From Sphingomicrobium sp. (lineage in GTDB: Bacteria > Pseudomonadota > Alphaproteobacteria > Sphingomonadales > Sphingomonadaceae): a stretch of DNA of 62,971 bases. The translations under genes were made by a program, and so were the position numbers. Numbering within the stretch: the first letter of the stretch is position 1; each line of letters starts with the position of its first letter. Shown here one piece after another: positions 1-62,971 of this stretch. The notes under the pieces were generated by a model. That model ran no database searches, was not told the DNA's origin, and worked only from the letters and a program-made list of their open reading frames with translations. The stretch lies in contig JAUJOV010000010.1 in the NCBI GenBank assembly GCA_030447545.1, positions 1-62,971 of the forward strand, given 5' to 3'.

Positions 1-1
1 T

Positions 2-571
2 CAGTTCTTCAGCTGGTCGGCCTTGTTCATCATGTGGATCTACACCACCCCGGTGGTCGCCCAATATTTCTTCGGATCGGCCGACCCCGACAGCCCCGCC
101 TTCCAGGAAGCGGGCAACCGGGTCGGCGTGCTGTTCGCCATCTACAACGGAGTCGCGGCGGTCGCGGCGCTCACGCTCCTGCCGTGGCTCGCCCGCAGGA
201 TCGGCAAGGCCATGACTCACATGGTCGCACTGCTCGTCGGAGCCGCGGCCTATGCGAGCTTCCTGGTCCTTCGCGACCCCGACTGGCTGATCCTGTCGGA
301 AGTCGGCGTCGGCATCGCCTGGGCGTCGATCCTCGCAATGCCCTACGCGATCCTCGCGTCGAACCTGCCGCAGCGCAAGCTCGGCATCTACATGGGCCTG
401 TTCAACATCTTCATTGTCGTGCCGCAGCTGCTGGTCGCCACGGTGATGGGCTCGATCATGCGCGCCTTTTTCCCCGACGAGCCGATCTGGACGATGGCCG
501 TGGCTGCTCTGGTGATGGTGCTCGCAGCGCTTGCGATGCTCCGCGTGAGGCAGGTGGAAGCAGTCGACTAG
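2..571 (+). CDS. MFS sugar transporter, SLC45/GPH-like, 5' truncated
   Basis: This is the C-terminal half of a membrane transporter that enters from the left edge; the reading frame is already open at base 2. About 190 residues are visible with five to six hydrophobic spans and the loop residues LARRIGKAMTH between two of them, typical of major facilitator proteins. The arrangement (a span, a loop ending in an extracytoplasmic segment rich in Asp/Pro, then paired spans) looks like the SLC45-like disaccharide transporters common in sphingomonad maltose or sucrose utilisation loci. The substrate cannot be read from this fragment. It converges on a second sugar transporter encoded on the other strand, which ends 25 bases downstream, supporting a carbohydrate-uptake region. 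Confidence 0.75.
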   Translation, partial: QFFSWSALFIMWIYTTPVVAQYFFGSADPDSPAFQEAGNRVGVLFAIYNGVAAVAALTLLPWLARRIGKAMTHMVALLVGAAAYASFLVLRDPDWLILSEVGVGIAWASILAMPYAILASNLPQRKLGIYMGLFNIFIVVPQLLVATVMGSIMRAFFPDEPIWTMAVAALVMVLAALAMLRVRQVEAVD

Positions 572-596
572 GATATGATCTCGGCTCGACTTCTGC

Positions 597-2053
597 TCAG
601 CCCTCCATCTCCTCGAGCTCCTTGCCCTTGGTTTCGCGAACGAACCTTTGCACCAGGAAGAAGCTGATCACCGCAGCCACGGCATAGAAGAGATAGCTCA
701 CGGCCAGGCCGAGGCCGCTTGCCATGACCGGGAAGGACTGGGCGACGAGATAATTGGAGAACCATTGAGCAAAGCCGGCGACCGCAAGCGCCGAACCGCG
801 GATCTGGTTCGGGAACATCTCGCCGAGCATCACCCACATCACCGGGCCCCAGCTCCCGTTGAAGAAGATCACGTAAAGGTTCGCCGCGACCAGGGCGACG
901 ATCCCGAGCTCGGGCGAGAGCTGCAGATTGCCCGCCGCGTCGAGCGTCCCGTTGGCGAACACGTAAACCATCGCGAACAGGGTTGCGGCCATGCCGGCCG
1001 AGCCGATGAGTAGGAGTGGCTTGCGGCCGATCTTGTCGATCACTGCAATCGTGACCAGGCAGGCCGCGATCGACACGGCACCCGAGACGATGTTGATCTG
1101 AAGCGACTGTTCCTCGGTGAAGCCCGCCAGCTGCCAGAGAGTCGCGCCATAGTAGAAGATGACGTTGATTCCGACGAGCTGCTGGAACACGGCGAGCATG
1201 ATCCCGACCCACACGATCGATCGCAGCCCGAGGACCCCGCGCGCGCCGGCGGGCACCTTCAGATCGGCGAGGCGCGGCCGGTGATCGGCGACGAAGGTGG
1301 CGCGGATCTCCTGCAGCTTGGCCGGCGCCGTGTCGGCTCCGAACAGGCTGGCAAGGACGCTCTGCGCCTTTTCGTCCCGGCCCTTGGAGACGAGTAGCGC
1401 GGGCTTTCGGGGATGAAGAGCAAGGCGACGAGGAAGATCGCCGCCGGCAGTGCCTGCATCAGGTACATCCATCGCCAGGCCTCGATCCCCAGCCAGTAGG
1501 CGTCGGTTGAAGCTCCGGCGCCCGCCGCGACCAGGTAATTGACGAGGAATGCCGCGGTCAGGCCGGTGATGATCATGATCTGCTGGAGGGTGGTCAGCCG
1601 CCCGCGAATGTCGGCCGGCGCCACTTCGGAGATATAGGCTGGAGAAAGGACGCTCGCTGCGCCGACCGCCATTCCGCCGGCAATGCGGGCGAGGACGAAG
1701 ATCGGCTGCGACTGGGCGAAGCCCTGGATGAGCGCGCCCACGAGGAACAGCACCGCGGCGACCATCATCGTGTTGCGGCGCCCCATCAGGTCGGCGAGGC
1801 GCCCCGCGAAGAACGCGCCGATGAAGCATCCGATCAGCAGCGATCCGACCGTGAACCCGAGACCGGCATCACCGAGGTTGAAGGCGGTCCTCAGGCCCTC
1901 CTGGGTGCCGTTGACCGCACCGCTGTCGTAACCGAACAGGAAGCCGCTGATCGTCGCAACCGCGACGATGGCGCCGATGAATCCCATGTTCGCTCGCCCG
2001 GCCCGCGTATCCACGTGCCGGACTGCGGCGCCACCAGCTCTCCCGTCAGTCAT
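597..2053 (-). CDS. Sugar porter family MFS transporter (frameshifted)
   Basis: Probable proton-coupled sugar uptake permease of the sugar porter family. The N-terminal half shows the family signature GFLFGYDSGAVNG in span 1, GRLADLMGRR in the loop after span 2, and PESPR at the end of span 6. The C-terminal half shows QQLVGINVIFYYG in span 7, DKIGRKPLL after span 8, and the terminal RETKGKELEE motif after span 12. All 12 spans are accounted for, about 480 residues in total, but the two halves lie in different frames. The shift is near base 1400, where the codons after PESPRY would be restored by one extra C. I read this as one gene with a single-base loss. Start at 2053 is the first ATG; 1987 is an alternative start just before span 1. 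Confidence 0.85.
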
Positions 2054-2054
2054 G

Positions 2055-2092
2055 CTTCCCCCTTCGACGGCGATACCATCCGCATCAGGTTA
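2055..2092 (-). promoter_or_regulatory. Sequence resembling the 3' half of a TPP (THI) riboswitch
   Basis: Immediately upstream of the sugar porter start, the minus strand reads AACCTGATGCGGATGGTATC followed by GCCGTCGAAGGGGGAAGC. The ACCTGAT element, a GCGG/UCGC stem closed by an AUGGUA loop, and the trailing GAAGGGGGA resemble the conserved 3' half of thiamin-pyrophosphate riboswitches. The 5' half (a CUGAGA element) was looked for in the preceding 60 bases and not found; that sequence runs into the upstream MFS gene. It may be a degraded aptamer or chance. The purine run at its end probably serves as the ribosome binding site for the start at 2053. Confidence 0.22.
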
Positions 2093-2112
2093 CCTTCATC
2101 CGCGGAGTGTAT

Positions 2113-3664
2113 CTACTCTGCTTCGAGCGCGCGAAGACTGCGCCCTCGGGTTTCGCGGCCTGCCCACGCGATCATCGCCGCCGATATGGCGGTCGGCACG
2201 AACAAGGCGATGGAAGCGCCGACCAGCGTCGGGATGAATCCTGTAAACGCGGTCACCTGCACGGCGACTCCGCCGACCTTGCTGCTGCCTGCGACCAGCC
2301 CGGTGGCTCGCCCGCGCATTCCGAGCGGGTAGTTTTCCGCGGTATAGGGCAGCAGGACCGCGATCGTCCCGTTGGTGCCGACGATCAGCAAGGCAATGAC
2401 CGCAACCAGCAGTGGCTCCCACGCCAGCAATGCCGCCGGCACCAGCGCGCCCAGGAGCCCGAGCAGCGTGATGATCACCGTCGCCACCAGCGTCCACTTG
2501 CTGCTCACGCGCGCGTAGAACCAGGCCGCCACGACGATCGTCGGCAGAGCCAGCAGCGAAGAGCGCGCGAGGATCCCGCTCGCCAGCTCGGCGCTATAGC
2601 CGCGCGACTGAAGGTCAGAGGGCAGCCACAGCAGCAGGCGGAAGTTGACGAAGCTCCAGGACAAGGCCGCGACGGTCAACGTCGCAGTCAGCCCGCGATG
2701 TCCCGCAGGTCTCGACGTATCGGCCGGGGGCATTGCCGGGCGCGGCCGCGGGACGAGCCCATATTTGCGCTGCATCGCGGCAAGCTCCGCTGTCCGGCCC
2801 TGCTCGGCCAGGAACCGCGGGGTTTCGGGGATCAGTCTCGCCAGAGCGAGAAGCAGCACGCCCGTCGGGAAGCCCTGCAGCCACAGAGCGCGCCAGCCGA
2901 AGATGGGCTCCAGCAAATGTGCTGCACCACTTGCGGCAAGATAGCCCCCGATGAGGCCGGTGCCGCCGACTAGCACGAGCACCCAGCTGCGGTGCCTCGG
3001 CGGCATGATCTCCGCGAGCAGGGTATAGACGACCGGCAGCATCCCCCCGGCCGAACTGCCCATCAGGAAGCACATCAGCAGGTTCCATTCGAACGACGGC
3101 ATTGCCCCGCAAACTGACGTCGCGGCGAACAGGATCGTCGACAGCAGGATCGAGACCCTGCGCCCGTAGACAGTCCGCCAGCCATCCCCAGATGAAGGAG
3201 CCGACTGTAGTACCGGTCAGGGCCACGAGCGGAAGCAGTGCGGCGGTCGAACGCTCGATGCCATATTCGGCGCTCAGCCCGGGAAGCACGAAGCCCAAAG
3301 TGGCGGGTTTCATGACGTCGATGATCAGCCCGAGAGTGAGCACGGCGAGCACCGCGGCGTGCCAGCGCGTCAGTGGCGTGTCGTCGGGAGCCTCGTAGTT
3401 CGTCCCCGCATGATCGCCGTGGGGTGCGCGATGCCTGGGCAGGGCGCCCCAGCAGGCGAGTGGCACGCCGAGCACGATCAGCCCCATGCCGACGAGCATC
3501 TCGCCGCCGCCCATCGGCATTCCAGCGAGATGGTTGCCCATCCCGTGCGCCATCGCGAGCATCGGCAGATGCAGCAGGACGCCTGCGCTGATGGCTGCGC
3601 AGCCTGCCCAGAACCAGGGCGCCCGCTCTCCGACCATGGAATGCCCTGGAACGGCTGCCTTCAC
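2113..3664 (-). CDS. MFS transporter with Met/His-rich N-terminal membrane extension (frameshifted)
   Basis: A 12-span major facilitator protein resembling the aromatic-acid/niacin symporter group; the transported compound is unknown. An N-terminal extension of about 90 residues carries two extra hydrophobic segments and a Met/Gly/His-rich stretch (AHGMGNHLAGMPMGGGEM) before the core begins near TRWHAAVLAVLTLG. Core motifs include GSFIWGWLAD after span 2 and PPRHRSWVL and IPETPRFLAEQ in the middle. The reading frame changes near base 3165: the loop should continue as G-R-R-V-S-I-L, which is present in the adjacent frame. Residues after that point form an intact second half of about 330 residues. 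The gene is in the same orientation as the cytochrome oxidase block upstream and may belong to that operon. The Met/His-rich segment could bind metal, which is inference only. Confidence 0.75.
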
Positions 3665-3679
3665 CCGCGGCCGCTGATG

Positions 3680-3904
3680 TCAGCAGGGTTCCCTGAAGGC
3701 GGCGTAGCTGCCGTCGCTGGCGACCAGGAACGGCACCTGGTAGGGGAGCGCGAGCTTCCACACGACGAGCTCCTTGCCGGTCCATAGCTCAGGCCCCTGG
3801 TTGATCAGGTTCAGTGCGGTGCCGACGAACGCCGCCACAAGCAGCGAACGCCTGGTCGACGGCCACGCGAACGGCCGTTGCAGCGCTTCGCGACGCGTCG
3901 GCAT
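3680..3904 (-). CDS. nrtS: NrtS-like small membrane protein
   Basis: A 74-residue protein with two hydrophobic segments. It matches my recollection of the NrtS (nitrate/nitrite transporter) family: an N-terminal basic stretch ending STRRSL, then VGTALNLINQGPEL, and a second hydrophobic helix containing ALPYQVPFLVAS. The length is usual for that family. The start was set at the ATG at 3904 because the similarity begins about 15 residues after it; the open frame extends further upstream but without family resemblance. It lies downstream of the oxidase genes on the same strand. Function is by family resemblance only; nothing else in the neighbourhood concerns nitrate. Confidence 0.6.
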   Translation of the reverse strand: MPTRREALQRPFAWPSTRRSLLVAAFVGTALNLINQGPELWTGKELVVWKLALPYQVPFLVASDGSYAAFREPC

Positions 3905-4005
3905 TCGCCTTTCTTGCCGAAGTGAGCAATGTTCGCAATCTTGCCCAACAACACACGAGCGCTCCGCCTGGCGTACAAGCGCCAGGCACAGCAGGTTTTC
4001 ACCGA

Positions 4006-4293
4006 CTAGACCAGCAGCGCGGGCAGCGCCTGCCAGATGACCGCGATGAACGACAGGGCGGCTCCGGTGGCCGACACGTCGTAGACCCAGCGGTCGAGCT
4101 CGTCGGTCTGGAAGGCTCGCCCTGCGGCAGCCCATAGCAGCAGGGCGTCGACGGCGAGGGCCGGCGCAGTGGCGGCCAGCGTGAGGATACGCGCGATCTC
4201 CTGCCCGGGAAACAGGCTGGCGAAGCTGTATAGCAGGAAGAAATGAATGGCCCAGACGGTGAGCCCGCCCAGCAGCAGCACCCATGCGTTCAC
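4006..4293 (-). CDS. Small 3-span membrane protein of the oxidase operon
   Basis: A 95-residue hydrophobic protein with three probable transmembrane helices (about residues 3-25, 34-55 and 73-94) and a short polar loop FQTDELDRW between the second and third. The GTG start overlaps the stop codon of the upstream oxidase gene (bases 4290-4293 read GTGA on this strand), so the two are translationally coupled. Placement and size suggest a small accessory or assembly subunit of the oxidase, but no conserved motif that I recognise proves it. No heme- or metal-binding motif is visible apart from single His and Cys-free helices. Confidence 0.6.
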   Translation of the reverse strand: MNAWVLLLGGLTVWAIHFFLLYSFASLFPGQEIARILTLAATAPALAVDALLLWAAAGRAFQTDELDRWVYDVSATGAALSFIAVIWQALPALLV

Positions 4294-6833
4294 GCCGGAA
4301 ATCCGGCCGGCGCCAAGCGCGTCAGAACCGCCGTGACGCTGCCCTGGCCGGCCGTGTAGAGCATGAACAGAAACACGACGTCGAAGGTCGTATTGCGCGG
4401 CCGGGTGATCATCGCGCGTGCGTTGCGCAAGGCGAGGTAGAGCGCCATGATGGCAGTGATTGCAACCAGCAATCCCTGCTGGCTGAGGAACGCGAATGTC
4501 AGCGCGGCCTGAGCGCTCAGCTCTGGGTCCAGCGCCGATTCTCGCCAGCTCCACAAGTCGATGCCGAACGCGGCAACCAGGGCTATCGCGGCGAGCAGGA
4601 TCTGCGTCGCCGGCGACCAGTGGGTGCTCTTCGTGCGCGCAAGCAGGTGGCGGCCGAGAAACAGGAGTCCTGCGGCTGCGCCATAGCCGCCGAGCACCGG
4701 CACGAGGGACAGAAGGTTATCCGGTGCGCTCCACAATCGCGGGTGGATCCCATAGAGGAAGAACCAGCTGAACACCGTCATCAGAAAGATCATGAAGACG
4801 ACGATCAGCAGGATGATCGTGGCCCACCAGCCATGGGTGCTTGGGCCGGTCACATAGGTTGGCAGCCGGATGCCGGCTCCGACATCCGCAGTGCGGACGG
4901 CGACGGGCCGGTCGGTTTCCCACAGCCAGCGCAACACGCATGGGATCGTGAGCACGCCGCTGATCACCGCCGGAGTGTAGGCCTGAATGGTCAGAAGCAC
5001 GAAGAAGCCGGCGGTGAACAGCGCGGCGAGTAGCGGCCAGGGCGATGGCCCGGGCATGATCTGCAGATATTGCGGCTCCGCCCGCAACGGACTGGTGATG
5101 ATTGTCTCGCGGTGGCCTGTCGGGGCGTTCGGGAGGAGATATCGCCCCTTCTCCACATCCTCGCAGATGTTCGGGTCGTCCCACAGCGGGCTGCGGCTGC
5201 GCACGACCGGAATGCTCCGGGTCGAGTAGAGGCCGGTCGGCAGCCATTCGAGTGTCCCGCCGCCGTAGACGTTTCCGGCGTCGTCCTCCACGGTGAAGCG
5301 GAAGTTCCTCGCAAGGTCGACCAGGAACAGGAGTATTCCGGCGCCCAGGGTGAAGGCGCCAATCGTCGAGATCAGGTTGGTAGCCATCCAGTCGCTTTCC
5401 GGCAGATAGGTGTACACCCGCCGCGGCATGCCCATTAATCCGGTGAGGTGCATTGGGAGGAACGTGATGTGCATTCCTGCAAACATCAGCCAGAACACCC
5501 ACGTGCCGAGCCGCTCCGAAAGCGCGCGGCTGCTGGTCATCCCCATCCAGTAGTAGAAGGCCGCGAACATCGGGAACACCGCGCCGCCGATCAGCACATA
5601 GTGAAGGTGCGCGACGATGAAGTGGCTGTCGTGCACCTGCCAGTCGAACGGCACCAGCGCCACCATCACCCCGGTCAGACCGCCCATCACGAAGGTGATC
5701 AGAGCGCCGAGCAGGAACAGCGTCGGGGTGTTGTACCGCGGCCTGCCGGTGGCGAAGGTCGCGATCCAGGCGAAGACCTGGATTCCGGCCGGAACGCTGA
5801 CCGCCATGCTCGCCGCCGAGAAGAAGCTGATCGACAGATCCGGCATTCCGGTGGTGAACATGTGATGTGCCCACACGCCGAAGCTGATGAACGCCGTCGC
5901 GAGGATGGCGAGGACGATCAGGTGGTAGCCGACCAGCTCGGTGCGCGCGAAGGTCGAGACCATCATCGACAGCAGCCCGGCGGCGGGCAGGAAGATGATG
6001 TACACTTCCGGGTGGCCGAAGAACCAGAACAGGTGCTGCCACAACAAAGGATCTCCCCCGCGCGCCGCGTCGAAGAACGGCCAGTTCAGCGCCCGCTCGA
6101 ACTCGAGCAGGAGCGTGCCCAGGATCACCGCCGGGAATGCGATGATGATCATCCCGGCGAACACCAGCATCGCCCAGGCGAAGATCGGCATGCGCGCGAG
6201 CGTCATCCCGGGAGCGCGGGTCTTCAGCACGCCGACGAGGATTTCAATCGCGCCGGCAATTGCGGAGATCTCGATGAAGCCGATCCCGAGCAGCCAGAAA
6301 TCCGCGTTGATGCCGGGCGAATAGGTGATGCTGGTGAGCGGCGGGTACATGAACCAGCCGCCGTTGGGTGCAAGCCCGAAGAACAAGGATGCGAAGAAGC
6401 TGAGGCCCCCGACGAAATAGGCCCAGAACGCATAGGCCGAGAGGCGCGGGAACGGCAGGTCGCGCGCTGCAAGCATCTGCGGCAGCAGCAGGATGCCGAT
6501 CGCCTCCATCATCGGCACGGCGAACAGGAACATCATCATCGTGCCGTGCATCGTGAAGAACTGGTTGTACGTCTCCTGCGGCAGGATTCCGTTGAGCGGC
6601 AGCGCAAGCTGCGTGCGCATCACGAGCGCGAGCGCTCCGGCCAGAAGGAAGAACAGGAAGGCCGTGCCGGTGTAGAAGATGCCGATGTAGTTGTTGTTGA
6701 CCACCGTCAGCCGAGCCCATCCCGACGGCGCGGCCCAGATCCGGTTGAGCTCCTCTACTTCGCCCTTCGGCCGCTCCTCGCTCGTTGGGAAGCGGTTCAA
6801 CAGCTCCGGGTCGAAACCGGTCTCCGAGTTCAC
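4290..6833 (-). CDS. coxA: Cytochrome c oxidase subunit I+III fusion (caa3-like)
   Basis: Catalytic subunit of a heme-copper oxidase that reduces O2 to water and pumps protons across the inner membrane. At 847 residues it fuses subunit I (residues 1 to about 560) with subunit III (about 600 to 847). Visible ligands: low-spin heme His96 in MHGTMMMF; CuB ligands His274 with the cross-linking Tyr278 in GHPEVYIIFLPAAG; the CuB pair His323-His324 in VWAHHMFTTG; and His409 and His411 in HFIVAHLHYVLIGG for the two hemes. The HPEVY motif marks an A-type oxidase. The start overlaps the end of the subunit II gene by four bases. Such I+III fusions are known from caa3-type enzymes. Located next to the divergently transcribed hydrogenase locus, it is a plausible terminal acceptor for its electrons; that is inference. 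Confidence 0.95.
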   Translation of the reverse strand: MNSETGFDPELLNRFPTSEERPKGEVEELNRIWAAPSGWARLTVVNNNYIGIFYTGTAFLFFLLAGALALVMRTQLALPLNGILPQETYNQFFTMHGTMMMFLFAVPMMEAIGILLLPQMLAARDLPFPRLSAYAFWAYFVGGLSFFASLFFGLAPNGGWFMYPPLTSITYSPGINADFWLLGIGFIEISAIAGAIEILVGVLKTRAPGMTLARMPIFAWAMLVFAGMIIIAFPAVILGTLLLEFERALNWPFFDAARGGDPLLWQHLFWFFGHPEVYIIFLPAAGLLSMMVSTFARTELVGYHLIVLAILATAFISFGVWAHHMFTTGMPDLSISFFSAASMAVSVPAGIQVFAWIATFATGRPRYNTPTLFLLGALITFVMGGLTGVMVALVPFDWQVHDSHFIVAHLHYVLIGGAVFPMFAAFYYWMGMTSSRALSERLGTWVFWLMFAGMHITFLPMHLTGLMGMPRRVYTYLPESDWMATNLISTIGAFTLGAGILLFLVDLARNFRFTVEDDAGNVYGGGTLEWLPTGLYSTRSIPVVRSRSPLWDDPNICEDVEKGRYLLPNAPTGHRETIITSPLRAEPQYLQIMPGPSPWPLLAALFTAGFFVLLTIQAYTPAVISGVLTIPCVLRWLWETDRPVAVRTADVGAGIRLPTYVTGPSTHGWWATIILLIVVFMIFLMTVFSWFFLYGIHPRLWSAPDNLLSLVPVLGGYGAAAGLLFLGRHLLARTKSTHWSPATQILLAAIALVAAFGIDLWSWRESALDPELSAQAALTFAFLSQQGLLVAITAIMALYLALRNARAMITRPRNTTFDVVFLFMLYTAGQGSVTAVLTRLAPAGFPA

Positions 6834-7774
6834 CTCTGCGCCTCGAGGTACTCGGCGAGCGCTGAGATGTCCTCGCCGGGAAGCAGCGTGTACGGAGGCA
6901 TGCGATTTTCCGGCTTGATTGCCTGGCTGTTGGCGATCCAGCCCATCATCGTTCCGCGGTTGTTCGGCAGGATTCCGGCGCCCAGAGTCCGCCTGGAGCC
7001 GACGAAGGTGAGGTCGGGGCCGGCGAGGCCATTGGCGGGGGTGCCGGCAATCCTGTGGCAGGCTGCGCAGCCGGAAGACTGGAACAGGCGCGCTCCCTGC
7101 GCTGCTTGCGGAGTGGCGCTCGCGGCCGCCGCGCGCGCCAGCCGCGAGCGCATCAGTTGATCAAAGCGCTGCTGCGGGTGCGCGACCACGACGAAGCCCA
7201 TCAGCGCATGCGGGCCCCCGCAATATTCGGCGCACTGGCCGCCGAACACGCCCGGCTGGTCGGCCTGGATGCGGATGATGTTCCGGCGGCCCGGGATCAT
7301 GTCGAGCTTGCCCGCCAGCCGCGGCACCCAGAAGCTGTGGATGACGTCGCCGGACTCGAGCTCGAGCACCACCGGTCGCCCGACAGGAATATGCAGCTCG
7401 TTCGCGTCATGCAGAACCGGCCGCCGCTGCTGGTCCAGATAGGCGACGCGCCACCACCACATTTCGCCGGTGACCCGAGCGCGCATCTCGTCGCCGCGCA
7501 GCGGAGCGGACTGCGTGCGGGTCAGCGACAGCCCGTAGACGAGCAGCAGGCTGAGGACGACGACCGGAAAGGCGACGCCGCCGATCCAGATCGCCTTTGT
7601 GCCGCCGAGCCTCGCGCGCAGCTCCGGCCGTCCCGACAGCGCGAGCCACATCGCGGCGAGCACCACGCCGAGCACCAGCGCGGCCATTGCGAGCAGCACC
7701 CAGGCGAGCGTCGCAATGGCCCATGCGTCCGGGCCGGCCGGATCGAGAATCGGCGGTGGCCAGCCGTCCAGCAC
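6830..7774 (-). CDS. coxB: Cytochrome c oxidase subunit II with fused cytochrome c domain
   Basis: Electron-entry subunit of the oxidase. Two N-terminal membrane helices (about residues 18-45 and 62-83) are followed by a periplasmic cupredoxin domain holding the CuA site: His146, Cys181, Glu183, Cys185, His189 and Met192, all present. After a short Ala-rich linker comes a class I cytochrome c domain with the heme motif CAACH at 236-240 and a likely axial Met292 in NRMPPY. The fusion makes this a caa3-type subunit II, able to receive electrons from a small cytochrome or directly from an upstream complex. GTG start at 7774, one base after the stop of the upstream cytochrome c gene; its 3' end overlaps the subunit I start by four bases. 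Confidence 0.94.
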   Translation of the reverse strand: MLDGWPPPILDPAGPDAWAIATLAWVLLAMAALVLGVVLAAMWLALSGRPELRARLGGTKAIWIGGVAFPVVVLSLLLVYGLSLTRTQSAPLRGDEMRARVTGEMWWWRVAYLDQQRRPVLHDANELHIPVGRPVVLELESGDVIHSFWVPRLAGKLDMIPGRRNIIRIQADQPGVFGGQCAEYCGGPHALMGFVVVAHPQQRFDQLMRSRLARAAAASATPQAAQGARLFQSSGCAACHRIAGTPANGLAGPDLTFVGSRRTLGAGILPNNRGTMMGWIANSQAIKPENRMPPYTLLPGEDISALAEYLEAQR

Positions 7775-7775
7775 G

Positions 7776-8144
7776 TCACTTGCCGCTTTCGTAGAGAAAA
7801 GCGGCGACGTCGCGCGATTCCTCTTCGCTCAGCGGCATCGCCGGCATGGTCGTTCCCGGCACGAGCGCGGGAGCGTCGCGCACGAAGCGGGCGAGGATGC
7901 CGGGCCGGTTCGCAAGGCGCCCGGCGATCAGCGCCCGCTCTGCCATGCCGTGCAGCGGCGGACCGGCCTCGCCCTTTGGCCATCCTATCCCCGGAATGGT
8001 GTGGCAGCTGGCGCAGCCGACGCGCTCGATTGCGCGCTTCCCCCGCGAAGCATCTGCGACCGGCATGTGCTGGCGCTCCTCGGGCGGCGGCTTGCATGCG
8101 CTGGCAATCAGAAGCAGCGGCAGGATGGCGGCATGTGTCCGCAG
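7776..8144 (-). CDS. Monoheme cytochrome c, probable lipoprotein
   Basis: A short periplasmic electron carrier. The hydrophobic N-terminus ends in a lipobox-like LLLIASAC, followed by about 95 residues with one heme motif CASCH, the conserved GPPLHGMAER stretch, and a MPAMPLSEEE segment giving the axial Met. It directly precedes subunit II, one base apart, so it is probably the donor cytochrome of this oxidase. The start is uncertain: there is no in-frame ATG, GTG or TTG in the right place, and the position given is a CTG preceded by a GGGGGG run. A lost base close to the start, making the ATG at about 8157 the true initiator, is an alternative. Confidence 0.75.
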   Translation of the reverse strand: MRTHAAILPLLLIASACKPPPEERQHMPVADASRGKRAIERVGCASCHTIPGIGWPKGEAGPPLHGMAERALIAGRLANRPGILARFVRDAPALVPGTTMPAMPLSEEESRDVAAFLYESGK

Positions 8145-8219
8145 CGGGTCCCCCCATCGGGCTTTCGGCGCGAGTTCCGTTCGGAACCGATCCGCGAGGC
8201 TGCAGGTTCCCGATGCGGC

Positions 8220-8984
8220 ATGGTTTACAAAGCGCGGGTCGGAGGCTGCGCCGTCGCAGCCGCGGGGGTGCTGCTGGGTGCCTGCTCCGCCGTGGACAGC
8301 ACGAGCACGGATCGCTTCAGCGCGAACGGTGAACTGATCGCGCTGAGCGGCGGCGGAGCGGGCGCAGCCAATGCCTGCTTCACTTGCCATGGCCTCGCCG
8401 GCCAGGGGGACGGGGCGGGAACGCCGAGGCTTGCCGGGCTCGAGCTTGGCTACCTTCTTCGCCAGCTCGAGGCCTATTCCGACGGCCGGCGGCGCCACCC
8501 GCAAATGAGCTGGATCGCGAACAATCTCTCGCCCGCCGAGCGCGTTCTCGTGTCCGGGCACTATGCGGCGATGGATTACGATGGAGCCGCGCCTCGGCGC
8601 ATGCCTGTCCCGCTGCTCTACGTCGCCGGCGATCCACAACGCGGGATTCCGGCTTGCGCAAGCTGCCATGGTCTTCGCGGTCAGGGCCTCGGATCGGCAA
8701 ATCCGCCGCTGGCCGGGCAGCCTGCGCCCTACCAGGCCGAGCAGTTCGACCAATGGCGCCGCGGCAGGCGGCGGAACGATGCCGCCGAGGTGATGCTTCG
8801 CATCAGCCAGCTTCTGACTCCATCGGAAAGCGCGGCGCTCGCGACTTATGCTCAGGGCCTGCCCGGGGGTCCTCCCAGTCCGGAATCTCCGGAAGCATTC
8901 CCCGCAGCACGTCGTGCCGATCCCAGAAATGATGTTTCAGGGCGGCGGCTACATGTGCCGGAATCAGCAAGAGCAGCAGAATGA
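8220..8984 (+). CDS. Diheme cytochrome c, lipoprotein
   Basis: Periplasmic electron-transfer protein of the cytochrome c4/c553-like type. The ATG at 8220 gives a signal sequence ending in a lipobox, VLLGAC-S, followed by two similar domains each with a heme motif: ACFTCHGLAGQGDG and ACASCHGLRGQGLG. Conserved PRLAGLELGYLLRQLE and PPLAGQPAPYQAEQ segments follow each heme, and MPVP near the middle supplies a likely axial Met. The family usually ends near TYAQGLP at about base 8865; the open frame continues another 40 residues and overlaps the convergent cytochrome b561 gene by 182 bases. It is the only plus-strand gene in the oxidase block, divergent from the monoheme cytochrome, so the 75 bases between them must hold two promoters. 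Confidence 0.88.
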   Translation: MVYKARVGGCAVAAAGVLLGACSAVDSTSTDRFSANGELIALSGGGAGAANACFTCHGLAGQGDGAGTPRLAGLELGYLLRQLEAYSDGRRRHPQMSWIANNLSPAERVLVSGHYAAMDYDGAAPRRMPVPLLYVAGDPQRGIPACASCHGLRGQGLGSANPPLAGQPAPYQAEQFDQWRRGRRRNDAAEVMLRISQLLTPSESAALATYAQGLPGGPPSPESPEAFPAARRADPRNDVSGRRLHVPESARAAE

Positions 8985-9474
8985 CGAGCAGGTGGTGCAC
9001 GTCCTCGGCAACATCCATGATCGCGAACCGGGTCATCGTATCGAGCGAATCGAGCGGCACCTGCGGCCAGGGAAGCATCCCGGCGAGATAGAGTGGCCCC
9101 GGCTCCGCCACGGATGACCACATCACCCAGCCACTCAGCGGCAGGCCGAAGAAGGCGATGTAGAAGAGCATGTGCGTCATGTGCGCGATGGTCGTCTGCA
9201 TGCCCATCCGGTCGGCGTCGTTCTGCGGACCAGGCACCAGGATCCGCCAGACTCCCCGCAGAATCGCCAGGATCAGGATCGGCAAGCCTGCTGCGCTGTG
9301 CACCTGGTAGGCGTGGAGCTTGTCGCCGCCGGGCTCGAGAAAACCGGTGTAGAAGCCCCAGCCGAGCTGGAACAGGACGAGTGCGGCCATCAGCCAGTGG
9401 AAGACCACGCCGACCGGCGAATAACGGGCTTCCTCGGTATAGCTGCGCGCCCAGGTTCGAAGCTTCTCGATCAT
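8803..9474 (-). CDS. Cytochrome b561 family protein
   Basis: A membrane-bound b-type cytochrome of about 223 residues that normally passes electrons between the quinone pool and a periplasmic partner. Four transmembrane helices are visible. Likely heme ligands are His26 in VVFHWLMA, the His in HAYQVHSAAG, and His residues in EDVHHLLV and IPAHVAAALKHHFWDR. The ATG at 9474 overlaps the stop of the upstream CtaG-like gene as ATGA. The family usually ends shortly after the motif DVLRGMLP, whereas this reading frame runs about 30 residues further, into sequence opposite the diheme cytochrome c gene. It could be the quinol side of the short electron chain encoded here, but also resembles the Ni-hydrogenase-linked b-type cytochromes only in fold. 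Confidence 0.88.
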   Translation of the reverse strand: MIEKLRTWARSYTEEARYSPVGVVFHWLMAALVLFQLGWGFYTGFLEPGGDKLHAYQVHSAAGLPILILAILRGVWRILVPGPQNDADRMGMQTTIAHMTHMLFYIAFFGLPLSGWVMWSSVAEPGPLYLAGMLPWPQVPLDSLDTMTRFAIMDVAEDVHHLLVILLLLLIPAHVAAALKHHFWDRHDVLRGMLPEIPDWEDPRAGPEHKSRAPRFPMESEAG

Positions 9475-10204
9475 CGCGCGGCCATTCGGCTCTCCCCGCT
9501 GAGCCAGCGGCTCGCGATGACCAGCGCGGCTGCAAGATACAGGCCGGCCGCCGGCGCCCACATGACGAGGCCGGCAAGCTGCTGATCCTCGAGCGGCGTG
9601 AGGCCCCAGGGCAGAGTGGTTGCGAAATGCGGCGCGTACAGAGGCGTGCCGGCGAAGGTGATCAGCGCGCCAAGCAGCCCCATCTGGACCATGGTCGCAA
9701 GAAGCGCCGCCACTGCGGCCGGAGCGGACGCGCGGACAATCGCTATCCACAGTGCGACGGCGGAACCGAGCAGGCTCAGCTGCATCAGCCAGTAGACGCC
9801 GTCGCCCGACAGCGCAGCCGAGTAGAGGGACGGGGAGTGCCAGGCCCAGAAGATCAGCGCATGCACTGCGGCCCACAGCCCCACGCTGCCCCGGACGGAG
9901 CAGCGGCTCGCCGGCAGTGCAAGCACGAGCAAAGGCGCGGCCACGGCGGTCAGCAGTACATGGTGCACGACCCGCGCGCTGAACAGCGCGGAGGTCAGCG
10001 CGCAGAAGGGCGACACGAACAGCAGAACGAGCAGCACGAAGCCGGCTGCGAACCATTTGCGGCGCTCCGGCTCCAGGCGAGCCATCGACAGGTGCCAGCC
10101 GATCGCGAACGCAGCCAGCGCTGCAAGCAGCAGCGGATCGAAATTCCACCGTTGCAGCCAGTCGTGCGGAAGCGGAGCGGCGCCGCAATAGGGGGTCCAG
10201 ACAT
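9471..10204 (-). CDS. ctaG: CtaG-like cytochrome c oxidase assembly factor (probable 1-base loss)
   Basis: Integral membrane protein of the caa3_CtaG family, thought to help copper insertion or assembly of caa3-type oxidases. Six or more helices are visible; conserved features include the ARVVHHVLLTAVAAPLL helix, FWAWHSPSLYSAAL, and APHFATTLPWGLTPLEDQQLAGL near the C-terminus. The family N-terminus, with YCGAAPLPHDWLQRWNFDP, lies upstream of the longest ATG frame. It joins to an ATG at 10204 only if one base is added to the run of five G (plus strand) at 10191-10195, so I propose a homopolymer loss and place the start there. The stop overlaps the b561 start. Family identity agrees with the neighbouring caa3-type subunits. 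Confidence 0.85.
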
Positions 10205-10347
10205 GTCCGCTCGGGAGCGCCAGTTTACGATCCCCGTGGGCTGCTCAGGCGCTCCACAGCTGCGGTGACAGCCCCGAAACCCCTGCAAACTGCACAATTG
10301 AACCGCATCTGCACGCGCCTCTCTCGTCTTGCCTGCTCAGCGCCTTC

Positions 10348-11247
10348 CTAGTGAATGTCGGCTTTCGAACGATACTCGCCCAAGGTGCTGAGTTGCTGCG
10401 AGCGACATCCGGCCGCCTTCCACGCATTCCGCTGCTTGCGGAACGGCAGCGACAGCGAAGGCGCAAAGGCGATCTCGCTCGACCGGCGATAGGCCGGGAC
10501 ACCGATCGCGATCCGCGACTGCGGGACGTCAAGCCGGAAAGTCCCATGGAGACGGTCCCATATGCTCATTCCGCTGGACCAATTGGAATGGGTTTCCGAA
10601 TGCACCGCAGAATGATGGATGCCGTGCATTCGCGGCGTCGTGAGAAGCAGCGCCAGCACGCGCTCCAACCGCTCGGGCAGCCGCAGGTTGCTGTGGTGGA
10701 ACAGGATCGAGAGGAAGAAGAATGTCTGCCAGGCGACGAGCGCGCGCCGGGACGTGCCGATGACGAGCACCTGCAGCGCTCGATACGGTGTCGACATCGC
10801 CATGTCAGCGAAGTGAAAACGCAGCGCCGTCGTCGAGTCAAGGTCGAGGTCGGCATGGTGGACGAGGTGAAATCGCCACAGAATCTGCTCCCGTTTGCTC
10901 GCGACTTGCCACAGATAGAGCTGGTAATCCATTGCCAGCTCGGCGAGCAGAACACTCACAGGCGCGGAAAGCGGGAGCTTCTGGACAAGCCCGCGCCGCC
11001 GCCTGCCGGCGCGTTCGGCGAGCGCGTCCACCACCGGTCGTTCGACCACTGCGACTACAGCCATGCTGAGCGCGCCGAGCGCGAGATTTCTTAGCGTGCG
11101 CCGGGGTTCGGATTGAGTCGGTCGGCGCAGCGGACGCCGTTTCTCGAGCGCATAGACGGCTGCGGCAGCGCTCCCCAGCAACAGCGGCAGCAGGATGCCT
11201 GACCGCAGGGACCTGTGCGAAGCCAAGTTCCACGCCCGATCGGTCAA
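10348..11247 (-). CDS. Fatty acid hydroxylase / sterol desaturase family protein
   Basis: A membrane diiron enzyme of about 299 residues that would hydroxylate or desaturate a lipid using O2. The His clusters of the family are present: WRFHLVHHADLDLD, SILFHHSNLRLP, MHGIHHSAVHSETHSNW. Two to four hydrophobic helices surround them. The substrate cannot be predicted; relatives act on sterols, fatty acids, carotenoids or hopanoid-like lipids. It is on the same strand as the oxidase genes but separated by 143 bases from CtaG, so may have its own promoter. Confidence 0.85.
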   Translation of the reverse strand: MTDRAWNLASHRSLRSGILLPLLLGSAAAAVYALEKRRPLRRPTQSEPRRTLRNLALGALSMAVVAVVERPVVDALAERAGRRRRGLVQKLPLSAPVSVLLAELAMDYQLYLWQVASKREQILWRFHLVHHADLDLDSTTALRFHFADMAMSTPYRALQVLVIGTSRRALVAWQTFFFLSILFHHSNLRLPERLERVLALLLTTPRMHGIHHSAVHSETHSNWSSGMSIWDRLHGTFRLDVPQSRIAIGVPAYRRSSEIAFAPSLSLPFRKQRNAWKAAGCRSQQLSTLGEYRSKADIH

Positions 11248-11301
11248 GGACTGGCGAAGTGGAGCGCGTATCCGCTCAGCGACCGCCCGAGGCCGATCCG
11301 C

Positions 11302-11580
11302 TCAGAGTTTCGCAACGGCGACACGGCGCTCTTGTGGCGCTCGAACTCTGCGGGTCGTGGATCCGCGCGAAAAGATCATCACGACGACGAGGCTGAACGC
11401 GACCAGCGACAAGGCGAGCGGGAGGATTTCTCCGGCGGGCGGCATTGCCAGACTGAGGATCGACGAGCCGGCGCCTGCGCCCTCGCCCGCGGGAGCACTG
11501 CCGCCTGGAAGCGCCATGTCCTCGCACGCCTGCAGCAGGCTCAGGAGCTTGGTGAATGAGGCATCCAAGAGTGCAGGCAT
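11302..11580 (-). CDS. Small hypothetical single-span membrane protein
   Basis: A 92-residue protein of no recognised family. The ATG at 11580 is preceded by a good ribosome binding site (GAGGAGG, seven bases upstream). The N-terminal half has a Leu-rich amphipathic segment, the middle is rich in Gly/Ala/Ser/Pro, and a single hydrophobic helix spans about residues 48-70, followed by an Arg-rich tail. It is divergent from the hydrogenase operon, whose first gene starts 168 bases away, so this intergenic stretch must contain promoters for both. No function is proposed. Confidence 0.5.
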   Translation of the reverse strand: MPALLDASFTKLLSLLQACEDMALPGGSAPAGEGAGAGSSILSLAMPPAGEILPLALSLVAFSLVVVMIFSRGSTTRRVRAPQERRVAVAKL

Positions 11581-11747
11581 GTGCGTCCTCCTCGGGCAGG
11601 CTCCCGTATAGCCTAATGCGCCTCGCGAATGAACCGTGTGCGCGTCCCAGGAACGATGTTCGAGCGCAGGTCGTTCCAATCGAAGGCCGGGGGGGTGCGT
11701 TGCGCTCCGGTCACGGCTAATGTTGCGACAGGCAGGCCGAGGATTGG

Positions 11748-14018
11748 ATGCGCCAAAGATGCGTCATTGCAGTCGAAGGGATCGTGCAGGGCGTAGGCTT
11801 CCGGCCATTCGTGCACGGGCTGGCGGTCGAGCGCAATCTGGCCGGCCGCGTCTGGAACGACACCCAGGGCGTGCGAATCGAGCTCGAGGGCGAATCGGCT
11901 CAGATTGACGGGTTCCTGCGCGAGTTGCGCCACAGGCCGCCGCCGCTGGCCCAGATTTCCGACCTGCGGTCAGAGTTTTCAAAAGCGGTCGGCACCAAGA
12001 GCTTCGTCATCGACAGCAGCCGGGAGGGCGAACGTCGTGCTCCGCAGATCGCCGCTGATGCAGCGACCTGCAGCGAATGCCTGCGCGAGCTGTTCGACCC
12101 GGCGGACCGGCGTTACCTCTATCCGTTCCTGAACTGCACCCACTGCGGCCCCCGCATGACGATCGTCCAGGACGTGCCATACGACCGCTCGAAAACGACG
12201 ATGGCAGGCTTTCCGATGTGCGGGGCGTGCCGCGCCGAATATGAAGATCCCGCCGACCGGCGTTTTCATGCGCAACCGACTGCCTGTCCCGAATGCGGGC
12301 CGCGCCTGTCTATTCGCGGTTCGTCGTGGGAGGAAATGGACGGCGATCCGCTCGACCGCACTCTTCGCGCGTTGCGCGAGGGCAGGATCGTCGCCGTCAA
12401 GGGGCTCGGCGGTTATCATCTTGCCTGTGACGCCGAGAACGAGGAGGGGGTCGCGCGGCTGCGCATGCGCAAGCGCCGCGAGGCAAAGCCCTTTGCAATC
12501 ATGGTCACGGACCTGGACGTGGCCGGTGCCCTGTGCCGGCTCGGCCAAGTGGAGCGGCAAAGCCTGTCTTCGCCCCGCCGGCCGATCATGCTTCTGAAAC
12601 GGCGCGATGGGTGCAGGATCGCACCGTCGGTTGCGCCTGGCCAGCGAGAGCTTGGGCTGATGCTGCCCTACACTCCGCTGCATCACCTTCTCGCGCGCGG
12701 CTTCGGCAGTCCGATGGTCATGACGAGCGGCAACCGCAGCGATCAACCTACGCTTGCCGACGATGACGAAGCGCGGGAGGAGCTCTCCGGGGTCGCCGAC
12801 CTGTTCCTGACGCATGACCGGCCGATCGAGATCCGCTGCGACGACAGCGTCACCCGGATCACGCGCGGGGTCGAGGTTCCGCTTCGCCGGTCACGGGGGT
12901 TCGCGCCGCAGCCGTTGACGCTGCCGTTCGAAGCGAAACGCCCAATCCTTGCCACCGGCGGCGATCTCAAGGCGTGCTTCGGCCTTGTGCAGGGGCGGCA
13001 TGCCTTTCTCAGCCACCACATCGGCGACCTTGCCGAGCTCTCCACCTATCGCGACTTCGGCAAGGCCGTCGCGCATTACCAGCGCCTGTTCGGGATCGAA
13101 CCGGAGATTGTCGCGCACGATATGCACCCCGGCTATCATTCCACCGACTTCGCGGAGAGCCTGGACGGGGTCGGGCGGATCGCAGTCCAGCACCATCATG
13201 CGCACATCGCCGCCTGCATGGCCGACAACGGCGTTGCCGGGCCGGTGATCGGCGTTGCGTTCGACGGGACCGGCTATGGTCTCGACGGCAGCATCTGGGG
13301 CGGCGAGTTCCTGGTTGCGGACTATTCGGCGTTCGAGCGGATTGGCTATTTGCGCCCGGTCCTGCTTCCGGGCGGTGATCGGGCGGTGCGGCAGCCGTGG
13401 CGTTCGGCTGCGGCTCATCTCCATACGGCATCCCTGCTGGAAGCAGGCGAAGAATTATTCGCCGGACGGGTCGCCGGAGCCGAATGGCGTCTGGTTGCGC
13501 AAATGCTGCAGCGCAAAGTCGGCTGCGTCGAAACGTCCAGCATGGGCCGCCTGTTCGACGCCGTTGCCGCGCTGCTCGGGCTGGCCGACGAGGCGCTGTT
13601 CGAGGCACAGGCTGCGATGGCCCTCGAAGCGGCGGCGGATGAGCGGGAAAACGGCTCCTCTCGGATTCGCGTGATCGAGCAGAACGGCGCGATTCTGTGG
13701 GACGCACGCACGATCATCAAAAGCGTGCTTGAGGATCGTCGCCACGGCGATGCGACGCCGCTGATCGCCGCGCGCTTCCATAACAGCATCGCCGAAGCGA
13801 TCGTGACGGTGTGCCGCCTTGCGCGCCGCCGCCATGACATCGGCACGATTGCGCTAAGCGGCGGCACTTTCCAGAACGCCATGCTTGCCGACAGGACGGC
13901 CGAACGGCTTTCAGAGGATGGATTTTCGGTCCTCCTCCACCGCCAGGTGCCGTGCAACGATGGCGGTCTGTGCCTGGGGCAAGCGGCGGTTGCCGCTCAT
14001 GCGCTGACGGAGGACTAG
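11748..14018 (+). CDS. hypF: Carbamoyltransferase HypF
   Basis: First enzyme of cyanide-ligand synthesis for the [NiFe] centre: it uses carbamoyl phosphate and ATP to make a carbamoyl-adenylate and passes the carbamoyl group to HypE. Domains in order: acylphosphatase-like (residues 1-90, with VEGIVQGVGFRPFVHG); two zinc-finger segments (CSECLREL...CTHCGPR and CGACRAEY...CPECGPR, about 105-185); a YrdC-like domain (about 200-380); and a Kae1-like domain with HHHAHIAACMADN and AFDGTGYGLDGSIWGGE. Full length at 756 residues with no missing motif. It opens the hydrogenase operon; the next gene begins two bases after its stop. Unlike the genes further right it carries no frameshift. Confidence 0.97.
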   Translation: MRQRCVIAVEGIVQGVGFRPFVHGLAVERNLAGRVWNDTQGVRIELEGESAQIDGFLRELRHRPPPLAQISDLRSEFSKAVGTKSFVIDSSREGERRAPQIAADAATCSECLRELFDPADRRYLYPFLNCTHCGPRMTIVQDVPYDRSKTTMAGFPMCGACRAEYEDPADRRFHAQPTACPECGPRLSIRGSSWEEMDGDPLDRTLRALREGRIVAVKGLGGYHLACDAENEEGVARLRMRKRREAKPFAIMVTDLDVAGALCRLGQVERQSLSSPRRPIMLLKRRDGCRIAPSVAPGQRELGLMLPYTPLHHLLARGFGSPMVMTSGNRSDQPTLADDDEAREELSGVADLFLTHDRPIEIRCDDSVTRITRGVEVPLRRSRGFAPQPLTLPFEAKRPILATGGDLKACFGLVQGRHAFLSHHIGDLAELSTYRDFGKAVAHYQRLFGIEPEIVAHDMHPGYHSTDFAESLDGVGRIAVQHHHAHIAACMADNGVAGPVIGVAFDGTGYGLDGSIWGGEFLVADYSAFERIGYLRPVLLPGGDRAVRQPWRSAAAHLHTASLLEAGEELFAGRVAGAEWRLVAQMLQRKVGCVETSSMGRLFDAVAALLGLADEALFEAQAAMALEAAADERENGSSRIRVIEQNGAILWDARTIIKSVLEDRRHGDATPLIAARFHNSIAEAIVTVCRLARRRHDIGTIALSGGTFQNAMLADRTAERLSEDGFSVLLHRQVPCNDGGLCLGQAAVAAHALTED

Positions 14019-14020
14019 GC

Positions 14021-14284
14021 ATGTGCCTCGCCGTTCCCGGCCAGATCGTCGCCTTCGTCAGCGATGACAGGCAGCTGGCGAAAGTCGACGTTTCCGGGGT
14101 TCGCCGGACCATCAACGTCGCGCTGCTTTTGCCCGAAGGACTGGAGGTGGGCGACTGGGTGCTGATCCATGTCGGCTTCGCGATGAGCCGAATCGACGAA
14201 GAGGAAGCCCAGCGACAGCTTGACTGGCTTTCGCAGCTGGGCAGCGACGAATTGGCCGAGTTCCGTGAGGTCGATCCGGGATGA
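14021..14284 (+). CDS. hypC: Hydrogenase maturation chaperone HypC
   Basis: Small chaperone (87 residues) that works with HypD to carry the Fe(CN)2CO unit and deliver it to the large-subunit precursor. The essential N-terminal MCLAVPGQI is intact, with Cys2 as the iron/HypD contact, followed by the usual beta-barrel region ending in GDWVLIHVGFAMSRIDEEEA. Length is standard. It is separated by two bases from hypF and overlaps the following SIS-domain gene as ATGA, so it is part of a tightly coupled operon. Confidence 0.96.
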   Translation: MCLAVPGQIVAFVSDDRQLAKVDVSGVRRTINVALLLPEGLEVGDWVLIHVGFAMSRIDEEEAQRQLDWLSQLGSDELAEFREVDPG

Positions 14285-14814
14285 GCGCGGCGCTGCTGGA
14301 GCTTGGTCGATGCCGCGTGGAGCGCGTGGCGGCCGCTAACGAGCGATTTTTCGACGATTTCGTGGATACGCTCGTCGCCGCCTCGAGAGACATGGCACAG
14401 CGCTTTCGCGACGGAGGCCGCCTGTTCGTCCACGGCAGCGGGGCTTCGGCCACGGACGCGAACCACGTTGCGGTGGAATTCCTCCATCCAGTGATCGTGG
14501 GCCAGCCGGCGCTCCCGGCGATCGCCGTCAGTGACAATGGCGCCCCTGCGCTCGCGGGTGCCCTGCGAAGTCACGACATCCTTTTGCAGATCGACTGCGG
14601 GGACAGCGGCGAACTGCTCGCGACCGGAGGCAAGTCTGAAATTCTCACGATCCGGCTGAGCGGCGCCGATGCAATCACGACGTCGAACCATCCAGATCAT
14701 TTGCTGATTGTCCCTGACGAAGACCCGACGATCGTACAGGAAGTGCAGGAGACGGCCTGCCACGTGCTCCATGAGCTTACCCACCTGTTCCTGAAGTCGG
14801 AGCTCCGCGCATGA
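14281..14814 (+). CDS. SIS-domain protein A (degenerate phosphoheptose-isomerase-like)
   Basis: A 177-residue sugar-isomerase-fold protein related to GmhA/DiaA. The phosphosugar-binding loop, GNGGSAxDAxH in canonical members, reads GSGASATDANH at residues 52-62. The segment after it, VAVEFLHP, keeps a Glu near the catalytic position, and the C-terminal EVQETACHVLHELTH keeps the helix with the conserved His. The middle of the domain is shortened compared with GmhA (about 190-195 residues). It starts inside the stop of hypC and ends inside the start of a second SIS gene (ATGA in both cases). Its position between hypC and hypD, rather than in a lipopolysaccharide locus, argues for a role with the hydrogenase, but none is established to my knowledge. 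A DnaA-interacting DiaA-like role is unlikely in this context. Confidence 0.8.
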   Translation: MSAALLELGRCRVERVAAANERFFDDFVDTLVAASRDMAQRFRDGGRLFVHGSGASATDANHVAVEFLHPVIVGQPALPAIAVSDNGAPALAGALRSHDILLQIDCGDSGELLATGGKSEILTIRLSGADAITTSNHPDHLLIVPDEDPTIVQEVQETACHVLHELTHLFLKSELRA

Positions 14815-15455
14815 GCGGCCTTGCCGACCTTTATCCGTTCCTCGATTCGAGCCGAGCCGATGCAGATGCAACGCTGCTGGATGCGCGCCGCTCCGCCTTG
14901 CAGAAAGCCGACGACATCGCTGCGCTTCGGATGGCGGTGTGGGAGCGCCACGCAGACGATCTCGTGACAGCCGCGAGGTTGCTCGCCCGCAGCTTCCGCG
15001 CCGGCGGCAAGGTCCTCGCCTTCGGCAATGGCGGAAGCGCCACAGACGGGCGCGATCTCGTCATCGACCTGGCGTCGGGGCCCCACCCACTCCCCGCAAT
15101 CGATCTCACGCAGGATTATGCCATGGTCACGGCCGTCGCCAACGACGTCGGCTTCGACAAGATCTTCTCACGTCAGATCATCGCGCATGGGATGGCGGGC
15201 GACGTCGCCGTCGGATTTTCGACCAGCGGCGAGAGCAGGAACGTGAACGAAGCGTTCGCCCAGGCACGGCGCCAGGGGCTCAGGACGATCGGCTTCTCCG
15301 GGAATCAGGGTGGACGAATGGCCGAGCCCGGCTTTGTCGATGTGCTGATCGTTGCTCCCTCACCACACAACACGCGCGTGCAGGAGGCGCAGGCGACGGC
15401 ATGCCACACCATGTTGGCGATGCTGCGCGCGCTGCTCTGCGGGGACGCCGAATGA
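14811..15455 (+). CDS. SIS-domain protein B (phosphoheptose-isomerase-like)
   Basis: A 214-residue SIS-fold protein with a better preserved sugar-phosphate loop than its neighbour: GNGGSATDGRDLVIDLASG, followed by AVGFSTSGESRNVNEAF, the second phosphate-binding loop, and a C-terminal RVQEAQATACHTMLAML helix. An N-terminal helical extension of about 40 residues precedes the domain. The Glu used as base by GmhA is replaced by Asp or Leu in the aligned segment, so isomerase activity is doubtful. It overlaps both neighbours by ATGA, forming the order hypC, SIS-A, SIS-B, hypD. The two proteins probably arose by duplication and could form a heteromer, since SIS proteins work as dimers or tetramers with shared sites. 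Confidence 0.83.
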   Translation: MSGLADLYPFLDSSRADADATLLDARRSALQKADDIAALRMAVWERHADDLVTAARLLARSFRAGGKVLAFGNGGSATDGRDLVIDLASGPHPLPAIDLTQDYAMVTAVANDVGFDKIFSRQIIAHGMAGDVAVGFSTSGESRNVNEAFAQARRQGLRTIGFSGNQGGRMAEPGFVDVLIVAPSPHNTRVQEAQATACHTMLAMLRALLCGDAE

Positions 15456-16567
15456 AATTCGTCGACGAATATCGGGATTCGGATCTCGCCCACAGGATCG
15501 TCGAAGAAGTCGACCGACTCGCCGCCGGCAAGCCTTACAAGCTGATGGAGGTGTGCGGCGGCCACACCCATACGATCTACCGCCACGGCATTCAGCAACT
15601 CCTGCCCGGCAACATCGAGCTGGTGCACGGGCCTGGATGCCCCGTCTGCGTGATTCCGATGGGCCGCCTTGACGATGCCATAGCGATTGCCCGCAACCCG
15701 GGCGTGATCCTTGCGACCTTCGGCGACATGCTGCGGGTGCCCGGCGGCAGCGGCAGCCTCCTCGACGCGCGGGCGCAAGGCGCGGATGTGCGGATCGTCT
15801 ATTCGCCGCTCGATGCTCTGAAGCTGGCAAGCAGCAACCCGCATCGCGAAGTGGTGTTCCTGGCGATCGGTTTCGAAACGACCGCGCCGTCCACCGCGCT
15901 GACGCTGCTTCAGGCGAGGCAGGCCGATGTCCCGAACTTCTCGGTCTTCTGCAACCACGTCACGATCCTGCCGGCTCTCAAGGCGATCCTCGATTCTCCC
16001 GACATGCGGCTGCAGGGCTTCATCGGACCGGGTCATGTGTCGACCGTGATCGGCACGGATCCCTACAGCTGGATTCCGGAACGCTACGGGCTGCCCATCG
16101 TCATTTCAGGCTTCGAGCCGACCGACCTCCTTCAATCGGTGCTGATGCTTGTGCAGCAGCTGAGCGAGGGGCGTTGCGCGGTCGAAAATCAATATGGGCG
16201 CGTGGTGCGTGCAGGCGGCAATGCGCCGGCGATCGACGCCATAAGAAAGACGATGCGGGTGCGGCCGCAATTCGAATGGCGCGGTCTGGGGTTCATCCCG
16301 GCCAGCGCCTTCTCTCTTCGGGCGGAGTTCGCCCGGTGGGATGCCGAAGAGCGCTACGCCGTCCCCGGCCACCGGGTAGCGGACCCGCGCGCCTGTCAAT
16401 GCGGCGAAGTGCTGAAGGGCGTGATCAAGCCGTGGGAATGCCGCGTGTTCGGAACCGCCTGCACCCCCGAGCGTCCGATCGGAACGTGCATGGTGTCCTC
16501 GGAAGGCGCCTGCGCGGCCTATTACAACTACGGCCGCCATGCGCTCAAGGCGGAGGCGGTTTCGTGA
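15452..16567 (+). CDS. hypD: Hydrogenase maturation protein HypD
   Basis: Iron-sulfur scaffold (371 residues) on which, with HypC, the Fe(CN)2CO group is built. Signature motifs are all present: EVCGGHTHTIYRHG, HGPGCPVCVIP, FLAIGFETTAPS, and a C-terminal [4Fe-4S] region with CQCGEVLKGVIKPWEC, FGTACTPERPIGTC and EGACAAYY. The ATG at 15452 overlaps the SIS-B stop; the longer upstream reading frame has no family resemblance. The gene ends in a GTGA overlap with hypE. Confidence 0.97.
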   Translation: MKFVDEYRDSDLAHRIVEEVDRLAAGKPYKLMEVCGGHTHTIYRHGIQQLLPGNIELVHGPGCPVCVIPMGRLDDAIAIARNPGVILATFGDMLRVPGGSGSLLDARAQGADVRIVYSPLDALKLASSNPHREVVFLAIGFETTAPSTALTLLQARQADVPNFSVFCNHVTILPALKAILDSPDMRLQGFIGPGHVSTVIGTDPYSWIPERYGLPIVISGFEPTDLLQSVLMLVQQLSEGRCAVENQYGRVVRAGGNAPAIDAIRKTMRVRPQFEWRGLGFIPASAFSLRAEFARWDAEERYAVPGHRVADPRACQCGEVLKGVIKPWECRVFGTACTPERPIGTCMVSSEGACAAYYNYGRHALKAEAVS

Positions 16568-17655
16568 GTGGAGTCGAGCGGCTCGGCGAGCAGCTCGAGC
16601 GGATCGAGCGTGTGAGGAAAAGCCGCCGCGGCCGCTTCTACCTGCGCGACGACTTCATCACCATGAGCCATGGGTCGGGCGGCAAGGCGACGCACAACCT
16701 CGTCGAGGGGGTCTTCGCCACGGCGTTCTCCAACCCCGTGCTCGATCGGATGGACGATTCCGCGCTCCTCCAACTGTCGGGAGCGCGCCTCGCCTTTACC
16801 ACAGACAGCTACGTCGTTCGTCCGCTGTTCTTCCCCGGCGGAGATATCGGCCGCCTGGCCGTGCATGGCACCGTCAACGATCTTGCAGTCGCGGGTGCAG
16901 TGCCACTCTACCTGTCGGTCGGTGTCGTGCTCGAGGAAGGGTTCGCCGTGGCCGAGTTGCGGCGCATCGTCGAGTCGATGAAATCGGCCGCCGAGGAAGC
17001 CGCCGTGTCAATCGTCACCGGCGACACCAAGGTGGTGGAACGCGGCAAGGCGGATGGGGTTTACATCAATACCGCCGGCATTGGGCTGGTCCGCCCCGAC
17101 GCATCGGTATCGGCGGGGAACGCAAGGCCGAAAGACCAGATACTGATCTCCGGTCGCATCGCCGAACATGGAGTGGCGATCATGATGGCGCGCAACGATC
17201 TCGACCTGGAGACGCAAGTCGAAAGCGACACGGGACCGGTGCACGAGCTTGCGGCGGCGCTGATCGATCGGCTCGGGAGCGACGTGCGAACGCTCAAGGA
17301 CCCGACGCGCGGCGGCGTTGCAACAGCGCTCAACGAGATCGCGCTCCAGTCGCAGGTAGGGCTCGTCATTGACGAGCAGCGGGTGCCGATCCGCCCCGAC
17401 GTGCGCGGCGCCTGCGAGCTGCTCGGAATCGACCCGCTCCACATGGCCAATGAAGGCAAGCTGCTGGCGGTGGTTGCCGCCGGGCGCGGCGATAACGCGC
17501 TCGACGCTCTTCGCGGTCATCCTCTCGGCCTTGACGCTGCAATCATCGGCGAAGTCCGAACCGAGCCCGAGGGTCTGGTGGCGAGCCGCACGGCGGTGGG
17601 CGGCGAGCGGATCCTCGACATGCTGGTTGGAGACGCGTTGCCCCGAATTTGCTAA
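16564..17655 (+). CDS. hypE: Carbamoyl-dehydratase HypE
   Basis: Converts the carbamoyl group received from HypF into thiocyanate on its C-terminal cysteine and donates cyanide to HypC-HypD. 363 residues, PurM/ThiL-like fold. Visible: ITMSHGSGGKATHNLVE near the N-terminus, DDSALLQL and TTDSYVVRPLFFPGGDIG for ATP binding, GTVNDLAVAGA, TGDTKVVERGKADG, and the required terminal sequence PRIC with Cys as the last residue. GTG start at 16564 overlaps the hypD stop. The upstream frame extension is a shadow of hypD. The small-subunit gene begins 10 bases after its stop. Confidence 0.97.
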   Translation: MSGVERLGEQLERIERVRKSRRGRFYLRDDFITMSHGSGGKATHNLVEGVFATAFSNPVLDRMDDSALLQLSGARLAFTTDSYVVRPLFFPGGDIGRLAVHGTVNDLAVAGAVPLYLSVGVVLEEGFAVAELRRIVESMKSAAEEAAVSIVTGDTKVVERGKADGVYINTAGIGLVRPDASVSAGNARPKDQILISGRIAEHGVAIMMARNDLDLETQVESDTGPVHELAAALIDRLGSDVRTLKDPTRGGVATALNEIALQSQVGLVIDEQRVPIRPDVRGACELLGIDPLHMANEGKLLAVVAAGRGDNALDALRGHPLGLDAAIIGEVRTEPEGLVASRTAVGGERILDMLVGDALPRIC

Positions 17656-17665
17656 GGATTGTTCG

Positions 17666-18943
17666 ATGGTGATGGTGCAGAAGGACAGCAGCGGCCTGTA
17701 CCCGGAGGCCCGCCTGGAGCCGAAGCCGAACGAAGCCGCGAAACTGCGGCCCCGGCGAATTCGCGAGGGCCCGCTCGATGCAGTCCATGTCTTCTGGCTG
17801 GCAGGGATGAGCTGTGACGGCTGTACGGTCTCCGTGTCAGGCGCAACGCATCCCAGCATCGAGGATCTTCAGAACGGGACCATTCCCGGACTGCCGAAGA
17901 TGATCCTGCACCATTACGTCCTGTCGACTGAATCCGGAGAGGAATTCGTCGAGAATTACCGCATGGCGTGGAAAGGCGAACTCGAAAGTCCCTATGTCGT
18001 GGTTTACGAGGGCTCGATCGCTAACGAGGAAATCGCACACCGAACCGGAGGCTTCTGGGCGAGCATGGGGACGGAGCCGGACCCCGAAGAGCCGGAGGGG
18101 CAGCGCTCGATACCTACGGCCGAGTGGATGAAGCGAATGGCCCCGGGGGCCGCGGCGGTCATCGCGATCGGCACCTGCGCCACCTGGGGCGGCATCCCAG
18201 CGAGCGCTGGCAACCCTACCGGCTCGATGAGCCTGATGGATTACCTGGGCAAGGATTATCGCAGCGCGTTCGGCTTGCCGGTGATCAACGTTCCGGGCTG
18301 CGCTCCCCAAGGGGATAATTTCACCGAAACCGTCGCTGCGATTTTCTACTATCTGCAAGGCATTGGACCGATTCCGGACATCGACGCGCTCGGCCGACCG
18401 GCCTGGCTGTTCGCCGAGACGGTCCATCGCGGCTGCACTCGCGGATCCTGGTACGAGGAAGGCACCTTCGCCAAGGAATATGGCGACAAGGAATGCCTGG
18501 TCGAGCTCGGCTGCTGGGGCCCCGTGGTCAACTGCAACATCGTCAAGCGCGGTGCGATCAATCACGTCGGCGGCTGCATGGAGGCCGGCGGCGTGTGCAT
18601 CGGCTGCACGATGCCGGGTTTTCCGGACAAGTTCGAGCCGTTCTACACGGAACCTCCCGGTTCGATCATCTCGACCACCGGTTCCAAAGCGCTCGGCTCG
18701 TTCATCCGGCCGCTTCGCAAGGTGACTCAGAATTCGCAGAACCGGGAGCCGCGGTGGGACGCCGAGCATGATGTGCCGAGCGCCTGGAGCGAGGTCGGTG
18801 AGCCCGGCCCCGTGAAGAAGGTCGAAGAGTGGCTCTATCGAATGTGGCAGGGCACGAACGGGGAGAGGCCCGGGCGCGAGGGGAAAGATAGAAACTGGGG
18901 CGGCACTCGCCCGGGACGCGACGAGGACTACCCGACGGGCTGA
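17666..18943 (+). CDS. hhyS: [NiFe] hydrogenase small subunit, group 1h (Hhy)-like
   Basis: Electron-transfer subunit carrying three iron-sulfur clusters. 425 residues from the ATG at 17666, which follows an AAGGA site; the longer open frame upstream overlaps hypE and is not coding. Cluster-binding segments: WLAGMSCDGCT (Cys50, Cys53), GTCATWGG, VPGCAPQGD, VHRGCTRGSWYEEG, ELGCWGPVVNCN and GGCMEAGGVCIGCTMPGFPD. There is no twin-arginine signal and no C-terminal membrane anchor, and the protein is longer than a classic periplasmic small subunit. These are traits of the actinobacterial-type, O2-tolerant high-affinity enzymes (group 1h), in which I recall one proximal-cluster ligand being Asp; I cannot identify that ligand here by eye. 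Without a signal the enzyme should lie in the cytoplasm. Confidence 0.93.
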   Translation: MVMVQKDSSGLYPEARLEPKPNEAAKLRPRRIREGPLDAVHVFWLAGMSCDGCTVSVSGATHPSIEDLQNGTIPGLPKMILHHYVLSTESGEEFVENYRMAWKGELESPYVVVYEGSIANEEIAHRTGGFWASMGTEPDPEEPEGQRSIPTAEWMKRMAPGAAAVIAIGTCATWGGIPASAGNPTGSMSLMDYLGKDYRSAFGLPVINVPGCAPQGDNFTETVAAIFYYLQGIGPIPDIDALGRPAWLFAETVHRGCTRGSWYEEGTFAKEYGDKECLVELGCWGPVVNCNIVKRGAINHVGGCMEAGGVCIGCTMPGFPDKFEPFYTEPPGSIISTTGSKALGSFIRPLRKVTQNSQNREPRWDAEHDVPSAWSEVGEPGPVKKVEEWLYRMWQGTNGERPGREGKDRNWGGTRPGRDEDYPTG

Positions 18944-18976
18944 TTTGCGGGCGTTCGATTGGCACGGGAGATCTGG

Positions 18977-19264
18977 ATGGCCGATTACGATCAATGGGCG
19001 CTTTGGTGGGCCGCAGGAGCCGCGGTTGTCCTCATCGCCGCTGCCCTGTTGATCTGGATCCTGCTCGTCGCCCGCGGCATCGAGCGCCACGCGCGGCGGG
19101 CACTGGAAGCCGCCCGCCGCATCGAAGCGAACACCGGACCGACCTGGGGTCTCGTCGGCGCCCTCAACGCGCTGGAACGAGTGCGGGCGAGTGTGAAGGC
19201 CGCCGAGACGGCGCACGAAGGCGATTCGCAAGAGCCCGCGATGATCGAGGAGATGGGCCGATGA
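18977..19264 (+). CDS. Hydrogenase-locus small membrane protein 1
   Basis: First of five tiny membrane proteins lying between the small and large hydrogenase subunit genes. 95 residues: one transmembrane helix (about 8-31, with WALWWAAGAAVVLIAAALL), then a basic stop-transfer stretch ARGIERHARR and a long, charged, probably helical tail rich in Ala, Glu and Arg that contains ARRIEANTG. Positive charges after the helix place the tail in the cytoplasm. The ATG at 18977 follows a GGGAG site; an in-frame TTG at 18959 is possible. It overlaps the next gene as ATGA. No family is recognised. Confidence 0.8.
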   Translation: MADYDQWALWWAAGAAVVLIAAALLIWILLVARGIERHARRALEAARRIEANTGPTWGLVGALNALERVRASVKAAETAHEGDSQEPAMIEEMGR

Positions 19265-19542
19265 CCGCAACGGAGCTCGGCTGGATTACGCTTGGCGCCG
19301 GGGTTCTCGTTGTCGCGATCGTGACCCTCTTGCTGGTCATTCTGATCCGGACGGTGGACCGCATCAGGGCGGTGCTGGACGACGTCTGGACGACTGGACA
19401 GGAGATCGCCAACAATACCGCCAATCTGGACCTGCTGCGTCGAATGAACATGGTCGCCGTCGATACGCGTGCCACCGCGCGCACGCTCGCGGACCGGCGA
19501 CGCCGCGGAGTGGCCGGCGCGCCGGGGGAGGGCGCCCGATGA
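19261..19542 (+). CDS. Hydrogenase-locus small membrane protein 2
   Basis: 93 residues, not recognised as a known family. One transmembrane helix (about 7-29, WITLGAGVLVVAIVTLLLVIL) is followed by IRTVDRIRAVLDD and an amphipathic helical tail with the segment QEIANNTANLDLLRR, resembling the EANTG region of protein 1. The C-terminus is Arg-rich. It starts within the stop of gene 1 and ends within the start of gene 3 (ATGA both times), so equal or coordinated synthesis is likely. A cytoplasmic tail is predicted by the positive-inside rule. Confidence 0.8.
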   Translation: MTATELGWITLGAGVLVVAIVTLLLVILIRTVDRIRAVLDDVWTTGQEIANNTANLDLLRRMNMVAVDTRATARTLADRRRRGVAGAPGEGAR

Positions 19543-19838
19543 TCTGGCTGGCGCTTGCAACCGCGATCCTCGTTCTGCTGCTGTTCTGGATATTGTGGAC
19601 GGCGCTCGCTCGACTCTCGGCAGCGCTGATGGAGATCGGGGGCCCCTCGACCAGCTCGCCGGCCAGCGTGATGGCGAAGATCCGCTGGGGCGTGCGCGCG
19701 ATCGAGCGTCAGACCGACGGATTTGTGCCGCGAGCCCGTGAGCTCACCGACAATCTTTCGGCTCTGGCCAATGAACTCGGCTCGATTGCGGGCCCTGCCG
19801 CGGAGCGCACTCCACGCCGGCCGGGAGAGGCGCAATGA
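19539..19838 (+). CDS. Hydrogenase-locus small membrane protein 3
   Basis: 99 residues. The N-terminus itself is a transmembrane helix (about 2-24, IWLALATAILVLLLFWILW), followed by a linker rich in Ser/Pro and a helical tail containing KIRWGVRAIERQTDGFVPRA and a heptad-like ELTDNLSALANELGSI. No Cys or His able to bind a cofactor is present, so it is more likely structural (anchor, scaffold) than an electron carrier. ATGA overlaps on both sides. Confidence 0.8.
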   Translation: MIWLALATAILVLLLFWILWTALARLSAALMEIGGPSTSSPASVMAKIRWGVRAIERQTDGFVPRARELTDNLSALANELGSIAGPAAERTPRRPGEAQ

Positions 19839-20035
19839 GCGACGCGCCGTCTGCGGTCCTGATCATCTGGTGGGCGACGCTAGCCGCGGTGCTCCTGATC
19901 GGCGTTCCAGCCGCAACTCTGTTCCTGCACCGGATCTGGGGCGGGTCGCAAACGATCCGCACTTACGCCGCGGACACACGTGCGGCCGCGGAAGGCATCG
20001 CGCGCAACCTCGCGCCTGAGGGAAACGAGTCATGA
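19835..20035 (+). CDS. Hydrogenase-locus small membrane protein 4
   Basis: The shortest of the set, 66 residues: a transmembrane helix (about 8-30, LIIWWATLAAVLLIGVPAATLFL), then HRIWGGSQTIRTYAADTRAAAEGIARNL. The tail again has the alternating Ala/Thr/Ile pattern with a final A-x-x-I-A-x-N, similar to proteins 1 and 2. It has one His just after the membrane helix. Coupled by ATGA to both neighbours. Confidence 0.78.
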   Translation: MSDAPSAVLIIWWATLAAVLLIGVPAATLFLHRIWGGSQTIRTYAADTRAAAEGIARNLAPEGNES

Positions 20036-20286
20036 GCGTGCTGATCTGGCTGACGGCCGCGGTCGCCGCCGCCGTAGTCCTGGTTCTCGTCGGCTATCTC
20101 GTCGGCACCGGAATTAAGCTCACGCTCGCATTGCGCGACGTCAAGCACCTGGCCGGTGCGCTCGAGCGGGCAGCCGAAGGCACGATGCCGCTCGCGCAAG
20201 TGATTGACGGCCTCCACTCCGACCTGCGGCGGCTCGGCGAGGATGCCGACCGGGCCGCGGATCGGCTGGGCCCGCGACAAGGCTGA
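20032..20286 (+). CDS. Hydrogenase-locus small membrane protein 5
   Basis: 84 residues: N-terminal transmembrane helix (about 3-26, LIWLTAAVAAAVVLVLVGYLV), then a helical tail with LRDVKHLAGALERAAEGTMP and LHSDLRRLGEDADRAADRL, which has heptad-like hydrophobic spacing compatible with a coiled coil. It ends 11 bases before the large-subunit start, with the large subunit's own AAGGG site in the gap. It completes a set of five one-span proteins with the same layout, suggesting a multi-subunit membrane platform for the hydrogenase. Confidence 0.8.
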   Translation: MSVLIWLTAAVAAAVVLVLVGYLVGTGIKLTLALRDVKHLAGALERAAEGTMPLAQVIDGLHSDLRRLGEDADRAADRLGPRQG

Positions 20287-20297
20287 AGGGAAAGAAT

Positions 20298-22184
20298 ATG
20301 TGCTTCAAGAACCTGCCGATCGACTTCGACGAATCCGGCCGGGCCTTTTTGAAGGAAGCCATCCCCGATCCCTATAATCAGCGGGACATCGTAGCCAGTC
20401 CGCCGCCGCAGCTCGATCGAGGCAAGATCGAGGAGCTGCTTGCACGCAACGGCTACATCCAGTCGAAGGATTACGATCCCGTCACGCGCGTCGCAGGTGC
20501 GCTCGCGTTCCACACCGTCTGTAATTTCAAGGAACGCAAGGTGATCGAGGCGCGCTCGATGGCGACATTATTCCGTGGCTACGAAGTCATCACCATGGGG
20601 CGCGACCCGCGCGATGCAATCTTCATCACCAGCCGCGCCTGCGGGGTGTGCGGCGGCGTGCATTCCACCTGCTCGGCCATGGCCACGGAAATGGCCTTCG
20701 GCATCTGCCCGCCGCCGTTCGGCATCGTCATGCGCAACATCCTGCTGGTGCTCGATTTCCTCTACGACAATCCGCTGCACCTGTTCCTGCTGGCCGGCCC
20801 CGATTATTCCGAGCAGGTGGTCAAGCAGACCAGCCCCGAGCAGCTCGAGAGAGCCGCCACCTGGCTGTGCCCGCACTCCGACGTGCACGGCCACCGCACC
20901 ATGGCAGACCTGATGCGGGCGATGAATCCGCTTACTGGGGAATTGTACCTGGACGCGCTCCACATGACCCGGCTGACGCGGGAGGCCTATTCTCTCATCG
21001 GCGGCAAGTATCCGCACCCGCAGACCATCGTGCCGGGCGGCCTCAGCGCGACCGTCGATCCTTACGTCATGAACGAGCTGTTCCTGCGGCTGCAAAAGTT
21101 CTTCGATTTCTCGAAGAGGGTGGTCGGCGTCTGGGAGGACCTCACGGCCTTCTTCTACGAGCAGGACCCGCTCTATCGAAAGGTCGGCACGCGTAGCAGG
21201 AACCTCATCGACACCGGCATATTCGATCATCCCGACGTCTACGACGCGCGCTATGAAAACGCCGGCAAGTGGGGAGACAAGAGATGGGCGACGCCGGGCG
21301 TAATCCTCGACGGCGAGCTGGTCACGACGGACCTTCACCAGATCAACATCGGCATCGAGGAGTTCGTCGACCATTCCTATTACGAGCAATGGACCTCCAC
21401 CCGGCACGAAGCTGATCCGGCGGGAAATCCGCTTAGCCGCTTTCACCCGTGGAACGAGGAGACCAGGCCAAGGCCGGAGGGCCACAACTGGAAGGAACGT
21501 TATTCGTGGAGCAAGTCACCGCGCTGGGACCGCCAGGCGGTCGAGGAGGGCTGCTACGCCCGGCTGTGGAACACCGCGGTCGGCAGGAAGATGCCGGAAA
21601 GCCGCTACATGACCTCAACCGGCCATTCGCTGCAGATGAAGCTGCCGAGGGGCAGGCTTCCGGAGATGGAGATCGAATGGTCGGTGCCCGAGGACTGGAA
21701 CGCGTTCGAACGCAACCGCGCCCGCGCCTACTGCATCGCCTTCCATGCGCTCGTCGCGCTCGAGAACTGGGAAATCGGAATGCATCTTCTGCGGCAGGGG
21801 GAGACCGCGATATCCACCGACTTCACGCCGCCCAAGAAGGGGCAGCAGCTCGGCGTCGGCTTCTGGGGCGCCGGCCGCGGCGGCCTGACCCATCATCTGG
21901 AGATCCAGGACGGTGTCGTCGCGAATTACCAGATTCTGACTCCCTCGACCTGGAATGCGTCGCCGCAGGACCCGTGGGGCAATCCGGGTCCCTATGAGGA
22001 AGCGGTGCTCAACACGCCGCTGATCGAGAGCACGGACGATCCGCAGAAATTCAAGGGCATCGACATTCTCCGTGCAATCCGCAGCTTCGATCCGTGCATG
22101 CCCTGCACCACCCATGTGCACGTCAGCGGGTCGGACCGGGTGATCACCACCGACGTCAACACTTGCGCATGCGGAGTTGAGTGA
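20298..22184 (+). CDS. hhyL: [NiFe] hydrogenase large subunit, group 1h (Hhy)-like
   Basis: Catalytic subunit, 628 residues, binding the Ni-Fe(CN)2CO site and oxidising H2. The N-terminal ligand motif is TSRACGVCGGVHSTCS (Cys115, Cys118) and the C-terminal one is DPCMPCTTH (Cys600, Cys603, His606). A 22-residue extension follows His606 and should be removed by the maturation protease encoded downstream. The two motifs have the CGVCGGVH / DPCMPC form that I associate with group 1h. The start ATG follows AAGGGAAAG. Separation of the small- and large-subunit genes by 1.35 kb of small membrane-protein genes is unusual, since the two are normally adjacent. Confidence 0.95.
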   Translation: MCFKNLPIDFDESGRAFLKEAIPDPYNQRDIVASPPPQLDRGKIEELLARNGYIQSKDYDPVTRVAGALAFHTVCNFKERKVIEARSMATLFRGYEVITMGRDPRDAIFITSRACGVCGGVHSTCSAMATEMAFGICPPPFGIVMRNILLVLDFLYDNPLHLFLLAGPDYSEQVVKQTSPEQLERAATWLCPHSDVHGHRTMADLMRAMNPLTGELYLDALHMTRLTREAYSLIGGKYPHPQTIVPGGLSATVDPYVMNELFLRLQKFFDFSKRVVGVWEDLTAFFYEQDPLYRKVGTRSRNLIDTGIFDHPDVYDARYENAGKWGDKRWATPGVILDGELVTTDLHQINIGIEEFVDHSYYEQWTSTRHEADPAGNPLSRFHPWNEETRPRPEGHNWKERYSWSKSPRWDRQAVEEGCYARLWNTAVGRKMPESRYMTSTGHSLQMKLPRGRLPEMEIEWSVPEDWNAFERNRARAYCIAFHALVALENWEIGMHLLRQGETAISTDFTPPKKGQQLGVGFWGAGRGGLTHHLEIQDGVVANYQILTPSTWNASPQDPWGNPGPYEEAVLNTPLIESTDDPQKFKGIDILRAIRSFDPCMPCTTHVHVSGSDRVITTDVNTCACGVE

Positions 22185-22703
22185 GTGGGAAGAACGCTGG
22201 TCGGTGGCGTTGGCCACTACCATTTGTGCGATTTTTCTGTCGGGCCGGCGCTGAGTGAACGGCTCGCCGCCGAGGCTTGGCCGGACGACGTCGTGGTTGA
22301 GGATCTGAGCTATGGGCCGGTGGTCGTCTGGCACAGGCTGACGGACGAGCAGCCGCCCTTCGAGCGCTGGGTCCTTTTCGGCGCAACGCGTCGGGACCGC
22401 GCGCCTGGCACGATTACCGCATATCGCTGGGACGGGGTCCTGCCCGGCACCGAAGAAATCCAGGCCCGCGTCGCGGAGGCGGTCGGCGGCACGGTGGATC
22501 TCGACAGCCTCGTGATCATCGCCGCCGCGCTCGGTGGCGCTCCCTCGCAAACATGCGTGATCGAGATCGAGCCGCTGATCGAAGAGGTCGGAGAACGGAT
22601 GAGTGCCCCGGTGGAGCGCGCTTGCGAGCAGACCCGCGCGCTTGTGCGGTCGATCGTCGCCGGCACATCGCCGCCTCTGCCCAATGCACCTCTCGGAGGC
22701 TGA
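22185..22703 (+). CDS. Maturation-protease-like protein lacking the catalytic residues
   Basis: 172 residues, starting with GTG directly after the large-subunit stop. The N-terminus GGVGHYHLCDFSVGPALSERLA parallels the GxGNxLxxDDGxG motif of the HyaD/HupD protease family, and VVVEDLSYGPVVVWHRL occupies the place of the second strand. The Asn and the metal-binding Asp/Glu and His of true proteases are not in their places. It therefore looks like a non-catalytic paralogue of the next gene. Possible roles are recognition of the large-subunit precursor or of the small subunit, but this is inference. I know of no characterised homologue. Confidence 0.65.
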   Translation: MGRTLVGGVGHYHLCDFSVGPALSERLAAEAWPDDVVVEDLSYGPVVVWHRLTDEQPPFERWVLFGATRRDRAPGTITAYRWDGVLPGTEEIQARVAEAVGGTVDLDSLVIIAAALGGAPSQTCVIEIEPLIEEVGERMSAPVERACEQTRALVRSIVAGTSPPLPNAPLGG

Positions 22704-22709
22704 GCCGCG

Positions 22710-23228
22710 ATGGGCGGCATTCTCGTGGCAGGCATGGGCAACGTCCTGAGAGCGGACGATGGCTTCGGAGTGGCCGTCGCGCAGGCGCTTGCGGCGCGCT
22801 CGTTGCCGCTGCAGGTGCGGGTCATTGAAACCGGGATCGGCGGCATGCATCTCGTCCACGAGCTGATGGAGGGGTTCGATGCGCTCGTGATCGTCGATGC
22901 GGTCGATCGCGGCGCAGAGCCGGGCACGCTTTTCATACTCGAGCCTGAAGCCTCCGACCCGAACAGTTTAACCCCGCAGGAGGCGCAGGCGCTGGTCTCC
23001 GACATGCACAACACGGTGCCGGCCCGCGTGTTGATGCTCGCCAAGGCGCTCGGCGTGCTGCCCGGGATCGTGAGGATCGTCGGCTGTCAGCCAGCCGACT
23101 GCGATCCAGTGTCGATGGACATGAGCGGCGCTGTGCGGCACGCAGTGGACACGGCAGTCATGCGGATCGAGGAGTTGATCGAAGAGGTGATGGTGGCGAC
23201 CGAGGAAAGCCATGCCGAACGGGCTTGA
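22710..23228 (+). CDS. hupD: Hydrogenase maturation endopeptidase (HyaD/HupD family)
   Basis: Removes the C-terminal extension of the large subunit after the Ni-Fe centre is in place. 172 residues. The family motif GMGNVLRADDGFGVAVA carries the metal-binding Asp16; Asp63 in LVIVDAVDRG and His100 in SDMHNT are the other two expected metal ligands (E. coli HybD uses Glu16, Asp62 and His93). The last 17 bases overlap the next gene. The 22-residue tail on the large subunit confirms that a substrate exists in this operon. Confidence 0.92.
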   Translation: MGGILVAGMGNVLRADDGFGVAVAQALAARSLPLQVRVIETGIGGMHLVHELMEGFDALVIVDAVDRGAEPGTLFILEPEASDPNSLTPQEAQALVSDMHNTVPARVLMLAKALGVLPGIVRIVGCQPADCDPVSMDMSGAVRHAVDTAVMRIEELIEEVMVATEESHAERA

Positions 23229-23586
23229 CCCCGTCGAGCGGCTCCGCTGCCGGGACGAGGTGCTGCAGGTCCTCTTCTGGCTCTCGGGCGAAGGGTTCGA
23301 AAAGGACATGACTCCGGAAGGAGTCGCGAAATTCACCGGCCTCGACACCGACGTCGTCCGATCGGTGCTGGCGGACGCCGTTGCAGCCGGTCTTGCCGAA
23401 GCGGTTTCCGGCGGCCGATTTGAACTGAGCAGGGACGGCAGGCGCGAAGGGGGCCGCCGCTTCGTGGAAGAATTCGCCGACATCCGTGCCCGCGAAACGC
23501 ATGGCGGCGGATGCAGCGACCCGGATTGCGACTGCCATACCGGAATGGCGGCGCCCTGCATTCACGCTCACCACGGAGCCTCATGA
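23212..23586 (+). CDS. Winged-helix protein with Cys/His-rich metal-binding tail
   Basis: 124 residues, unknown family. Residues 5-85 look like a small winged-helix domain (DEVLQVLFWLSGEGF, TPEGVAKFTGLD, LADAVAAGLAEAV, then GGRFELSRDGRREG as the wing). The C-terminal tail holds Cys101, Cys106, Cys108, His109, Cys116, His118, His120 and His121, dense enough for one or two metal sites. The gene overlaps the protease gene and is two bases before the CooC-like ATPase. Together with that ATPase, and because no hypA or hypB lies in this window, it could serve as a nickel chaperone; alternatively it is a metal-sensing regulator of the operon. Confidence 0.75.
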   Translation: MPNGLDPVERLRCRDEVLQVLFWLSGEGFEKDMTPEGVAKFTGLDTDVVRSVLADAVAAGLAEAVSGGRFELSRDGRREGGRRFVEEFADIRARETHGGGCSDPDCDCHTGMAAPCIHAHHGAS

Positions 23587-23587
23587 G

Positions 23588-24403
23588 ATGAAGATCGCGG
23601 TCGGTGGCAAGGGCGGCTCGGGCAAGACGACATTTTCGGGGACACTCGCCCGTGCGCTCGCCCAGTCGGGACATCGAGTGCTGGCGATCGATGGCGATTC
23701 GAACCCCAATCTCGCCGTCACGCTCGGCATCCCAGGCGGCGCCGCACAGGAAATCCCTGCATTGCCGCGCGACCTGCTCGTCGATGCACCGGCCGACGGC
23801 GGCGCTCGCCGCCGGATGCTCGGCAGACCGCCAGCCGAAGTCATCGAGAGCTATGGCGTCGCTGGCCCGGACGGGATTCACCTGATCCTGGGTGGCCGCG
23901 TCGGCCATGCCGGAACGGGCTGCATGTGCGGTGCGCATGCGCGGGTCCGGACGCTGCTTGGAGAGCTGATCGGCCGGGAGTGGCAGGATCAGGACGTCAT
24001 CGTCGACCTTGAGGCAGGGCTCGAAAACTTCAGCCGCGGCACGCCCCGTTCCGTCGATGCCATTATCGTCGTGCTCGAACCATTCTACCGGTCGATGGAA
24101 ACCGGCCGGAGAGTCTGGGAACTCGCTCGTGAACTGGGCGTGGGGCGGGTCTGGGCCGTCGCCAACCGTATCCGCAGCGAGGCCGATCTCGACGCGGTCC
24201 AAAGCTTCTGTGAAGCTCACGGTACGGAGCTGATCGGAGCTCTCCCGTTCGACGAGGCGCTGCTCGACGCCGACCGCGCCGGCAAGGCGCCGATCGATCA
24301 CGACCCTTGCTCGCCCGCAGTGATGCAGGTGCGCAGGATAGCAGAAAGTCTGTTCGACCGACCAATCAGGGGAAAAGCCGGATCGGAGGCAGAGCCGGCC
24401 TGA
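23588..24403 (+). CDS. CooC-like P-loop ATPase, candidate nickel insertion factor
   Basis: 271-residue SIMIBI-class ATPase of the MinD/CooC type. Deviant Walker A GGKGGSGKTT at residues 6-15, switch region DGDSNPNLAVTLG, and DLEAGLENFSRG as Walker B/switch II. A CxC motif, GCMCGAH, sits at Cys112-Cys114; in the carbon monoxide dehydrogenase nickel factor CooC1, as I recall, the dimer binds Ni through a CxC at the same residue numbers. CooC usually serves CODH, but no cooS is present and the gene is embedded in a hydrogenase operon. It is therefore a good candidate to replace or supplement HypB in loading nickel. A short gap of 26 bases separates it from the last gene of the locus. Confidence 0.88.
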   Translation: MKIAVGGKGGSGKTTFSGTLARALAQSGHRVLAIDGDSNPNLAVTLGIPGGAAQEIPALPRDLLVDAPADGGARRRMLGRPPAEVIESYGVAGPDGIHLILGGRVGHAGTGCMCGAHARVRTLLGELIGREWQDQDVIVDLEAGLENFSRGTPRSVDAIIVVLEPFYRSMETGRRVWELARELGVGRVWAVANRIRSEADLDAVQSFCEAHGTELIGALPFDEALLDADRAGKAPIDHDPCSPAVMQVRRIAESLFDRPIRGKAGSEAEPA

Positions 24404-24429
24404 AGAGAGTGACTGCGAGGGGGTGAGGG

Positions 24430-25341
24430 ATGCAGAGAATAACCATCTGGCTCTGGCTGGTGTTCGCCGGAGCCGTTGTCCAGCTGGCGGCGCTGACCAC
24501 CGACTTCTACATCTATGAAGGCGAAGAACAGAGTGCCTGGATGGGGATTCCAACCACATCCGAGCTCGTCCTGTTCTCGGCAGGAATTGCACTTGCGGCA
24601 TTTCTCCTGACGGCCGCCGGGCGGGCTCCGCTCAACGGAAGAACACTGGGCCGGTTGGTCGGCGCGGCAGGGCTGATCGCCACGCTGCAGCTGGCCTATC
24701 GCATGGTCGCTCCGCCGTTCGGCGGCCGGGTTCCGGAGCACGCCACTATCCTGGGCGATTCCTGCCTGTTCTGGTGCCTTCCCTCGCAGGCCGAGCCGGC
24801 CCAGCTGCTCGCCGGCATCTGGGCAGGCCTGCTCGGCTGCCTTGCCGTTGCGGTCGGAGGCTTTCTGCATTCGGCCACCGCGGTCGCACGCAATACGCCT
24901 GCAGTTTCGTGGACCGCCCCCGAACAGGCGGGAGCGACCCCATGGCTGAAGCTCGCCGCCCTGGGAGCGGGCGGGCAGCTGGTGTTCGGTTTCACCTTCT
25001 TCACCTTCTTCAGGACGATGGGGCCGAGGGGCGAGACGACGTGGAGCGGCTGGCTGCCAATGCCGCACACCGCCAGCATGGTCCTTGCCGTCACTGCGGC
25101 GATCCTCCTGCTCGTCTGGCTGGCCGCGCAGAAGCGTGCGCCTCTGCGTCCGGCTGCAATGGGCGCGCTGGTCGCGGTGCTTGCCGGCTTGGCCAGCGCG
25201 CGCGTCGCCTTCCGCATCATCGCCCCGCCATTCGGCAGCACCGGACAGACGGACATCGCTCCGGCTGCCTATCTAGCCTTGCTTTCAGGCCTGGTGGCCG
25301 TCGGTGCCGGCATCATGCAGGGACGCGGCTTAAGAACGTGA
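24430..25341 (+). CDS. Eight-span membrane protein with internal duplication
   Basis: 303 residues, about eight transmembrane helices, unknown family. The halves are similar: each contains a loop with W-x-G-(I/L)-P (residues about 37-42 and 200-205), a following pair of helices, and a repeat of R-(M/I)-(V/I)-A-P-P-F-G at the end of helix 3 or 7 (LAYRMVAPPFGG and VAFRIIAPPFGS). This points to duplication of a four-helix unit. One Cys pair (DSCLFWCLP) lies in the first half only. The gene is 26 bases after the CooC-like ATPase and ends the operon. It could be the membrane electron-transfer partner or a nickel transporter, but no heme-ligand pattern is obvious. The plus-strand stretch after it (25342 to about 25465) holds nothing recognised. 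Confidence 0.8.
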   Translation: MQRITIWLWLVFAGAVVQLAALTTDFYIYEGEEQSAWMGIPTTSELVLFSAGIALAAFLLTAAGRAPLNGRTLGRLVGAAGLIATLQLAYRMVAPPFGGRVPEHATILGDSCLFWCLPSQAEPAQLLAGIWAGLLGCLAVAVGGFLHSATAVARNTPAVSWTAPEQAGATPWLKLAALGAGGQLVFGFTFFTFFRTMGPRGETTWSGWLPMPHTASMVLAVTAAILLLVWLAAQKRAPLRPAAMGALVAVLAGLASARVAFRIIAPPFGSTGQTDIAPAAYLALLSGLVAVGAGIMQGRGLRT

Positions 25342-25465
25342 TCGACCACGGGCCGTAAGCGGCGACGGCACGCAGTGTCTCACTGTCTGGGTTGAGGCAA
25401 AGAATTTCCTCCCTGCTGAGACCGCGCTCACGAGACACCATGGCATCTATCCAGAGATCGCCCCG

Positions 25466-26035
25466 ATGGCGACGCGGCAGTCGCTGGACGGCCATGAGTT
25501 GAACTGGAATGCCGCGACAGCCGGCCAGTACAGGCTGAATGCCCAGAGCACATCGCCTTCGGAGGACATCCTGAAGTCAGAACTGCTGGTGCGGGGTGCT
25601 GTTTCGGGTGTGATCGCTAGTCTTAGGGCATCGTTCGTCATGAATGCCTTTCAAGATGCGCTGAAGGAGTGATCGAAGGCGCTTATCGACAGTCCTGAGA
25701 GCAACGGCGGCGAGAAGAAGGTCGGCGCCGGAGAGCCGGCCACAGTCAAGGCGGCGGTAAGGATCAACCGTGCCGGTGGCCGGCGAGGAGCCGCCGATGC
25801 ACGCCCAGCGCCCGCCGCTTCGCTCGTGCACTATGGATTGGGCGCGGGCATTGGCCTTGCTTAAGCACTTGCCGCAACCGTTCCGCAGATACGCGCCGGC
25901 TATGGCGTCTGATATGGAGCCGGCGTGGCGCTCGTCGCTGATGAGATCCTTGTTCCCGCAGCCGGCCTGTAGGGTCCGCCGACGGAGACTCCGCCATCGA
26001 CGCATCTTTACAGCATTGTCGGCAGCCTCGGGCGT
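25466..26035 (+). pseudogene. Decayed DUF1440/YagU-like inner-membrane protein gene
   Basis: Translating across frames gives pieces that join into one protein I recognise as YagU/DUF1440-like: GVIASLRASFVMNAFQDALKE, then SKALIDSPES and GAGEPATVKAA, then LVHYGLGAGIGLA, then ALVADEILVPAAGL, and finally GPPTETPPSTHLYSIVG. The pieces are interrupted by a TGA at about 25670, a frame change at about 25862, and a TAG near 25970. Three independent lesions, at least two of them in-frame stops within otherwise good alignment, fit a decaying gene better than one sequencing error. It sits immediately right of the hydrogenase locus. The 120 bases between it and the next gene hold only that gene's upstream region. 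Confidence 0.6.
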
Positions 26036-26153
26036 AACCAACCAGAGGTGGAGCGAAGAGTCAGTGCAAAAAAGGGTATTAGTATCCCGCCGGGTTGTGT
26101 TCGCCATCGGTGCGCATTAACGCCGTAGAGTTTAATCGTAATTTTCTCAGGAT

Positions 26154-27578
26154 TTGAACTTGGCGCACGGAGATTGCCAGACGGCTGGCCGTCGGCTGGG
26201 GCTGCTCGTTGCCCTCGTTCTTGCCTGGCCCCCGCCCGCGGCAGCTGCACAGGGATACGAACTGCTCTCAGCCGCGCGCGAGGCCGCACGCACCGACCGC
26301 AATGCCGCATCGGCGCGGTTGTTCGGACAGTACCTCGCTGCCAATCCCGGCGACCGCCGGCTCGTGCTTCGCGAATATGCCGACCAGCTGATCTACTCCG
26401 GTAGGCCAGAGCGGGGGCTGCCGCTCCTCGAAGAGTTGCTGTCCTGGGACCTTTCAACGGATGAGCGGCGGCAAGCTCAGCAAAGCTATGCGCTAGCGCT
26501 CCTTTGGTCGGACCAGCACCGGCAGGCGCTTGCGGCTTACGACCGGCTGCTGACCCAAGATCCGGCGAATGAGGATGCGCGCCTGAACCGCATCCGGGCC
26601 CTGCAATGGACGGGCCGGCCCGACCGCGCTCGCGAAGGACTCGAAGGGCTCTCGCCGCAGCTTCGGGCGAGCAGCCGTGCTGTCGAGATTATGCGGGAAA
26701 TCAGACGTGACGCCCGGCCGCGGATTGGAGTCACAGTACAGCGGATGAGCCAGGCGGACGGGCTGGCCCTTCGGTCGGTGCGGATCGAACACAATTTTTT
26801 CCCTCGCTCAGGCGCGACGCGCGTTGGTGCCTTCTACGAGCATCGCGACTTCCGTGACGATGGTCGTACAATCCGGGTCCACTCTCCAGGTGTGACTGCG
26901 TCGCTGCGTCCATCTGATGCGCTTCAGCTCAATGGCTCCATTGCGGCCGAGCCGCAGCGCGGCTCGGGTGTCCGCCGCACCCAGCTCGTCTATGAAGCCG
27001 CCGCTGCGATCCTGCCAAGCGATCGGCTGCGCTTCGACTTCGTCACCGCCCGGCGATCGCTCGACAATTTCCGCTCGCTCCAGCAGGGCCTGTTAACCCA
27101 TCACTATTTCGCGTCGGCGGACTATTGGCCGAGCCCTATGCTGAAGCTCACCCTTCGCGGGGAGCTGACGGACTTTTCCGACGGCAATGAGCGCCGCTGG
27201 ATCCAGGCTGAAGCCGAGCGGCGGGTGTCGCGGCACCCGAACATCTTCGTCGGCGCCCGAGCTACGAGCTTCAGCTTCGAGAGGCAGCTCGACCATGGGT
27301 ATTTCAACCCGAATCGCTTCCGCTCTGCGGAGATCACCGCCCGCGGGTGGGCGCAAATAGCGTCGGGGACGTGGTTAGAGCTGGCCGCCGGCACCGGACC
27401 CGAGCGCAGCAATCCCGGCGGCATCAAGCTCGCTTACTGGGGCCGCGGCAAGATCAGCCATGCAATTAACGAGGATCTGGAAGTTTCGCTGAGGGCGGAG
27501 CGGCTCTCGTCAAGCGGCGTGACCGGCACCGGGTTCTCGCGCAACGTCGTCTCCGCATCGATCGAATTTCGCTGGTGA
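26154..27578 (+). CDS. TPR plus beta-barrel outer-membrane protein, polysaccharide export-like
   Basis: About 472-474 residues. A signal peptide (LLVALVLAWPPPAAAAQG) is followed by TPR-like helices at residues 35-190 (SARLFGQYLAANPGDRRL, ALALLWSDQHRQALAAYDRLL), then alternating amphipathic strands to the C-terminus, ending in ASIEFRW, where the terminal aromatic is typical of outer-membrane barrels. This TPR-then-barrel plan is that of BcsC/PgaA-like exporters of secreted polysaccharide. The start is TTG at 26154 or, with better spacing from the AGGA site, TTG at 26160. Its stop overlaps the GTG start of the glycosyltransferase gene, so the two form a synthase-exporter pair. Confidence 0.75.
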   Translation: MNLAHGDCQTAGRRLGLLVALVLAWPPPAAAAQGYELLSAAREAARTDRNAASARLFGQYLAANPGDRRLVLREYADQLIYSGRPERGLPLLEELLSWDLSTDERRQAQQSYALALLWSDQHRQALAAYDRLLTQDPANEDARLNRIRALQWTGRPDRAREGLEGLSPQLRASSRAVEIMREIRRDARPRIGVTVQRMSQADGLALRSVRIEHNFFPRSGATRVGAFYEHRDFRDDGRTIRVHSPGVTASLRPSDALQLNGSIAAEPQRGSGVRRTQLVYEAAAAILPSDRLRFDFVTARRSLDNFRSLQQGLLTHHYFASADYWPSPMLKLTLRGELTDFSDGNERRWIQAEAERRVSRHPNIFVGARATSFSFERQLDHGYFNPNRFRSAEITARGWAQIASGTWLELAAGTGPERSNPGGIKLAYWGRGKISHAINEDLEVSLRAERLSSSGVTGTGFSRNVVSASIEFRW

Positions 27579-29611
27579 GGCTACCCTCGGGGCATACACG
27601 CCGCGGTAGGCTCCTGCGGGAAATTGATGCCGAATGCGCCGCCCTTCAGCCGCCTGGCAGCGGGCGCCGCGATCGGGCTAATTGGCTGGCAATCATCAAG
27701 CTCGCCGAATGGGAGGAACTTCAAGACCACCTGGGCCCCCATGGCTGCACGGCCGTGTTGGGCGGCGTCAGCCGCTTCATTGCCAGCGACTTGCCAGATG
27801 CCGAGCGGCTGCTGCAAACCTACGATGACGAGATTCGGCTGACCGTCTGCGACCGCACCAAACAGGAGTTCGAACGCATGCTCCTCGCGCTGTCGCGCAA
27901 AATCGTGGGACATTCCTTCGTCGCGCCTGGCGAAACGGTGAGCGTCACGCCGGCAATCGGCTATGCCGCCTTTGCAGACGAGGCGACGTTTCCGACAGCA
28001 TTGCGCTGCGCGCGCACGGCGCTCAGCCACTCGCTCGCCCACCTTGACCTCAGGCCGACTGCGTTCTCTGATCTGCTGCAAGCGCCGTCGCGTTGGTACG
28101 AGTGGATGCTGCGCCTCGGCGTAGCGCGCAGCGTCCGCTTTACCTTTCACGCCGTCCTCGCGCTGTTCCTCGCTCTCGTAGTACCGTTCCTCATCTACAT
28201 GAATCTGCCGCGCGGTGTCGCCGACGTGGCGAGCGCCATCCTGTTCATCGTGACGGTCATCGTGCTTGTAACGACGGCTACGCTAATCAACATTGAAGGG
28301 GTGCTGTCGCTCAGGCCCGAGCAGCCGCTGGACGAGCCGAAATCGCCTTACCCACCTGCAAGCGCAATCGTCGCCGCTTATCTGCCGAACGAGGCGGCGT
28401 CGGTGGTTTCCACGATCGAGGCGATCCTCGGGATTGATTATCCAGCGCCTCTCCAGATCATCCTCGCCTACAATACCCCGCACGACCTGCCGATCGAGCG
28501 CACCTTGCGGCAGATGACGCGCCGCAACTCCAACTTCCTTCTCTTGCGGGTCGAGGGTAGCACGTCCAAGGCGCAGAACATCAATGCCGCCCTTTCTTTA
28601 GTGCGGGGTGAGTTCACGGCGATCTTTGATGCCGATCATCATCCGGCGCCTGACAGCTTCCGCCGCGCCTGGCGGTGGCTGTCTGACGGCGCGGACGTGG
28701 TGCAAGGCCACTGCGTGGTCCGCAACGGTTCCGCGACACTCCTCTCGCGCTTAGTCGCTGTCGAGTTCGAGCAAATCTATGCGGTCGCTCACCCCGGCGG
28801 GGCGCGCCTGCGAGGCTATGGCATCTTTGGTGGGTCCAACGGCTACTGGCGAACCAGCATCCTCCGCGAGACACGAATGCGCAGCTCGATGCTGACCGAG
28901 GACATCGATTCCTCAATGCGCGTCGTATGCGAAGGGCGGCGCATCGTTTCCGACCCATGTCTGATCTCGACCGAGCTCGCGCCGGCCCGGTTGCGCAGTC
29001 TCACACACCAGCGCCTGCGCTGGAACCAGGGCTGGCTGCAGGTCTCATTGCGCCACTTGAGGCCGTTGCTGAAGTCGAAAAATGTGTCCCTGCGTCAGAA
29101 GATGGGCGGCTTCTACCTGCTTGCTTGGCGTGAGGTTTTCCCGTGGTTTTCGCTCCAGGTTTTCCCAATCCTCGCGTACTGGATTGTGAACGCAGGCTCC
29201 ATCTATGCACTCGACTGGCAAGTGCCGCTCCTGCTTGCTGCCACTGTCTATGTGCTGAGTACCGCTCCATTGCAGTCGCTAATCGCCTACGCGAACGCAG
29301 CGCCGCAGATGAGGAAGCGTGTCGGCTGGTTCCTGATCCACATGCTATTTGCAGATCTATATGCCCGATATTTGACGCTGCTGACGCGCGTCGCGCATCT
29401 GCGCCAGCTTTTCGGCGAGCGGGAATGGCGGATCACGCCCCGCTCGATTAACCATGCGGCGCCCGTGAGCGAGATTGTGGATCCATTCCATGAAGGGGAT
29501 ATGGCCCCGCCGGAAGAGGTTACGCGTCGTAAGCTGGCCGACAGCGATCCTCTGCTAGTGCAGAGTTCACCTGAAGTTGCCCCGCCCGGGTTCAGTAAAC
29601 GACATCAGTAG
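27575..29611 (+). CDS. Glycosyltransferase family 2 with degenerate GGDEF-like N-terminal domain
   Basis: 678 residues. The N-terminal 180 residues resemble a diguanylate cyclase fold (ANWLAIIKLAEWEELQDHLG, TYDDEIRLTV, VSVTPAIGYAAFADE), but the GGDEF signature is absent, so it is probably a sensor or structural domain. Two membrane helices (about 190-240) lead into a BcsA-like GT-A domain with the DxD site in FDADHHPAP, TEDIDSSMR, and the processive-synthase signature QRLRWNQGW, followed by C-terminal membrane helices. It should polymerise a secreted polysaccharide while threading it through the inner membrane. The GTG start overlaps the exporter stop. The fused GGDEF-like domain is the odd feature; it could bind c-di-GMP, as PilZ does in BcsA. 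Confidence 0.85.
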   Translation: MRLPSGHTRRGRLLREIDAECAALQPPGSGRRDRANWLAIIKLAEWEELQDHLGPHGCTAVLGGVSRFIASDLPDAERLLQTYDDEIRLTVCDRTKQEFERMLLALSRKIVGHSFVAPGETVSVTPAIGYAAFADEATFPTALRCARTALSHSLAHLDLRPTAFSDLLQAPSRWYEWMLRLGVARSVRFTFHAVLALFLALVVPFLIYMNLPRGVADVASAILFIVTVIVLVTTATLINIEGVLSLRPEQPLDEPKSPYPPASAIVAAYLPNEAASVVSTIEAILGIDYPAPLQIILAYNTPHDLPIERTLRQMTRRNSNFLLLRVEGSTSKAQNINAALSLVRGEFTAIFDADHHPAPDSFRRAWRWLSDGADVVQGHCVVRNGSATLLSRLVAVEFEQIYAVAHPGGARLRGYGIFGGSNGYWRTSILRETRMRSSMLTEDIDSSMRVVCEGRRIVSDPCLISTELAPARLRSLTHQRLRWNQGWLQVSLRHLRPLLKSKNVSLRQKMGGFYLLAWREVFPWFSLQVFPILAYWIVNAGSIYALDWQVPLLLAATVYVLSTAPLQSLIAYANAAPQMRKRVGWFLIHMLFADLYARYLTLLTRVAHLRQLFGEREWRITPRSINHAAPVSEIVDPFHEGDMAPPEEVTRRKLADSDPLLVQSSPEVAPPGFSKRHQ

Positions 29612-29773
29612 TTGGGCATGTCCGGTTTTGGGGTGCTCAGCACTACCCCCTTTTACCCGCCTCTTGGCCGGGCGCCCGTTCCGGTTGGGTGCGCCTGCGG
29701 CAAGTTGAGCAGGGCGCACTGCGGGCTGTCGACTTGAGCCCGGTGCGCAATCATCCAACTCTCGCTTGGGAGC

Positions 29774-29950
29774 CTAGCTCGAGCGCTCCTCGTCCGGGCG
29801 CGCAACGGGCGGGGTCGGGTCATTCGCGTTGGCAGCCAGCTTGGAACGGCATTCTGCCAGCAGTTTCCGGCAGGTCTCCAGGCTGGCCGTCAACTCCGCG
29901 TTGACGCGCTCCAGGTCTCCCGCCTTTGCTCTATCTTGCTTGGAGGACAT
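29774..29950 (-). CDS. Small coiled-coil hypothetical protein
   Basis: 58 residues from the ATG at 29950. Most of the protein is a helix with heptad spacing (KAGDLERVNAELTASLETCR, then KLLAECRSKL), then a short Pro/Asp tail. It resembles a small conserved protein I have seen in sphingomonad genomes, but no function is known and no good ribosome binding site is visible. The stretch from 29612 to 29773 contains no gene that I can support. Confidence 0.4.
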   Translation of the reverse strand: MSSKQDRAKAGDLERVNAELTASLETCRKLLAECRSKLAANANDPTPPVARPDEERSS

Positions 29951-30096
29951 GAAAAAGCTCGTGCTGCATGGCTGCACTAACTCACATCAGTGCATCTGGT
30001 GCCTCGCTTCGTGAAAAATTCATTGCTGTGGCGCCACTGCATCCACGCACCCGCTCCAACGTAGCTTTTTGCGAGTTCCTGGAGAGGTGCACGAGA

Positions 30097-30225
30097 ATGT
30101 CGTTCCCAAGCGAAGAGCCCGTTTGCGATGCCGATGCAGAGCTGAACTATTTGAAGCGGAGAGTTTACCAGGAAGCGCAGGCTGCGGTAGAGGGCATCAT
30201 CCACCAGCGCGACGCTGCTCCGTGA
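30097..30225 (+). CDS. Very small hypothetical protein
   Basis: 42 residues from an ATG at 30097 preceded by GAGAGG about nine bases upstream. The sequence has an acidic start and a helical part with ELNYLKRRVYQEAQAAVEG, similar in style to short sphingomonad proteins with an L-x-x-R-x-x-x-E pattern. The frame is open further upstream, but without coding features. Weakly supported. Confidence 0.35.
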   Translation: MSFPSEEPVCDADAELNYLKRRVYQEAQAAVEGIIHQRDAAP

Positions 30226-30302
30226 TCCTCGCGACGGCTTATGCCAGGCGTGTGGGAGCAAACGCGTCCGCCCAGCTCCGACACCGGCCAGGGCTGGGTA
30301 GA

Positions 30303-30989
30303 TCAACACCGCATCTGGTGAACCGAGCCCGGCTCCAGGCCTAGAACGTCGCTCTGTCCATCCCCCGGCCACGCAGGTTCGAGATCCCGCCGCTCCGGCC
30401 GGCGCACCTTGGTTTCGACAGCTCCCCAGGCGGCGTTGCTCGCGGCTTCGGTGGCTATTCCGAGCGCAAGCCCGGCGCCGACGTCGCTGATATAATGGGC
30501 GCAGCGGGGGACCTGCGCGGCGGCGACCAGACCGGCGGCGGCGATGGCGGGGGTGGAATGCTCGGGATATTCGCGGCTGAAGGCGCGGGCCACGGCCATT
30601 GCGCGCCGGCGCTATGGCCGGACGGGAAGCTACTTTCCTCCTTCTGCCGATTGCCGCCGCGCTTGATCTTGCGATGATCGACCGACCGCGCGCTTCGCGG
30701 CCGGGTGCGGTCGACGCGTTCCTTGACGAGGTTCTTGGCAAAGGTCGTAAGCTCATGAGCGATCAGCATCCGCAGCCCCGCTCGGGCCATTCGGCCATCG
30801 GAGCGGAGCAGGCCCGCGGCGATCATCCCGCCCGAGAGCAGGCGCAGTTGCGGCTGGTCGCCAAGCTCGCTCGCGAACGAAAGCGCCTTGATCGGCGGGG
30901 AGTCGCGATACGGGGCAACTGCCTCGTCGACCTCCCCGTCCGCCCGGGCAAGCGTCTCGGCCGCCCGGTCCGCCGTTCTTGCGAGCCAT
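30303..30989 (-). CDS. PAP2-family phosphatase (frameshifted)
   Basis: Probable membrane-associated lipid phosphate phosphatase. The three PAP2 motifs are present: KNLVKERVDRTRPR, SSFPSGHSAGA, and VPRCAHYISDVGAG with the catalytic His. The first two are in one frame and the third, beginning MAVARAFSREYPEH, is in another; the frames meet near base 30605, where one base appears to be missing. The N-terminus is also uncertain: the ATG at 30989 fits by position, four bases after the glutaredoxin stop, but joins the main frame only with another shift. The C-terminal 35 residues after WGAVETKVRRPERRD may not be native. Same strand and order as the glutaredoxin and small-protein genes upstream. Confidence 0.75.
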
Positions 30990-30992
30990 TCG

Positions 30993-31250
30993 TCAGGCGC
31001 TCGCCTGCTCTTGCGCAAGCCACTCCTGGATTTCCGTGCTTCCGCCGATGCGCTGGTCGTCGACGAACAATTGCGGAGTAGTCGGGACCTGGTGCTTGGC
31101 CTTGAACTCCTCGACTTCGCCGCGCGAGCCGAGGATCGATCCTCGAACGGAACGCCCGCGCTTCCAGAAGCTCGCACGCCCGCAGGCCATAGGGGCAGGT
31201 GTGGTCGGGAAGCACATGCGATAAAGGACGGCCTGCCGGCTCTCGGGCAT
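30993..31250 (-). CDS. Glutaredoxin-like protein (frameshifted)
   Basis: About 85-88 residues. ATG at 31250. It begins SRQAVLYRMCFP, continues in the adjacent frame as DHTCPYGLRACELLEARAF, and returns to the first frame for ILGSRGEVEEFK, VPTTPQLFVDDQRIGGSTE. The thioredoxin-fold cis-proline (TTP) and the glutathione-binding GG are present. The active site reads CPYG, so this is a single-cysteine type rather than the CPYC form. At least two or three single-base losses between 31150 and 31215 explain the broken frame. Substrates are unknown. Confidence 0.7.
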   Translation of the reverse strand: MPESRQAVLYRMCFPTTPAPMACGRASFWKRGRSVRGSILGSRGEVEEFKAKHQVPTTPQLFVDDQRIGGSTEIQEWLAQEQASA

Positions 31251-31270
31251 AGAAATGTTCCTTTTCCTGT

Positions 31271-31545
31271 CTAGCGTTGGGTCGAGGGGGCGTTCTCATT
31301 GTCGGCGAGCTCTCGTCGCCGAGTTGGCCTTCGCCGTAATAGGCCTGGTCGGACTGGCCGCCCTTGAAGCTGCCGCCCAGATCCTTCTTGTCCTGCTTGC
31401 CGCTGTGCGGGTTGGGGTAGGGGCCGCCGCCCGACTCTCCGGTCTGCTCAGGCCCGCCGCGGCGGGAGGCGAGCTCGCCGTGCTGGTCGGCCGGCCTCGC
31501 CTCGGTACCGCTGCCGCCCACCGGCATCTTGTGCTTGTCGCTCAC
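31271..31545 (-). CDS. Small hydrophilic Gly/Ser-rich hypothetical protein
   Basis: About 90 residues with low complexity: GTEARPADQHGELASRRGG, GESGGGPYPNPHSGKQDKK, SFKGGQSDQAYYGEG. It matches a short conserved sphingomonad protein of unknown function that I recall by pattern. GTG start at 31545 with an AAGGAAG site. Near base 31310 the frame appears to lose one base; in the neighbouring frame the sequence ends ADNENAPSTQR and stops at 31271, which fits the expected C-terminus. Probably soluble and disordered. Confidence 0.55.
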
Positions 31546-31599
31546 GATCTTGGCTTCCTTCTGTTGGGTCCCCCAACGCGCGGCAAGCTCGCGACGTTG

Positions 31600-32058
31600 C
31601 TAGCGAACCGTGATTTCGTTGCTCGTCAGGGTGGTTCGAGTGCCGCTCTGCATGCGCTCGACGGTCGTGCTGAAGCGGTAGGTGCCCGGCATGACGCTCG
31701 CCGGAAGCTGGTACGGGTAGGTCGCGACCCGCCCGGATTCGATCGTCCTGAGCTCGAGCGTGCACACGCGGTCGGTCCGCACCGGCGCCCCGTCGGCGGC
31801 CATCAGCGCGCGCTGGTGCACAGATTGTAGCCGAGCGGCTCGGCCAGGCCGTTGGCGAGCATCAGAGTCACCGTCGCGCCCTGCGCCACTTCGCGCGGCA
31901 GCGCCCGAGGCTCGGCGGCCCCGGAGGCTCCGGCGCGGCAGGCTGGCGCCCGGCGCCGGCGCGCCCGCGCTCCCGTTGAGCTGCGTTTCGCTCGCATCCT
32001 GCGTCGGCACGGGGCAGGACGCCAGCAGGCCAGCGAGCGCAATTGCGGCAAGGCGCAT
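31600..32058 (-). CDS. Predicted lipoprotein (frameshifted)
   Basis: The ATG at 32058 has a strong GGAGGTG site and gives a lipoprotein signal ending GLLASC-P. The mature part should contain a beta-sandwich-like domain: EVAQGATVTLMLANGLAEPL followed by GYNLCTSA in one frame, then DRVCTLELRTIESGRVATYP and PGTYRFSTTVERMQSGT in another. Two Cys residues could form a disulfide. Frame changes lie near 31935 and 31815. Function is unknown; such domains often bind other envelope proteins or inhibitors. Confidence 0.6.
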   Translation of the reverse strand: MRLAAIALAGLLASCPVPTQDASETQLNGSAGAPAPGASLPRRSLRGRRASGAAARSGAGRDGDSDARQRPGRAARLQSVHQRALMAADGAPVRTDRVCTLELRTIESGRVATYPYQLPASVMPGTYRFSTTVERMQSGTRTTLTSNEITVR

Positions 32059-32176
32059 CACCACCTCCGTCGCTTTGGACGTTCGGACCAACGGCAGTTC
32101 CCGTCCCAGGTTCCGGGGATTGTGTCAGGTTCCGGGCTTGTGATTGCCGGCGCCCCCGGTGCATCAGCGCGCGCGC

Positions 32177-33376
32177 ATGAACCCCCGCATGAACCCGCTA
32201 TACGAGCAGCTTGCCGTCAGCATCTTCGAGCGCATGTCGCTCGCCGCCGCGAGGAACGGCGCGGTCAATCTCGGCCAGGGCTTCCCCGACTTCGGCTGGC
32301 CCGAGCAGATCCTCGACGCCGCCGCCGAGGCGCTCAGGCGCGGCTCGAACCAGTACGCGCCGTCGCGCGGCCTGCCGCAGCTGCGCGAGGCGATCGCCGA
32401 CCATTACCGCCGCCATTTCGGCCAGCAGCTCGACCCGCACCACATCTGCGTCACCAGCGGCGCGACCGAGGCGCTGGGCGCGATGATCCTGTCGGCGATC
32501 AATCCCGGCGACGAGGTGATCATCTTCACGCCCGCGTACGACAGCTACGCGCCGATGATCCGCCGCGCCGGCGGCACCCGCGAGAGATTGCGCTTCAGCC
32601 GCCGTCACTTGCGCACAGCACGGGTGATGCTAGACGCGGCGATCGCGCCGCCAACACGGGCGATCCTGTTCAACAACCCGCAGAACCCGACAGGACGGCT
32701 GTTCGACGCGCAGGAGCTGCAGACGGTGGCCGACGCGGCGACCACTCACGACCTGACGGTAATCGCGGACGAGGTCTGGGAGCATGTGCTCATCCCTCCC
32801 CCTCGCGGCGAGGTGGCGCGAAGCGCCGGAGGGGGAGCATTCATCCCGCTCGCAACCCTTCCCGGAATGGCCGATCGGACGCTCAAGGCGGGCTCGGCGG
32901 GCAAGATCTTCTCGCTGACCGGCTGGAAGGTCGGCTGGATCGTCGCTGCTCCCGCCGCTGCTGCAGTCGCGGCAAGGGCGCACCAGTTCCTGACCTTCTC
33001 GACCCCGCCCAACCTCCAGGCCGCCGTCGCCTATGGCCTCATTGAAGGCGACGCGTGGATCGACCCGATGCGGCAGCGCTTCGCCCGGGCGCTGGAGCGA
33101 ATGACCAGCGGCCTCGAACAGGCTGGCTTTGCGGTGCTCGAGCCCGCCTCGACCTATTTCCTGTGCGTCGATCTCAAGGCATCGGGCATCGCCATAACCG
33201 ACCAGGCGTTCGCCGATGCCGCGGTCGAGCGGGCAGGGGTCGCGGTGGTGCCCGTCTCGGCCTTTGCCGAGGACGATCCGCCGCGGCACCTCGTGCGCCT
33301 GTGCTTTGCCAAGCGTGACGAGACGATCGACGCCGGAGTCGCCGCCATGGCCCGCGCAAGGGAGATGTTCGCATGA
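32177..33376 (+). CDS. PLP-dependent aminotransferase, class I/II
   Basis: 399 residues from ATG 32177. The fold-type I motifs are clear: VNLGQGFPDFGWPE at the N-terminus, SGATEALGAMILSAINPGDEV, NNPQNPTGRLF, IADEVWEH with the cofactor Asp, and SAGKIFSLTGWKVGW with the PLP-binding Lys. It is closest to the methionine/kynurenine aminotransferase group (YbdL-like). An insertion of about 14 residues, PPPRGEVARSAGGG, lies after EVWEHVLI, where relatives have a short turn; it is encoded by a palindromic repeat (separate entry). The stop overlaps the aldehyde dehydrogenase start (ATGA), so the pair probably acts in one pathway, such as amino-acid (possibly lysine) catabolism. Confidence 0.88.
   Translation: MNPRMNPLYEQLAVSIFERMSLAAARNGAVNLGQGFPDFGWPEQILDAAAEALRRGSNQYAPSRGLPQLREAIADHYRRHFGQQLDPHHICVTSGATEALGAMILSAINPGDEVIIFTPAYDSYAPMIRRAGGTRERLRFSRRHLRTARVMLDAAIAPPTRAILFNNPQNPTGRLFDAQELQTVADAATTHDLTVIADEVWEHVLIPPPRGEVARSAGGGAFIPLATLPGMADRTLKAGSAGKIFSLTGWKVGWIVAAPAAAAVAARAHQFLTFSTPPNLQAAVAYGLIEGDAWIDPMRQRFARALERMTSGLEQAGFAVLEPASTYFLCVDLKASGIAITDQAFADAAVERAGVAVVPVSAFAEDDPPRHLVRLCFAKRDETIDAGVAAMARAREMFA
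32796..32837. repeat. Palindromic REP-like element inside the aminotransferase gene
   Basis: Outer arms CTCCCCC (32796-32802) and GGGGGAG (32831-32837) enclose two small hairpins, CTCGC-G-GCGAG and GGCGC-GAA-GCGCC, giving a cloverleaf-like fold. This form resembles the intergenic palindromic repeats of sphingomonads and other alphaproteobacteria. Here it is translated in frame, adding about 14 residues to the enzyme. No second copy was noticed in this window. Confidence 0.6.
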
Positions 33377-34845
33377 CACCTGCGCAGGACGCTGCCGAGC
33401 TGCTCCGGATGCTCGGCGTCCAAGGCTCCGGCGATCTGGTCAGCGTCTCGCCCATCGACGGGCAGCCGATCGGAAGCGTCGCCGCCGCCGATGCGGCTGA
33501 AGTGGATGCCGCCTGCGCCCGCGCAGCCCAAGCCTTCGACGCGTGGCGAACCGTCCCCGGCCCGAGACGCGGCGAGCTCGTGCGGCTCCTCGGCGAGGAG
33601 CTGCGCGCGGCGAAAGAGCCGCTCGCCCGCCTTGTCACGCTGGAAACCGGCAAGATCATCCAGGAGGGCCTCGGCGAGGTCCAGGAGATGATCGACATCT
33701 GCGACTTCGCGGTCGGCCTGTCGCGCCAGCTCTACGGCCTCGCCATCGCAAGCGAGCGCCCGAGCCACCGGATGATGGAGCAGTGGCACCCGCTCGGCCC
33801 CGTCCTGGTGATCAGCGCGTTCAACTTCCCGGTGGCGGTCTGGGCATGGAATGCCGCGCTCGCGCTGGTCTGCGGCGACCCGGTGATCTGGAAACCAAGC
33901 GAGAAGACGCCGCTTACCGCCGCGGCAGTGGCCGCGCTTGCGCAGCGCGCGCTCGACCGCCTCGGCGACGCGCCCGGCGGCCTGCTTCAGTTGGTCCAGG
34001 GCGGTCGCGAGGTGGGCGAGGCGCTGGTCGACGACGCGCGCGTCGCGCTGGTCTCCGCAACCGGCTCGACCGCGATGGGCCGTGCGGTCGGCCCGCGGGT
34101 CATTTCGCGCTTCGGCCGAGTGCTGCTCGAGCTTGGCGGAAACAATGCGATGATCGTCGCGCCGAGCGCTGACCTCGATCTTGCGACGCGCGCGATCCTG
34201 TTCTCGGCCGCCGGAACCGCAGGCCAGCGCTGCACCACCTTGAGACGCCTGATCGTCCACGAAAGCATCGCTGACGAGCTTGCGGCGCGCCTAAAGTCGC
34301 TGTTTGCCGGCGTGAAGGTCGGCGACCCGCGCGACCCCGACAGCCTGCTCGGCCCGCTGATCGACCAGGGCGCGTTCGACGCAATGGCTCAGGTGCTCGG
34401 CGACCGGGTCGAGCGCGTCGTGGCTGTGCCCGGCGGCTTCTACGTCCGTCCCGCGCTCGTCCAAGTGCCCGCGCAGGAGGGCGTCGTCCTCAAGGAGACC
34501 TTCGCTCCGGTCCTTTACCTGCTTCGCTACAGCAGCCTCGACGAGGCGATCGCGCTCAACAATTCGGTGCCGCAGGGGCTGTCGTCCTCGATCTTCACCA
34601 GCGACTTGAGGGAAGCCGAAAGGTTCGTGTCGGCCGCTGGCTCGGACTGCGGCATCGCCAACGTCAACATCGGCCCGTCGGGCGCGGAGATCGGCGGAGC
34701 GTTCGGCGGCGAAAAGGAGACTGGCGGCGGGCGCGAGAGCGGGTCCGACAGCTGGCGCGCCTATATGCGCCGGCAGACCAGCACGGTGAATTACGGGACC
34801 GACCTGCCGCTAGCTCAGGGAATCAAGTTCGACGTTGCCCCATAA
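33373..34845 (+). CDS. Aldehyde dehydrogenase, ALDH7 / aminoadipate-semialdehyde-type
   Basis: 490 residues, NAD(P)-dependent oxidation of a semialdehyde, most likely 2-aminoadipate 6-semialdehyde (piperideine-6-carboxylate) in lysine breakdown. Motifs: ISAFNFPVAVWAWNAALAL, IWKPSEKTPLTA, the general base in LLELGGNNAMIV, and the catalytic Cys in GTAGQRCTTLRRL, whose CTTLRRL form is typical of ALDH7. The C-terminus has ANVNIGPSGAEIGGAFGGEK. It overlaps the aminotransferase by four bases and, at its 3' end, the convergent EAL gene by 36 bases. Frame is intact throughout. Confidence 0.9.
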   Translation: MTPAQDAAELLRMLGVQGSGDLVSVSPIDGQPIGSVAAADAAEVDAACARAAQAFDAWRTVPGPRRGELVRLLGEELRAAKEPLARLVTLETGKIIQEGLGEVQEMIDICDFAVGLSRQLYGLAIASERPSHRMMEQWHPLGPVLVISAFNFPVAVWAWNAALALVCGDPVIWKPSEKTPLTAAAVAALAQRALDRLGDAPGGLLQLVQGGREVGEALVDDARVALVSATGSTAMGRAVGPRVISRFGRVLLELGGNNAMIVAPSADLDLATRAILFSAAGTAGQRCTTLRRLIVHESIADELAARLKSLFAGVKVGDPRDPDSLLGPLIDQGAFDAMAQVLGDRVERVVAVPGGFYVRPALVQVPAQEGVVLKETFAPVLYLLRYSSLDEAIALNNSVPQGLSSSIFTSDLREAERFVSAAGSDCGIANVNIGPSGAEIGGAFGGEKETGGGRESGSDSWRAYMRRQTSTVNYGTDLPLAQGIKFDVAP

Positions 34846-35655
34846 CGCGAGGCTCTCGGCGCCGATCAGCTCGGGCCAGCGGCGCTTGAACTGGCGATAC
34901 CAGGGGATCAGCTGGCCGGCCTCGAGCGGCCGCGACAGCAGATAGCCCTGGGCGACGTCGCAGCCGAGCTCGCGCACGCTGCGCAGCTGCTCGACCGTCT
35001 CGACGCCTTCGGCGGTCGCGATCAGACCCAGCCCGTTGGCAAGCTCCACAATCATCCGGACGATCAGCCGGCAGTCGTGCGCGGCCGGCAGGTCGGCGAC
35101 GAACGCCTGGTCGATCTTCACTTCGGTGAAGGGCAGCTGGCGAAGCTGCATCAGCGAGGAATAGCCCGTGCCGAAATCGTCGATCGCAAGGCCCATGCCC
35201 TTGATTCGGAAGCGCGTGAGCGTGTCCATCAGCTTGATCAGCTGCTGGGTCGCGCCCTCGGTCAGCTCGAGCACCAGGCACTCGGGCGGCACGCCGAGCG
35301 ACCGGCACATGCCTTCGATCAGGTCCGGAAAATCGAGCCGCTGCAGGCTCACGGCCGAAATGTTGAAGGCCAGGTGCGTGGTCAGGCCCTGCTCGCGCCA
35401 GCTGCGCCACTGGCGCAAAGTGGTCCCGAGCCCCCATTCGGTCAGCGGGTCGATCAGGCCGTGCCGCTCGGCCAGCGGCACGAAGCGGGACGGGGACACG
35501 GCGCCAAGCTCCGGGTCGTCCCAGCGCACCAGCGCCTCGACCCGCGAAAGCTTTCCGTCCTTGAGGCTGACCTTCGGCTGGTAGGCGATTGACAGCTTCT
35601 GCTGCCGCAGCGCGCGCTCGAAGCTTTCGAGCAGCCCGCAATCCTCAGCCGTCAT
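34810..35655 (-). CDS. EAL-domain c-di-GMP phosphodiesterase
   Basis: A stand-alone EAL domain of 281 residues. The catalytic and metal-binding motifs are complete: EALVRW, LAFNISAVSLQ, LVLELTEGAT, AIDDFGTGYSSL, VKIDQAFV, TAEGVET and QGYLLSRPL, so it should hydrolyse cyclic di-GMP. No sensor or membrane segment is attached. The start overlaps the end of the receiver gene by 11 bases, so the two are co-translated and the receiver likely controls it. A short tail of about 25 residues after the domain runs opposite the dehydrogenase gene. Confidence 0.93.
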   Translation of the reverse strand: MTAEDCGLLESFERALRQQKLSIAYQPKVSLKDGKLSRVEALVRWDDPELGAVSPSRFVPLAERHGLIDPLTEWGLGTTLRQWRSWREQGLTTHLAFNISAVSLQRLDFPDLIEGMCRSLGVPPECLVLELTEGATQQLIKLMDTLTRFRIKGMGLAIDDFGTGYSSLMQLRQLPFTEVKIDQAFVADLPAAHDCRLIVRMIVELANGLGLIATAEGVETVEQLRSVRELGCDVAQGYLLSRPLEAGQLIPWYRQFKRRWPELIGAESLALWGNVELDSLS

Positions 35656-36037
35656 CGCTTACCGCGGGCTTTAGGCCGCTGAGCAGGGCCTCGAGGTCGG
35701 CGAGGCGCACGGGCTTGGAAACCGGTCCGGCCATCGACAGGCCGAGCGCTTCGCCGAGGCGGATGGCCGACTCGAGCACTCGCCGGTCGAAGCCGCTGAT
35801 GATCAGCACCGGCCCTGCGAACCCCTTGTCGGCGAGGAAGCGCAGCAGCTCGACGCCGTCGACCGGCATGCCGAGGTCCAGCGCGACGACGTCAGGGCGC
35901 CGGTCAACGAAGCATTGGCGAAAGGAGGCGTCGTTCCACGTGACGATCGGCTCGAAGCCGCATTCGCGGCCGGCAGCGGCGATGAAGTTCGCAAGAGCCG
36001 GCTCGTCGTCGATCAGCAGCAGCTGCGGCTGCTTCAT
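35645..36037 (-). CDS. Single-domain response regulator (receiver)
   Basis: 130 residues forming one receiver domain: acidic pair Asp10-Asp11, phosphorylation site Asp54 in ALDLGMP, Ser81 in LIISGF in the Thr/Ser position, and Lys108 in VSKP. There is no output domain; the overlapping EAL gene probably supplies the output. No histidine kinase is encoded nearby. The 137 bases between this start and the divergent PilZ gene hold the promoters for both. Confidence 0.92.
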   Translation of the reverse strand: MKQPQLLLIDDEPALANFIAAAGRECGFEPIVTWNDASFRQCFVDRRPDVVALDLGMPVDGVELLRFLADKGFAGPVLIISGFDRRVLESAIRLGEALGLSMAGPVSKPVRLADLEALLSGLKPAVSDDG

Positions 36038-36174
36038 CAGTGAAACTCCCTCGTGCGTTTGGCGCCGCCGACCCTGAGCCCGAATCCGCGTTCAGGTCAA
36101 ACCATCGAAACGGCTTCTTAACTGCCGGTCGCTATTATTTCGGGTCTTGAATCGCCGGTTTTGGAGGCTGGTGC

Positions 36175-36876
36175 ATGTTCGGATCGCTGATCCGCCGCAA
36201 TCCTGCCCGCGCCTATGATGCGGACGAAAGCGCGCTCGAGTCGACCACCTTCTCGCTGAGCATGGCCGTTCCGCGCCCGTGCGAGCGGCGGTCGGACGAT
36301 CGGCTCGCTCCGATGCTGCGCGTGGCAAAGCTCAGCGGTCCCGGCGGCGAACAGCTGATCCGCCTGCGCAACGTCTCGGCCGGCGGACTGATGGCCGAGG
36401 TCGCCCGGCCGGTCCCGGTCGGCGAGAGCGTCGCGGTCGAGCTCTCGTCGGAGGACATTCCAGGGACGGTGGTGTGGACCCGCGAAGGCGCGATCGGCGT
36501 GAAGTTCGACCAGAGCCTCGACATCGGCGAGCTGCTCGCCGGAAGGAAGCAGCGCCACGGCTTCCGCGCCCGCCCGCCGCGGCTCCAGGTCAGCTGCAAG
36601 GCGTCGGTGAAGGTCGACAAGAGCTATTACAACGTCGAGGTCCAGGACATTTCTCTCGGCGGAATGAAGGTCGAGCCGATCGAGGAATATTGCGTCGGCA
36701 AGCAAGTCGTGGTGGTGGTCGAGAGCCTTCGGCCGATCCGCGGCGCGATCCGCTGGTACTCGGACCGCCGGGCGGGAATCATCTTCGACCGGCCGCTCGA
36801 GTTCGAGGAGCTCGCCGAGTGGGTCGGCAAAAGGCTTGAGCTCGCCAGCCTCAAGGCGGCTTACCAAAGGCCCTGA
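36175..36876 (+). CDS. Tandem PilZ-domain protein
   Basis: 233 residues with two PilZ-like c-di-GMP-binding domains. The first (about 35-120) has ERRSDDR and [11 protein letters not shown] in place of RxxxR and (D/N)xSxxG. The second (about 125-215) has RARPPR and [11 protein letters not shown]. Both motifs are thus kept, with the second more canonical. The gene is divergent from the receiver-EAL operon, so synthesis of a c-di-GMP effector and a c-di-GMP hydrolase are linked by position. The target of the effector is unknown; the polysaccharide genes in this window are candidates. Confidence 0.85.
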
Positions 36877-36917
36877 CGCAACCTATCTAACGCGCTCCGA
36901 TGCGAAGGAGCGAGCAG

Positions 36918-37466
36918 ATGGCCCAGGGAGTCGCAGTCTTTGCCGGCGGGTGCTTCTGGTGCACCGAAGCCGTGTTCAACGACGTCGTCGGCGTGAGCTC
37001 GGTGGAGAGCGGCTATACCGGCGGCGACGTGCCGAGCCCCAGCTATCGCCAGGTGTGCGGCGGCGCCACCGGCCATGCCGAGGCGATCCGGATCAGCTTC
37101 GATCCCGACGCCATCAGCTATGACGAGCTGCTCGACATCTTCTTCGCGACGCACGATCCGACCCAGCTCAACCGACAGGGCAACGATGTCGGCACCCAGT
37201 ACCGCTCGGCCATCTTCCCGCAGGACGACAACCAGGAGGCGAAGGCCCGCGCCGCAATCGAGCGCGCAAATGGCGAGCACAATGGGCGCGTGGTGACGAC
37301 GATCGAGCCGATGCGCGAATGGTGGGCGGCCGAGGACGATCACCAGGCCTATTGGGAACGCGAGGGGCAGCGAAACCCCTATTGTCTCGCCACCATCCCG
37401 CCCAAGCTCCAGAAGCTGCGCAAGAGCTTCCAGGCAAGAGTGAAAAGCGCCGAGGCGCGGCTTTAG
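36918..37466 (+). CDS. msrA: Peptide methionine sulfoxide reductase MsrA
   Basis: Reduces methionine-S-sulfoxide in proteins. 182 residues from ATG 36918, which has a GGAG site; an in-frame ATG at 36900 is an alternative. The catalytic motif is [13 protein letters not shown], followed by [45 protein letters not shown] and AYWEREG. Standard length and no fused MsrB domain. Its last four bases overlap the convergent epimerase gene. Confidence 0.96.
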
Positions 37467-38528
37467 GACGCTGCCGCGGGGGCGTCGGCGCGCAGTCCAC
37501 CGAAGAAGCCCAGATACCAGGGCAGCGAGTCCGTGAGGCCCGCCAAAACATTGTGCGTGGGCTCGTAGCCCAGCAGCCGGCGCGCCTTTTCGATCGACGC
37601 CTGGGAATCGCGCACGTCCCCAACGCGGAACGGCGCCATGCTCGGCTCGCGGTGATAGTGGACCTGGTGCCCGGCGAGGCCGTCGCGGATCAGGCTGAAC
37701 AGCTCGAGCAGGCTCGTGCGATCGCCGACCGCGACATTGTAGACCTCGCCCTGCGCTTCGTCGGGAGCGAGCGCCGCACGGATGTTCGCCTGGACGGCGT
37801 TGGACACGTAGCAGAAATCGCGCGTCGTCAGGCCGTCGCCGTTGACGGTCACGCTCTCGTCCTGGATCATCGCCGCGACCCACTTGGGGATCACCGCCGC
37901 ATAGGCGCCGTCCGGGTCCTGCCGCGGCCCGAACACGTTGAAATATCTCAGCCCCGTGGCCGTGAAGCCGTAGGTCCGCGCATAGACGGCCGCGTAGAGC
38001 TCGTTGACGAGCTTGGTCACCGCATAGGGCGACAGCGGCGAGCCGATCCGCTCCTCGCGCTTGGGAAGCTCCGGGGAGTCGCCGTAGGTCGAGCTCGAAG
38101 CGGCGTAGACGAAGCGCCTGACGCGCGCGTTGCGGGCGGCGTCGAGCATGTTGAGGAAGCCGGTGATGTTCACGTCGTGCGACGTCATGGGGTCGCGACG
38201 TCATGGGGTCGTCGATCGAGCGCGGCACCGATCCGAGCGCGGCCTGGTGGAGCACATAATCGACGCCCTCGACGGCCGAGGCGCAGGCGTCGCGATCGCG
38301 GATGTCGCCTTCGATCATCCGGAAAGCGTCACCGTAGGCGGCGGGCACGAGCCGCTCGAGCTCGTCGAGGTTGCGCTGGTGCCCGGTCGCGAAATTGTCG
38401 AGCCCGACGATCCTCTGCCCCGCCCGCAGCAGCGCCTCGACCAGGTTCGATCCGATGAAGCCGGCAGCGCCGGTCACCAGCCAGGCCGCTCGCTCGCTCG
38501 CGAGCAGCTTGTGCAACTGTTCATCCAT
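37463..38528 (-). CDS. NAD-dependent UDP-sugar 4-epimerase, TviC/WbpP-like (frame broken by duplication)
   Basis: Extended SDR enzyme interconverting UDP-GlcNAc/GalNAc or their uronic acids. Motifs: [42 protein letters not shown], the catalytic YAVTKLVNE after ASSSTYGDS, and [19 protein letters not shown]. The [15 protein letters not shown] form and the N-terminal extension before the Rossmann motif are like TviC/WbpP. Frame is lost at a 16-base perfect tandem duplication (38180-38211); with one copy the protein reads straight through [15 protein letters not shown]. About 350 residues when repaired. It precedes no overlapping gene on its strand but lies 113 bases downstream of the TviB-like dehydrogenase gene, its likely pathway partner. 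Confidence 0.88.
38180..38211. repeat. 16-bp perfect tandem duplication breaking the epimerase gene
   Basis: The 16-base unit CGACGTCATGGGGTCG occurs twice in a row (38180-38195 and 38196-38211). Removing one copy restores the reading frame and a normal epimerase sequence. Either a recent slippage mutation or an assembly artefact. Confidence 0.9.
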
Positions 38529-38641
38529 CGCGGGCGCTTTGCCGGAAAATGAGGCGAAAGAAAGGGGGGCGGAACCCGATTGTTCTGCCCCCCAATGGAT
38601 CGGCGGGTGCTCAACTCACTCACCTAGCGCTTTCAGCCGTG

Positions 38642-39922
38642 TCACAGACTCCAGTAAGTGATGTCCGGGCGCAGTGCCTGCGCATCGATCTTCGATTTGA
38701 CGTCGACGAGTATTCCGCTGGGCGCGATCATCTCGCTCATCCGGCTCGGCGCCAGTGGTCCATAGGCTTCGTGCGGGACCGCGTAGATCAGCGCCGCAAG
38801 ACCGCTGAACTGGTCGAGATCGGTGAGCTCGACGTTACACGTGCGCCGGACGCTGTCGGCATCCGCCAGCGGATCGTGGACGAGCGCCGTCAGTCCGAAC
38901 TCGCGAAGCTCGCGATACACGTCGAGGACCTTCGAGTTGCGGATGTCGGGGACGTTTTCCTTGAACGTGAAGCCGAGGATGCCGACGCGCGACGTGCGGA
39001 TCGGCAGCCCGCTTGAAGCAAGCAGCTTCACCACGCGCTGGGCGATATAGGCGCCCATGCTGTCGTTGACCCGCCGGCCCGACAGGATGACCTCGGGATG
39101 GTATCCGAGCTGCTCGGCCTTGGCCGTAAGATAATAGGGATCGACCCCGATGCAGTGGCCGCCCACCAGTCCCGGATGGAACTTGAGAAAGTTCCACTTG
39201 GTCCCCGCCGCTGCGAGCACTTCGCTTGAGCGGATGTTGAGAAGATCGCAAATCTTCGACACTTCGTTCATAAGCGCGATGTTCACGTCGCGCTGGGTGT
39301 TCTCGATCACCTTGGCGGCTTCGGCGACCTTGATCGAGCTGACCGGGTGGATGCCGGCCTCGATGATCGAACCATAGAGATCGCACAGCAGCTCGAGCGT
39401 CTGCGGATCGCTCGCCGCGACAACCTTGGTGATCTTCTCGATCGGACGCTCCTTGTCGCCCGGGTTGATCCGTTCGGGACTGTAGCCCAGCGTGAAGTCG
39501 ACGCCCGCCTTGAGGCCGCATGCACGTTCGAGCGCGGCGGCGCAGATGTCCTCCGTCACCCCAGGGTAGACGGTGCTTTCGAACACCACGACCGCGCCCT
39601 TTGGCAGCACCGGCCCGAGCGCCTCGCAGGCGGTGAGCAGCGGCGTCAAGTCCGGGCGGTTGGCCTCGTCGATGGGCGTCGGCACGGTGACGATGAACAG
39701 GTTGCTGCCGCGAAGGTCCGAGGACTGGTCGGTGACCGTCAGCTGCGCGGACCTCAGGTCCTCCGGCGCGACTTCGCCGGTATGGTCCATTCCCTGGCGC
39801 AGCGAGGCCACGCGCTCGCGGCTGATGTCGAAGCCGACGACCGGATGCTTGCGCGCAAAAGCAACTGCCAGCGGAAGGCCGACATAGCCCAGTCCGACCA
39901 CTGCAAGCTTGATGTCCTTCAT
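38642..39922 (-). CDS. UDP-HexNAc 6-dehydrogenase, TviB/WbpO-like
   Basis: 426-residue nucleotide-sugar dehydrogenase that makes a UDP-N-acetylhexosaminuronic acid, using two NAD+. N-terminal Rossmann motif AVVGLGYVGLPLAVAFA, then VPTPIDEANRPDL, FESTVYPGVTED, GYSPERINPGDK, the catalytic Cys in LVGGHCIGVDPYYL, and GFTFKENVPDIRNSK in the C-terminal domain. The GYSPERINPGDKER form is that of the TviB/WbpA group. Together with the epimerase it should give UDP-GalNAcA for a capsule or exopolysaccharide. The 116 bases up to the next gene contain no other feature I can name. Confidence 0.92.
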   Translation of the reverse strand: MKDIKLAVVGLGYVGLPLAVAFARKHPVVGFDISRERVASLRQGMDHTGEVAPEDLRSAQLTVTDQSSDLRGSNLFIVTVPTPIDEANRPDLTPLLTACEALGPVLPKGAVVVFESTVYPGVTEDICAAALERACGLKAGVDFTLGYSPERINPGDKERPIEKITKVVAASDPQTLELLCDLYGSIIEAGIHPVSSIKVAEAAKVIENTQRDVNIALMNEVSKICDLLNIRSSEVLAAAGTKWNFLKFHPGLVGGHCIGVDPYYLTAKAEQLGYHPEVILSGRRVNDSMGAYIAQRVVKLLASSGLPIRTSRVGILGFTFKENVPDIRNSKVLDVYRELREFGLTALVHDPLADADSVRRTCNVELTDLDQFSGLAALIYAVPHEAYGPLAPSRMSEMIAPSGILVDVKSKIDAQALRPDITYWSL

Positions 39923-40038
39923 TTACGCGCAACTCACCTGACAAAGCGGACAATATGGAGGCACGAGGGCTACCCGAGCGGCGGGACGAGGTAGACATTT
40001 CAGGCCGAATGACAAGCTGAACGGCCGCGCCGCGCAGC

Positions 40039-40623
40039 TCACTTCTCGAGATCGGCGAAGATGTTGTACTCGACCTGGTCGTACTGACCGCCCGGTCGCC
40101 GCTCGCGGAACTTCACTCCCGAAACCGTCTGGTTCTTGCCGTTAAAGTGAACGTCGCTGTAGCCGACGATCCGCGCCTGTTCCGCGAGCGACACCCTGGT
40201 CGGCACGTTGACGTGGTGCCATGTCGCCCACTCGTCGTGAACTCCGTCACGCCCGCGGGTGAAGTCCGACTCCGTGCGCATGATATATTCGATGTTCGGG
40301 CGGTTAATCCGGTGGTAGCGGCCGGGTGCGAGCACCCGCCAGACCTCGGCGAGCAGCTGATACTGCTCGCGCTGGTTCAAATGCTCGAACATGTCCTCGT
40401 GGAACACGAAGTCGACCGAGTTGTCCGGCAGCGGCATCCCCTTGGGCCAGTCGAAGATGAAGGTTGTGTCGTAATGCTCGGCCGGCTCGCGCCCCTCGAG
40501 CACCCGGTAGCGGAAGTCCAGGTTTTGCGTCGTGGGCCGCGCCCACTCGATTACGTCTTGATTCATCGCCGGATACCTCGCCCGAACGTGAGGGGGTGGC
40601 GTCTGGGCGAAAGCCGTTGGCAC
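40039..40623 (-). CDS. Methyltransferase-like protein lacking the usual SAM-binding loop
   Basis: 194 residues. The middle resembles the second half of class I SAM methyltransferases: LPDNSVDFVFHEDMFEHL and LLAEVWRVLAPG. The glycine-rich SAM loop (E/D-x-G-x-G) that should lie about 60 residues earlier is missing; the N-terminus instead reads YPAMNQDVIEWARPTTQN. The rest, with YDQVEYNIFAD at the end, is not recognised. It may be a sugar-modifying methyltransferase of the polysaccharide locus with an unusual N-terminus, or truncated. Confidence 0.55.
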   Translation of the reverse strand: MPTAFAQTPPPHVRARYPAMNQDVIEWARPTTQNLDFRYRVLEGREPAEHYDTTFIFDWPKGMPLPDNSVDFVFHEDMFEHLNQREQYQLLAEVWRVLAPGRYHRINRPNIEYIMRTESDFTRGRDGVHDEWATWHHVNVPTRVSLAEQARIVGYSDVHFNGKNQTVSGVKFRERRPGGQYDQVEYNIFADLEK

Positions 40624-40666
40624 ATCAACAGCTTCGCGGACCTACCTTAACCATAACGGCGGCAAT

Positions 40667-41584
40667 TCACCGGCGCGGGGCAGCCGCCCGCTCGAGCCGG
40701 TCGTTGATTGCCGCGCCGAGGCCTGTCGCCGGAATGGGAGCGACCGAAATGCGCGGCTTGGGTGATGCGTCGGCGACGTGCAGCAGGTCGAACAGGCGCG
40801 TGGCCGCCTCGACCAGATCGCCGGACGGGCTGAGGTTCGCGTCGCACTCGACTTCACCAAAGCCGATCAGGAATTCGCTGGGCTCCGCTCTGGCCGCGTT
40901 CAGCCGAAGCGGCTTCGACGGCGCATAATGACTGGCGAGCTGGCCGGGCGCTTCGACCATTTTGCCATTGGCTTCGGCCGCGCCCGCAACCTCGATCGGG
41001 CCTCGCCTGAGCAGCCGCAGCGAGGCTCCTGTCGCCGCAATGATAGTCGATTCAAGGCCCCGCTCGGTCGGCCCCGCATCGAGGACCAGTGGAATCCGGC
41101 CGCCGAGGCTCTTGAGCACATGGCTTGCGCGGGTCGGGCTGATCGAGCCGCTGGCATTGGCCGAAGGGCCGGCGAGGGGGCGGCCGGTCGCCTCGATCAG
41201 CGCGCGCATCGCCGGGTGGGACGGAACTCGAAGACCGATGGTCGGAAGGCCTGCCGTGACCAGCGAGGCAATTCCGGCGCCGGGCTTCAGCGGGACCACT
41301 AGCGTCAGCGGTCCGGGCCAGTGCTTCGCCGCGAGCGAGCGCGCCTCGTCGCTGAACTCGCCGATCCGCTCCGCTGCGGCGGCGGCGGGGACATGCACGA
41401 TCAGCGGATTGAAGCCTGGCCTTCCCTTGGCCTCGTAGATCCGCGCCACGCCTTGCGCGTTCGTCGCGTCCGCTGCCAGCCCGTAGACCGTCTCCGTCGC
41501 CACCGCGACAGGCTGGCCCTCGAGGATCAGCCGCGCGGCCTGTGCGATTGCTTCATCGCTCAACGGCAGGACCCGCGTCTCCAT
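40667..41584 (-). CDS. tsaC: Threonylcarbamoyl-AMP synthase, Sua5 type
   Basis: Makes threonylcarbamoyl-AMP from Thr, bicarbonate and ATP for the t6A37 modification of tRNA. 305 residues, so the longer Sua5 form: a YrdC domain (1 to about 200: VAVATETVYGLAADA, KGRPGFNPLIVHV, WPGPLTLV, LRVPSHPAMRAL, PLAGPSANASG) followed by a Sua5 domain (GQLASHYAPSKPLRLN). All ligand-binding segments are present and the frame is intact. Confidence 0.94.
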   Translation of the reverse strand: METRVLPLSDEAIAQAARLILEGQPVAVATETVYGLAADATNAQGVARIYEAKGRPGFNPLIVHVPAAAAAERIGEFSDEARSLAAKHWPGPLTLVVPLKPGAGIASLVTAGLPTIGLRVPSHPAMRALIEATGRPLAGPSANASGSISPTRASHVLKSLGGRIPLVLDAGPTERGLESTIIAATGASLRLLRRGPIEVAGAAEANGKMVEAPGQLASHYAPSKPLRLNAARAEPSEFLIGFGEVECDANLSPSGDLVEAATRLFDLLHVADASPKPRISVAPIPATGLGAAINDRLERAAAPRR

Positions 41585-41622
41585 CGGGACGCGGCTAGTG
41601 GATTTGTGGGCTTGCCGGAATA

Positions 41623-41979
41623 CTAGGCGCCTTGGCGCTCAATCAGCTCGGCCGGGTCGAGGCCGAGCCGATTCATGCGTTCGCGGATCGAGGGCCACTC
41701 CTCGTCGACGAAGCGCCGACGCTCCGAATCGCGCAGCCGCGCGCGGGCGCCCGCCGCGACGAACAGCCCAACTCCACGCTTCACGGTTACCAAGCCTTCG
41801 TCCTGGAACCCCTGATACGCCTTGGCGACGGTCAGCGGGTTCGCCTGCTCCTCCGCTGCCAGCGCGCGCACCGACGGCAGCGGGTCGCCGTCATTATACT
41901 TGCCCGCCAGGATAGCGTCGGCGATCGTCTCCCGAAGACGGACGTAGACCGGCTTTTCGTGGTGCGTGCGAAGCGTCAT
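41623..41979 (-). CDS. GntR-family transcription regulator, YtrA-like
   Basis: 118 residues: an N-terminal winged helix-turn-helix (KPVYVRLRETIADAILAGKY, LPSVRALAAEEQANPLTVAK) and GLVTVKRGVGLFVA, then a short helical tail with no ligand-binding domain. This size is typical of the YtrA subgroup, which usually controls a neighbouring ABC transporter or its own gene. None is adjacent here; the upstream neighbour is a nitroreductase gene on the same strand, 31 bases away. Confidence 0.88.
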   Translation of the reverse strand: MTLRTHHEKPVYVRLRETIADAILAGKYNDGDPLPSVRALAAEEQANPLTVAKAYQGFQDEGLVTVKRGVGLFVAAGARARLRDSERRRFVDEEWPSIRERMNRLGLDPAELIERQGA

Positions 41980-42010
41980 GCTGTGCTAATACAGCAGCGC
42001 GGGAGCAGGG

Positions 42011-42610
42011 TCAATCAGACGGTGGCTGCCACCGCTTCACGACCTCGCCGAGATCGGGCCGCGGGCGCTCCTCGAGATCGCCTCCCGGGGAGCCGATGAA
42101 GATGAAGCCGGCGATCCGCTCGCCGGGCCCGCAGAAGGCGGCGCTTACGATTTGCGAATAGGCATGGCGGCCGGTCAGCCAGCCGGCGACAAAGCCCATC
42201 GCGTGCGCGGCGCTCAGCAGGTTCATCCCCGCCGCTCCGCACGACAGCTCCTGCTCCCACGCCGCGATCTTGTGCTCGCGCACGGGCGAGGAGATCAGCA
42301 CTACGAGCGCTTCGCCCTGGCGGGCGAAGCTGTCCGCTTTCGCATGGTGCGTTTCGCCGGCCGACCCATCTTCCTGGCTCAGCGCGCGGTGAAGCAGTGC
42401 CGCGAACGCCTCCCGCTGGTCCTTTGCGACAAGGACGAAGCGCCAGGGCGAGAGCTTGCCATGGTCTGGAACGCGCGTCGCGATGGACAGCATCCGCAGC
42501 AACTCCTCGTCCGACGGACCCGGCGGGACCATCTCGCGCGGCTTTCCCGAGCGGCGGGTCTCGAGCAGGGTGAGCGGCGAGGAGCAGTCGTTGAGCATCT
42601 GTCCGCTCAT
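42011..42610 (-). CDS. Nitroreductase family protein, YdjA-like
   Basis: 199 residues, FMN-binding oxidoreductase. The N-terminal ETRRSGKPREM and ATRVPDHGKLSPWRFVLV hold the FMN contacts, and GAAGMNLLSAAHAMGFVAGW and FIFIGSPGGDLEERPRPDL are conserved C-terminal segments. The RRSGKP and DHGKLSPWRF forms resemble E. coli YdjA. Substrate unknown. The gene is divergent from the peptide transporter (83 bases between). Confidence 0.88.
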   Translation of the reverse strand: MSGQMLNDCSSPLTLLETRRSGKPREMVPPGPSDEELLRMLSIATRVPDHGKLSPWRFVLVAKDQREAFAALLHRALSQEDGSAGETHHAKADSFARQGEALVVLISSPVREHKIAAWEQELSCGAAGMNLLSAAHAMGFVAGWLTGRHAYSQIVSAAFCGPGERIAGFIFIGSPGGDLEERPRPDLGEVVKRWQPPSD

Positions 42611-42692
42611 CTAGGAGGGTAGGGGAGCTGCAACAATGCGCTTCACAAGCGGATGCGGCGTTTTGCGTAACTAGCCAGCTGGGAGACGCCTG

Positions 42693-44354
42693 GTGACCGG
42701 ATTGAAGCCCGTTGGGAATTGGGAGCAGGGCGATTGGATCGCCGTCATCGCTACCGGGGTGTTCATACTGTTCCTGATCGGAGGCGGTCTGATCGCCGCG
42801 AGGGGAGCCAGAGGCGCTGGGCCATCCCAAGGGCCTGTACATGCTCTTCTTCGCCGAGATGTGGGAGCGCTTCTCATTCTACGGCATGCGCGGCCTGCTG
42901 ATTCTCTACCTTACGTCGCACTGGCTGTTCGCGGACGACAAATCCAACCTCATATACGGCGCTTACCTGAGCCTGGTGTACATCACGCCGGTGCTCGGCG
43001 GCTATCTCGCCGACCGGTGGCTCGGACAGCGCAAGGCGGTTCTGTTCGGCGGAATCCTGCTGATGATCGGCCACTCGCTGATGGCCGTCGAAGGCATGCA
43101 GGGCGTCACCGACCCCGCGGTCAAGCAGGCGGACCCTGCGATCAACGTCTTCTGGGCCGCGCTCGCATTCATCATCGTCGGCTCGGGATTCCTCAAGGCC
43201 AACATCTCCGTGATGGTCGGACAGCTCTACCCGCTGACGGACATCCGCCGTGACCCCGCCTACACCATCTTCTACATGGGAATTAACTTGGGCGCGGCGA
43301 TCGGAAGCATCCTAGCCGGCTATCTCGGAATCACCGTCGGCTGGTCGTACGGCTTCGGCTTGGCGGGCCTCGGAATGCTCGCGGGTCTGGTCGTTTTTGT
43401 GCTCGGGCGCCGCACCTTGCGGGAGCCGGCGAGCCACCGGTGCCGCTGGCCAGAAACACCGAGTGGACTCTCTACGGCGTCGGCCTTGGCGCAGTCGCGG
43501 TGGTCTGGGGCCTGAATCAGCCACAGCACGCCACTGCAGCCAGCCTGTGGATCACCTCCCCGCACATGGTCGGTTACAGCATCCACGACGCCTTCAAGCT
43601 CGACCCGCACTCGCCCGATCGAATTTTCGCGATCCTGTTCTTGATCGCGCGGACCCCGATCTTCTGGGGGCTGTTCGAGCAGGCCGGCGGCAGCTTCAAT
43701 CTGTACACCGACCGCTACGTCGATCGCGCGGGCGTGCCGGCGCCGATCTTCCAGTCGATCAACCCGATCTACATCCTGCTGCTGGCGCCGCTGTTCACGA
43801 TCCTTTGGACGGTGCTCGGCAGACGAGGGCTCGAACCGTCGGCGCCGGCCAAGTTCGGGCTCGCGCTGCTCCAGGTGGGCCTGGGGTTCCTGGTGTTCGT
43901 GTGGGGCGCGTACTCGGTCGGCCTGCAGAACATGACGCCCGTCATCTTCGTCTTCCTGCTCTACCTGCTGCACACGACGGGCGAGCTGTGCCTGTCGCCG
44001 GTCGGCCTGTCGGCAATGAACCGCCTTGCTCCGGCGTTCATGGCGAGCCTGATCATGGGCGCGTGGTTCTACATGACCGCGGTCGGCAATTTCGTCGGCG
44101 GCAAGATCGGCGAAGCGACTGGCGGCCACGGCGGCGAGATGAGCAAGGAACTTACGCTCCAGGTCTACAGCACGATCGGCTGGTGGACGATCGGCATCGG
44201 CGTCGCCGTCCTCGCCGTGTCGCCGTTCATCAAGCGGCTGATGCACCTCGACACGCTTCGTGACGATGACCGGCTGGCCGGGCGTCCGGAGCTTGCCGAA
44301 CCCGCTGCACCCGGTATGTTCCCGCAGGCGGAGACCAAGCCGCAGACTCGCTAG
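42693..44354 (+). CDS. POT-family proton-dependent peptide transporter (frameshifted)
   Basis: Proton-coupled di/tripeptide importer. Signature segments: FFAEMWERFSFYGMRGLL (ExxER motif) in span 1, GGYLADRWLGQRKAVLFGG, NINLGAAIGSILAGYLG-like FYMGINLGAAIGS, and LLHTTGELCLSPVGLSAMNRLAP in the C-terminal half. Three frames are needed: bases 42693 to about 42825, then to about 43430, then to the end. The first junction looks like one extra base in GCCAGAGGCG. The first 40 residues (EQGDWIAVIATGVFILFLIGG) add a membrane helix before the family start and may be native. Followed 26 bases later by the amidohydrolase genes, which suggests uptake and processing of peptide-like compounds. Confidence 0.85.
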
Positions 44355-44380
44355 CCAAGCCAAAGGACTCGTTCGAAACC

Positions 44381-45769
44381 ATGCGTTTGAAGATCGTTGG
44401 GAGCGCGCTTGCGGCCGCGCTGCTGAGCGCTTGCGCGCAGCTCATGCCCGCACCGCCAAAGGCCGCCGCCATCCGAATCGACCGGGACCCGTTCCCCTCG
44501 ACCTATCAGCCCTACCCCGGCGCTGTGACGGCGATCCGCAATGCGACCATCTTCGACGGGGAGGGCGGCCGGATCGAGGGCGGGACGATCGTTCTCGCCG
44601 ACGGCGTGATCCAGGCGATCGGCGGGCCCGAGACGCCGGTTCCGGCGGGCGCCTTCGCGCTCGACGGCAGCGGCAAGTTCGTGACGCCCGGAATCATCGA
44701 CGTCCACAGCCACCTTGGCGACTATCCGAGCCCCGCGGTCCCGTCCCACGCCGACGGCAACGAGGCGACCGACCCGGCACGCCCGGAGGTCTGGGCCGAG
44801 CACAGCGTCTGGCCGCAGGACCCGGGCTTCAGCCGCGCGCTCACCAATGGCGGAGTGACCGCGCTGCAGATCCTTCCCGGCTCGGCGAACCTGTTCGGCG
44901 GCCGCAGCGTGACGGTCAAGAACGTGCCTTCGCGCACCGTCCAGGGAATGAAGTTCCCGGGCGCGCCCTATGGCCTCAAGATGGCCTGCGGCGAGAACCC
45001 GAAGCGGGTCTACGGCACCCGCAACAACATCCCGCAGACGCGCATGGGCAATATCGCCGTCGTTCGGTCCACCTGGCTCAAGGCGAAGGACTACAAGCGC
45101 AAGTGGGACAGCTATGAGCGCGACGGCGGCGACATGCCCGAGCGGGACATCGCCATGGACACCCTTCGCGGAGTGCTCGCCGGCGAGATCCTGATCCACA
45201 ACCACTGCTACCGTGCCGACGAAATGGCCATCATGATCGATGTGGCGCGCGAGATGGGCTACAAGATCGGCACGTTCCATCACGCAGTGGAGAGCTACAA
45301 GGTCGCCGACTTGCTCGCGGCCAACGGCATCTGCTCGGCGATGTGGGCCGACTGGTACGGCTTCAAGATGGAAGCCTATGACGCGATCAAGGAGAACATT
45401 CCGTTTGTCGACAAGGCGGGGGCCTGCGCGATCGTCCACTCCGACGATCCCAACGGGATCCAGCGGCTCAATCAGGAAGCGGCCAAGGCGCTTGCCGACG
45501 GGCGGCGCGCCGGCTTCAACTTCACCGACGAATATGCGTGGCGCTGGCTCAGCTTCAATCCGGCGAGATCGCTCGGGATCGCCGAACGCACCGGCAGCCT
45601 GCGGCCCGGCAAGATGGCCGACGTTGTGCTGTGGAACACCAATCCGCTGAGCACCTATGCCCGGCCGGAGCGCGTGTGGATCGACGGTGCGCTGCTCTAT
45701 GACAGCGCCAATCCGCGGCTCAGGCCCGTCAGCGACTTCGAGCTCGGCCAGCCCGGTGAGGAGATGTGA
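44381..45769 (+). CDS. Amidohydrolase, predicted lipoprotein
   Basis: 462 residues with an N-terminal lipobox (AALLSAC-A). TIM-barrel metal hydrolase of the imidazolonepropionase/prolidase-like group: TPGIIDVHSHLGDYPSP gives the HxH metal site, LIHNHCYRADEMA and IGTFHHAVESYK further His ligands, and AIVHSDDPNGIQRLN the catalytic Asp. The C-terminus closes with RTGSLRPGKMADVVLWNTNPL. Periplasmic location is expected. The next gene, a second amidohydrolase, starts one base after its stop, so the pair is co-transcribed; such pairs are common in sphingomonads. The natural substrate is not known, but cyclic or N-acyl dipeptides fit the neighbouring POT transporter. Confidence 0.88.
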   Translation: MRLKIVGSALAAALLSACAQLMPAPPKAAAIRIDRDPFPSTYQPYPGAVTAIRNATIFDGEGGRIEGGTIVLADGVIQAIGGPETPVPAGAFALDGSGKFVTPGIIDVHSHLGDYPSPAVPSHADGNEATDPARPEVWAEHSVWPQDPGFSRALTNGGVTALQILPGSANLFGGRSVTVKNVPSRTVQGMKFPGAPYGLKMACGENPKRVYGTRNNIPQTRMGNIAVVRSTWLKAKDYKRKWDSYERDGGDMPERDIAMDTLRGVLAGEILIHNHCYRADEMAIMIDVAREMGYKIGTFHHAVESYKVADLLAANGICSAMWADWYGFKMEAYDAIKENIPFVDKAGACAIVHSDDPNGIQRLNQEAAKALADGRRAGFNFTDEYAWRWLSFNPARSLGIAERTGSLRPGKMADVVLWNTNPLSTYARPERVWIDGALLYDSANPRLRPVSDFELGQPGEEM

Positions 45770-45770
45770 A

Positions 45771-47175
45771 ATGATCCGCCTCGCCATTGCAGCGCTGTTG
45801 CTCGGCGCGGCCGCGCCGGCCGCGGCTCAGACCTATGCGATCACCGGCGGAATGGTCGCGCTTGGCGACGGCTCGAGCCCGATCCCGGGCGGCACGGTGG
45901 TGATCCGTGACGGCCAGATCGTTGCTGCAGGAGCGCAGCAGGAGGTCGGCGTGCCGGCGGGCGCCGAGGTCGTCGATGCCCGCGGCAAATGGGTGACGCC
46001 CGGAATCGTCGCGGGCTTCTCGCGGCTTGGGCTGTCGGAAATCGATCTGTCCGGCGGCATCAGGGACGACCGCGCGGAAGCCGGGCCGTTCAGCGCCGCG
46101 ATCGATGTTGCTCCTGGCGTCAACCCGACCTACTCGACGATCGCCATCAATCGTGCCGACGGCGTTACGCGGGCAATCGTCGCACCGGCCGTCGCAAAGA
46201 ACATCTTCGCCGGCCAGGGCGCAGTCATCGACCTTGGCGCGGATCTTTACCCGATCACGCGCGCCCGCAGCTTCCAGTTCGTGGAGTTCGGCGAGACCGG
46301 CGCGGGCAGCGCCGGCGGATCGCGCCGTCCGCGCACATCCTGTTCCGCAATGCCCTTCGCGAAGCGAGCGAGCTGAGCCGGCTTTGCCAGCCCGATCCCG
46401 GTCGAGCGGCCCGGACCAGCAGGAGCCGTACGAGCCGGTCCTCGAAAGCTCCAGTCATCCGCAATCCGAACAGGTCGCGCGAATATGGCCCCGACGCGCG
46501 CGAAGCGAGGACGTGCTGCTGACGCGGTTCGACGCCGCTGCGCTCGTGCCGGTCGTCCAGGGCCGCCAGCCGCTGCTCGTTCATGTCGAGCGCGCGCGCG
46601 ACATCCTCAACATCCTCGATCTCAGGCGCGCTTATCCAAAGCTGCGGTTCGTGCTGGTGGGCGTGAGTGAAGGCTGGATGGTCGCGGACCAGATCGCGGC
46701 CGCCGGTGTCCCGGTAATCGCCTCGGCCCTCAACGACCTGCCGCGGGACTTCGAGCAGATTGCGGCGACTCAGTCGAACGTCGGTCGCATGCGCAATGCC
46801 GGCGTTCACGTGGCAATCGGCATGATCAACGAGGACGAGACGCGCAATCTGTTCAACCAGCGCCAATATGCCGGCAACCTCGTCGCGCTGGCGAACGTCC
46901 CGGGTGCGACCGGCGTAAGCTGGGGCGAAGCGCTGGCGATGCTGACCTCCAGGACTGCCGAAGCGATTGGCCTCGGGGGCGAGATCGGCAGCCTCGCGCC
47001 CGGGCGGCGCGCTGACGTGGTGATCTGGTCGGACGACCCGCTTCAGGTGACGAGCAGCGCCGAGGCGGTGTTCATCGACGGCGTCAGGCAGCCGCTGGAG
47101 ACGCGGCAGACCAAGCTTCGCGACCGCTATCGCAGCCTGGAGCGAGAGGTCCTTCCCGAGGCCTATCGCCGCTGA
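45771..47175 (+). CDS. Second amidohydrolase-like protein, secreted (frameshifted)
   Basis: Signal peptide AALLLGAAAPAAA, then ITGGMVALGDGSSPIPGGTV and GKWVTPGIVAGFSRLG; the HxH metal site expected after TPGI is replaced by GFSRLG, so this partner is probably catalytically altered. The C-terminal half has VLVGVSEGWMVADQIAAAGV, ALNDLPRDFEQIAATQSN, and the closing SLAPGRRADVVIWSDDPL. The frame changes near 46320 and again between 46370 and 46440. It likely works with, or dimerises with, the preceding lipoprotein amidohydrolase. Start ATG at 45771. Confidence 0.8.
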
Positions 47176-47207
47176 CTGTCGCACAGAGCCGCGGCGCGCG
47201 CTAAAGA

Positions 47208-48549
47208 ATGGCAATGACCCGCAAGTTCTTCGGCACGGACGAGATCCGCGGCCCCACCAACAGCGAGCCGATGACTGCCGAGACCGCGCTTCGAGTCGGC
47301 CAGGCTGCTGGCGCTCACTTCGCGCGCGGCGACCACCGCCACCGGGTGGTGATCGGCAAGGACACGCGCCTGTCGGGCTACATGATGGAATCGGCGCTGG
47401 TCGCGGGCTTCGCGAGCGTCGGGATGGACGTGGTGCTGCTCGGGCCGATGCCGACGCCGGCGGTCGCGATGCTGACCCGCTCAATGCGTGCGGACCTCGG
47501 CGTGATGATCTCCGCGTCCCACAATCCCTTCTCCGACAACGGCATCAAGCTGTTCGGCCCCGACGGTTACAAGCTCAGCGACGAGGCCGAGGCGGCGATC
47601 GAGCGCAGGCTCGAGACCGGCGTCAAGCTCGCGCCGGCGCGAAGCATCGGCCGGGCGCGGCGCATCGACGACGCGCGCGGCCGCTACATCCACCATGTGA
47701 AGTCGACCTTCCCCGAGCACATGCGGCTCGACGGGCTCAAGATCGCCGTCGATTGCGCCAACGGTGCTGCCTACCATGTCGCGCCCGAGGCTTTGTGGGA
47801 GCTCGGTGCCGACGTGATCCCGCTCGGTCGCGCGCCCGACGGGCTCAACATCAACCATGAGTGCGGCTCGACCCATCCCAGGCTGCTGCAGGAGACGGTG
47901 GTCGCGGGGGGGCCGACGTCGGGCTTGCGCTCGACGGCGATGCCGACCGGCTGATCGTCGTCGACGAGAAGGGCCGGATCATCGACGGCGACCAGATGAT
48001 GGCGCTGATCTCGCTCGACCTCCAGCGGCGCGGCGAGCTTCGTGGGCAGGCGGTGGTCGCGACCGTCATGTCGAACCTCGGGCTCGAGCGCAGGCTCGGC
48101 GAAGCGGGCATTGGCCTCCTCAGGACGAAGGTCGGCGACCGCTACGTGCTCGAGGCGATGCGCGAAAAGGGCTGCAATGTCGGCGGCGAGCAGTCCGGGC
48201 ACATGATCCTGAGCGATTTTTCGACGACTGGAGACGGTCTGGTGGCCGCCCTCCAGGTGCTTGCTGCCCTGGTCCAGAACCAGAAGCGCGCAAGCGAGCT
48301 GCTGCACCTGTTCGAGCCCGTGCCGCAGCTCCTCAAGAACGTGCGCTTCGCGGCGGCGCCCGCTCGAGGACGAGCGGGTCCAGCAGCAGATCTCGGCCGC
48401 CGAGGCCGAATTGAACGGCCGCGGGCGCCTGGTCATCCGAAAGTCGGGGACCGAGCCCCTGATCCGGGTGATGGCCGAGGGGACGACGAGGCGCTGGTCG
48501 AGCGGCTGGTCGACGAGACATCTGCGAGGCCGTCCAGAGCGCGGCGTGA
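47208..48549 (+). CDS. glmM: Phosphoglucosamine mutase GlmM (frameshifted)
   Basis: Converts glucosamine-6-phosphate to glucosamine-1-phosphate for UDP-GlcNAc. Motifs: [14 protein letters not shown] (the family begins KYFGTDGIRG, so Gly is Glu here), the phosphoserine loop [18 protein letters not shown], the metal loop [35 protein letters not shown], and the phosphate loop [19 protein letters not shown]. At least three frame changes are needed (about 47905, 48355 and 48490-48525). The expected C-terminus ICEAVQSAA ends at 48549. Since the gene is essential in most bacteria, sequencing error is the likely reason. It opens the run glmM-thiD-VOC-rnhB-ccrM-glmU-vapBC-glmS. Confidence 0.88.
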
Positions 48550-48593
48550 ACGGTTTCTTCGCATTTCGGAGCGAAAAAGAAGCCACTGTGCGC

Positions 48594-49418
48594 ATGGAAA
48601 ACTTCGCTCTGCATCCTGCGAGCGCCGTCGGCGTGACGGCCTCCGTCGCGCGCGTGCTGGTGATTGCCGGCTCGGATTCGGGCGGCGGCGCCGGGATCCA
48701 GGCCGACATCAAGGCCATCACCATGCTCGGCGGCCACGCGATGACGGCGATCACCGCGATCACCGCCCAGAATACGACGGGCGTGTCGGGCGTGCATCCG
48801 GTGCCGGCGGAAATGGTGCTTGCCCAGATCGATGCGGTCCTCGCCGACCTTGGGGTCGACGCGGTAAAGATCGGCATGATCGGAAGCGCCTTCGTCGCCG
48901 AGCAGGTCGCGCGCCGGCTCGAGGCACTCAAGGCCGAGCGCCCCGAGCTGCCAATCGTGTTCGACCCGGTGATGATCGCGACCAGCGGCGCGGCACTGGC
49001 CGACGACGCGACGACTGCCGCTTTCGGCCGGCTGATGGACGTCGCCACGGTGGTCACTCCGAACCTGCCTGAGCTCGCTCGGCTGAGCAGGGCCGAGGAC
49101 CCGGTCGCCTCGGCGCTCCGGCTGGTCGGCGAGCATGGCTGCGCGGTGCTGATCAAGGGCGGCCACGAGGAGGGCGAGGCGCTCGCCGACGCCTTGATCG
49201 AGACCGACAACATGACGAGCTGGCAGGGCCAGCGCATCGACACCACCAGCACCCACGGGACCGGCTGCACTTTGGCAAGCGCCATCGCGACCTTTCTCGC
49301 TCAGGGACGAGCCTCGCCTCGGCGGTCGAGCGCGCGCGAACCTTGTCCGCGTTGCGCTCCATGCCGCGCCCGGGCTGGGGGAGGGCGGGCCCGGTCGGGT
49401 CTGCGGACGTGCGGCTCG
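48594..49418 (+). CDS. thiD: Hydroxymethylpyrimidine (phosphate) kinase ThiD (3' end frameshifted)
   Basis: Phosphorylates HMP and HMP-P for thiamin synthesis. [90 protein letters not shown] and the catalytic [15 protein letters not shown] are present. The frame shifts at about 49310, after AIATFLAQG; the C-terminal helix [10 protein letters not shown] continues in the next frame. The exact end is unclear because the stop is not visible before the following VOC gene. The start could be the ATG at 48594 or a GTG nearer the first strand. Confidence 0.88.
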
Positions 49419-49814
49419 ATGCCGGTCCGGGGCCCCGGCTCAACCAGGTGACTCTGACCGTCAACGACTATGAAAAATCGGTCGACTTCTACCGCCGGCT
49501 GGGCCTTCACCAGATCGTCGACAGCCCCGAGAACCAGTACGCGCGCGGTTCGAAACGCGGGGCGGCGCGACCCTGTCGATCCAGGCCGATGCCGAGGAGG
49601 AGATTAGCGCCACGACCGCGGTCTACCTCGAGTGCGACGACCTCGACGAGCAGGTCGAGCGGCTCGCGCGCGCGCCGGCCTGGCGTTCGAGCATGGCCCG
49701 AGGAATCAGCCCTGGATGTGGCGCGAGGCGCGCCTTCGCGATCCGTCCGGCAACATCATCTTTCTCTACAAGGCCGGCGAAGCGCGTCGCTTCCCGCCGT
49801 GGCGGGTCGACTAA
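49419..49814 (+). CDS. VOC-family (glyoxalase-fold) protein (frameshifted)
   Basis: About 130 residues of the vicinal-oxygen-chelate fold: [37 protein letters not shown], then in other frames [26 protein letters not shown] and [20 protein letters not shown]. The typical metal-ligand positions (His/Gln in strand 1, Glu/Tyr later) are partly visible. Frame changes lie near 49550 and 49670. The ATG at 49419 is the likely start, again only after a shift. Function unknown; members include glyoxalases, dioxygenases and antibiotic-binding proteins. Confidence 0.75.
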
Positions 49815-49828
49815 TCCACACAAAAATG

Positions 49829-49849
49829 CGAGTCGCACCTGGCGACTCG
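49829..49849. terminator. Hairpin containing two GANTC sites, terminator-like for the minus strand
   Basis: Perfect inverted repeat CGAGTCGC / GCGACTCG with a 5-base loop (ACCTG). A run of five A precedes it on the plus strand, so on the minus strand it is a GC hairpin followed by TTTTT, the form of an intrinsic terminator; no minus-strand gene ends here, however. Each arm holds a GANTC site (GAGTC, GACTC), the target of the CcrM methyltransferase encoded 0.9 kb downstream. Confidence 0.5.
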
Positions 49850-49875
49850 TCCAGGGTCTCCCATGGGCTCGAGCG

Positions 49876-50520
49876 ATGCCGCGCCGCTGCTCGTTCAAGA
49901 TCGAAGTGGAATTTCCCGAACCGCTAGCGGGTGTCGATGAAGCCGGGTGCGCCCCGCTGGCGGGGCCGGTGGTCGCGGCCGCGGTGATCCTGGACCGCAG
50001 GAAATTTCCGCGCGGGATCGACGATTCCAAGAACCTCGACATTGGCGAGCGCGAGGCACTCTACAAGCGGCTTCACGACTATGGCGCGGTGATCGGCGTC
50101 GGAGTGGCCTCCGTCGAGGAGATCGACCGGATCAACATCTACTGGGCGCGAATGCTGGCGATGACCCGCGCGGTCGAGGCGCTCGGCCTCGAGCCGGCCT
50201 GGGTGCTGGTCGACGGAAACGCCTGCCCCAGGTGGCAGCGCCCGTCCAAGGCGATCGTCGACGGGGACGCCAAGTGCCGCTCGATCGCCGCTGCCTCGAT
50301 CATCGCCAAGGTGACGCGCGATCGAATGATGGCCGCTCACGCGCGCGACTATCCAGGCTACGGCTGGGAGACAAACCGCGGCTACGGGACACCCGAACAT
50401 TATCGCGGTCTCGACAGCCTCGGCGTCACTCCGCTCCACCCGCCGAAGCTTCGCCCCGGTGCAGCAGATCCTCGCCCGCGATGCTCAGCCGGAGCTGCAG
50501 CTGCATGAAATCGCCCCGCT
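49876..50520 (+). CDS. rnhB: Ribonuclease HII (3' end frameshifted)
   Basis: Cleaves RNA in RNA-DNA hybrids, including single embedded ribonucleotides. About 205-215 residues. Active-site segments: LAGVDEAGCAPLAGPVVAAAV (Asp-Glu), WVLVDGNACP (Asp), and VDGDAKCRSIAAASIIAKVTRD (Asp), plus GYGWETNRGYGTPEHYRGL. The usual GRG after DEA is GCA here. Near base 50442 the frame shifts; the expected SFAPVQQIL continues in the neighbouring frame. ATG at 49876 gives a start 17 residues before the first strand. The end is approximate. Confidence 0.9.
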
Positions 50521-51837
<1,317 letters not shown>

Positions 51838-51884
51838 CGCGCGAGGCTGGCGCGGCTATTGGCGGCGTGCCATTGCTCCGCGAA

Positions 51885-53238
51885 ATGAGCAACATGCCGA
51901 ACTTCGCAGTGGTCATCCTCGCGGCGGGGCGGGGCACGCGCATGCGTTCCGACACGCACAAGGTCCTTCACCCGATCGCTGGACGGCCGCTGCTGCTTCA
52001 CCTGCTCGACCGGGTCGAGGGCTCGGCGCTCAGAAGCGCGTGGTGGTGGTCGGCAAGGGCCGCGACCAGGTCGAGCGCACGCTCAACGGGCGTGAGGTGA
52101 GCGTCGCAGATCAGGCGGAGCAGAAGGGCACCGCCATGCGGTGCTCCAGGCGCGCGAGGCGCTCGAGGGCTACGACGGCGCGGTTCTGGTCCTCTACGGC
52201 GACACCCCCTTCGTCGAGGCGGCGACGCTCCAGCGCATGCTCGAGCGGCTCGACGGTCCCGACGGACCGGGCGTGGTCGTGCTCGCCTCGTGCCCGGCGG
52301 ATGCGGCCGCGTACGGCCGGATCATCGCCATCGGCGACCAGATCCTCAAGATGGTCGAGTACAAGGACGCGACCGAGGAGGAGCGCGCGGTGCGGCTGTG
52401 CAATTCGGGCATGATGGCGGCGCGCTCCGGCGACCTGTTCCGCTGGCTTGGCCAGGTCGGCAACGACAATGCCGCCGGCGAATATTACCTGCCCGACGTG
52501 GTCAACATCGCCGCCGCGGAGGGCGTCAGGCGGTGGTGATCGAGGCCGACCCGTGCTGGACCGCCGGCGTCAACAGCCGCGCCGAGCTCGCCCATCTCGA
52601 GCTCGAATGGCAGCGCCGGCGGCGCGAGCAGGCGCGCTTCACCAGGGCGCGACTCTGATCGACCCCAGCGTCTGGTTCGCGCATGACACGAGCCTCGGCC
52701 GCGACGTCACGATCGAGCCGCACGTGGTGTTCGAGCTCGGGCGTCGAAGTCGCCGACTTCGCGACGATCAAGGCGTTCAGCCATATCGAAGGCGCGACGA
52801 TCGGCTCGCGCGCGACGATCGGCCCGTTCGCGCGGCTTCGCCCCGGAACGCGCATCGGAGAGCAGGCGCACGGGTCGGGAATTTCGTGGAGGTGAAGAAG
52901 GCGGACGTCGGCGCCAGCGCCAAGCTCGGCCATCTTTCCTATGTCGGCGATGCCGAAGTGGGAGATGCGGCGAACATCGGGGCGGGCACCATCACCTGCA
53001 ATTACGACGGCTTCGGCAAGTATCAGACGATCATCGGCGAGCGCGCGTTCATCGGCTCGAACACCGCGCTGGTCGCGCCGGTGACGATCCGGTCGACGGC
53101 GCGATCGTCGGTGCAGGCTCGGTCATTACCAGCGACGTCGAAGCGGACAGCCTCGCGCTCGAGCGGAACGAGCAGAAAGGCATCGCGGGGTGGGCCCGTC
53201 GCTTCCGCGATCGCATGACCCGAAAAGCTGCTGAGTAG
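51885..53238 (+). CDS. glmU: Bifunctional GlmU, N-acetylglucosamine-1-P uridyltransferase / acetyltransferase (frameshifted)
   Basis: Last two steps of UDP-GlcNAc synthesis. N-terminal uridyltransferase: [49 protein letters not shown]-terminal left-handed beta-helix acetyltransferase: [83 protein letters not shown]. At least seven frame changes are spread along the gene, for example near 52035, 52140, 52530, 52640, 52745, 52870 and 53095; most are repaired by one added base, several within short C runs. The repaired protein has usual length (about 450) and ends at TAG 53238. Start ATG 51885 or 51894. Confidence 0.9.
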
Positions 53239-53247
53239 CTTGACGCG

Positions 53248-53275
53248 ATATCATGATATGATATCGGCATATCAT
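53248..53275. promoter_or_regulatory. Inverted-repeat operator of the vapBC-like toxin-antitoxin genes
   Basis: ATATCATGATAT (53248-53259) is a perfect palindrome, and its half ATGATAT (53253-53259) is repeated inverted as ATATCAT at 53269-53275, which overlaps the antitoxin ATG at 53274. This AT-rich, repeated-half-site block in GC-rich surroundings is the usual form of an operator bound by the ribbon-helix-helix antitoxin for autoregulation. Confidence 0.65.
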
Positions 53276-53507
53276 GCGCACCCTGGTAGATATCCCTGAC
53301 GAAGACGTCGAGCAGCTCGACGCGCTCGCGGCAGACGCCAAGCGCTCCCGAGCGGCGGAGATTCGGGAGGCCGTCCGGATGCATCTCGACCGGCGGTCCA
53401 ATAATGACTGGATCCGACGTGGCGCCGGATATTGGAAAGGGCGGACCGACATCGGCGACGCCGTTGAGTACCAGCGTTCCGCGCGCGAAGACCGGTCCGT
53501 CGACTGA
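53274..53507 (+). CDS. Ribbon-helix-helix antitoxin, VapB-like
   Basis: 77 residues. The N-terminal RTLVDIPDEDVEQLDALAAD strand-helix and SRAAEIREAVRMHL form a ribbon-helix-helix DNA-binding domain; the tail with YWKGRTDIGDAVEYQRS would wrap the toxin. It precedes a PIN-domain toxin gene by three bases, and its start codon lies within the inverted repeat, as expected for autoregulation. Located between glmU and glmS, two essential genes. Confidence 0.85.
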   Translation: MRTLVDIPDEDVEQLDALAADAKRSRAAEIREAVRMHLDRRSNNDWIRRGAGYWKGRTDIGDAVEYQRSAREDRSVD

Positions 53508-53510
53508 TCG

Positions 53511-53876
53511 ATGTCCGACCCGTTCTTCGATACCAACATCGTGATCGACTGGCTGTTCGATCGCAAGCCGGCGATCGCGGAATTGTCGCGCTACCGGCGC
53601 CACCGGATCAGCCGCATCGTGTGGACTGAAGTGCTTGCGGGCGAGCCGCTCGAAACGCGCGATCGTGTCCAGGCAGCTGCTCACCCCGTTCGACGTGGTG
53701 GAACTTGACGGCCGCATCGCGACGGCTGCTGCGGACATTCGACACCGGCTGCGCATGACGCCTTCATCGTGCGACGGCGCAGGTTCACGGCGCTATCCTC
53801 ATCACCCGCAACACCAAGGATTTTTCCGGCGACCATGCCGGGCGTCCGTGTCCCGTACACCCTCAAGGCAGGTTGA
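53511..53876 (+). CDS. PIN-domain toxin, VapC-like (frameshifted)
   Basis: Probable endoribonuclease of about 120-125 residues. DPFFDTNIVIDWLFDRKPA carries the first catalytic Asp, IVWTEVLAGEPL the conserved Glu, and, after frame changes, VVELDGRIATAAADIR and GAILITRNTKDF the remaining acidic/Asn positions. Frame changes lie near 53680 and 53755-53790. The stop is at 53874-53876, six bases before glmS. Activity cannot be judged until the frame is verified. Confidence 0.78.
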
Positions 53877-53882
53877 TCGCTC

Positions 53883-55701
53883 ATGTGCGGAATCGTCGGA
53901 ATTGTCGGTAAGGAACCAGTCGCTCAGCGGCTGTTCGACGGCCTCAAGCGGCTCGAATATCGCGGCTACGATTCGGCTGGCATCTGCACGATCAACGAGC
54001 GCGGGCTCGAGCGCAGGCGCGCGGAGGGCAAGCTGTCGAACCTCGCCACCGAGCTCGAGCGCGAGCCGCTGGGCGGAGAGATCGGCATCGCCCATACGCG
54101 CTGGGCGACGCATGGCGCGCCGACGGTGGACAATGCGCATCCGCACGTGGTCGGGCCCGTCGCCATCGTTCACAATGGGATCATCGAGAACTTCAAGCCG
54201 CTTCGCGGAGCTGATTGCGCAAGGCCGCAAGTTCGCCAGCGAGACGGATACCGAGGTCGTCGCGCATCTGGTTGCGCGCGAAGTCGAGCAGGGCGCTTCC
54301 CCGGAGGACGCGGTCGCGGCGGTGCTCCCGCGCCTCACCGGAGCCTTCGCCATCGCCTTCCTGTTCCGCGACCATCCCGACCTGATCGTGGGCGCGCGCA
54401 TGGGCGCTCCCGACGATCGGCTATGGCGATGGTGAGAATTACCTCGGCTCCCGACGCGCTCGCGCTCGCGCCCTGGACGCAGCGCATCGCCTACTCGACG
54501 AGGGCGACTGGGCGGCGGTTCGCAGCGGAGCGCATCGACATCTTCGACCGCGACAACCAGCCGGTCGAGCGGCCGGTGGTCGAGTCCGGCGCCTCGTCCG
54601 CGCGCATCGAGAAGGGCAATTACCGCCACTACATGCAAAAGGAGATCTTCGAGCAGCCAATCGTGGTTGCCCAGACCCTCCAGAGCTATGTACATCCGGC
54701 CGTTCGAAGGAGGTCGCGCTTTCCGCCGACCTCGATCTGTCGCAGGTCAAAAGGGTGACGATCGTCGCGTGCGGCACGAGCTATTACGCGGGCCTCGTCG
54801 CCAAATACTGGATCGAGCAGTTCGCCCGCGTTCCAGTCGACATCGATGTTGCGAGCGAGTTCCGCTATCGCCAGCCGGTGCTCGAGCCCGGTGGGCTGGC
54901 GCTGTTCATCAGCCAGTCGGGCGAGACTGCCGACACGCTCGCCGCGCTTCGCCACGCTCGCGCAGAGCAGCAGCGCATCGCGGTCGTGGTCAACGTGCCG
55001 ACCAGGCTCGATGGCGCGCGAAGCGGACCTGCTGCTTCCGACCCACGCGGGGCCGGAGATCGGCGTCGCTTCGACCAAGGCGTTCACCTGCCAGCTCGCG
55101 GTGCTTGCGGCGCTCGCCGCCAATCTCGCCTCGGCAAAGGACGGTTGAGCCGCGACGAGGAAAGGGACATCGTGGCCAACCTCCAGCAGGCGCCGGCGGC
55201 GCTGAACGCGGCTTGGCCATGACGACGAGATCGCCGCAATGGCGCACCTGATCGCTCCGGCGCGCGACGTGCTCTACCTCGGCCGCGGCCCCGACTATCC
55301 GATGGCGCTCGAGGGCGCGCTGAAGGCAAGGAGATCAGCTACATCCACGCCGAAGGCTATGCCGCGGGCGAGATGAAGCACGGTCCGATCGCGCTGATCG
55401 ACGAGGCGGTGCCGGTAATCGTGATCGCACCGTCCAGGCCGTTGTTCGAGAAGACCGTGAGCAACATGCAGGAGGTTCGCGCGCGCGGCGAGCAAGAGAT
55501 CGTCCTGATCAGCGACGCCAAGGGGCTCGACGAGGCGGGCGAGGGCTGCATGGCAACGATCGAAATGCCCGAGTTCACCCGCTGATCGCACCGCTCGTCT
55601 ACGCGGTGCCGGTGCAGCTGCTCGCCTACCACACCGCCGTGCTCAAGGGCACGGACGTCGACCAGCCGCGCAACCTCGCCAAGAGCGTGACCGTCGAAGC
55701 C
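53883..55701 (+). CDS. glmS: Glutamine-fructose-6-phosphate aminotransferase GlmS (frameshifted)
   Basis: First step to UDP-GlcNAc. The N-terminal glutaminase has the nucleophile in [32 protein letters not shown] and HNGIIENF. The SIS-domain half shows [67 protein letters not shown], and the terminal [15 protein letters not shown]. At least six frame changes lie between about 54205 and 55580. The expected stop right after SVTVE is not visible; the open frame runs on to 55824, so a further error is likely there. Repaired length is about 605 residues, normal for the family. Confidence 0.88.
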
Positions 55702-56253
55702 CCTCGGACCTCCAGTATGCTCATTTTCGCGCACTCGCGCGGTCCCTTGGCGCACTTGTCTTTCTGCAGGCTCCGACGACATCTCCGTGCCGACGGTCAT
55801 TTCGGCGCTGATTTTCGCTGCTAGCGGCGTCTTCCATGCTTCCTTTGGGCCGAAAGCGCGGGCGTGGGAGGCCGGCTTTGTCGATATGAGATCGCGTTGA
55901 GCATCCGCGTCAGCTTTCGCTGGCACGGCGTGCGTGGCCTGACCAGCACCGGCAGCGAACCACAATCTTGCCGCGGTGTGCGTTCGCACGCCGAGTCACG
56001 TTCGCGCGTTGCCCTGAGGGCATGGATACGCGACGTCGTGCGATAAGTCTGGCTCGCGTCTATTTCCGGGTGAATCCGCGGCGGAGATCGAGGCGATCGA
56101 GCGCTGAGCAGCGTCGCGACCGCCGTGACCAGGTCATCAGCGTGTCTGCCGATCCTCCTGTGCGCGGCGGGAGATATGGATGGCGCTCACGGCCGAAGCT
56201 TCCGGTCACCGCGTTCCTGAGAGACGCGATCGTTCTTTTACAATGTCGAAGGC
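55702..56253. other. 550-bp stretch without a supportable gene
   Basis: Between the end of glmS and the recognisable part of the PhyH-like gene I see no complete gene on either strand. From about 56070 on, pieces such as FPGESAAEIEAIER and FYNVEGVRHG look like the N-terminal part of the PhyH protein in changing frames. The part from 55702 to about 56030 has only short, unconvincing frames. Confidence 0.5.
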
Positions 56254-56934
56254 GTGCGTCACGGCAACCTGACGTCGCTGCGGGCCTTTGAGCCGGTGGT
56301 GCGGATGGCGCAATGGCCTTCCTATCACAAGCCGGTGCTCAATGCCGTCCGGCTCGATACCAGGATCGCGCGGCTGCTCGAGCCGCTGATCGGTCCCGAC
56401 CTCAAGCAGATCATCAACCAGGTCCACTGGAAGGCGCGGGGCTCGCTCGGCGACTTCGCCTGGCATCAGGACAGCCGTTCGCGCAGGCCGGCCTCGGCCT
56501 ATCGCAACCTCGCAAGCTCCTATGTGCAGTCCGGCCTTGCGATCGATCCGCATCGGCCCGAATCGGGAGGCATGCGCTTCATTCCGGGGAGCCATCTGCG
56601 CGGCGACCTTGGGATGGCCTGCTCGAAAAAGGCGCTCGGCACGCCGCTGATGGATCAGGCGCTGGAGGCGGTTGGCCTGTCCGCGGGCGACGCGGTCGAC
56701 CTCATCCTCGAGCCGGGCGACCTCGCGCTGTGGAGCCCGTACCTGGTCCACGGATCGGGCGAGAACCGGTCCGACCACCAGCGCCGCTTCTACATCAACG
56801 GCTATGTGCGCGCGAAGGATTGCGACCGCGGCGAATGGGCGTTCCGGGCCGGGCGGCCGGTGCCCTTCGGCCCCGAGCCGGCGCTGGTTCACTATGAAGA
56901 GCTGAGGGAGCGGCCGGGACGGCACTACGTCTAG
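56254..56934 (+). CDS. Phytanoyl-CoA dioxygenase (PhyH) family protein, N-terminus disrupted
   Basis: Fe(II)/2-oxoglutarate-dependent dioxygenase. The core is present: VHWKARGSLGDFAWHQDSR provides the HxD iron ligands, SGGMRFIPGSHLRGDLG follows, and the second His lies in LWSPYLVHGSGENRSDHQRR, with the 2-oxoglutarate Arg at RR. About 226 residues are in frame; relatives have another 60-80 at the N-terminus, which seem to be upstream in other frames (from about 56070). The last four bases overlap the convergent sugar-transferase gene. The substrate is unknown; neighbours suggest a small molecule or glycan modification. Confidence 0.78.
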   Translation: MRHGNLTSLRAFEPVVRMAQWPSYHKPVLNAVRLDTRIARLLEPLIGPDLKQIINQVHWKARGSLGDFAWHQDSRSRRPASAYRNLASSYVQSGLAIDPHRPESGGMRFIPGSHLRGDLGMACSKKALGTPLMDQALEAVGLSAGDAVDLILEPGDLALWSPYLVHGSGENRSDHQRRFYINGYVRAKDCDRGEWAFRAGRPVPFGPEPALVHYEELRERPGRHYV

Positions 56935-57569
56935 CGCTGCTCGTCCGGCGGGTTTCCGGTGAAGTAGTGGGTGGTTGCTGAATCCGCGGCCGAGATGCCG
57001 TGGCGGCCGAGCACCGAGCGAAGCGTTGCGGCAAGGATTTTAAAGTCGAGCGCCAGGCTCCACTTGTCGACATACCAGACGTCGAGCGCGAACTTCTCGG
57101 GCCAGCTGATCGCGTTGCGGCCGTTGATCTGCGCCCAGCCGGTGATGCCGGGACGCACGTCGTGCCGGCGCGCCTGCTCGGGCGAATAGAGCGCGAGGTA
57201 GTGCATCAGCAGGGGTCTCGGGCCGACGAGGCTCATGTCGCCCCTGAGCACGTTCCACAGCTCGGGAAGCTCGTCGAGGCTAGTCGAGCGGAGCCGCTGG
57301 CCGAACGGCGGCAGGCGCGCTTCGTCGCTGAGCAGCTGCCCGTCTGGCCCGCGCGCGTCGCGCATGGTGCGGAACTTGATCAGGGTGAACGGCCGGCCGT
57401 CGAGGCCTGGGCGTTCCTGCCGGAACAGCACCGGACTGCCGAGCTTCAGGCGCACGGCAAGCGCGACCCCCGCGATGAGCGGCGCGAGCAGGACGAGCGC
57501 GGCTGAGGCGGCGATCACGTCGATCAGCCGCTTGGCGACCCGCAATCCCGTCGAATGGTGCCGCGGCAT
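56931..57569 (-). CDS. Initiating sugar-phosphate transferase (PglC/WcaJ catalytic-domain type)
   Basis: 212 residues, monotopic phosphoglycosyl transferase that moves a sugar phosphate to undecaprenyl phosphate. Features: one N-terminal reentrant helix (RLIDVIAASAALVLLAPLIAGVAL), VLFRQERPGLDGRPFTLIKFRTM, the catalytic RSTSLDELPELWNVLRGDMSLVGPRPLL, and RPGITGWAQINGRNAISW. The short form without the WcaJ N-terminal helices points to a PglC-like enzyme. ATG at 57569 is one base after the glycosyltransferase stop upstream, so the two are in one operon. Its product would begin the lipid-linked repeat unit. Confidence 0.92.
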   Translation of the reverse strand: MPRHHSTGLRVAKRLIDVIAASAALVLLAPLIAGVALAVRLKLGSPVLFRQERPGLDGRPFTLIKFRTMRDARGPDGQLLSDEARLPPFGQRLRSTSLDELPELWNVLRGDMSLVGPRPLLMHYLALYSPEQARRHDVRPGITGWAQINGRNAISWPEKFALDVWYVDKWSLALDFKILAATLRSVLGRHGISAADSATTHYFTGNPPDEQR

Positions 57570-57570
57570 G

Positions 57571-58692
57571 TCAGAGGCCTGCATGGCCGAGCAGCTCGGC
57601 ATTGACCTGGTGCACGTCGAACTTCTGTTCGGCGAGCTTGCGTGACTCTGCGCCCATCCGCCTCGCCAGCTCCGGCTGCTCGACGAACCGGAGCATCGCC
57701 TCACGGAGCGAATCGGCGTCGCGCGGCCGAACGAGCAGGCCGTTCACGCCGTCGCGCACCGTCTCGCGGCATCCCGGGGCATCCGTGGTGATGATCGCTC
57801 GGCCCATCGCCATCGCTTCGAGCACCGAGCGCGGCGTTCCCTCGCGATAGGAGGGGAGCACGTAGACCGAGCATTGCGCGATTGCCGGCCGGACGTCGGC
57901 GAGCTGTCCCTTGAAGTCGATCCCGCATTGGACGAGCTCGTCGAGCTCGGCCTGGGTGAGCGAGTCGGGCGAGGGGTCGAGATAGCCTACGAGAGCGATC
58001 GGCACGTTCGGGTGCTGTGCCTTGAGCCGCTTCGCAGCGTCGGCGAATTCGCGAATCCCTTTGTCCTTGAGCAGCCGGGCGATCATCAGGAAGGACGCGC
58101 CGGAGGGCAGCGGCGCGGGCGCGAAGTGATCGAGGTCGATGCCGGAGCCGTTCACTCGGGCAGTTTGCCGCCCGCGCGGCACCAGCCGCAAGCTGCGGAA
58201 GAGCGCCTCGTCGTCCGGGTTCTGGAAGATGATCACGTCGCTGCGCGCAAGCGCGAGCCGGTACAGCGCACTTGCTGCCGCTCGGCTGACGAGGCGCTTG
58301 AGCTCGCGCCCGCCGGTGAATGCGTAACCGGCGCCGGTGATCAGCGCGACCATCCTGGCGACTCGCTCGGCGCGTGCGACAAGCGCTGCGAGGATGACGG
58401 GCTTGATCGTGTAGGCGATGATCACGTCCGGCCGGCGCGCGCGGATGATGGCCCGAAGCCCCTTTAGCGAGCGGAGCAGCGCAAGCGGATTGAGGCTCGC
58501 GTTGACCAGCGGCACGTCGAGCGGCTCCGCGCCCAGGCTCTCCAGGGTCGCGGCGGTATCGGGCGATATCGAGGGAGCGGCGGCAATCACTTCGTGGCCG
58601 CGCCTTGCCATTTTCGCGATCAGCGGGCCGCGGAAGACGATCAGCGAGGGCGCGTAGGAGCCCAGAACGAGAACCCGTCGCGCAGTGCTCAT
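57571..58692 (-). CDS. Glycosyltransferase family 4
   Basis: 373 residues, GT-B fold. An N-terminal VLVLGSYAPSLIVFRGPLI and AYTIKPVILAALVAR acceptor domain, then GSGIDLDHFAPAPLP, FLMIARLLKDKGIREFADAA, ALVGYLDP, and VLPSYREGTPRSVLEAMAMGRAIITTDAPGCRETV with the E-x7-E nucleotide-sugar motif. It resembles PglA/WbpT-type enzymes that add the second sugar to the lipid-linked acceptor, fitting with the PglC-like gene one base downstream. The donor sugar cannot be told from sequence. Confidence 0.9.
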   Translation of the reverse strand: MSTARRVLVLGSYAPSLIVFRGPLIAKMARRGHEVIAAAPSISPDTAATLESLGAEPLDVPLVNASLNPLALLRSLKGLRAIIRARRPDVIIAYTIKPVILAALVARAERVARMVALITGAGYAFTGGRELKRLVSRAAASALYRLALARSDVIIFQNPDDEALFRSLRLVPRGRQTARVNGSGIDLDHFAPAPLPSGASFLMIARLLKDKGIREFADAAKRLKAQHPNVPIALVGYLDPSPDSLTQAELDELVQCGIDFKGQLADVRPAIAQCSVYVLPSYREGTPRSVLEAMAMGRAIITTDAPGCRETVRDGVNGLLVRPRDADSLREAMLRFVEQPELARRMGAESRKLAEQKFDVHQVNAELLGHAGL

Positions 58693-58708
58693 GTGTCGCG
58701 AATGCGCC

Positions 58709-60682
58709 TCAGGCAGCAGCGCAAAGCGGGCGCGCGGTCGCCGTCTGGCCGCGCCATTGCTCGAGCCAGGCGAGCAGCATCAGCACTGGCCACAGCTGAT
58801 ATTGCGCATTGGCGCGGCCGGCGAGGTGGCGCTGCCACAGCTGCTGCACCGGTTCGGGCCGAAGCAGGCCCGTCGCCCTGAGGCTCTCGGGGCTCAGCAG
58901 CGCTTCGGCCCATTCACGCAGCGGCCCGCGCAGCCAGCGGTCCATCGGCACTCCGAAGCCCGTCTTCGGCCGATCCCACAGATGGCGGGGGACCGAGCGC
59001 TCAAGCACCTTGCGCAGAAGCCACTTGCCCTGGCCCTCGCGCAGATGGAGCGACGAGGGGATGCGGAAGCTGAACTCGACCAGCCGGTGGTCGAGCAGCG
59101 GAGCGCGCGCTTCGAGGCTCACGGCCATCGAGGCGCGATCGACCTTCGTCAGCACGTCTCCTGGAAGCCAGGTCGCAATGTCGAGCAAGCGCATGTAGGC
59201 GACGAGATCGGGAAAGCGCTCGCGCAGCGCCTGGTCGTCGATCAGCCCCGGCCGCTCGGGCCCGTCGATCACCACGCTCGCCGGGTCCGCCCACTGGCTG
59301 ATGAGGCTTCGATATTGCTGCTGCTCATGGGCCGCGAGGAGGTTCGCAAGCTTGTGGATCTTCTCGCCGACCGCGCGCGGGCGAGTTCGGTCGGGCAGTG
59401 GGCTGAGCAGCGCCTGCCAGCGATCCGGCGGAAGCAGTCGAAGCGCCTTCGACAGCGCGAGCCGGGCACCGCGCGGCATCGCGTTGAGCCGCCCGAGCAG
59501 GCCGCCGGCAGCGACGTGGCGGTTGTAGCCGGCGAACAGCTCGTCGCCGCCGTCGCCGCCCAGCGCGACCTTCACGTGCTGGCGCGCGAGGCGCGACACG
59601 AGATAGGTCGGGATCTGCGACATGTCCCCGAACGGCTCGTCGAACATGGTCGGCAGGCTCGGGATCGCTGCGAGCGCGTCGGCGGGCTCGAGGATCAGCT
59701 CGGTATGGTCGGTGCCGAGGTGCTCGGCGACCGCCCGAGCTTGCGGCGCCTCGTCATATTCGGCCTCTGTATAGCCGATCGAAAAGGTGCGCACCTGCCC
59801 GGTGGCGTGCCGGCGCATCATGGCGACGACCGTCGAGCTGTCGATGCCGCCCGACAGGAACGCGCCGAGCGGGACGTCTGAGACGAGCCGCACGCGCGTG
59901 GCTTCGCTGATCAGGCTTTCAGCAGCGTCGACCGCCTCCTCGGCGCTGCCGCTCCAGCCTGCGGCTATTCCCCGCTGTGCGACCTCGAGCAGGTCCCAAT
60001 AGGGGCGGCGGCGAAGCTCGCCTCGGTCGGGGCGGAACACGACCATCTCGCCCGGTGCGACCTTTTCGACGCCGGCGAGGATCGAATCCGGCGCGGCAAT
60101 ATAGTGGGTGCGCAGATAGCCGGCGACCGACGAGCGATCCACCTCGCGCGGGCAGTCCGGGTGGAGCATCAGCGGCCGCAGCTCGCTTCCGAACAGGAAG
60201 CTCCTTGCCCCATTGCAGAAATAAAGCGGCTTCTTGCCGAGCCGATCGCACACCAGGGTCAGGCTCCGCTCGGCTTCGTCCCAATAAGCGAAGGCGAAGA
60301 AGCCGATGAGGCGCGACAGCGTCCTCTCGACGCCCCAGTGGTGGCAGCCGTAGAGCAGCACCTCCGTGTCCGAATGGCCGCGAAAGCGATAGCCTGCCGC
60401 CTCGAGCTCCGGGCGGAGCTCTGCGGCGTTGTAGATCTCGCCGTTGTAGACGATGTGGGCCCGCCCGTCGGGCGTCGCCATCGGCTGGCTTCCGGCTTGG
60501 CTGAGCTCGACGATGCTGAGACGCCGGTGGGCGAGCCAGACGCCGACCTGTGGATTGCCCCAGACCGCGCCCTCGTCGGGCCCGCGATGGCGGATGGAAT
60601 CACCCATCGCCCGAGCGATTCGCTCATTCTCCTGCGCGGTCCGCGCACCCTTGAGATCGATGAACCCTGCAATGCCGCACAT
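58709..60682 (-). CDS. asnB: Asparagine-synthase-like glutamine amidotransferase of the polysaccharide locus
   Basis: 657 residues. N-terminal Ntn glutaminase with Cys2 in MCGIAGFIDL, RHRGPDEGAVW, LAHRRLSIVELS, VYNGEIYNAAEL and GHSDTEVLLYGC. C-terminal ATP-pyrophosphatase domain with GAFLSGGIDSSTVVAMM, VALGGDGGDELFAGYNRH, and LEARAPLLDHRLVEF. Such AsnB-like proteins are common in exopolysaccharide/exosortase loci, where they may amidate a uronic acid rather than make asparagine; the uronate genes elsewhere in this window agree. It is 16 bases upstream of the glycosyltransferase gene on the same strand. The 75 bases to the divergent gene at 60758 hold the promoters. Confidence 0.92.
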   Translation of the reverse strand: MCGIAGFIDLKGARTAQENERIARAMGDSIRHRGPDEGAVWGNPQVGVWLAHRRLSIVELSQAGSQPMATPDGRAHIVYNGEIYNAAELRPELEAAGYRFRGHSDTEVLLYGCHHWGVERTLSRLIGFFAFAYWDEAERSLTLVCDRLGKKPLYFCNGARSFLFGSELRPLMLHPDCPREVDRSSVAGYLRTHYIAAPDSILAGVEKVAPGEMVVFRPDRGELRRRPYWDLLEVAQRGIAAGWSGSAEEAVDAAESLISEATRVRLVSDVPLGAFLSGGIDSSTVVAMMRRHATGQVRTFSIGYTEAEYDEAPQARAVAEHLGTDHTELILEPADALAAIPSLPTMFDEPFGDMSQIPTYLVSRLARQHVKVALGGDGGDELFAGYNRHVAAGGLLGRLNAMPRGARLALSKALRLLPPDRWQALLSPLPDRTRPRAVGEKIHKLANLLAAHEQQQYRSLISQWADPASVVIDGPERPGLIDDQALRERFPDLVAYMRLLDIATWLPGDVLTKVDRASMAVSLEARAPLLDHRLVEFSFRIPSSLHLREGQGKWLLRKVLERSVPRHLWDRPKTGFGVPMDRWLRGPLREWAEALLSPESLRATGLLRPEPVQQLWQRHLAGRANAQYQLWPVLMLLAWLEQWRGQTATARPLCAAA

Positions 60683-60757
60683 GCGAAATTGGCTTAGCTT
60701 TACTGCCGGCTAAATGCCACTAGCGACGGCCGGAACCCCTTAACGTAGCCCAGGCGA

Positions 60758-61939
60758 ATGACGGAGCAGCAAGAGTTGGAGCAGACGAGGCCGCTTCGAG
60801 TCCTGCACCTCGTGCCTGGGCTTGCGCTCGGCGGCGCGGAGACCCTGCTCTATGCGCTCGCCACGCGCGGCTCGGGGATCGAGCATCAGGTGATCTGCCT
60901 CGGCCGCCGCGATTGGTACAGCGACCGGCTCGAGGAGCATGGCGTCAAGGTCGAGCACCTCGCAATCCACTCGCTGACATCGGCGGCGAGCGAGCTTGCG
61001 GGCCTTCGCGCGCTGATGCGCCGGGCGCAGGCGGACGTGCTGCAGACCTGGATGTACCGCGCGAACGTGGTTGGAGGCGTTATCGCCCGAACGCTCCGGC
61101 TGCCGGTCGCGTGGAGCATCCATGCGTCCTCGCTTGCGCCGTTGCGCTTCAGCTCGCGCCTGTTCGGCTATGCCGGCGGAGCAATCGCGCCCTGGGTGTC
61201 GGACTATGTGATCAACTGCGCTGAAAGCTCGGCTCAGGTCCACCGCCGGCTCGGCTATTCGCGAGCAGCCGGAGCAGTGATCCACAACGGCTATGACGTT
61301 CATGCCTTTTGCCCGGACGAGAACGCGCGCGAGGCCACCCGTCGGTCGCTCGGCCTGCCCGACGACAGCTTCCTGATCGGCTCCATCTCGCGCTGGGACC
61401 CGTACAAGGACATTCCGACGCTTCTGTCGGCGATCGGCATGCTCGGCAGCGACATCCCCTTGCGCTGCATGCTCATCGGCGGCGGGCTCGACTCGACCAA
61501 TCGCAAGCTTGCCCGGGCGCTGGACGGCGCAGGCTGCGGGATTTCGGCCATTCCGCTTGGCAGGCGCGCCGACCTTGCCGACCTCGCGCGCGCGATGGAC
61601 CTGCACGTGCTTTCGAGCGCGAGCGAAGCCTTTCCGAACGTCGTTTGCGAGACCATGCTTTCGGGCACGCCCAATGCGGTGACCGACGTCGGCGACACGC
61701 GCCTGATCGTGGGCGAGACCGGCTGGCTCGTCCCGCCGCACGATCCTGAAGCCCTGGCCGCGGCCATCCGGCACGCGTGGCTCGAGCGAAACACGCGCCC
61801 CGACGAGTGGGAGCGCCGTCGCGCGGCCGCGCGCCAACGAATCGCCGAGCGCTTTACGTTCGAGCGAATGGCGCAGGCTTACGAGGAGGTCTGGCGCAAG
61901 CTCGCGCGCCGCTCGCAGGTTTCAGTTGACGATGCGTGA
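60758..61939 (+). CDS. Glycosyltransferase family 4
   Basis: 393 residues, GT-B fold: VLHLVPGLALGGAETLL at the acceptor end, QTWMYRANVVGGV, HNGYDVHAFCPD, IGSISRWDPYKDIPTLLSAI, MLIGGGLDSTN, and LSSASEAFPNVVCETMLSGTPNAVTDVGDTRLIVGETG with the family E-x7-E motif. Divergent from the AsnB-like gene; its 3' end overlaps the convergent glycosyltransferase by 18 bases. Donor and acceptor unknown. Confidence 0.9.
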   Translation: MTEQQELEQTRPLRVLHLVPGLALGGAETLLYALATRGSGIEHQVICLGRRDWYSDRLEEHGVKVEHLAIHSLTSAASELAGLRALMRRAQADVLQTWMYRANVVGGVIARTLRLPVAWSIHASSLAPLRFSSRLFGYAGGAIAPWVSDYVINCAESSAQVHRRLGYSRAAGAVIHNGYDVHAFCPDENAREATRRSLGLPDDSFLIGSISRWDPYKDIPTLLSAIGMLGSDIPLRCMLIGGGLDSTNRKLARALDGAGCGISAIPLGRRADLADLARAMDLHVLSSASEAFPNVVCETMLSGTPNAVTDVGDTRLIVGETGWLVPPHDPEALAAAIRHAWLERNTRPDEWERRRAAARQRIAERFTFERMAQAYEEVWRKLARRSQVSVDDA

Positions 61940-62971
61940 CCTGCCGGACGCTTTTGGCAATCCCGAAAACGCCTGCAGATATTGATCGACGGTGCGTTCG
62001 AGCGAAAAGCTCTGGACTCCTACGCGGCGCGCCTCGGCGGCGATCGCCGCGCGGCGAGGAAGGACCTGATCGGCCATCCACGAGGCGGCTGCGTCGGGGC
62101 CGAGCGCGTCGTCGAAGAACAGGCCCGCCTCGACCGCCGCCGCCGCCTCTCCGACCTGCGGCGTGCCGATGATAGGGACTCCGCACATCAGATATTCGCC
62201 ATGCTTGATCGGCGCCTGCGCGCGCGAGCCGTAGCCGATCTTGAACAGGCTGAAGCCCACGTCGGCGAGCGCAATCAGCCGCGGCACGTCTTCGGGCGGA
62301 GCGCGCATGATCACCGCCTGCGAGCCGATTTCCGCATCCGCCTCCACGAGGATCCGCCGCGCGTCGGCAGGGTGGCCCGTCAGCACCATCAGCCGCGTGC
62401 CGGGCATTCGCTCGCGCAGTGCCCGAGTGAATTTGGCGATGTCAGGCGTTCGATATTGCGGCCAGACGCTGCCGACATAGATCAGCACCGGGTCGTCGGG
62501 ACCGAATCCAAGCTCGGCGCGACCCTGCTCCCGGGCTTCGGGATCGAGCGGACGAAACACGTCGGGCTCCCGCCCGCAGGTCATCACGTGGAACTGCGAC
62601 GAGCGAACGGTCGGGCCCGCGCGCGCCTGAAGCACCTCATTGTTGAACTGTGTGCGCCCGAGCACCGCGACTGCGGTCCTGCACAGCTGCGCCTCGACGT
62701 CGCGCAGGACGCGATACATCGCGCCCGTCGGGCTGAGGTCGCCGCCTTCGACTCGCGAATCGAGCTCCAGCCCGTCAGAATCGAAGATGAAGGGCCGAAG
62801 CGAGCGGCCGCCGGCAAGAAGCATGCTCACGCCAGGAAACATGCCGCGCACCATGATCACGTCGGGATCGTATCTGCGCACTGCCGATCGGATGGCCCAG
62901 CGCCCGCGCACGATGCTTGCAAGCGTTCCGAGCGCATTCGACGGGCGCCGCCACACGCTCGTCGAGGAATA
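61922..62971 (-). CDS. Glycosyltransferase, GT-B fold, 5' truncated at window edge
   Basis: The frame is open to the right edge, so the N-terminus is missing. About 350 residues are visible: DPDVIMVRGMFPGVSMLLAG, IFDSDGLELDSR, VMTCGREPDVFRPLDP, LIYVGSVWPQYRTPDIAKF, VLTGHPADARRIL, and the C-terminal PIKHGEYLMCGVPIIGTPQVGE with E-x-L-x-x-G at the nucleotide-sugar site. This pattern resembles group 1/4 enzymes of capsule loci that read a K-x-x-E-Y-L motif. Overlaps the convergent neighbour by 18 bases. Confidence 0.85.
   Translation of the reverse strand, partial: YSSTSVWRRPSNALGTLASIVRGRWAIRSAVRRYDPDVIMVRGMFPGVSMLLAGGRSLRPFIFDSDGLELDSRVEGGDLSPTGAMYRVLRDVEAQLCRTAVAVLGRTQFNNEVLQARAGPTVRSSQFHVMTCGREPDVFRPLDPEAREQGRAELGFGPDDPVLIYVGSVWPQYRTPDIAKFTRALRERMPGTRLMVLTGHPADARRILVEADAEIGSQAVIMRAPPEDVPRLIALADVGFSLFKIGYGSRAQAPIKHGEYLMCGVPIIGTPQVGEAAAAVEAGLFFDDALGPDAAASWMADQVLPRRAAIAAEARRVGVQSFSLERTVDQYLQAFSGLPKASGRSRIVN

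Follow-up and report, generated by a model that had tools for sequence, protein, structure and literature searches.

The window, that is, the whole 62,971 nt stretch of contig JAUJOV010000010.1 from Sphingomicrobium sp. analysed here, carries a hydrogenase gene cluster in which five short genes lie between those for the small and the large subunit (Table 1). This placement, the five open reading frames (ORFs) with one N-terminal membrane span each and the four ATGA overlaps joining them had been given in a preliminary description made from the letters of the DNA, and all were confirmed: every junction is an overlap of 4 nt, and each protein has one hydrophobic segment with a best 19-residue Kyte-Doolittle mean of 2.36-3.13. 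The same description held that Cys and His pairs for cofactors are lacking; Cys is indeed absent from the five window proteins, but His occurs 2, 0, 0, 1 and 2 times, respectively.

Table 1. Genes of the hydrogenase cluster in the window.
Feature	Position	Strand	Evidence
hypF, hypC, two SIS-domain genes, hypD, hypE (maturation)	11748..17655	+	ORFs
Hydrogenase small subunit hylS (hhyS in the preliminary description)	17666..18943	+	NCBIfam models, all below curated cut-offs; 18-row alignment
HylTM1, single-span, type A, 95 aa	18977..19264	+	ORF, profile, hhalign
HylTM2, single-span, type A, 93 aa, ANNT motif	19261..19542	+	ORF, profile, hhalign, AlphaFold2
HylTM3, single-span, type B, 99 aa	19539..19838	+	ORF, profile, hhalign, AlphaFold2
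HylTM4, single-span, type A, 66 aa, tail shortened	19835..20035	+	ORF, profile
HylTM5, single-span, type B, 84 aa	20032..20286	+	ORF, profile, hhalign
Hydrogenase large subunit hylL, DPCMPCTTH near C-terminus	20298..22184	+	
HybD-like protein	22185..22703	+	TIGR00072 36.4 bits, under cut-off 47.45
HybD/HupD-type maturation protease	22710..23228	+	TIGR00072 117 bits, above cut-off
Conserved accessory protein, Cys/His-rich C-terminus	23212..23586	+	
CooC/MinD-type P-loop ATPase	23588..24403	+	PF01656, PF00142

Among the maturation genes, hypF, hypC and the SIS-domain genes have homologs in relatives and one SIS gene matches PF13580, hypD and hypE were named from sequence and gene order only, and single-query tblastn returned no hypA or hypB homolog in the stretches of the clade described below. 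HylS has a CDGC proximal motif and a C-terminal extension, and neither a Tat signal nor a membrane span was seen by eye. The HybD-like protein, which adjoins the normal HybD protease, appears degenerate as a protease, the usual metal ligands being absent by eye; it had a tblastn match in 18 of 19 relative loci. CooC-type ATPases were matched in 15 of these 19 loci, with up to four matches in some Actinobacteria. At positions 4290-11247, on the reverse strand, terminal oxidase genes (COX1, and COX2 with cytochrome c) adjoin the cluster together with genes for another cytochrome c protein and CtaG; a fatty-acid-hydroxylase-family gene lies in the same region, and the cluster of the acidobacterial locus L059 also has one nearby.

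For the collection of relatives, the large subunit of the window was aligned with a partial copy of 60% identity found in a genome of the same genus, and two peptide patterns were used, so that the 19 loci obtained are a lower bound: 17 full-length clade members (54-63% identity in the best segment), a group 1h relative (L071, 42%) and a partial locus which ends before the region (L072). The first contig pattern scan had given 43 pattern matches and no relative. The enzyme had previously been taken for an Hhy (group 1h) hydrogenase, an assignment which is not supported; by gene architecture, the window enzyme is a member of group 1l. For this group, five short predicted transmembrane proteins between the subunit genes, HylTM1-5, are described in an excerpt of PMC9561532, which cites Ortiz et al. 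2021, and five such proteins lie between the subunit genes of the window, which differs in its short TM4 (66 aa, compared with 97-117 aa in eight orthologs). The novelty implied for the five-gene insert was thus lost, since it was already in print under this name. The adjacent subunit genes with DUF5947 and DUF6084 and the Asp of the CDGD motif that mark group 1h were not found in the window, and single-query tblastn gave no DUF5947 or DUF6084 homolog in the clade stretches. In a large-subunit tree of 15 clade, five 1h and 14 other rows (built without L057, L064, L070 and the partial L002, and carrying a long-branch warning), the clade (99/99) was sister to 1h (100/100). The proximal motif has Cys in 15 of 15 clade rows versus Asp in three of three 1h rows, and the C-terminal extension of the clade is absent from these three, in a small-subunit alignment that excludes L064, L065, L070, L036 and L038. 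Group 1h (5AA5) therefore resembles the window enzyme as a sister clade with a cytoplasmic two-subunit core, but differs in sequence (42-43% identity), in Asp for Cys in the proximal motif, in its DUF5947 and DUF6084 genes and in having no HylTM in five loci (L035-L038 and L071; five profiles, fetched stretches). Two hypothetical membrane proteins are reported for the 1h operon of Methylacidiphilum in an excerpt of PMC7174314. Group 1l has been reported from Bacteroidota, Deinococcota and others; since the two-pattern scan returned none from these phyla, the sampled clade may be part of 1l only.

All 17 full-length clade loci, which come from four phyla, have four or five HylTM homologs, so that conservation in relatives, on which the preliminary description had staked its reading, was found. 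The synteny count proposed there gave five single-span ORFs in the gap between the subunit genes, in the order of the window, in eight of the 17 loci (L054 from Chloroflexota; L055-L058 and L060-L062 from Pseudomonadota). In the other nine the HylTM genes lie outside this gap. Six loci from Pseudonocardiaceae (L063-L066, L068, L070) have, in terms of the two paralog types A and B defined below, A, A, B divergent upstream of the small subunit gene and A, B as a second block, this second block lying on a separate contig in the genome of L070. Upstream of the small subunit gene, L067 and L069 carry four genes (A, A, A, B), and L059 has four (A, B, A, B). With the TM4 profile, each of the 17 clade genomes gave a match, and the genome of L071 gave none. 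With the TM2 profile, which was not tuned to the forms linked to CO dehydrogenase described below, 289 genomes of the class yielded only the window's own genome and two weak matches rejected as artefacts, one with five internal stops and one covering the span only. Searches with HylL gave any match in 27 of 385 genomes of the class, the only close one being the window's own; only the own match among 398 genomes of the phylum at E<=1e-80; and five matches, all already known, among 297 genomes of the actinobacterial family at E<=1e-200.

The actinobacterial members of the sampled clade correspond to group 1m (hhmSL). For this group, reported from Actinobacteriota, the excerpt of PMC9561532 lists adjacent subunits, HybD, an FeS assembly protein, CooC, TPR, BirA and DUF1059, as well as two small single-span proteins, which are HylTM homologs; five were found here in the six Pseudonocardiaceae loci, compared with the two of that text. 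Adjacent subunit genes as well as TPR, NifU-type and DUF1059 genes distinguish group 1m from the window. Adjacent subunits, HybD-type proteins and CooC were seen among L063-L070, with not all features in all loci; TPR was seen in L063 only, and NifU-type and DUF1059 genes in L065 and L068, with the DUF1059 of L065 just below the cut-off. In several relatives, an HhyE-like N-terminal domain is encoded together with a domain that is Rieske-like or NifU-like. No HhyE-like protein was found in the genome of the window, which is 70% complete.

In 61 related genomes, the clade was represented by the window's cluster and the one partial copy, and two other genomes had weaker hydrogenase matches. In a first tree, which contained wrong-frame outgroup rows, the partial copy belonged to a group of eight proteobacterial rows (100/100) without the window, and the window joined L054 and L059 at 82/86, a placement to be taken as provisional after a second tree built with checked ORFs. 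These separate positions suggest that the two clusters may have been acquired separately. Misbinning of the contig was rejected, as its composition agrees with that of the other contigs, slightly less so in the first 27 kb.

Profiles built from the window and eight relatives find all five window frames at E values of 1e-22 to 1e-34, the window being itself a training row, and find homologs in nine loci outside the training set. For the closest pair, L056 and L057, dN/dS was 0.04-0.10 across all five genes, and for L055 and L058 it was 0.11-0.37; many dS values were saturated in more distant pairs. Chance ORFs are ruled out by the homologs in untrained loci and by this purifying selection. Searches of Pfam and NCBIfam gave sub-threshold matches only for the window proteins, and profile searches of the PDB matched designed coiled coils, helical bundles and a few unrelated chains, which are read as sharing a common heptad pattern. 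Profile comparison with hhalign separated type A (TM1, TM2, TM4) from type B (TM3, TM5), with about 97% probability within types; across types, TM1-TM5 reached 94% and TM2-TM5 33-51%, and TM3 had no link to type A (at most 7%). The origin by duplication suspected in the preliminary description is supported by these two paralog types.

Over 45 proteins, five Lys/Arg were counted on the N-terminal side of the span versus 147 in the 25 residues after it, the N-terminal sides being shorter (0-26 residues) and one of the five coming from a row that starts upstream of its ATG. The hydrophobicity of the tails is periodic in all five families, with a peak at 101-106 degrees per residue that was reached in none of 1000 shuffles per family; as the nine related rows were treated as independent, this significance is overstated. 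A turn, which mostly contains Thr and was located by patterns picked after the alignments had been viewed, is flanked by amphipathic stretches. The tails are thus predicted to be cytoplasmic amphipathic helices, with the N-terminus outside. AlphaFold2 models of the monomers, calculated from paralog-mixing alignments, gave one helix (residues 3-86, mean pLDDT 87) for TM2 and helices at 2-34, 41-59 and 62-89 (mean pLDDT 81) for TM3, the two models having pTM values of 0.39 and 0.42; Foldseek returned no match for the TM2 model.

The preliminary description had assigned the set to a hydrogenase, and a role restricted to hydrogenases is not supported, as the same family adjoins aerobic CO dehydrogenase genes. 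An exclusive linkage to hydrogenases was ruled out by extra TM4-type matches in a genome of Pseudonocardiaceae (G812), in which contig C72 carries a second complete five-gene set. The order on one strand is coxM, coxS, coxL, an XdhC-type gene and a coxG-like gene, followed by A, B, a DUF1059-like gene, A, A and B. Genes for VWA and MoxR-type proteins, presumably like coxE and coxD, come after the set on the opposite strand. The CoxL protein scores 1062 bits with TIGR02416, the model for aerobic CO dehydrogenase (cut-off 991), and has AYRCSFR, which we take to be the form I signature of CoxL. A match on contig C1 of this genome lies inside long repetitive frames and was taken as spurious.

A profile of TM4-type sequences (A11) had matches in 31 of the 297 genomes of Pseudonocardiaceae, and neighbourhoods were fetched for 20 of the 45 listed matches. 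Aerobic CO dehydrogenase genes lie directly upstream, with coxL next to the set, in 16 of these 20. Fifteen of the 16 sets are complete, with three A and two B genes arranged A, B, A, A, B to the extent that overlapping frames allow an order to be given; the sixteenth (L092) has two frames at its contig end. The other four include L089, with a partial 1m large subunit 87% identical to that of L063, and L093, which starts near a contig end; for L105, with two sets, and L106, with a single one (A, A, B, A, B), no hydrogenase or coxL was found in the fetched stretch. HylTM-type genes directly downstream of coxMSL and coxG were observed at L088 (the C72 set), L090-L092, L094-L104, L107 and L108. 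The window and the 19 hydrogenase loci yielded no homolog of coxL or coxG. Among 240 genomes of the family searched with CoxL, 50 had a match at E<=1e-250, and these were taken as included among the 297 searched with A11. All 20 genomes with a CoxL 79-100% identical to the G812 reference are in the A11 list, and none of the 30 with only a 52-57% identical CoxL; the 52-57% type of CO dehydrogenase thus manages without HylTM. The HylTM1-5 architecture of group 1l is known; what is new is the wider distribution of the family, including CO dehydrogenase clusters.

Hydrogenase and CO dehydrogenase have neither a fold nor a cofactor in common. Each is a cytoplasmic enzyme that supplies the respiratory chain. 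Because the module is common to these two enzymes, a membrane mount is its best reading: HylTM1-5 would probably serve two unrelated cytoplasmic quinone-feeding dehydrogenases as a hetero-oligomeric bundle or stalk. The membrane anchor or oligomer scaffold of the preliminary description is therefore the best-fitting role, which we infer with somewhat more confidence in view of the CO dehydrogenase linkage. A single helix of each HylTM would cross the cytoplasmic membrane, the N-terminus facing outwards and the amphipathic helical tail reaching into the cytoplasm. Three proteins of type A would pack with two of type B, and the resulting stalk would hold the dehydrogenase at the membrane, so that electrons pass to quinone. 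The C-terminal extension of HylS may dock to the bundle, and an HhyE-like protein may also act alongside HylTM. A function of the set as a quinone conduit is possible. Weighing against the mount are the nine hydrogenase loci with their HylTM genes elsewhere than between the subunit genes, the sets of L105 and L106, and the CO dehydrogenases of 52-57% identity. A more far-reaching proposal, which we put forward only tentatively, is an enzyme-independent platform of three A and two B into which H2 and CO trace-gas dehydrogenases plug and whose helical stalk gives access to quinone, as a many-gene counterpart of the HucM tube.

Several known systems offer partial likenesses. Among the papers listed for membrane proteins of these hydrogenases, for CoxG and for CO dehydrogenase clusters, none addressed a function or a shared set. 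In Oligotropha, membrane contact is held necessary for electron transfer from CO dehydrogenase, coxG mutants have a functional CO dehydrogenase and grow slowly on CO, and a role of CoxG in drawing the enzyme to the membrane, where quinone would be reduced, has been proposed (excerpt of PMC4240915). CoxG is alike in its proposed part in taking a cytoplasmic dehydrogenase to the membrane, and coxG adjoins the set in the cox clusters, but it is a soluble-type SRPBCC protein, is not homologous to HylTM by any test and is present together with it. HucM of the group 2a hydrogenase Huc forms a helical tube carrying quinone (excerpt of PMC10017518). The amphipathic helices of its stalk link a cytoplasmic hydrogenase to the membrane, with which the periodicity of the HylTM sequences is in agreement, but HucM is one protein forming a homotetramer, no sequence similarity to HylTM was seen, and HucM was not named among the PDB profile matches listed at E values up to 1. 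Isp1, a b-type cytochrome, and Isp2, an iron-sulfur protein, of groups 1e and 1g (excerpt of PMC11018855) are likewise encoded by extra genes between subunit genes, but HylTM have no cytochrome or iron-sulfur motifs. For a group 1h enzyme without an anchor, an excerpt of PMC7174314 describes association with the membrane via an unknown partner and a higher affinity there, the apparent Km for H2 being 140 nM on the membrane versus 300 nM for the isolated enzyme.

Other explanations of the set were weighed against the membrane mount. HylTM could be assembly or targeting factors that help to fold, mature or deliver the enzyme at the membrane and stay outside the working complex, which would suit their position among maturation genes and their split into blocks of three and two in the hydrogenase clusters of Pseudonocardiaceae; the two enzymes have unlike metal centres and maturation genes of their own, which makes a common maturation role less likely, and three A and two B are kept in both contexts, so that we regard this explanation as improbable. 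That the set itself carries electrons, for example through a metal site in TM2, is brought to mind by a C-x2-C-P-x-C motif terminating TM2 in six of nine orthologs (L055-L058, L061, L062), but is highly unlikely, given that this motif is absent from the window, L054 and L060, that the nine TM2-type frames of L059 and the actinobacterial loci (that of L068 scoring best as TM4) have no Cys, and that conserved heme or iron-sulfur ligands, as expected of a cytochrome b or Isp partner, were not found in HylTM.

The least probable explanation, to which we give hardly any weight, is that unrelated passenger genes adjoin these enzymes by chance. It could draw on the family matches of the window proteins, all of them sub-threshold, and on the two loci whose sets had no hydrogenase or coxL in the fetched stretch (L105, L106), but is opposed by the occurrence in 17 of 17 hydrogenase loci from four phyla, by the 20 of 20 versus none of 30 partition by CoxL clade and by the purifying selection on the HylTM genes.

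In oligotrophic desert soils, group 1l is described as the uptake-hydrogenase lineage of highest abundance (excerpt of PMC8528921), and two cultured strains with 1l genes showed no substantial H2 consumption in one study (excerpt of PMC10305171). How electrons are handed over to the membrane from cytoplasmic high-affinity hydrogenases and CO dehydrogenases is a long-standing question. If the membrane mount is true, one duplicated family, present in groups 1l and 1m and in one CO dehydrogenase clade, would offer a solution shared by the enzymes that remove atmospheric H2 and CO.
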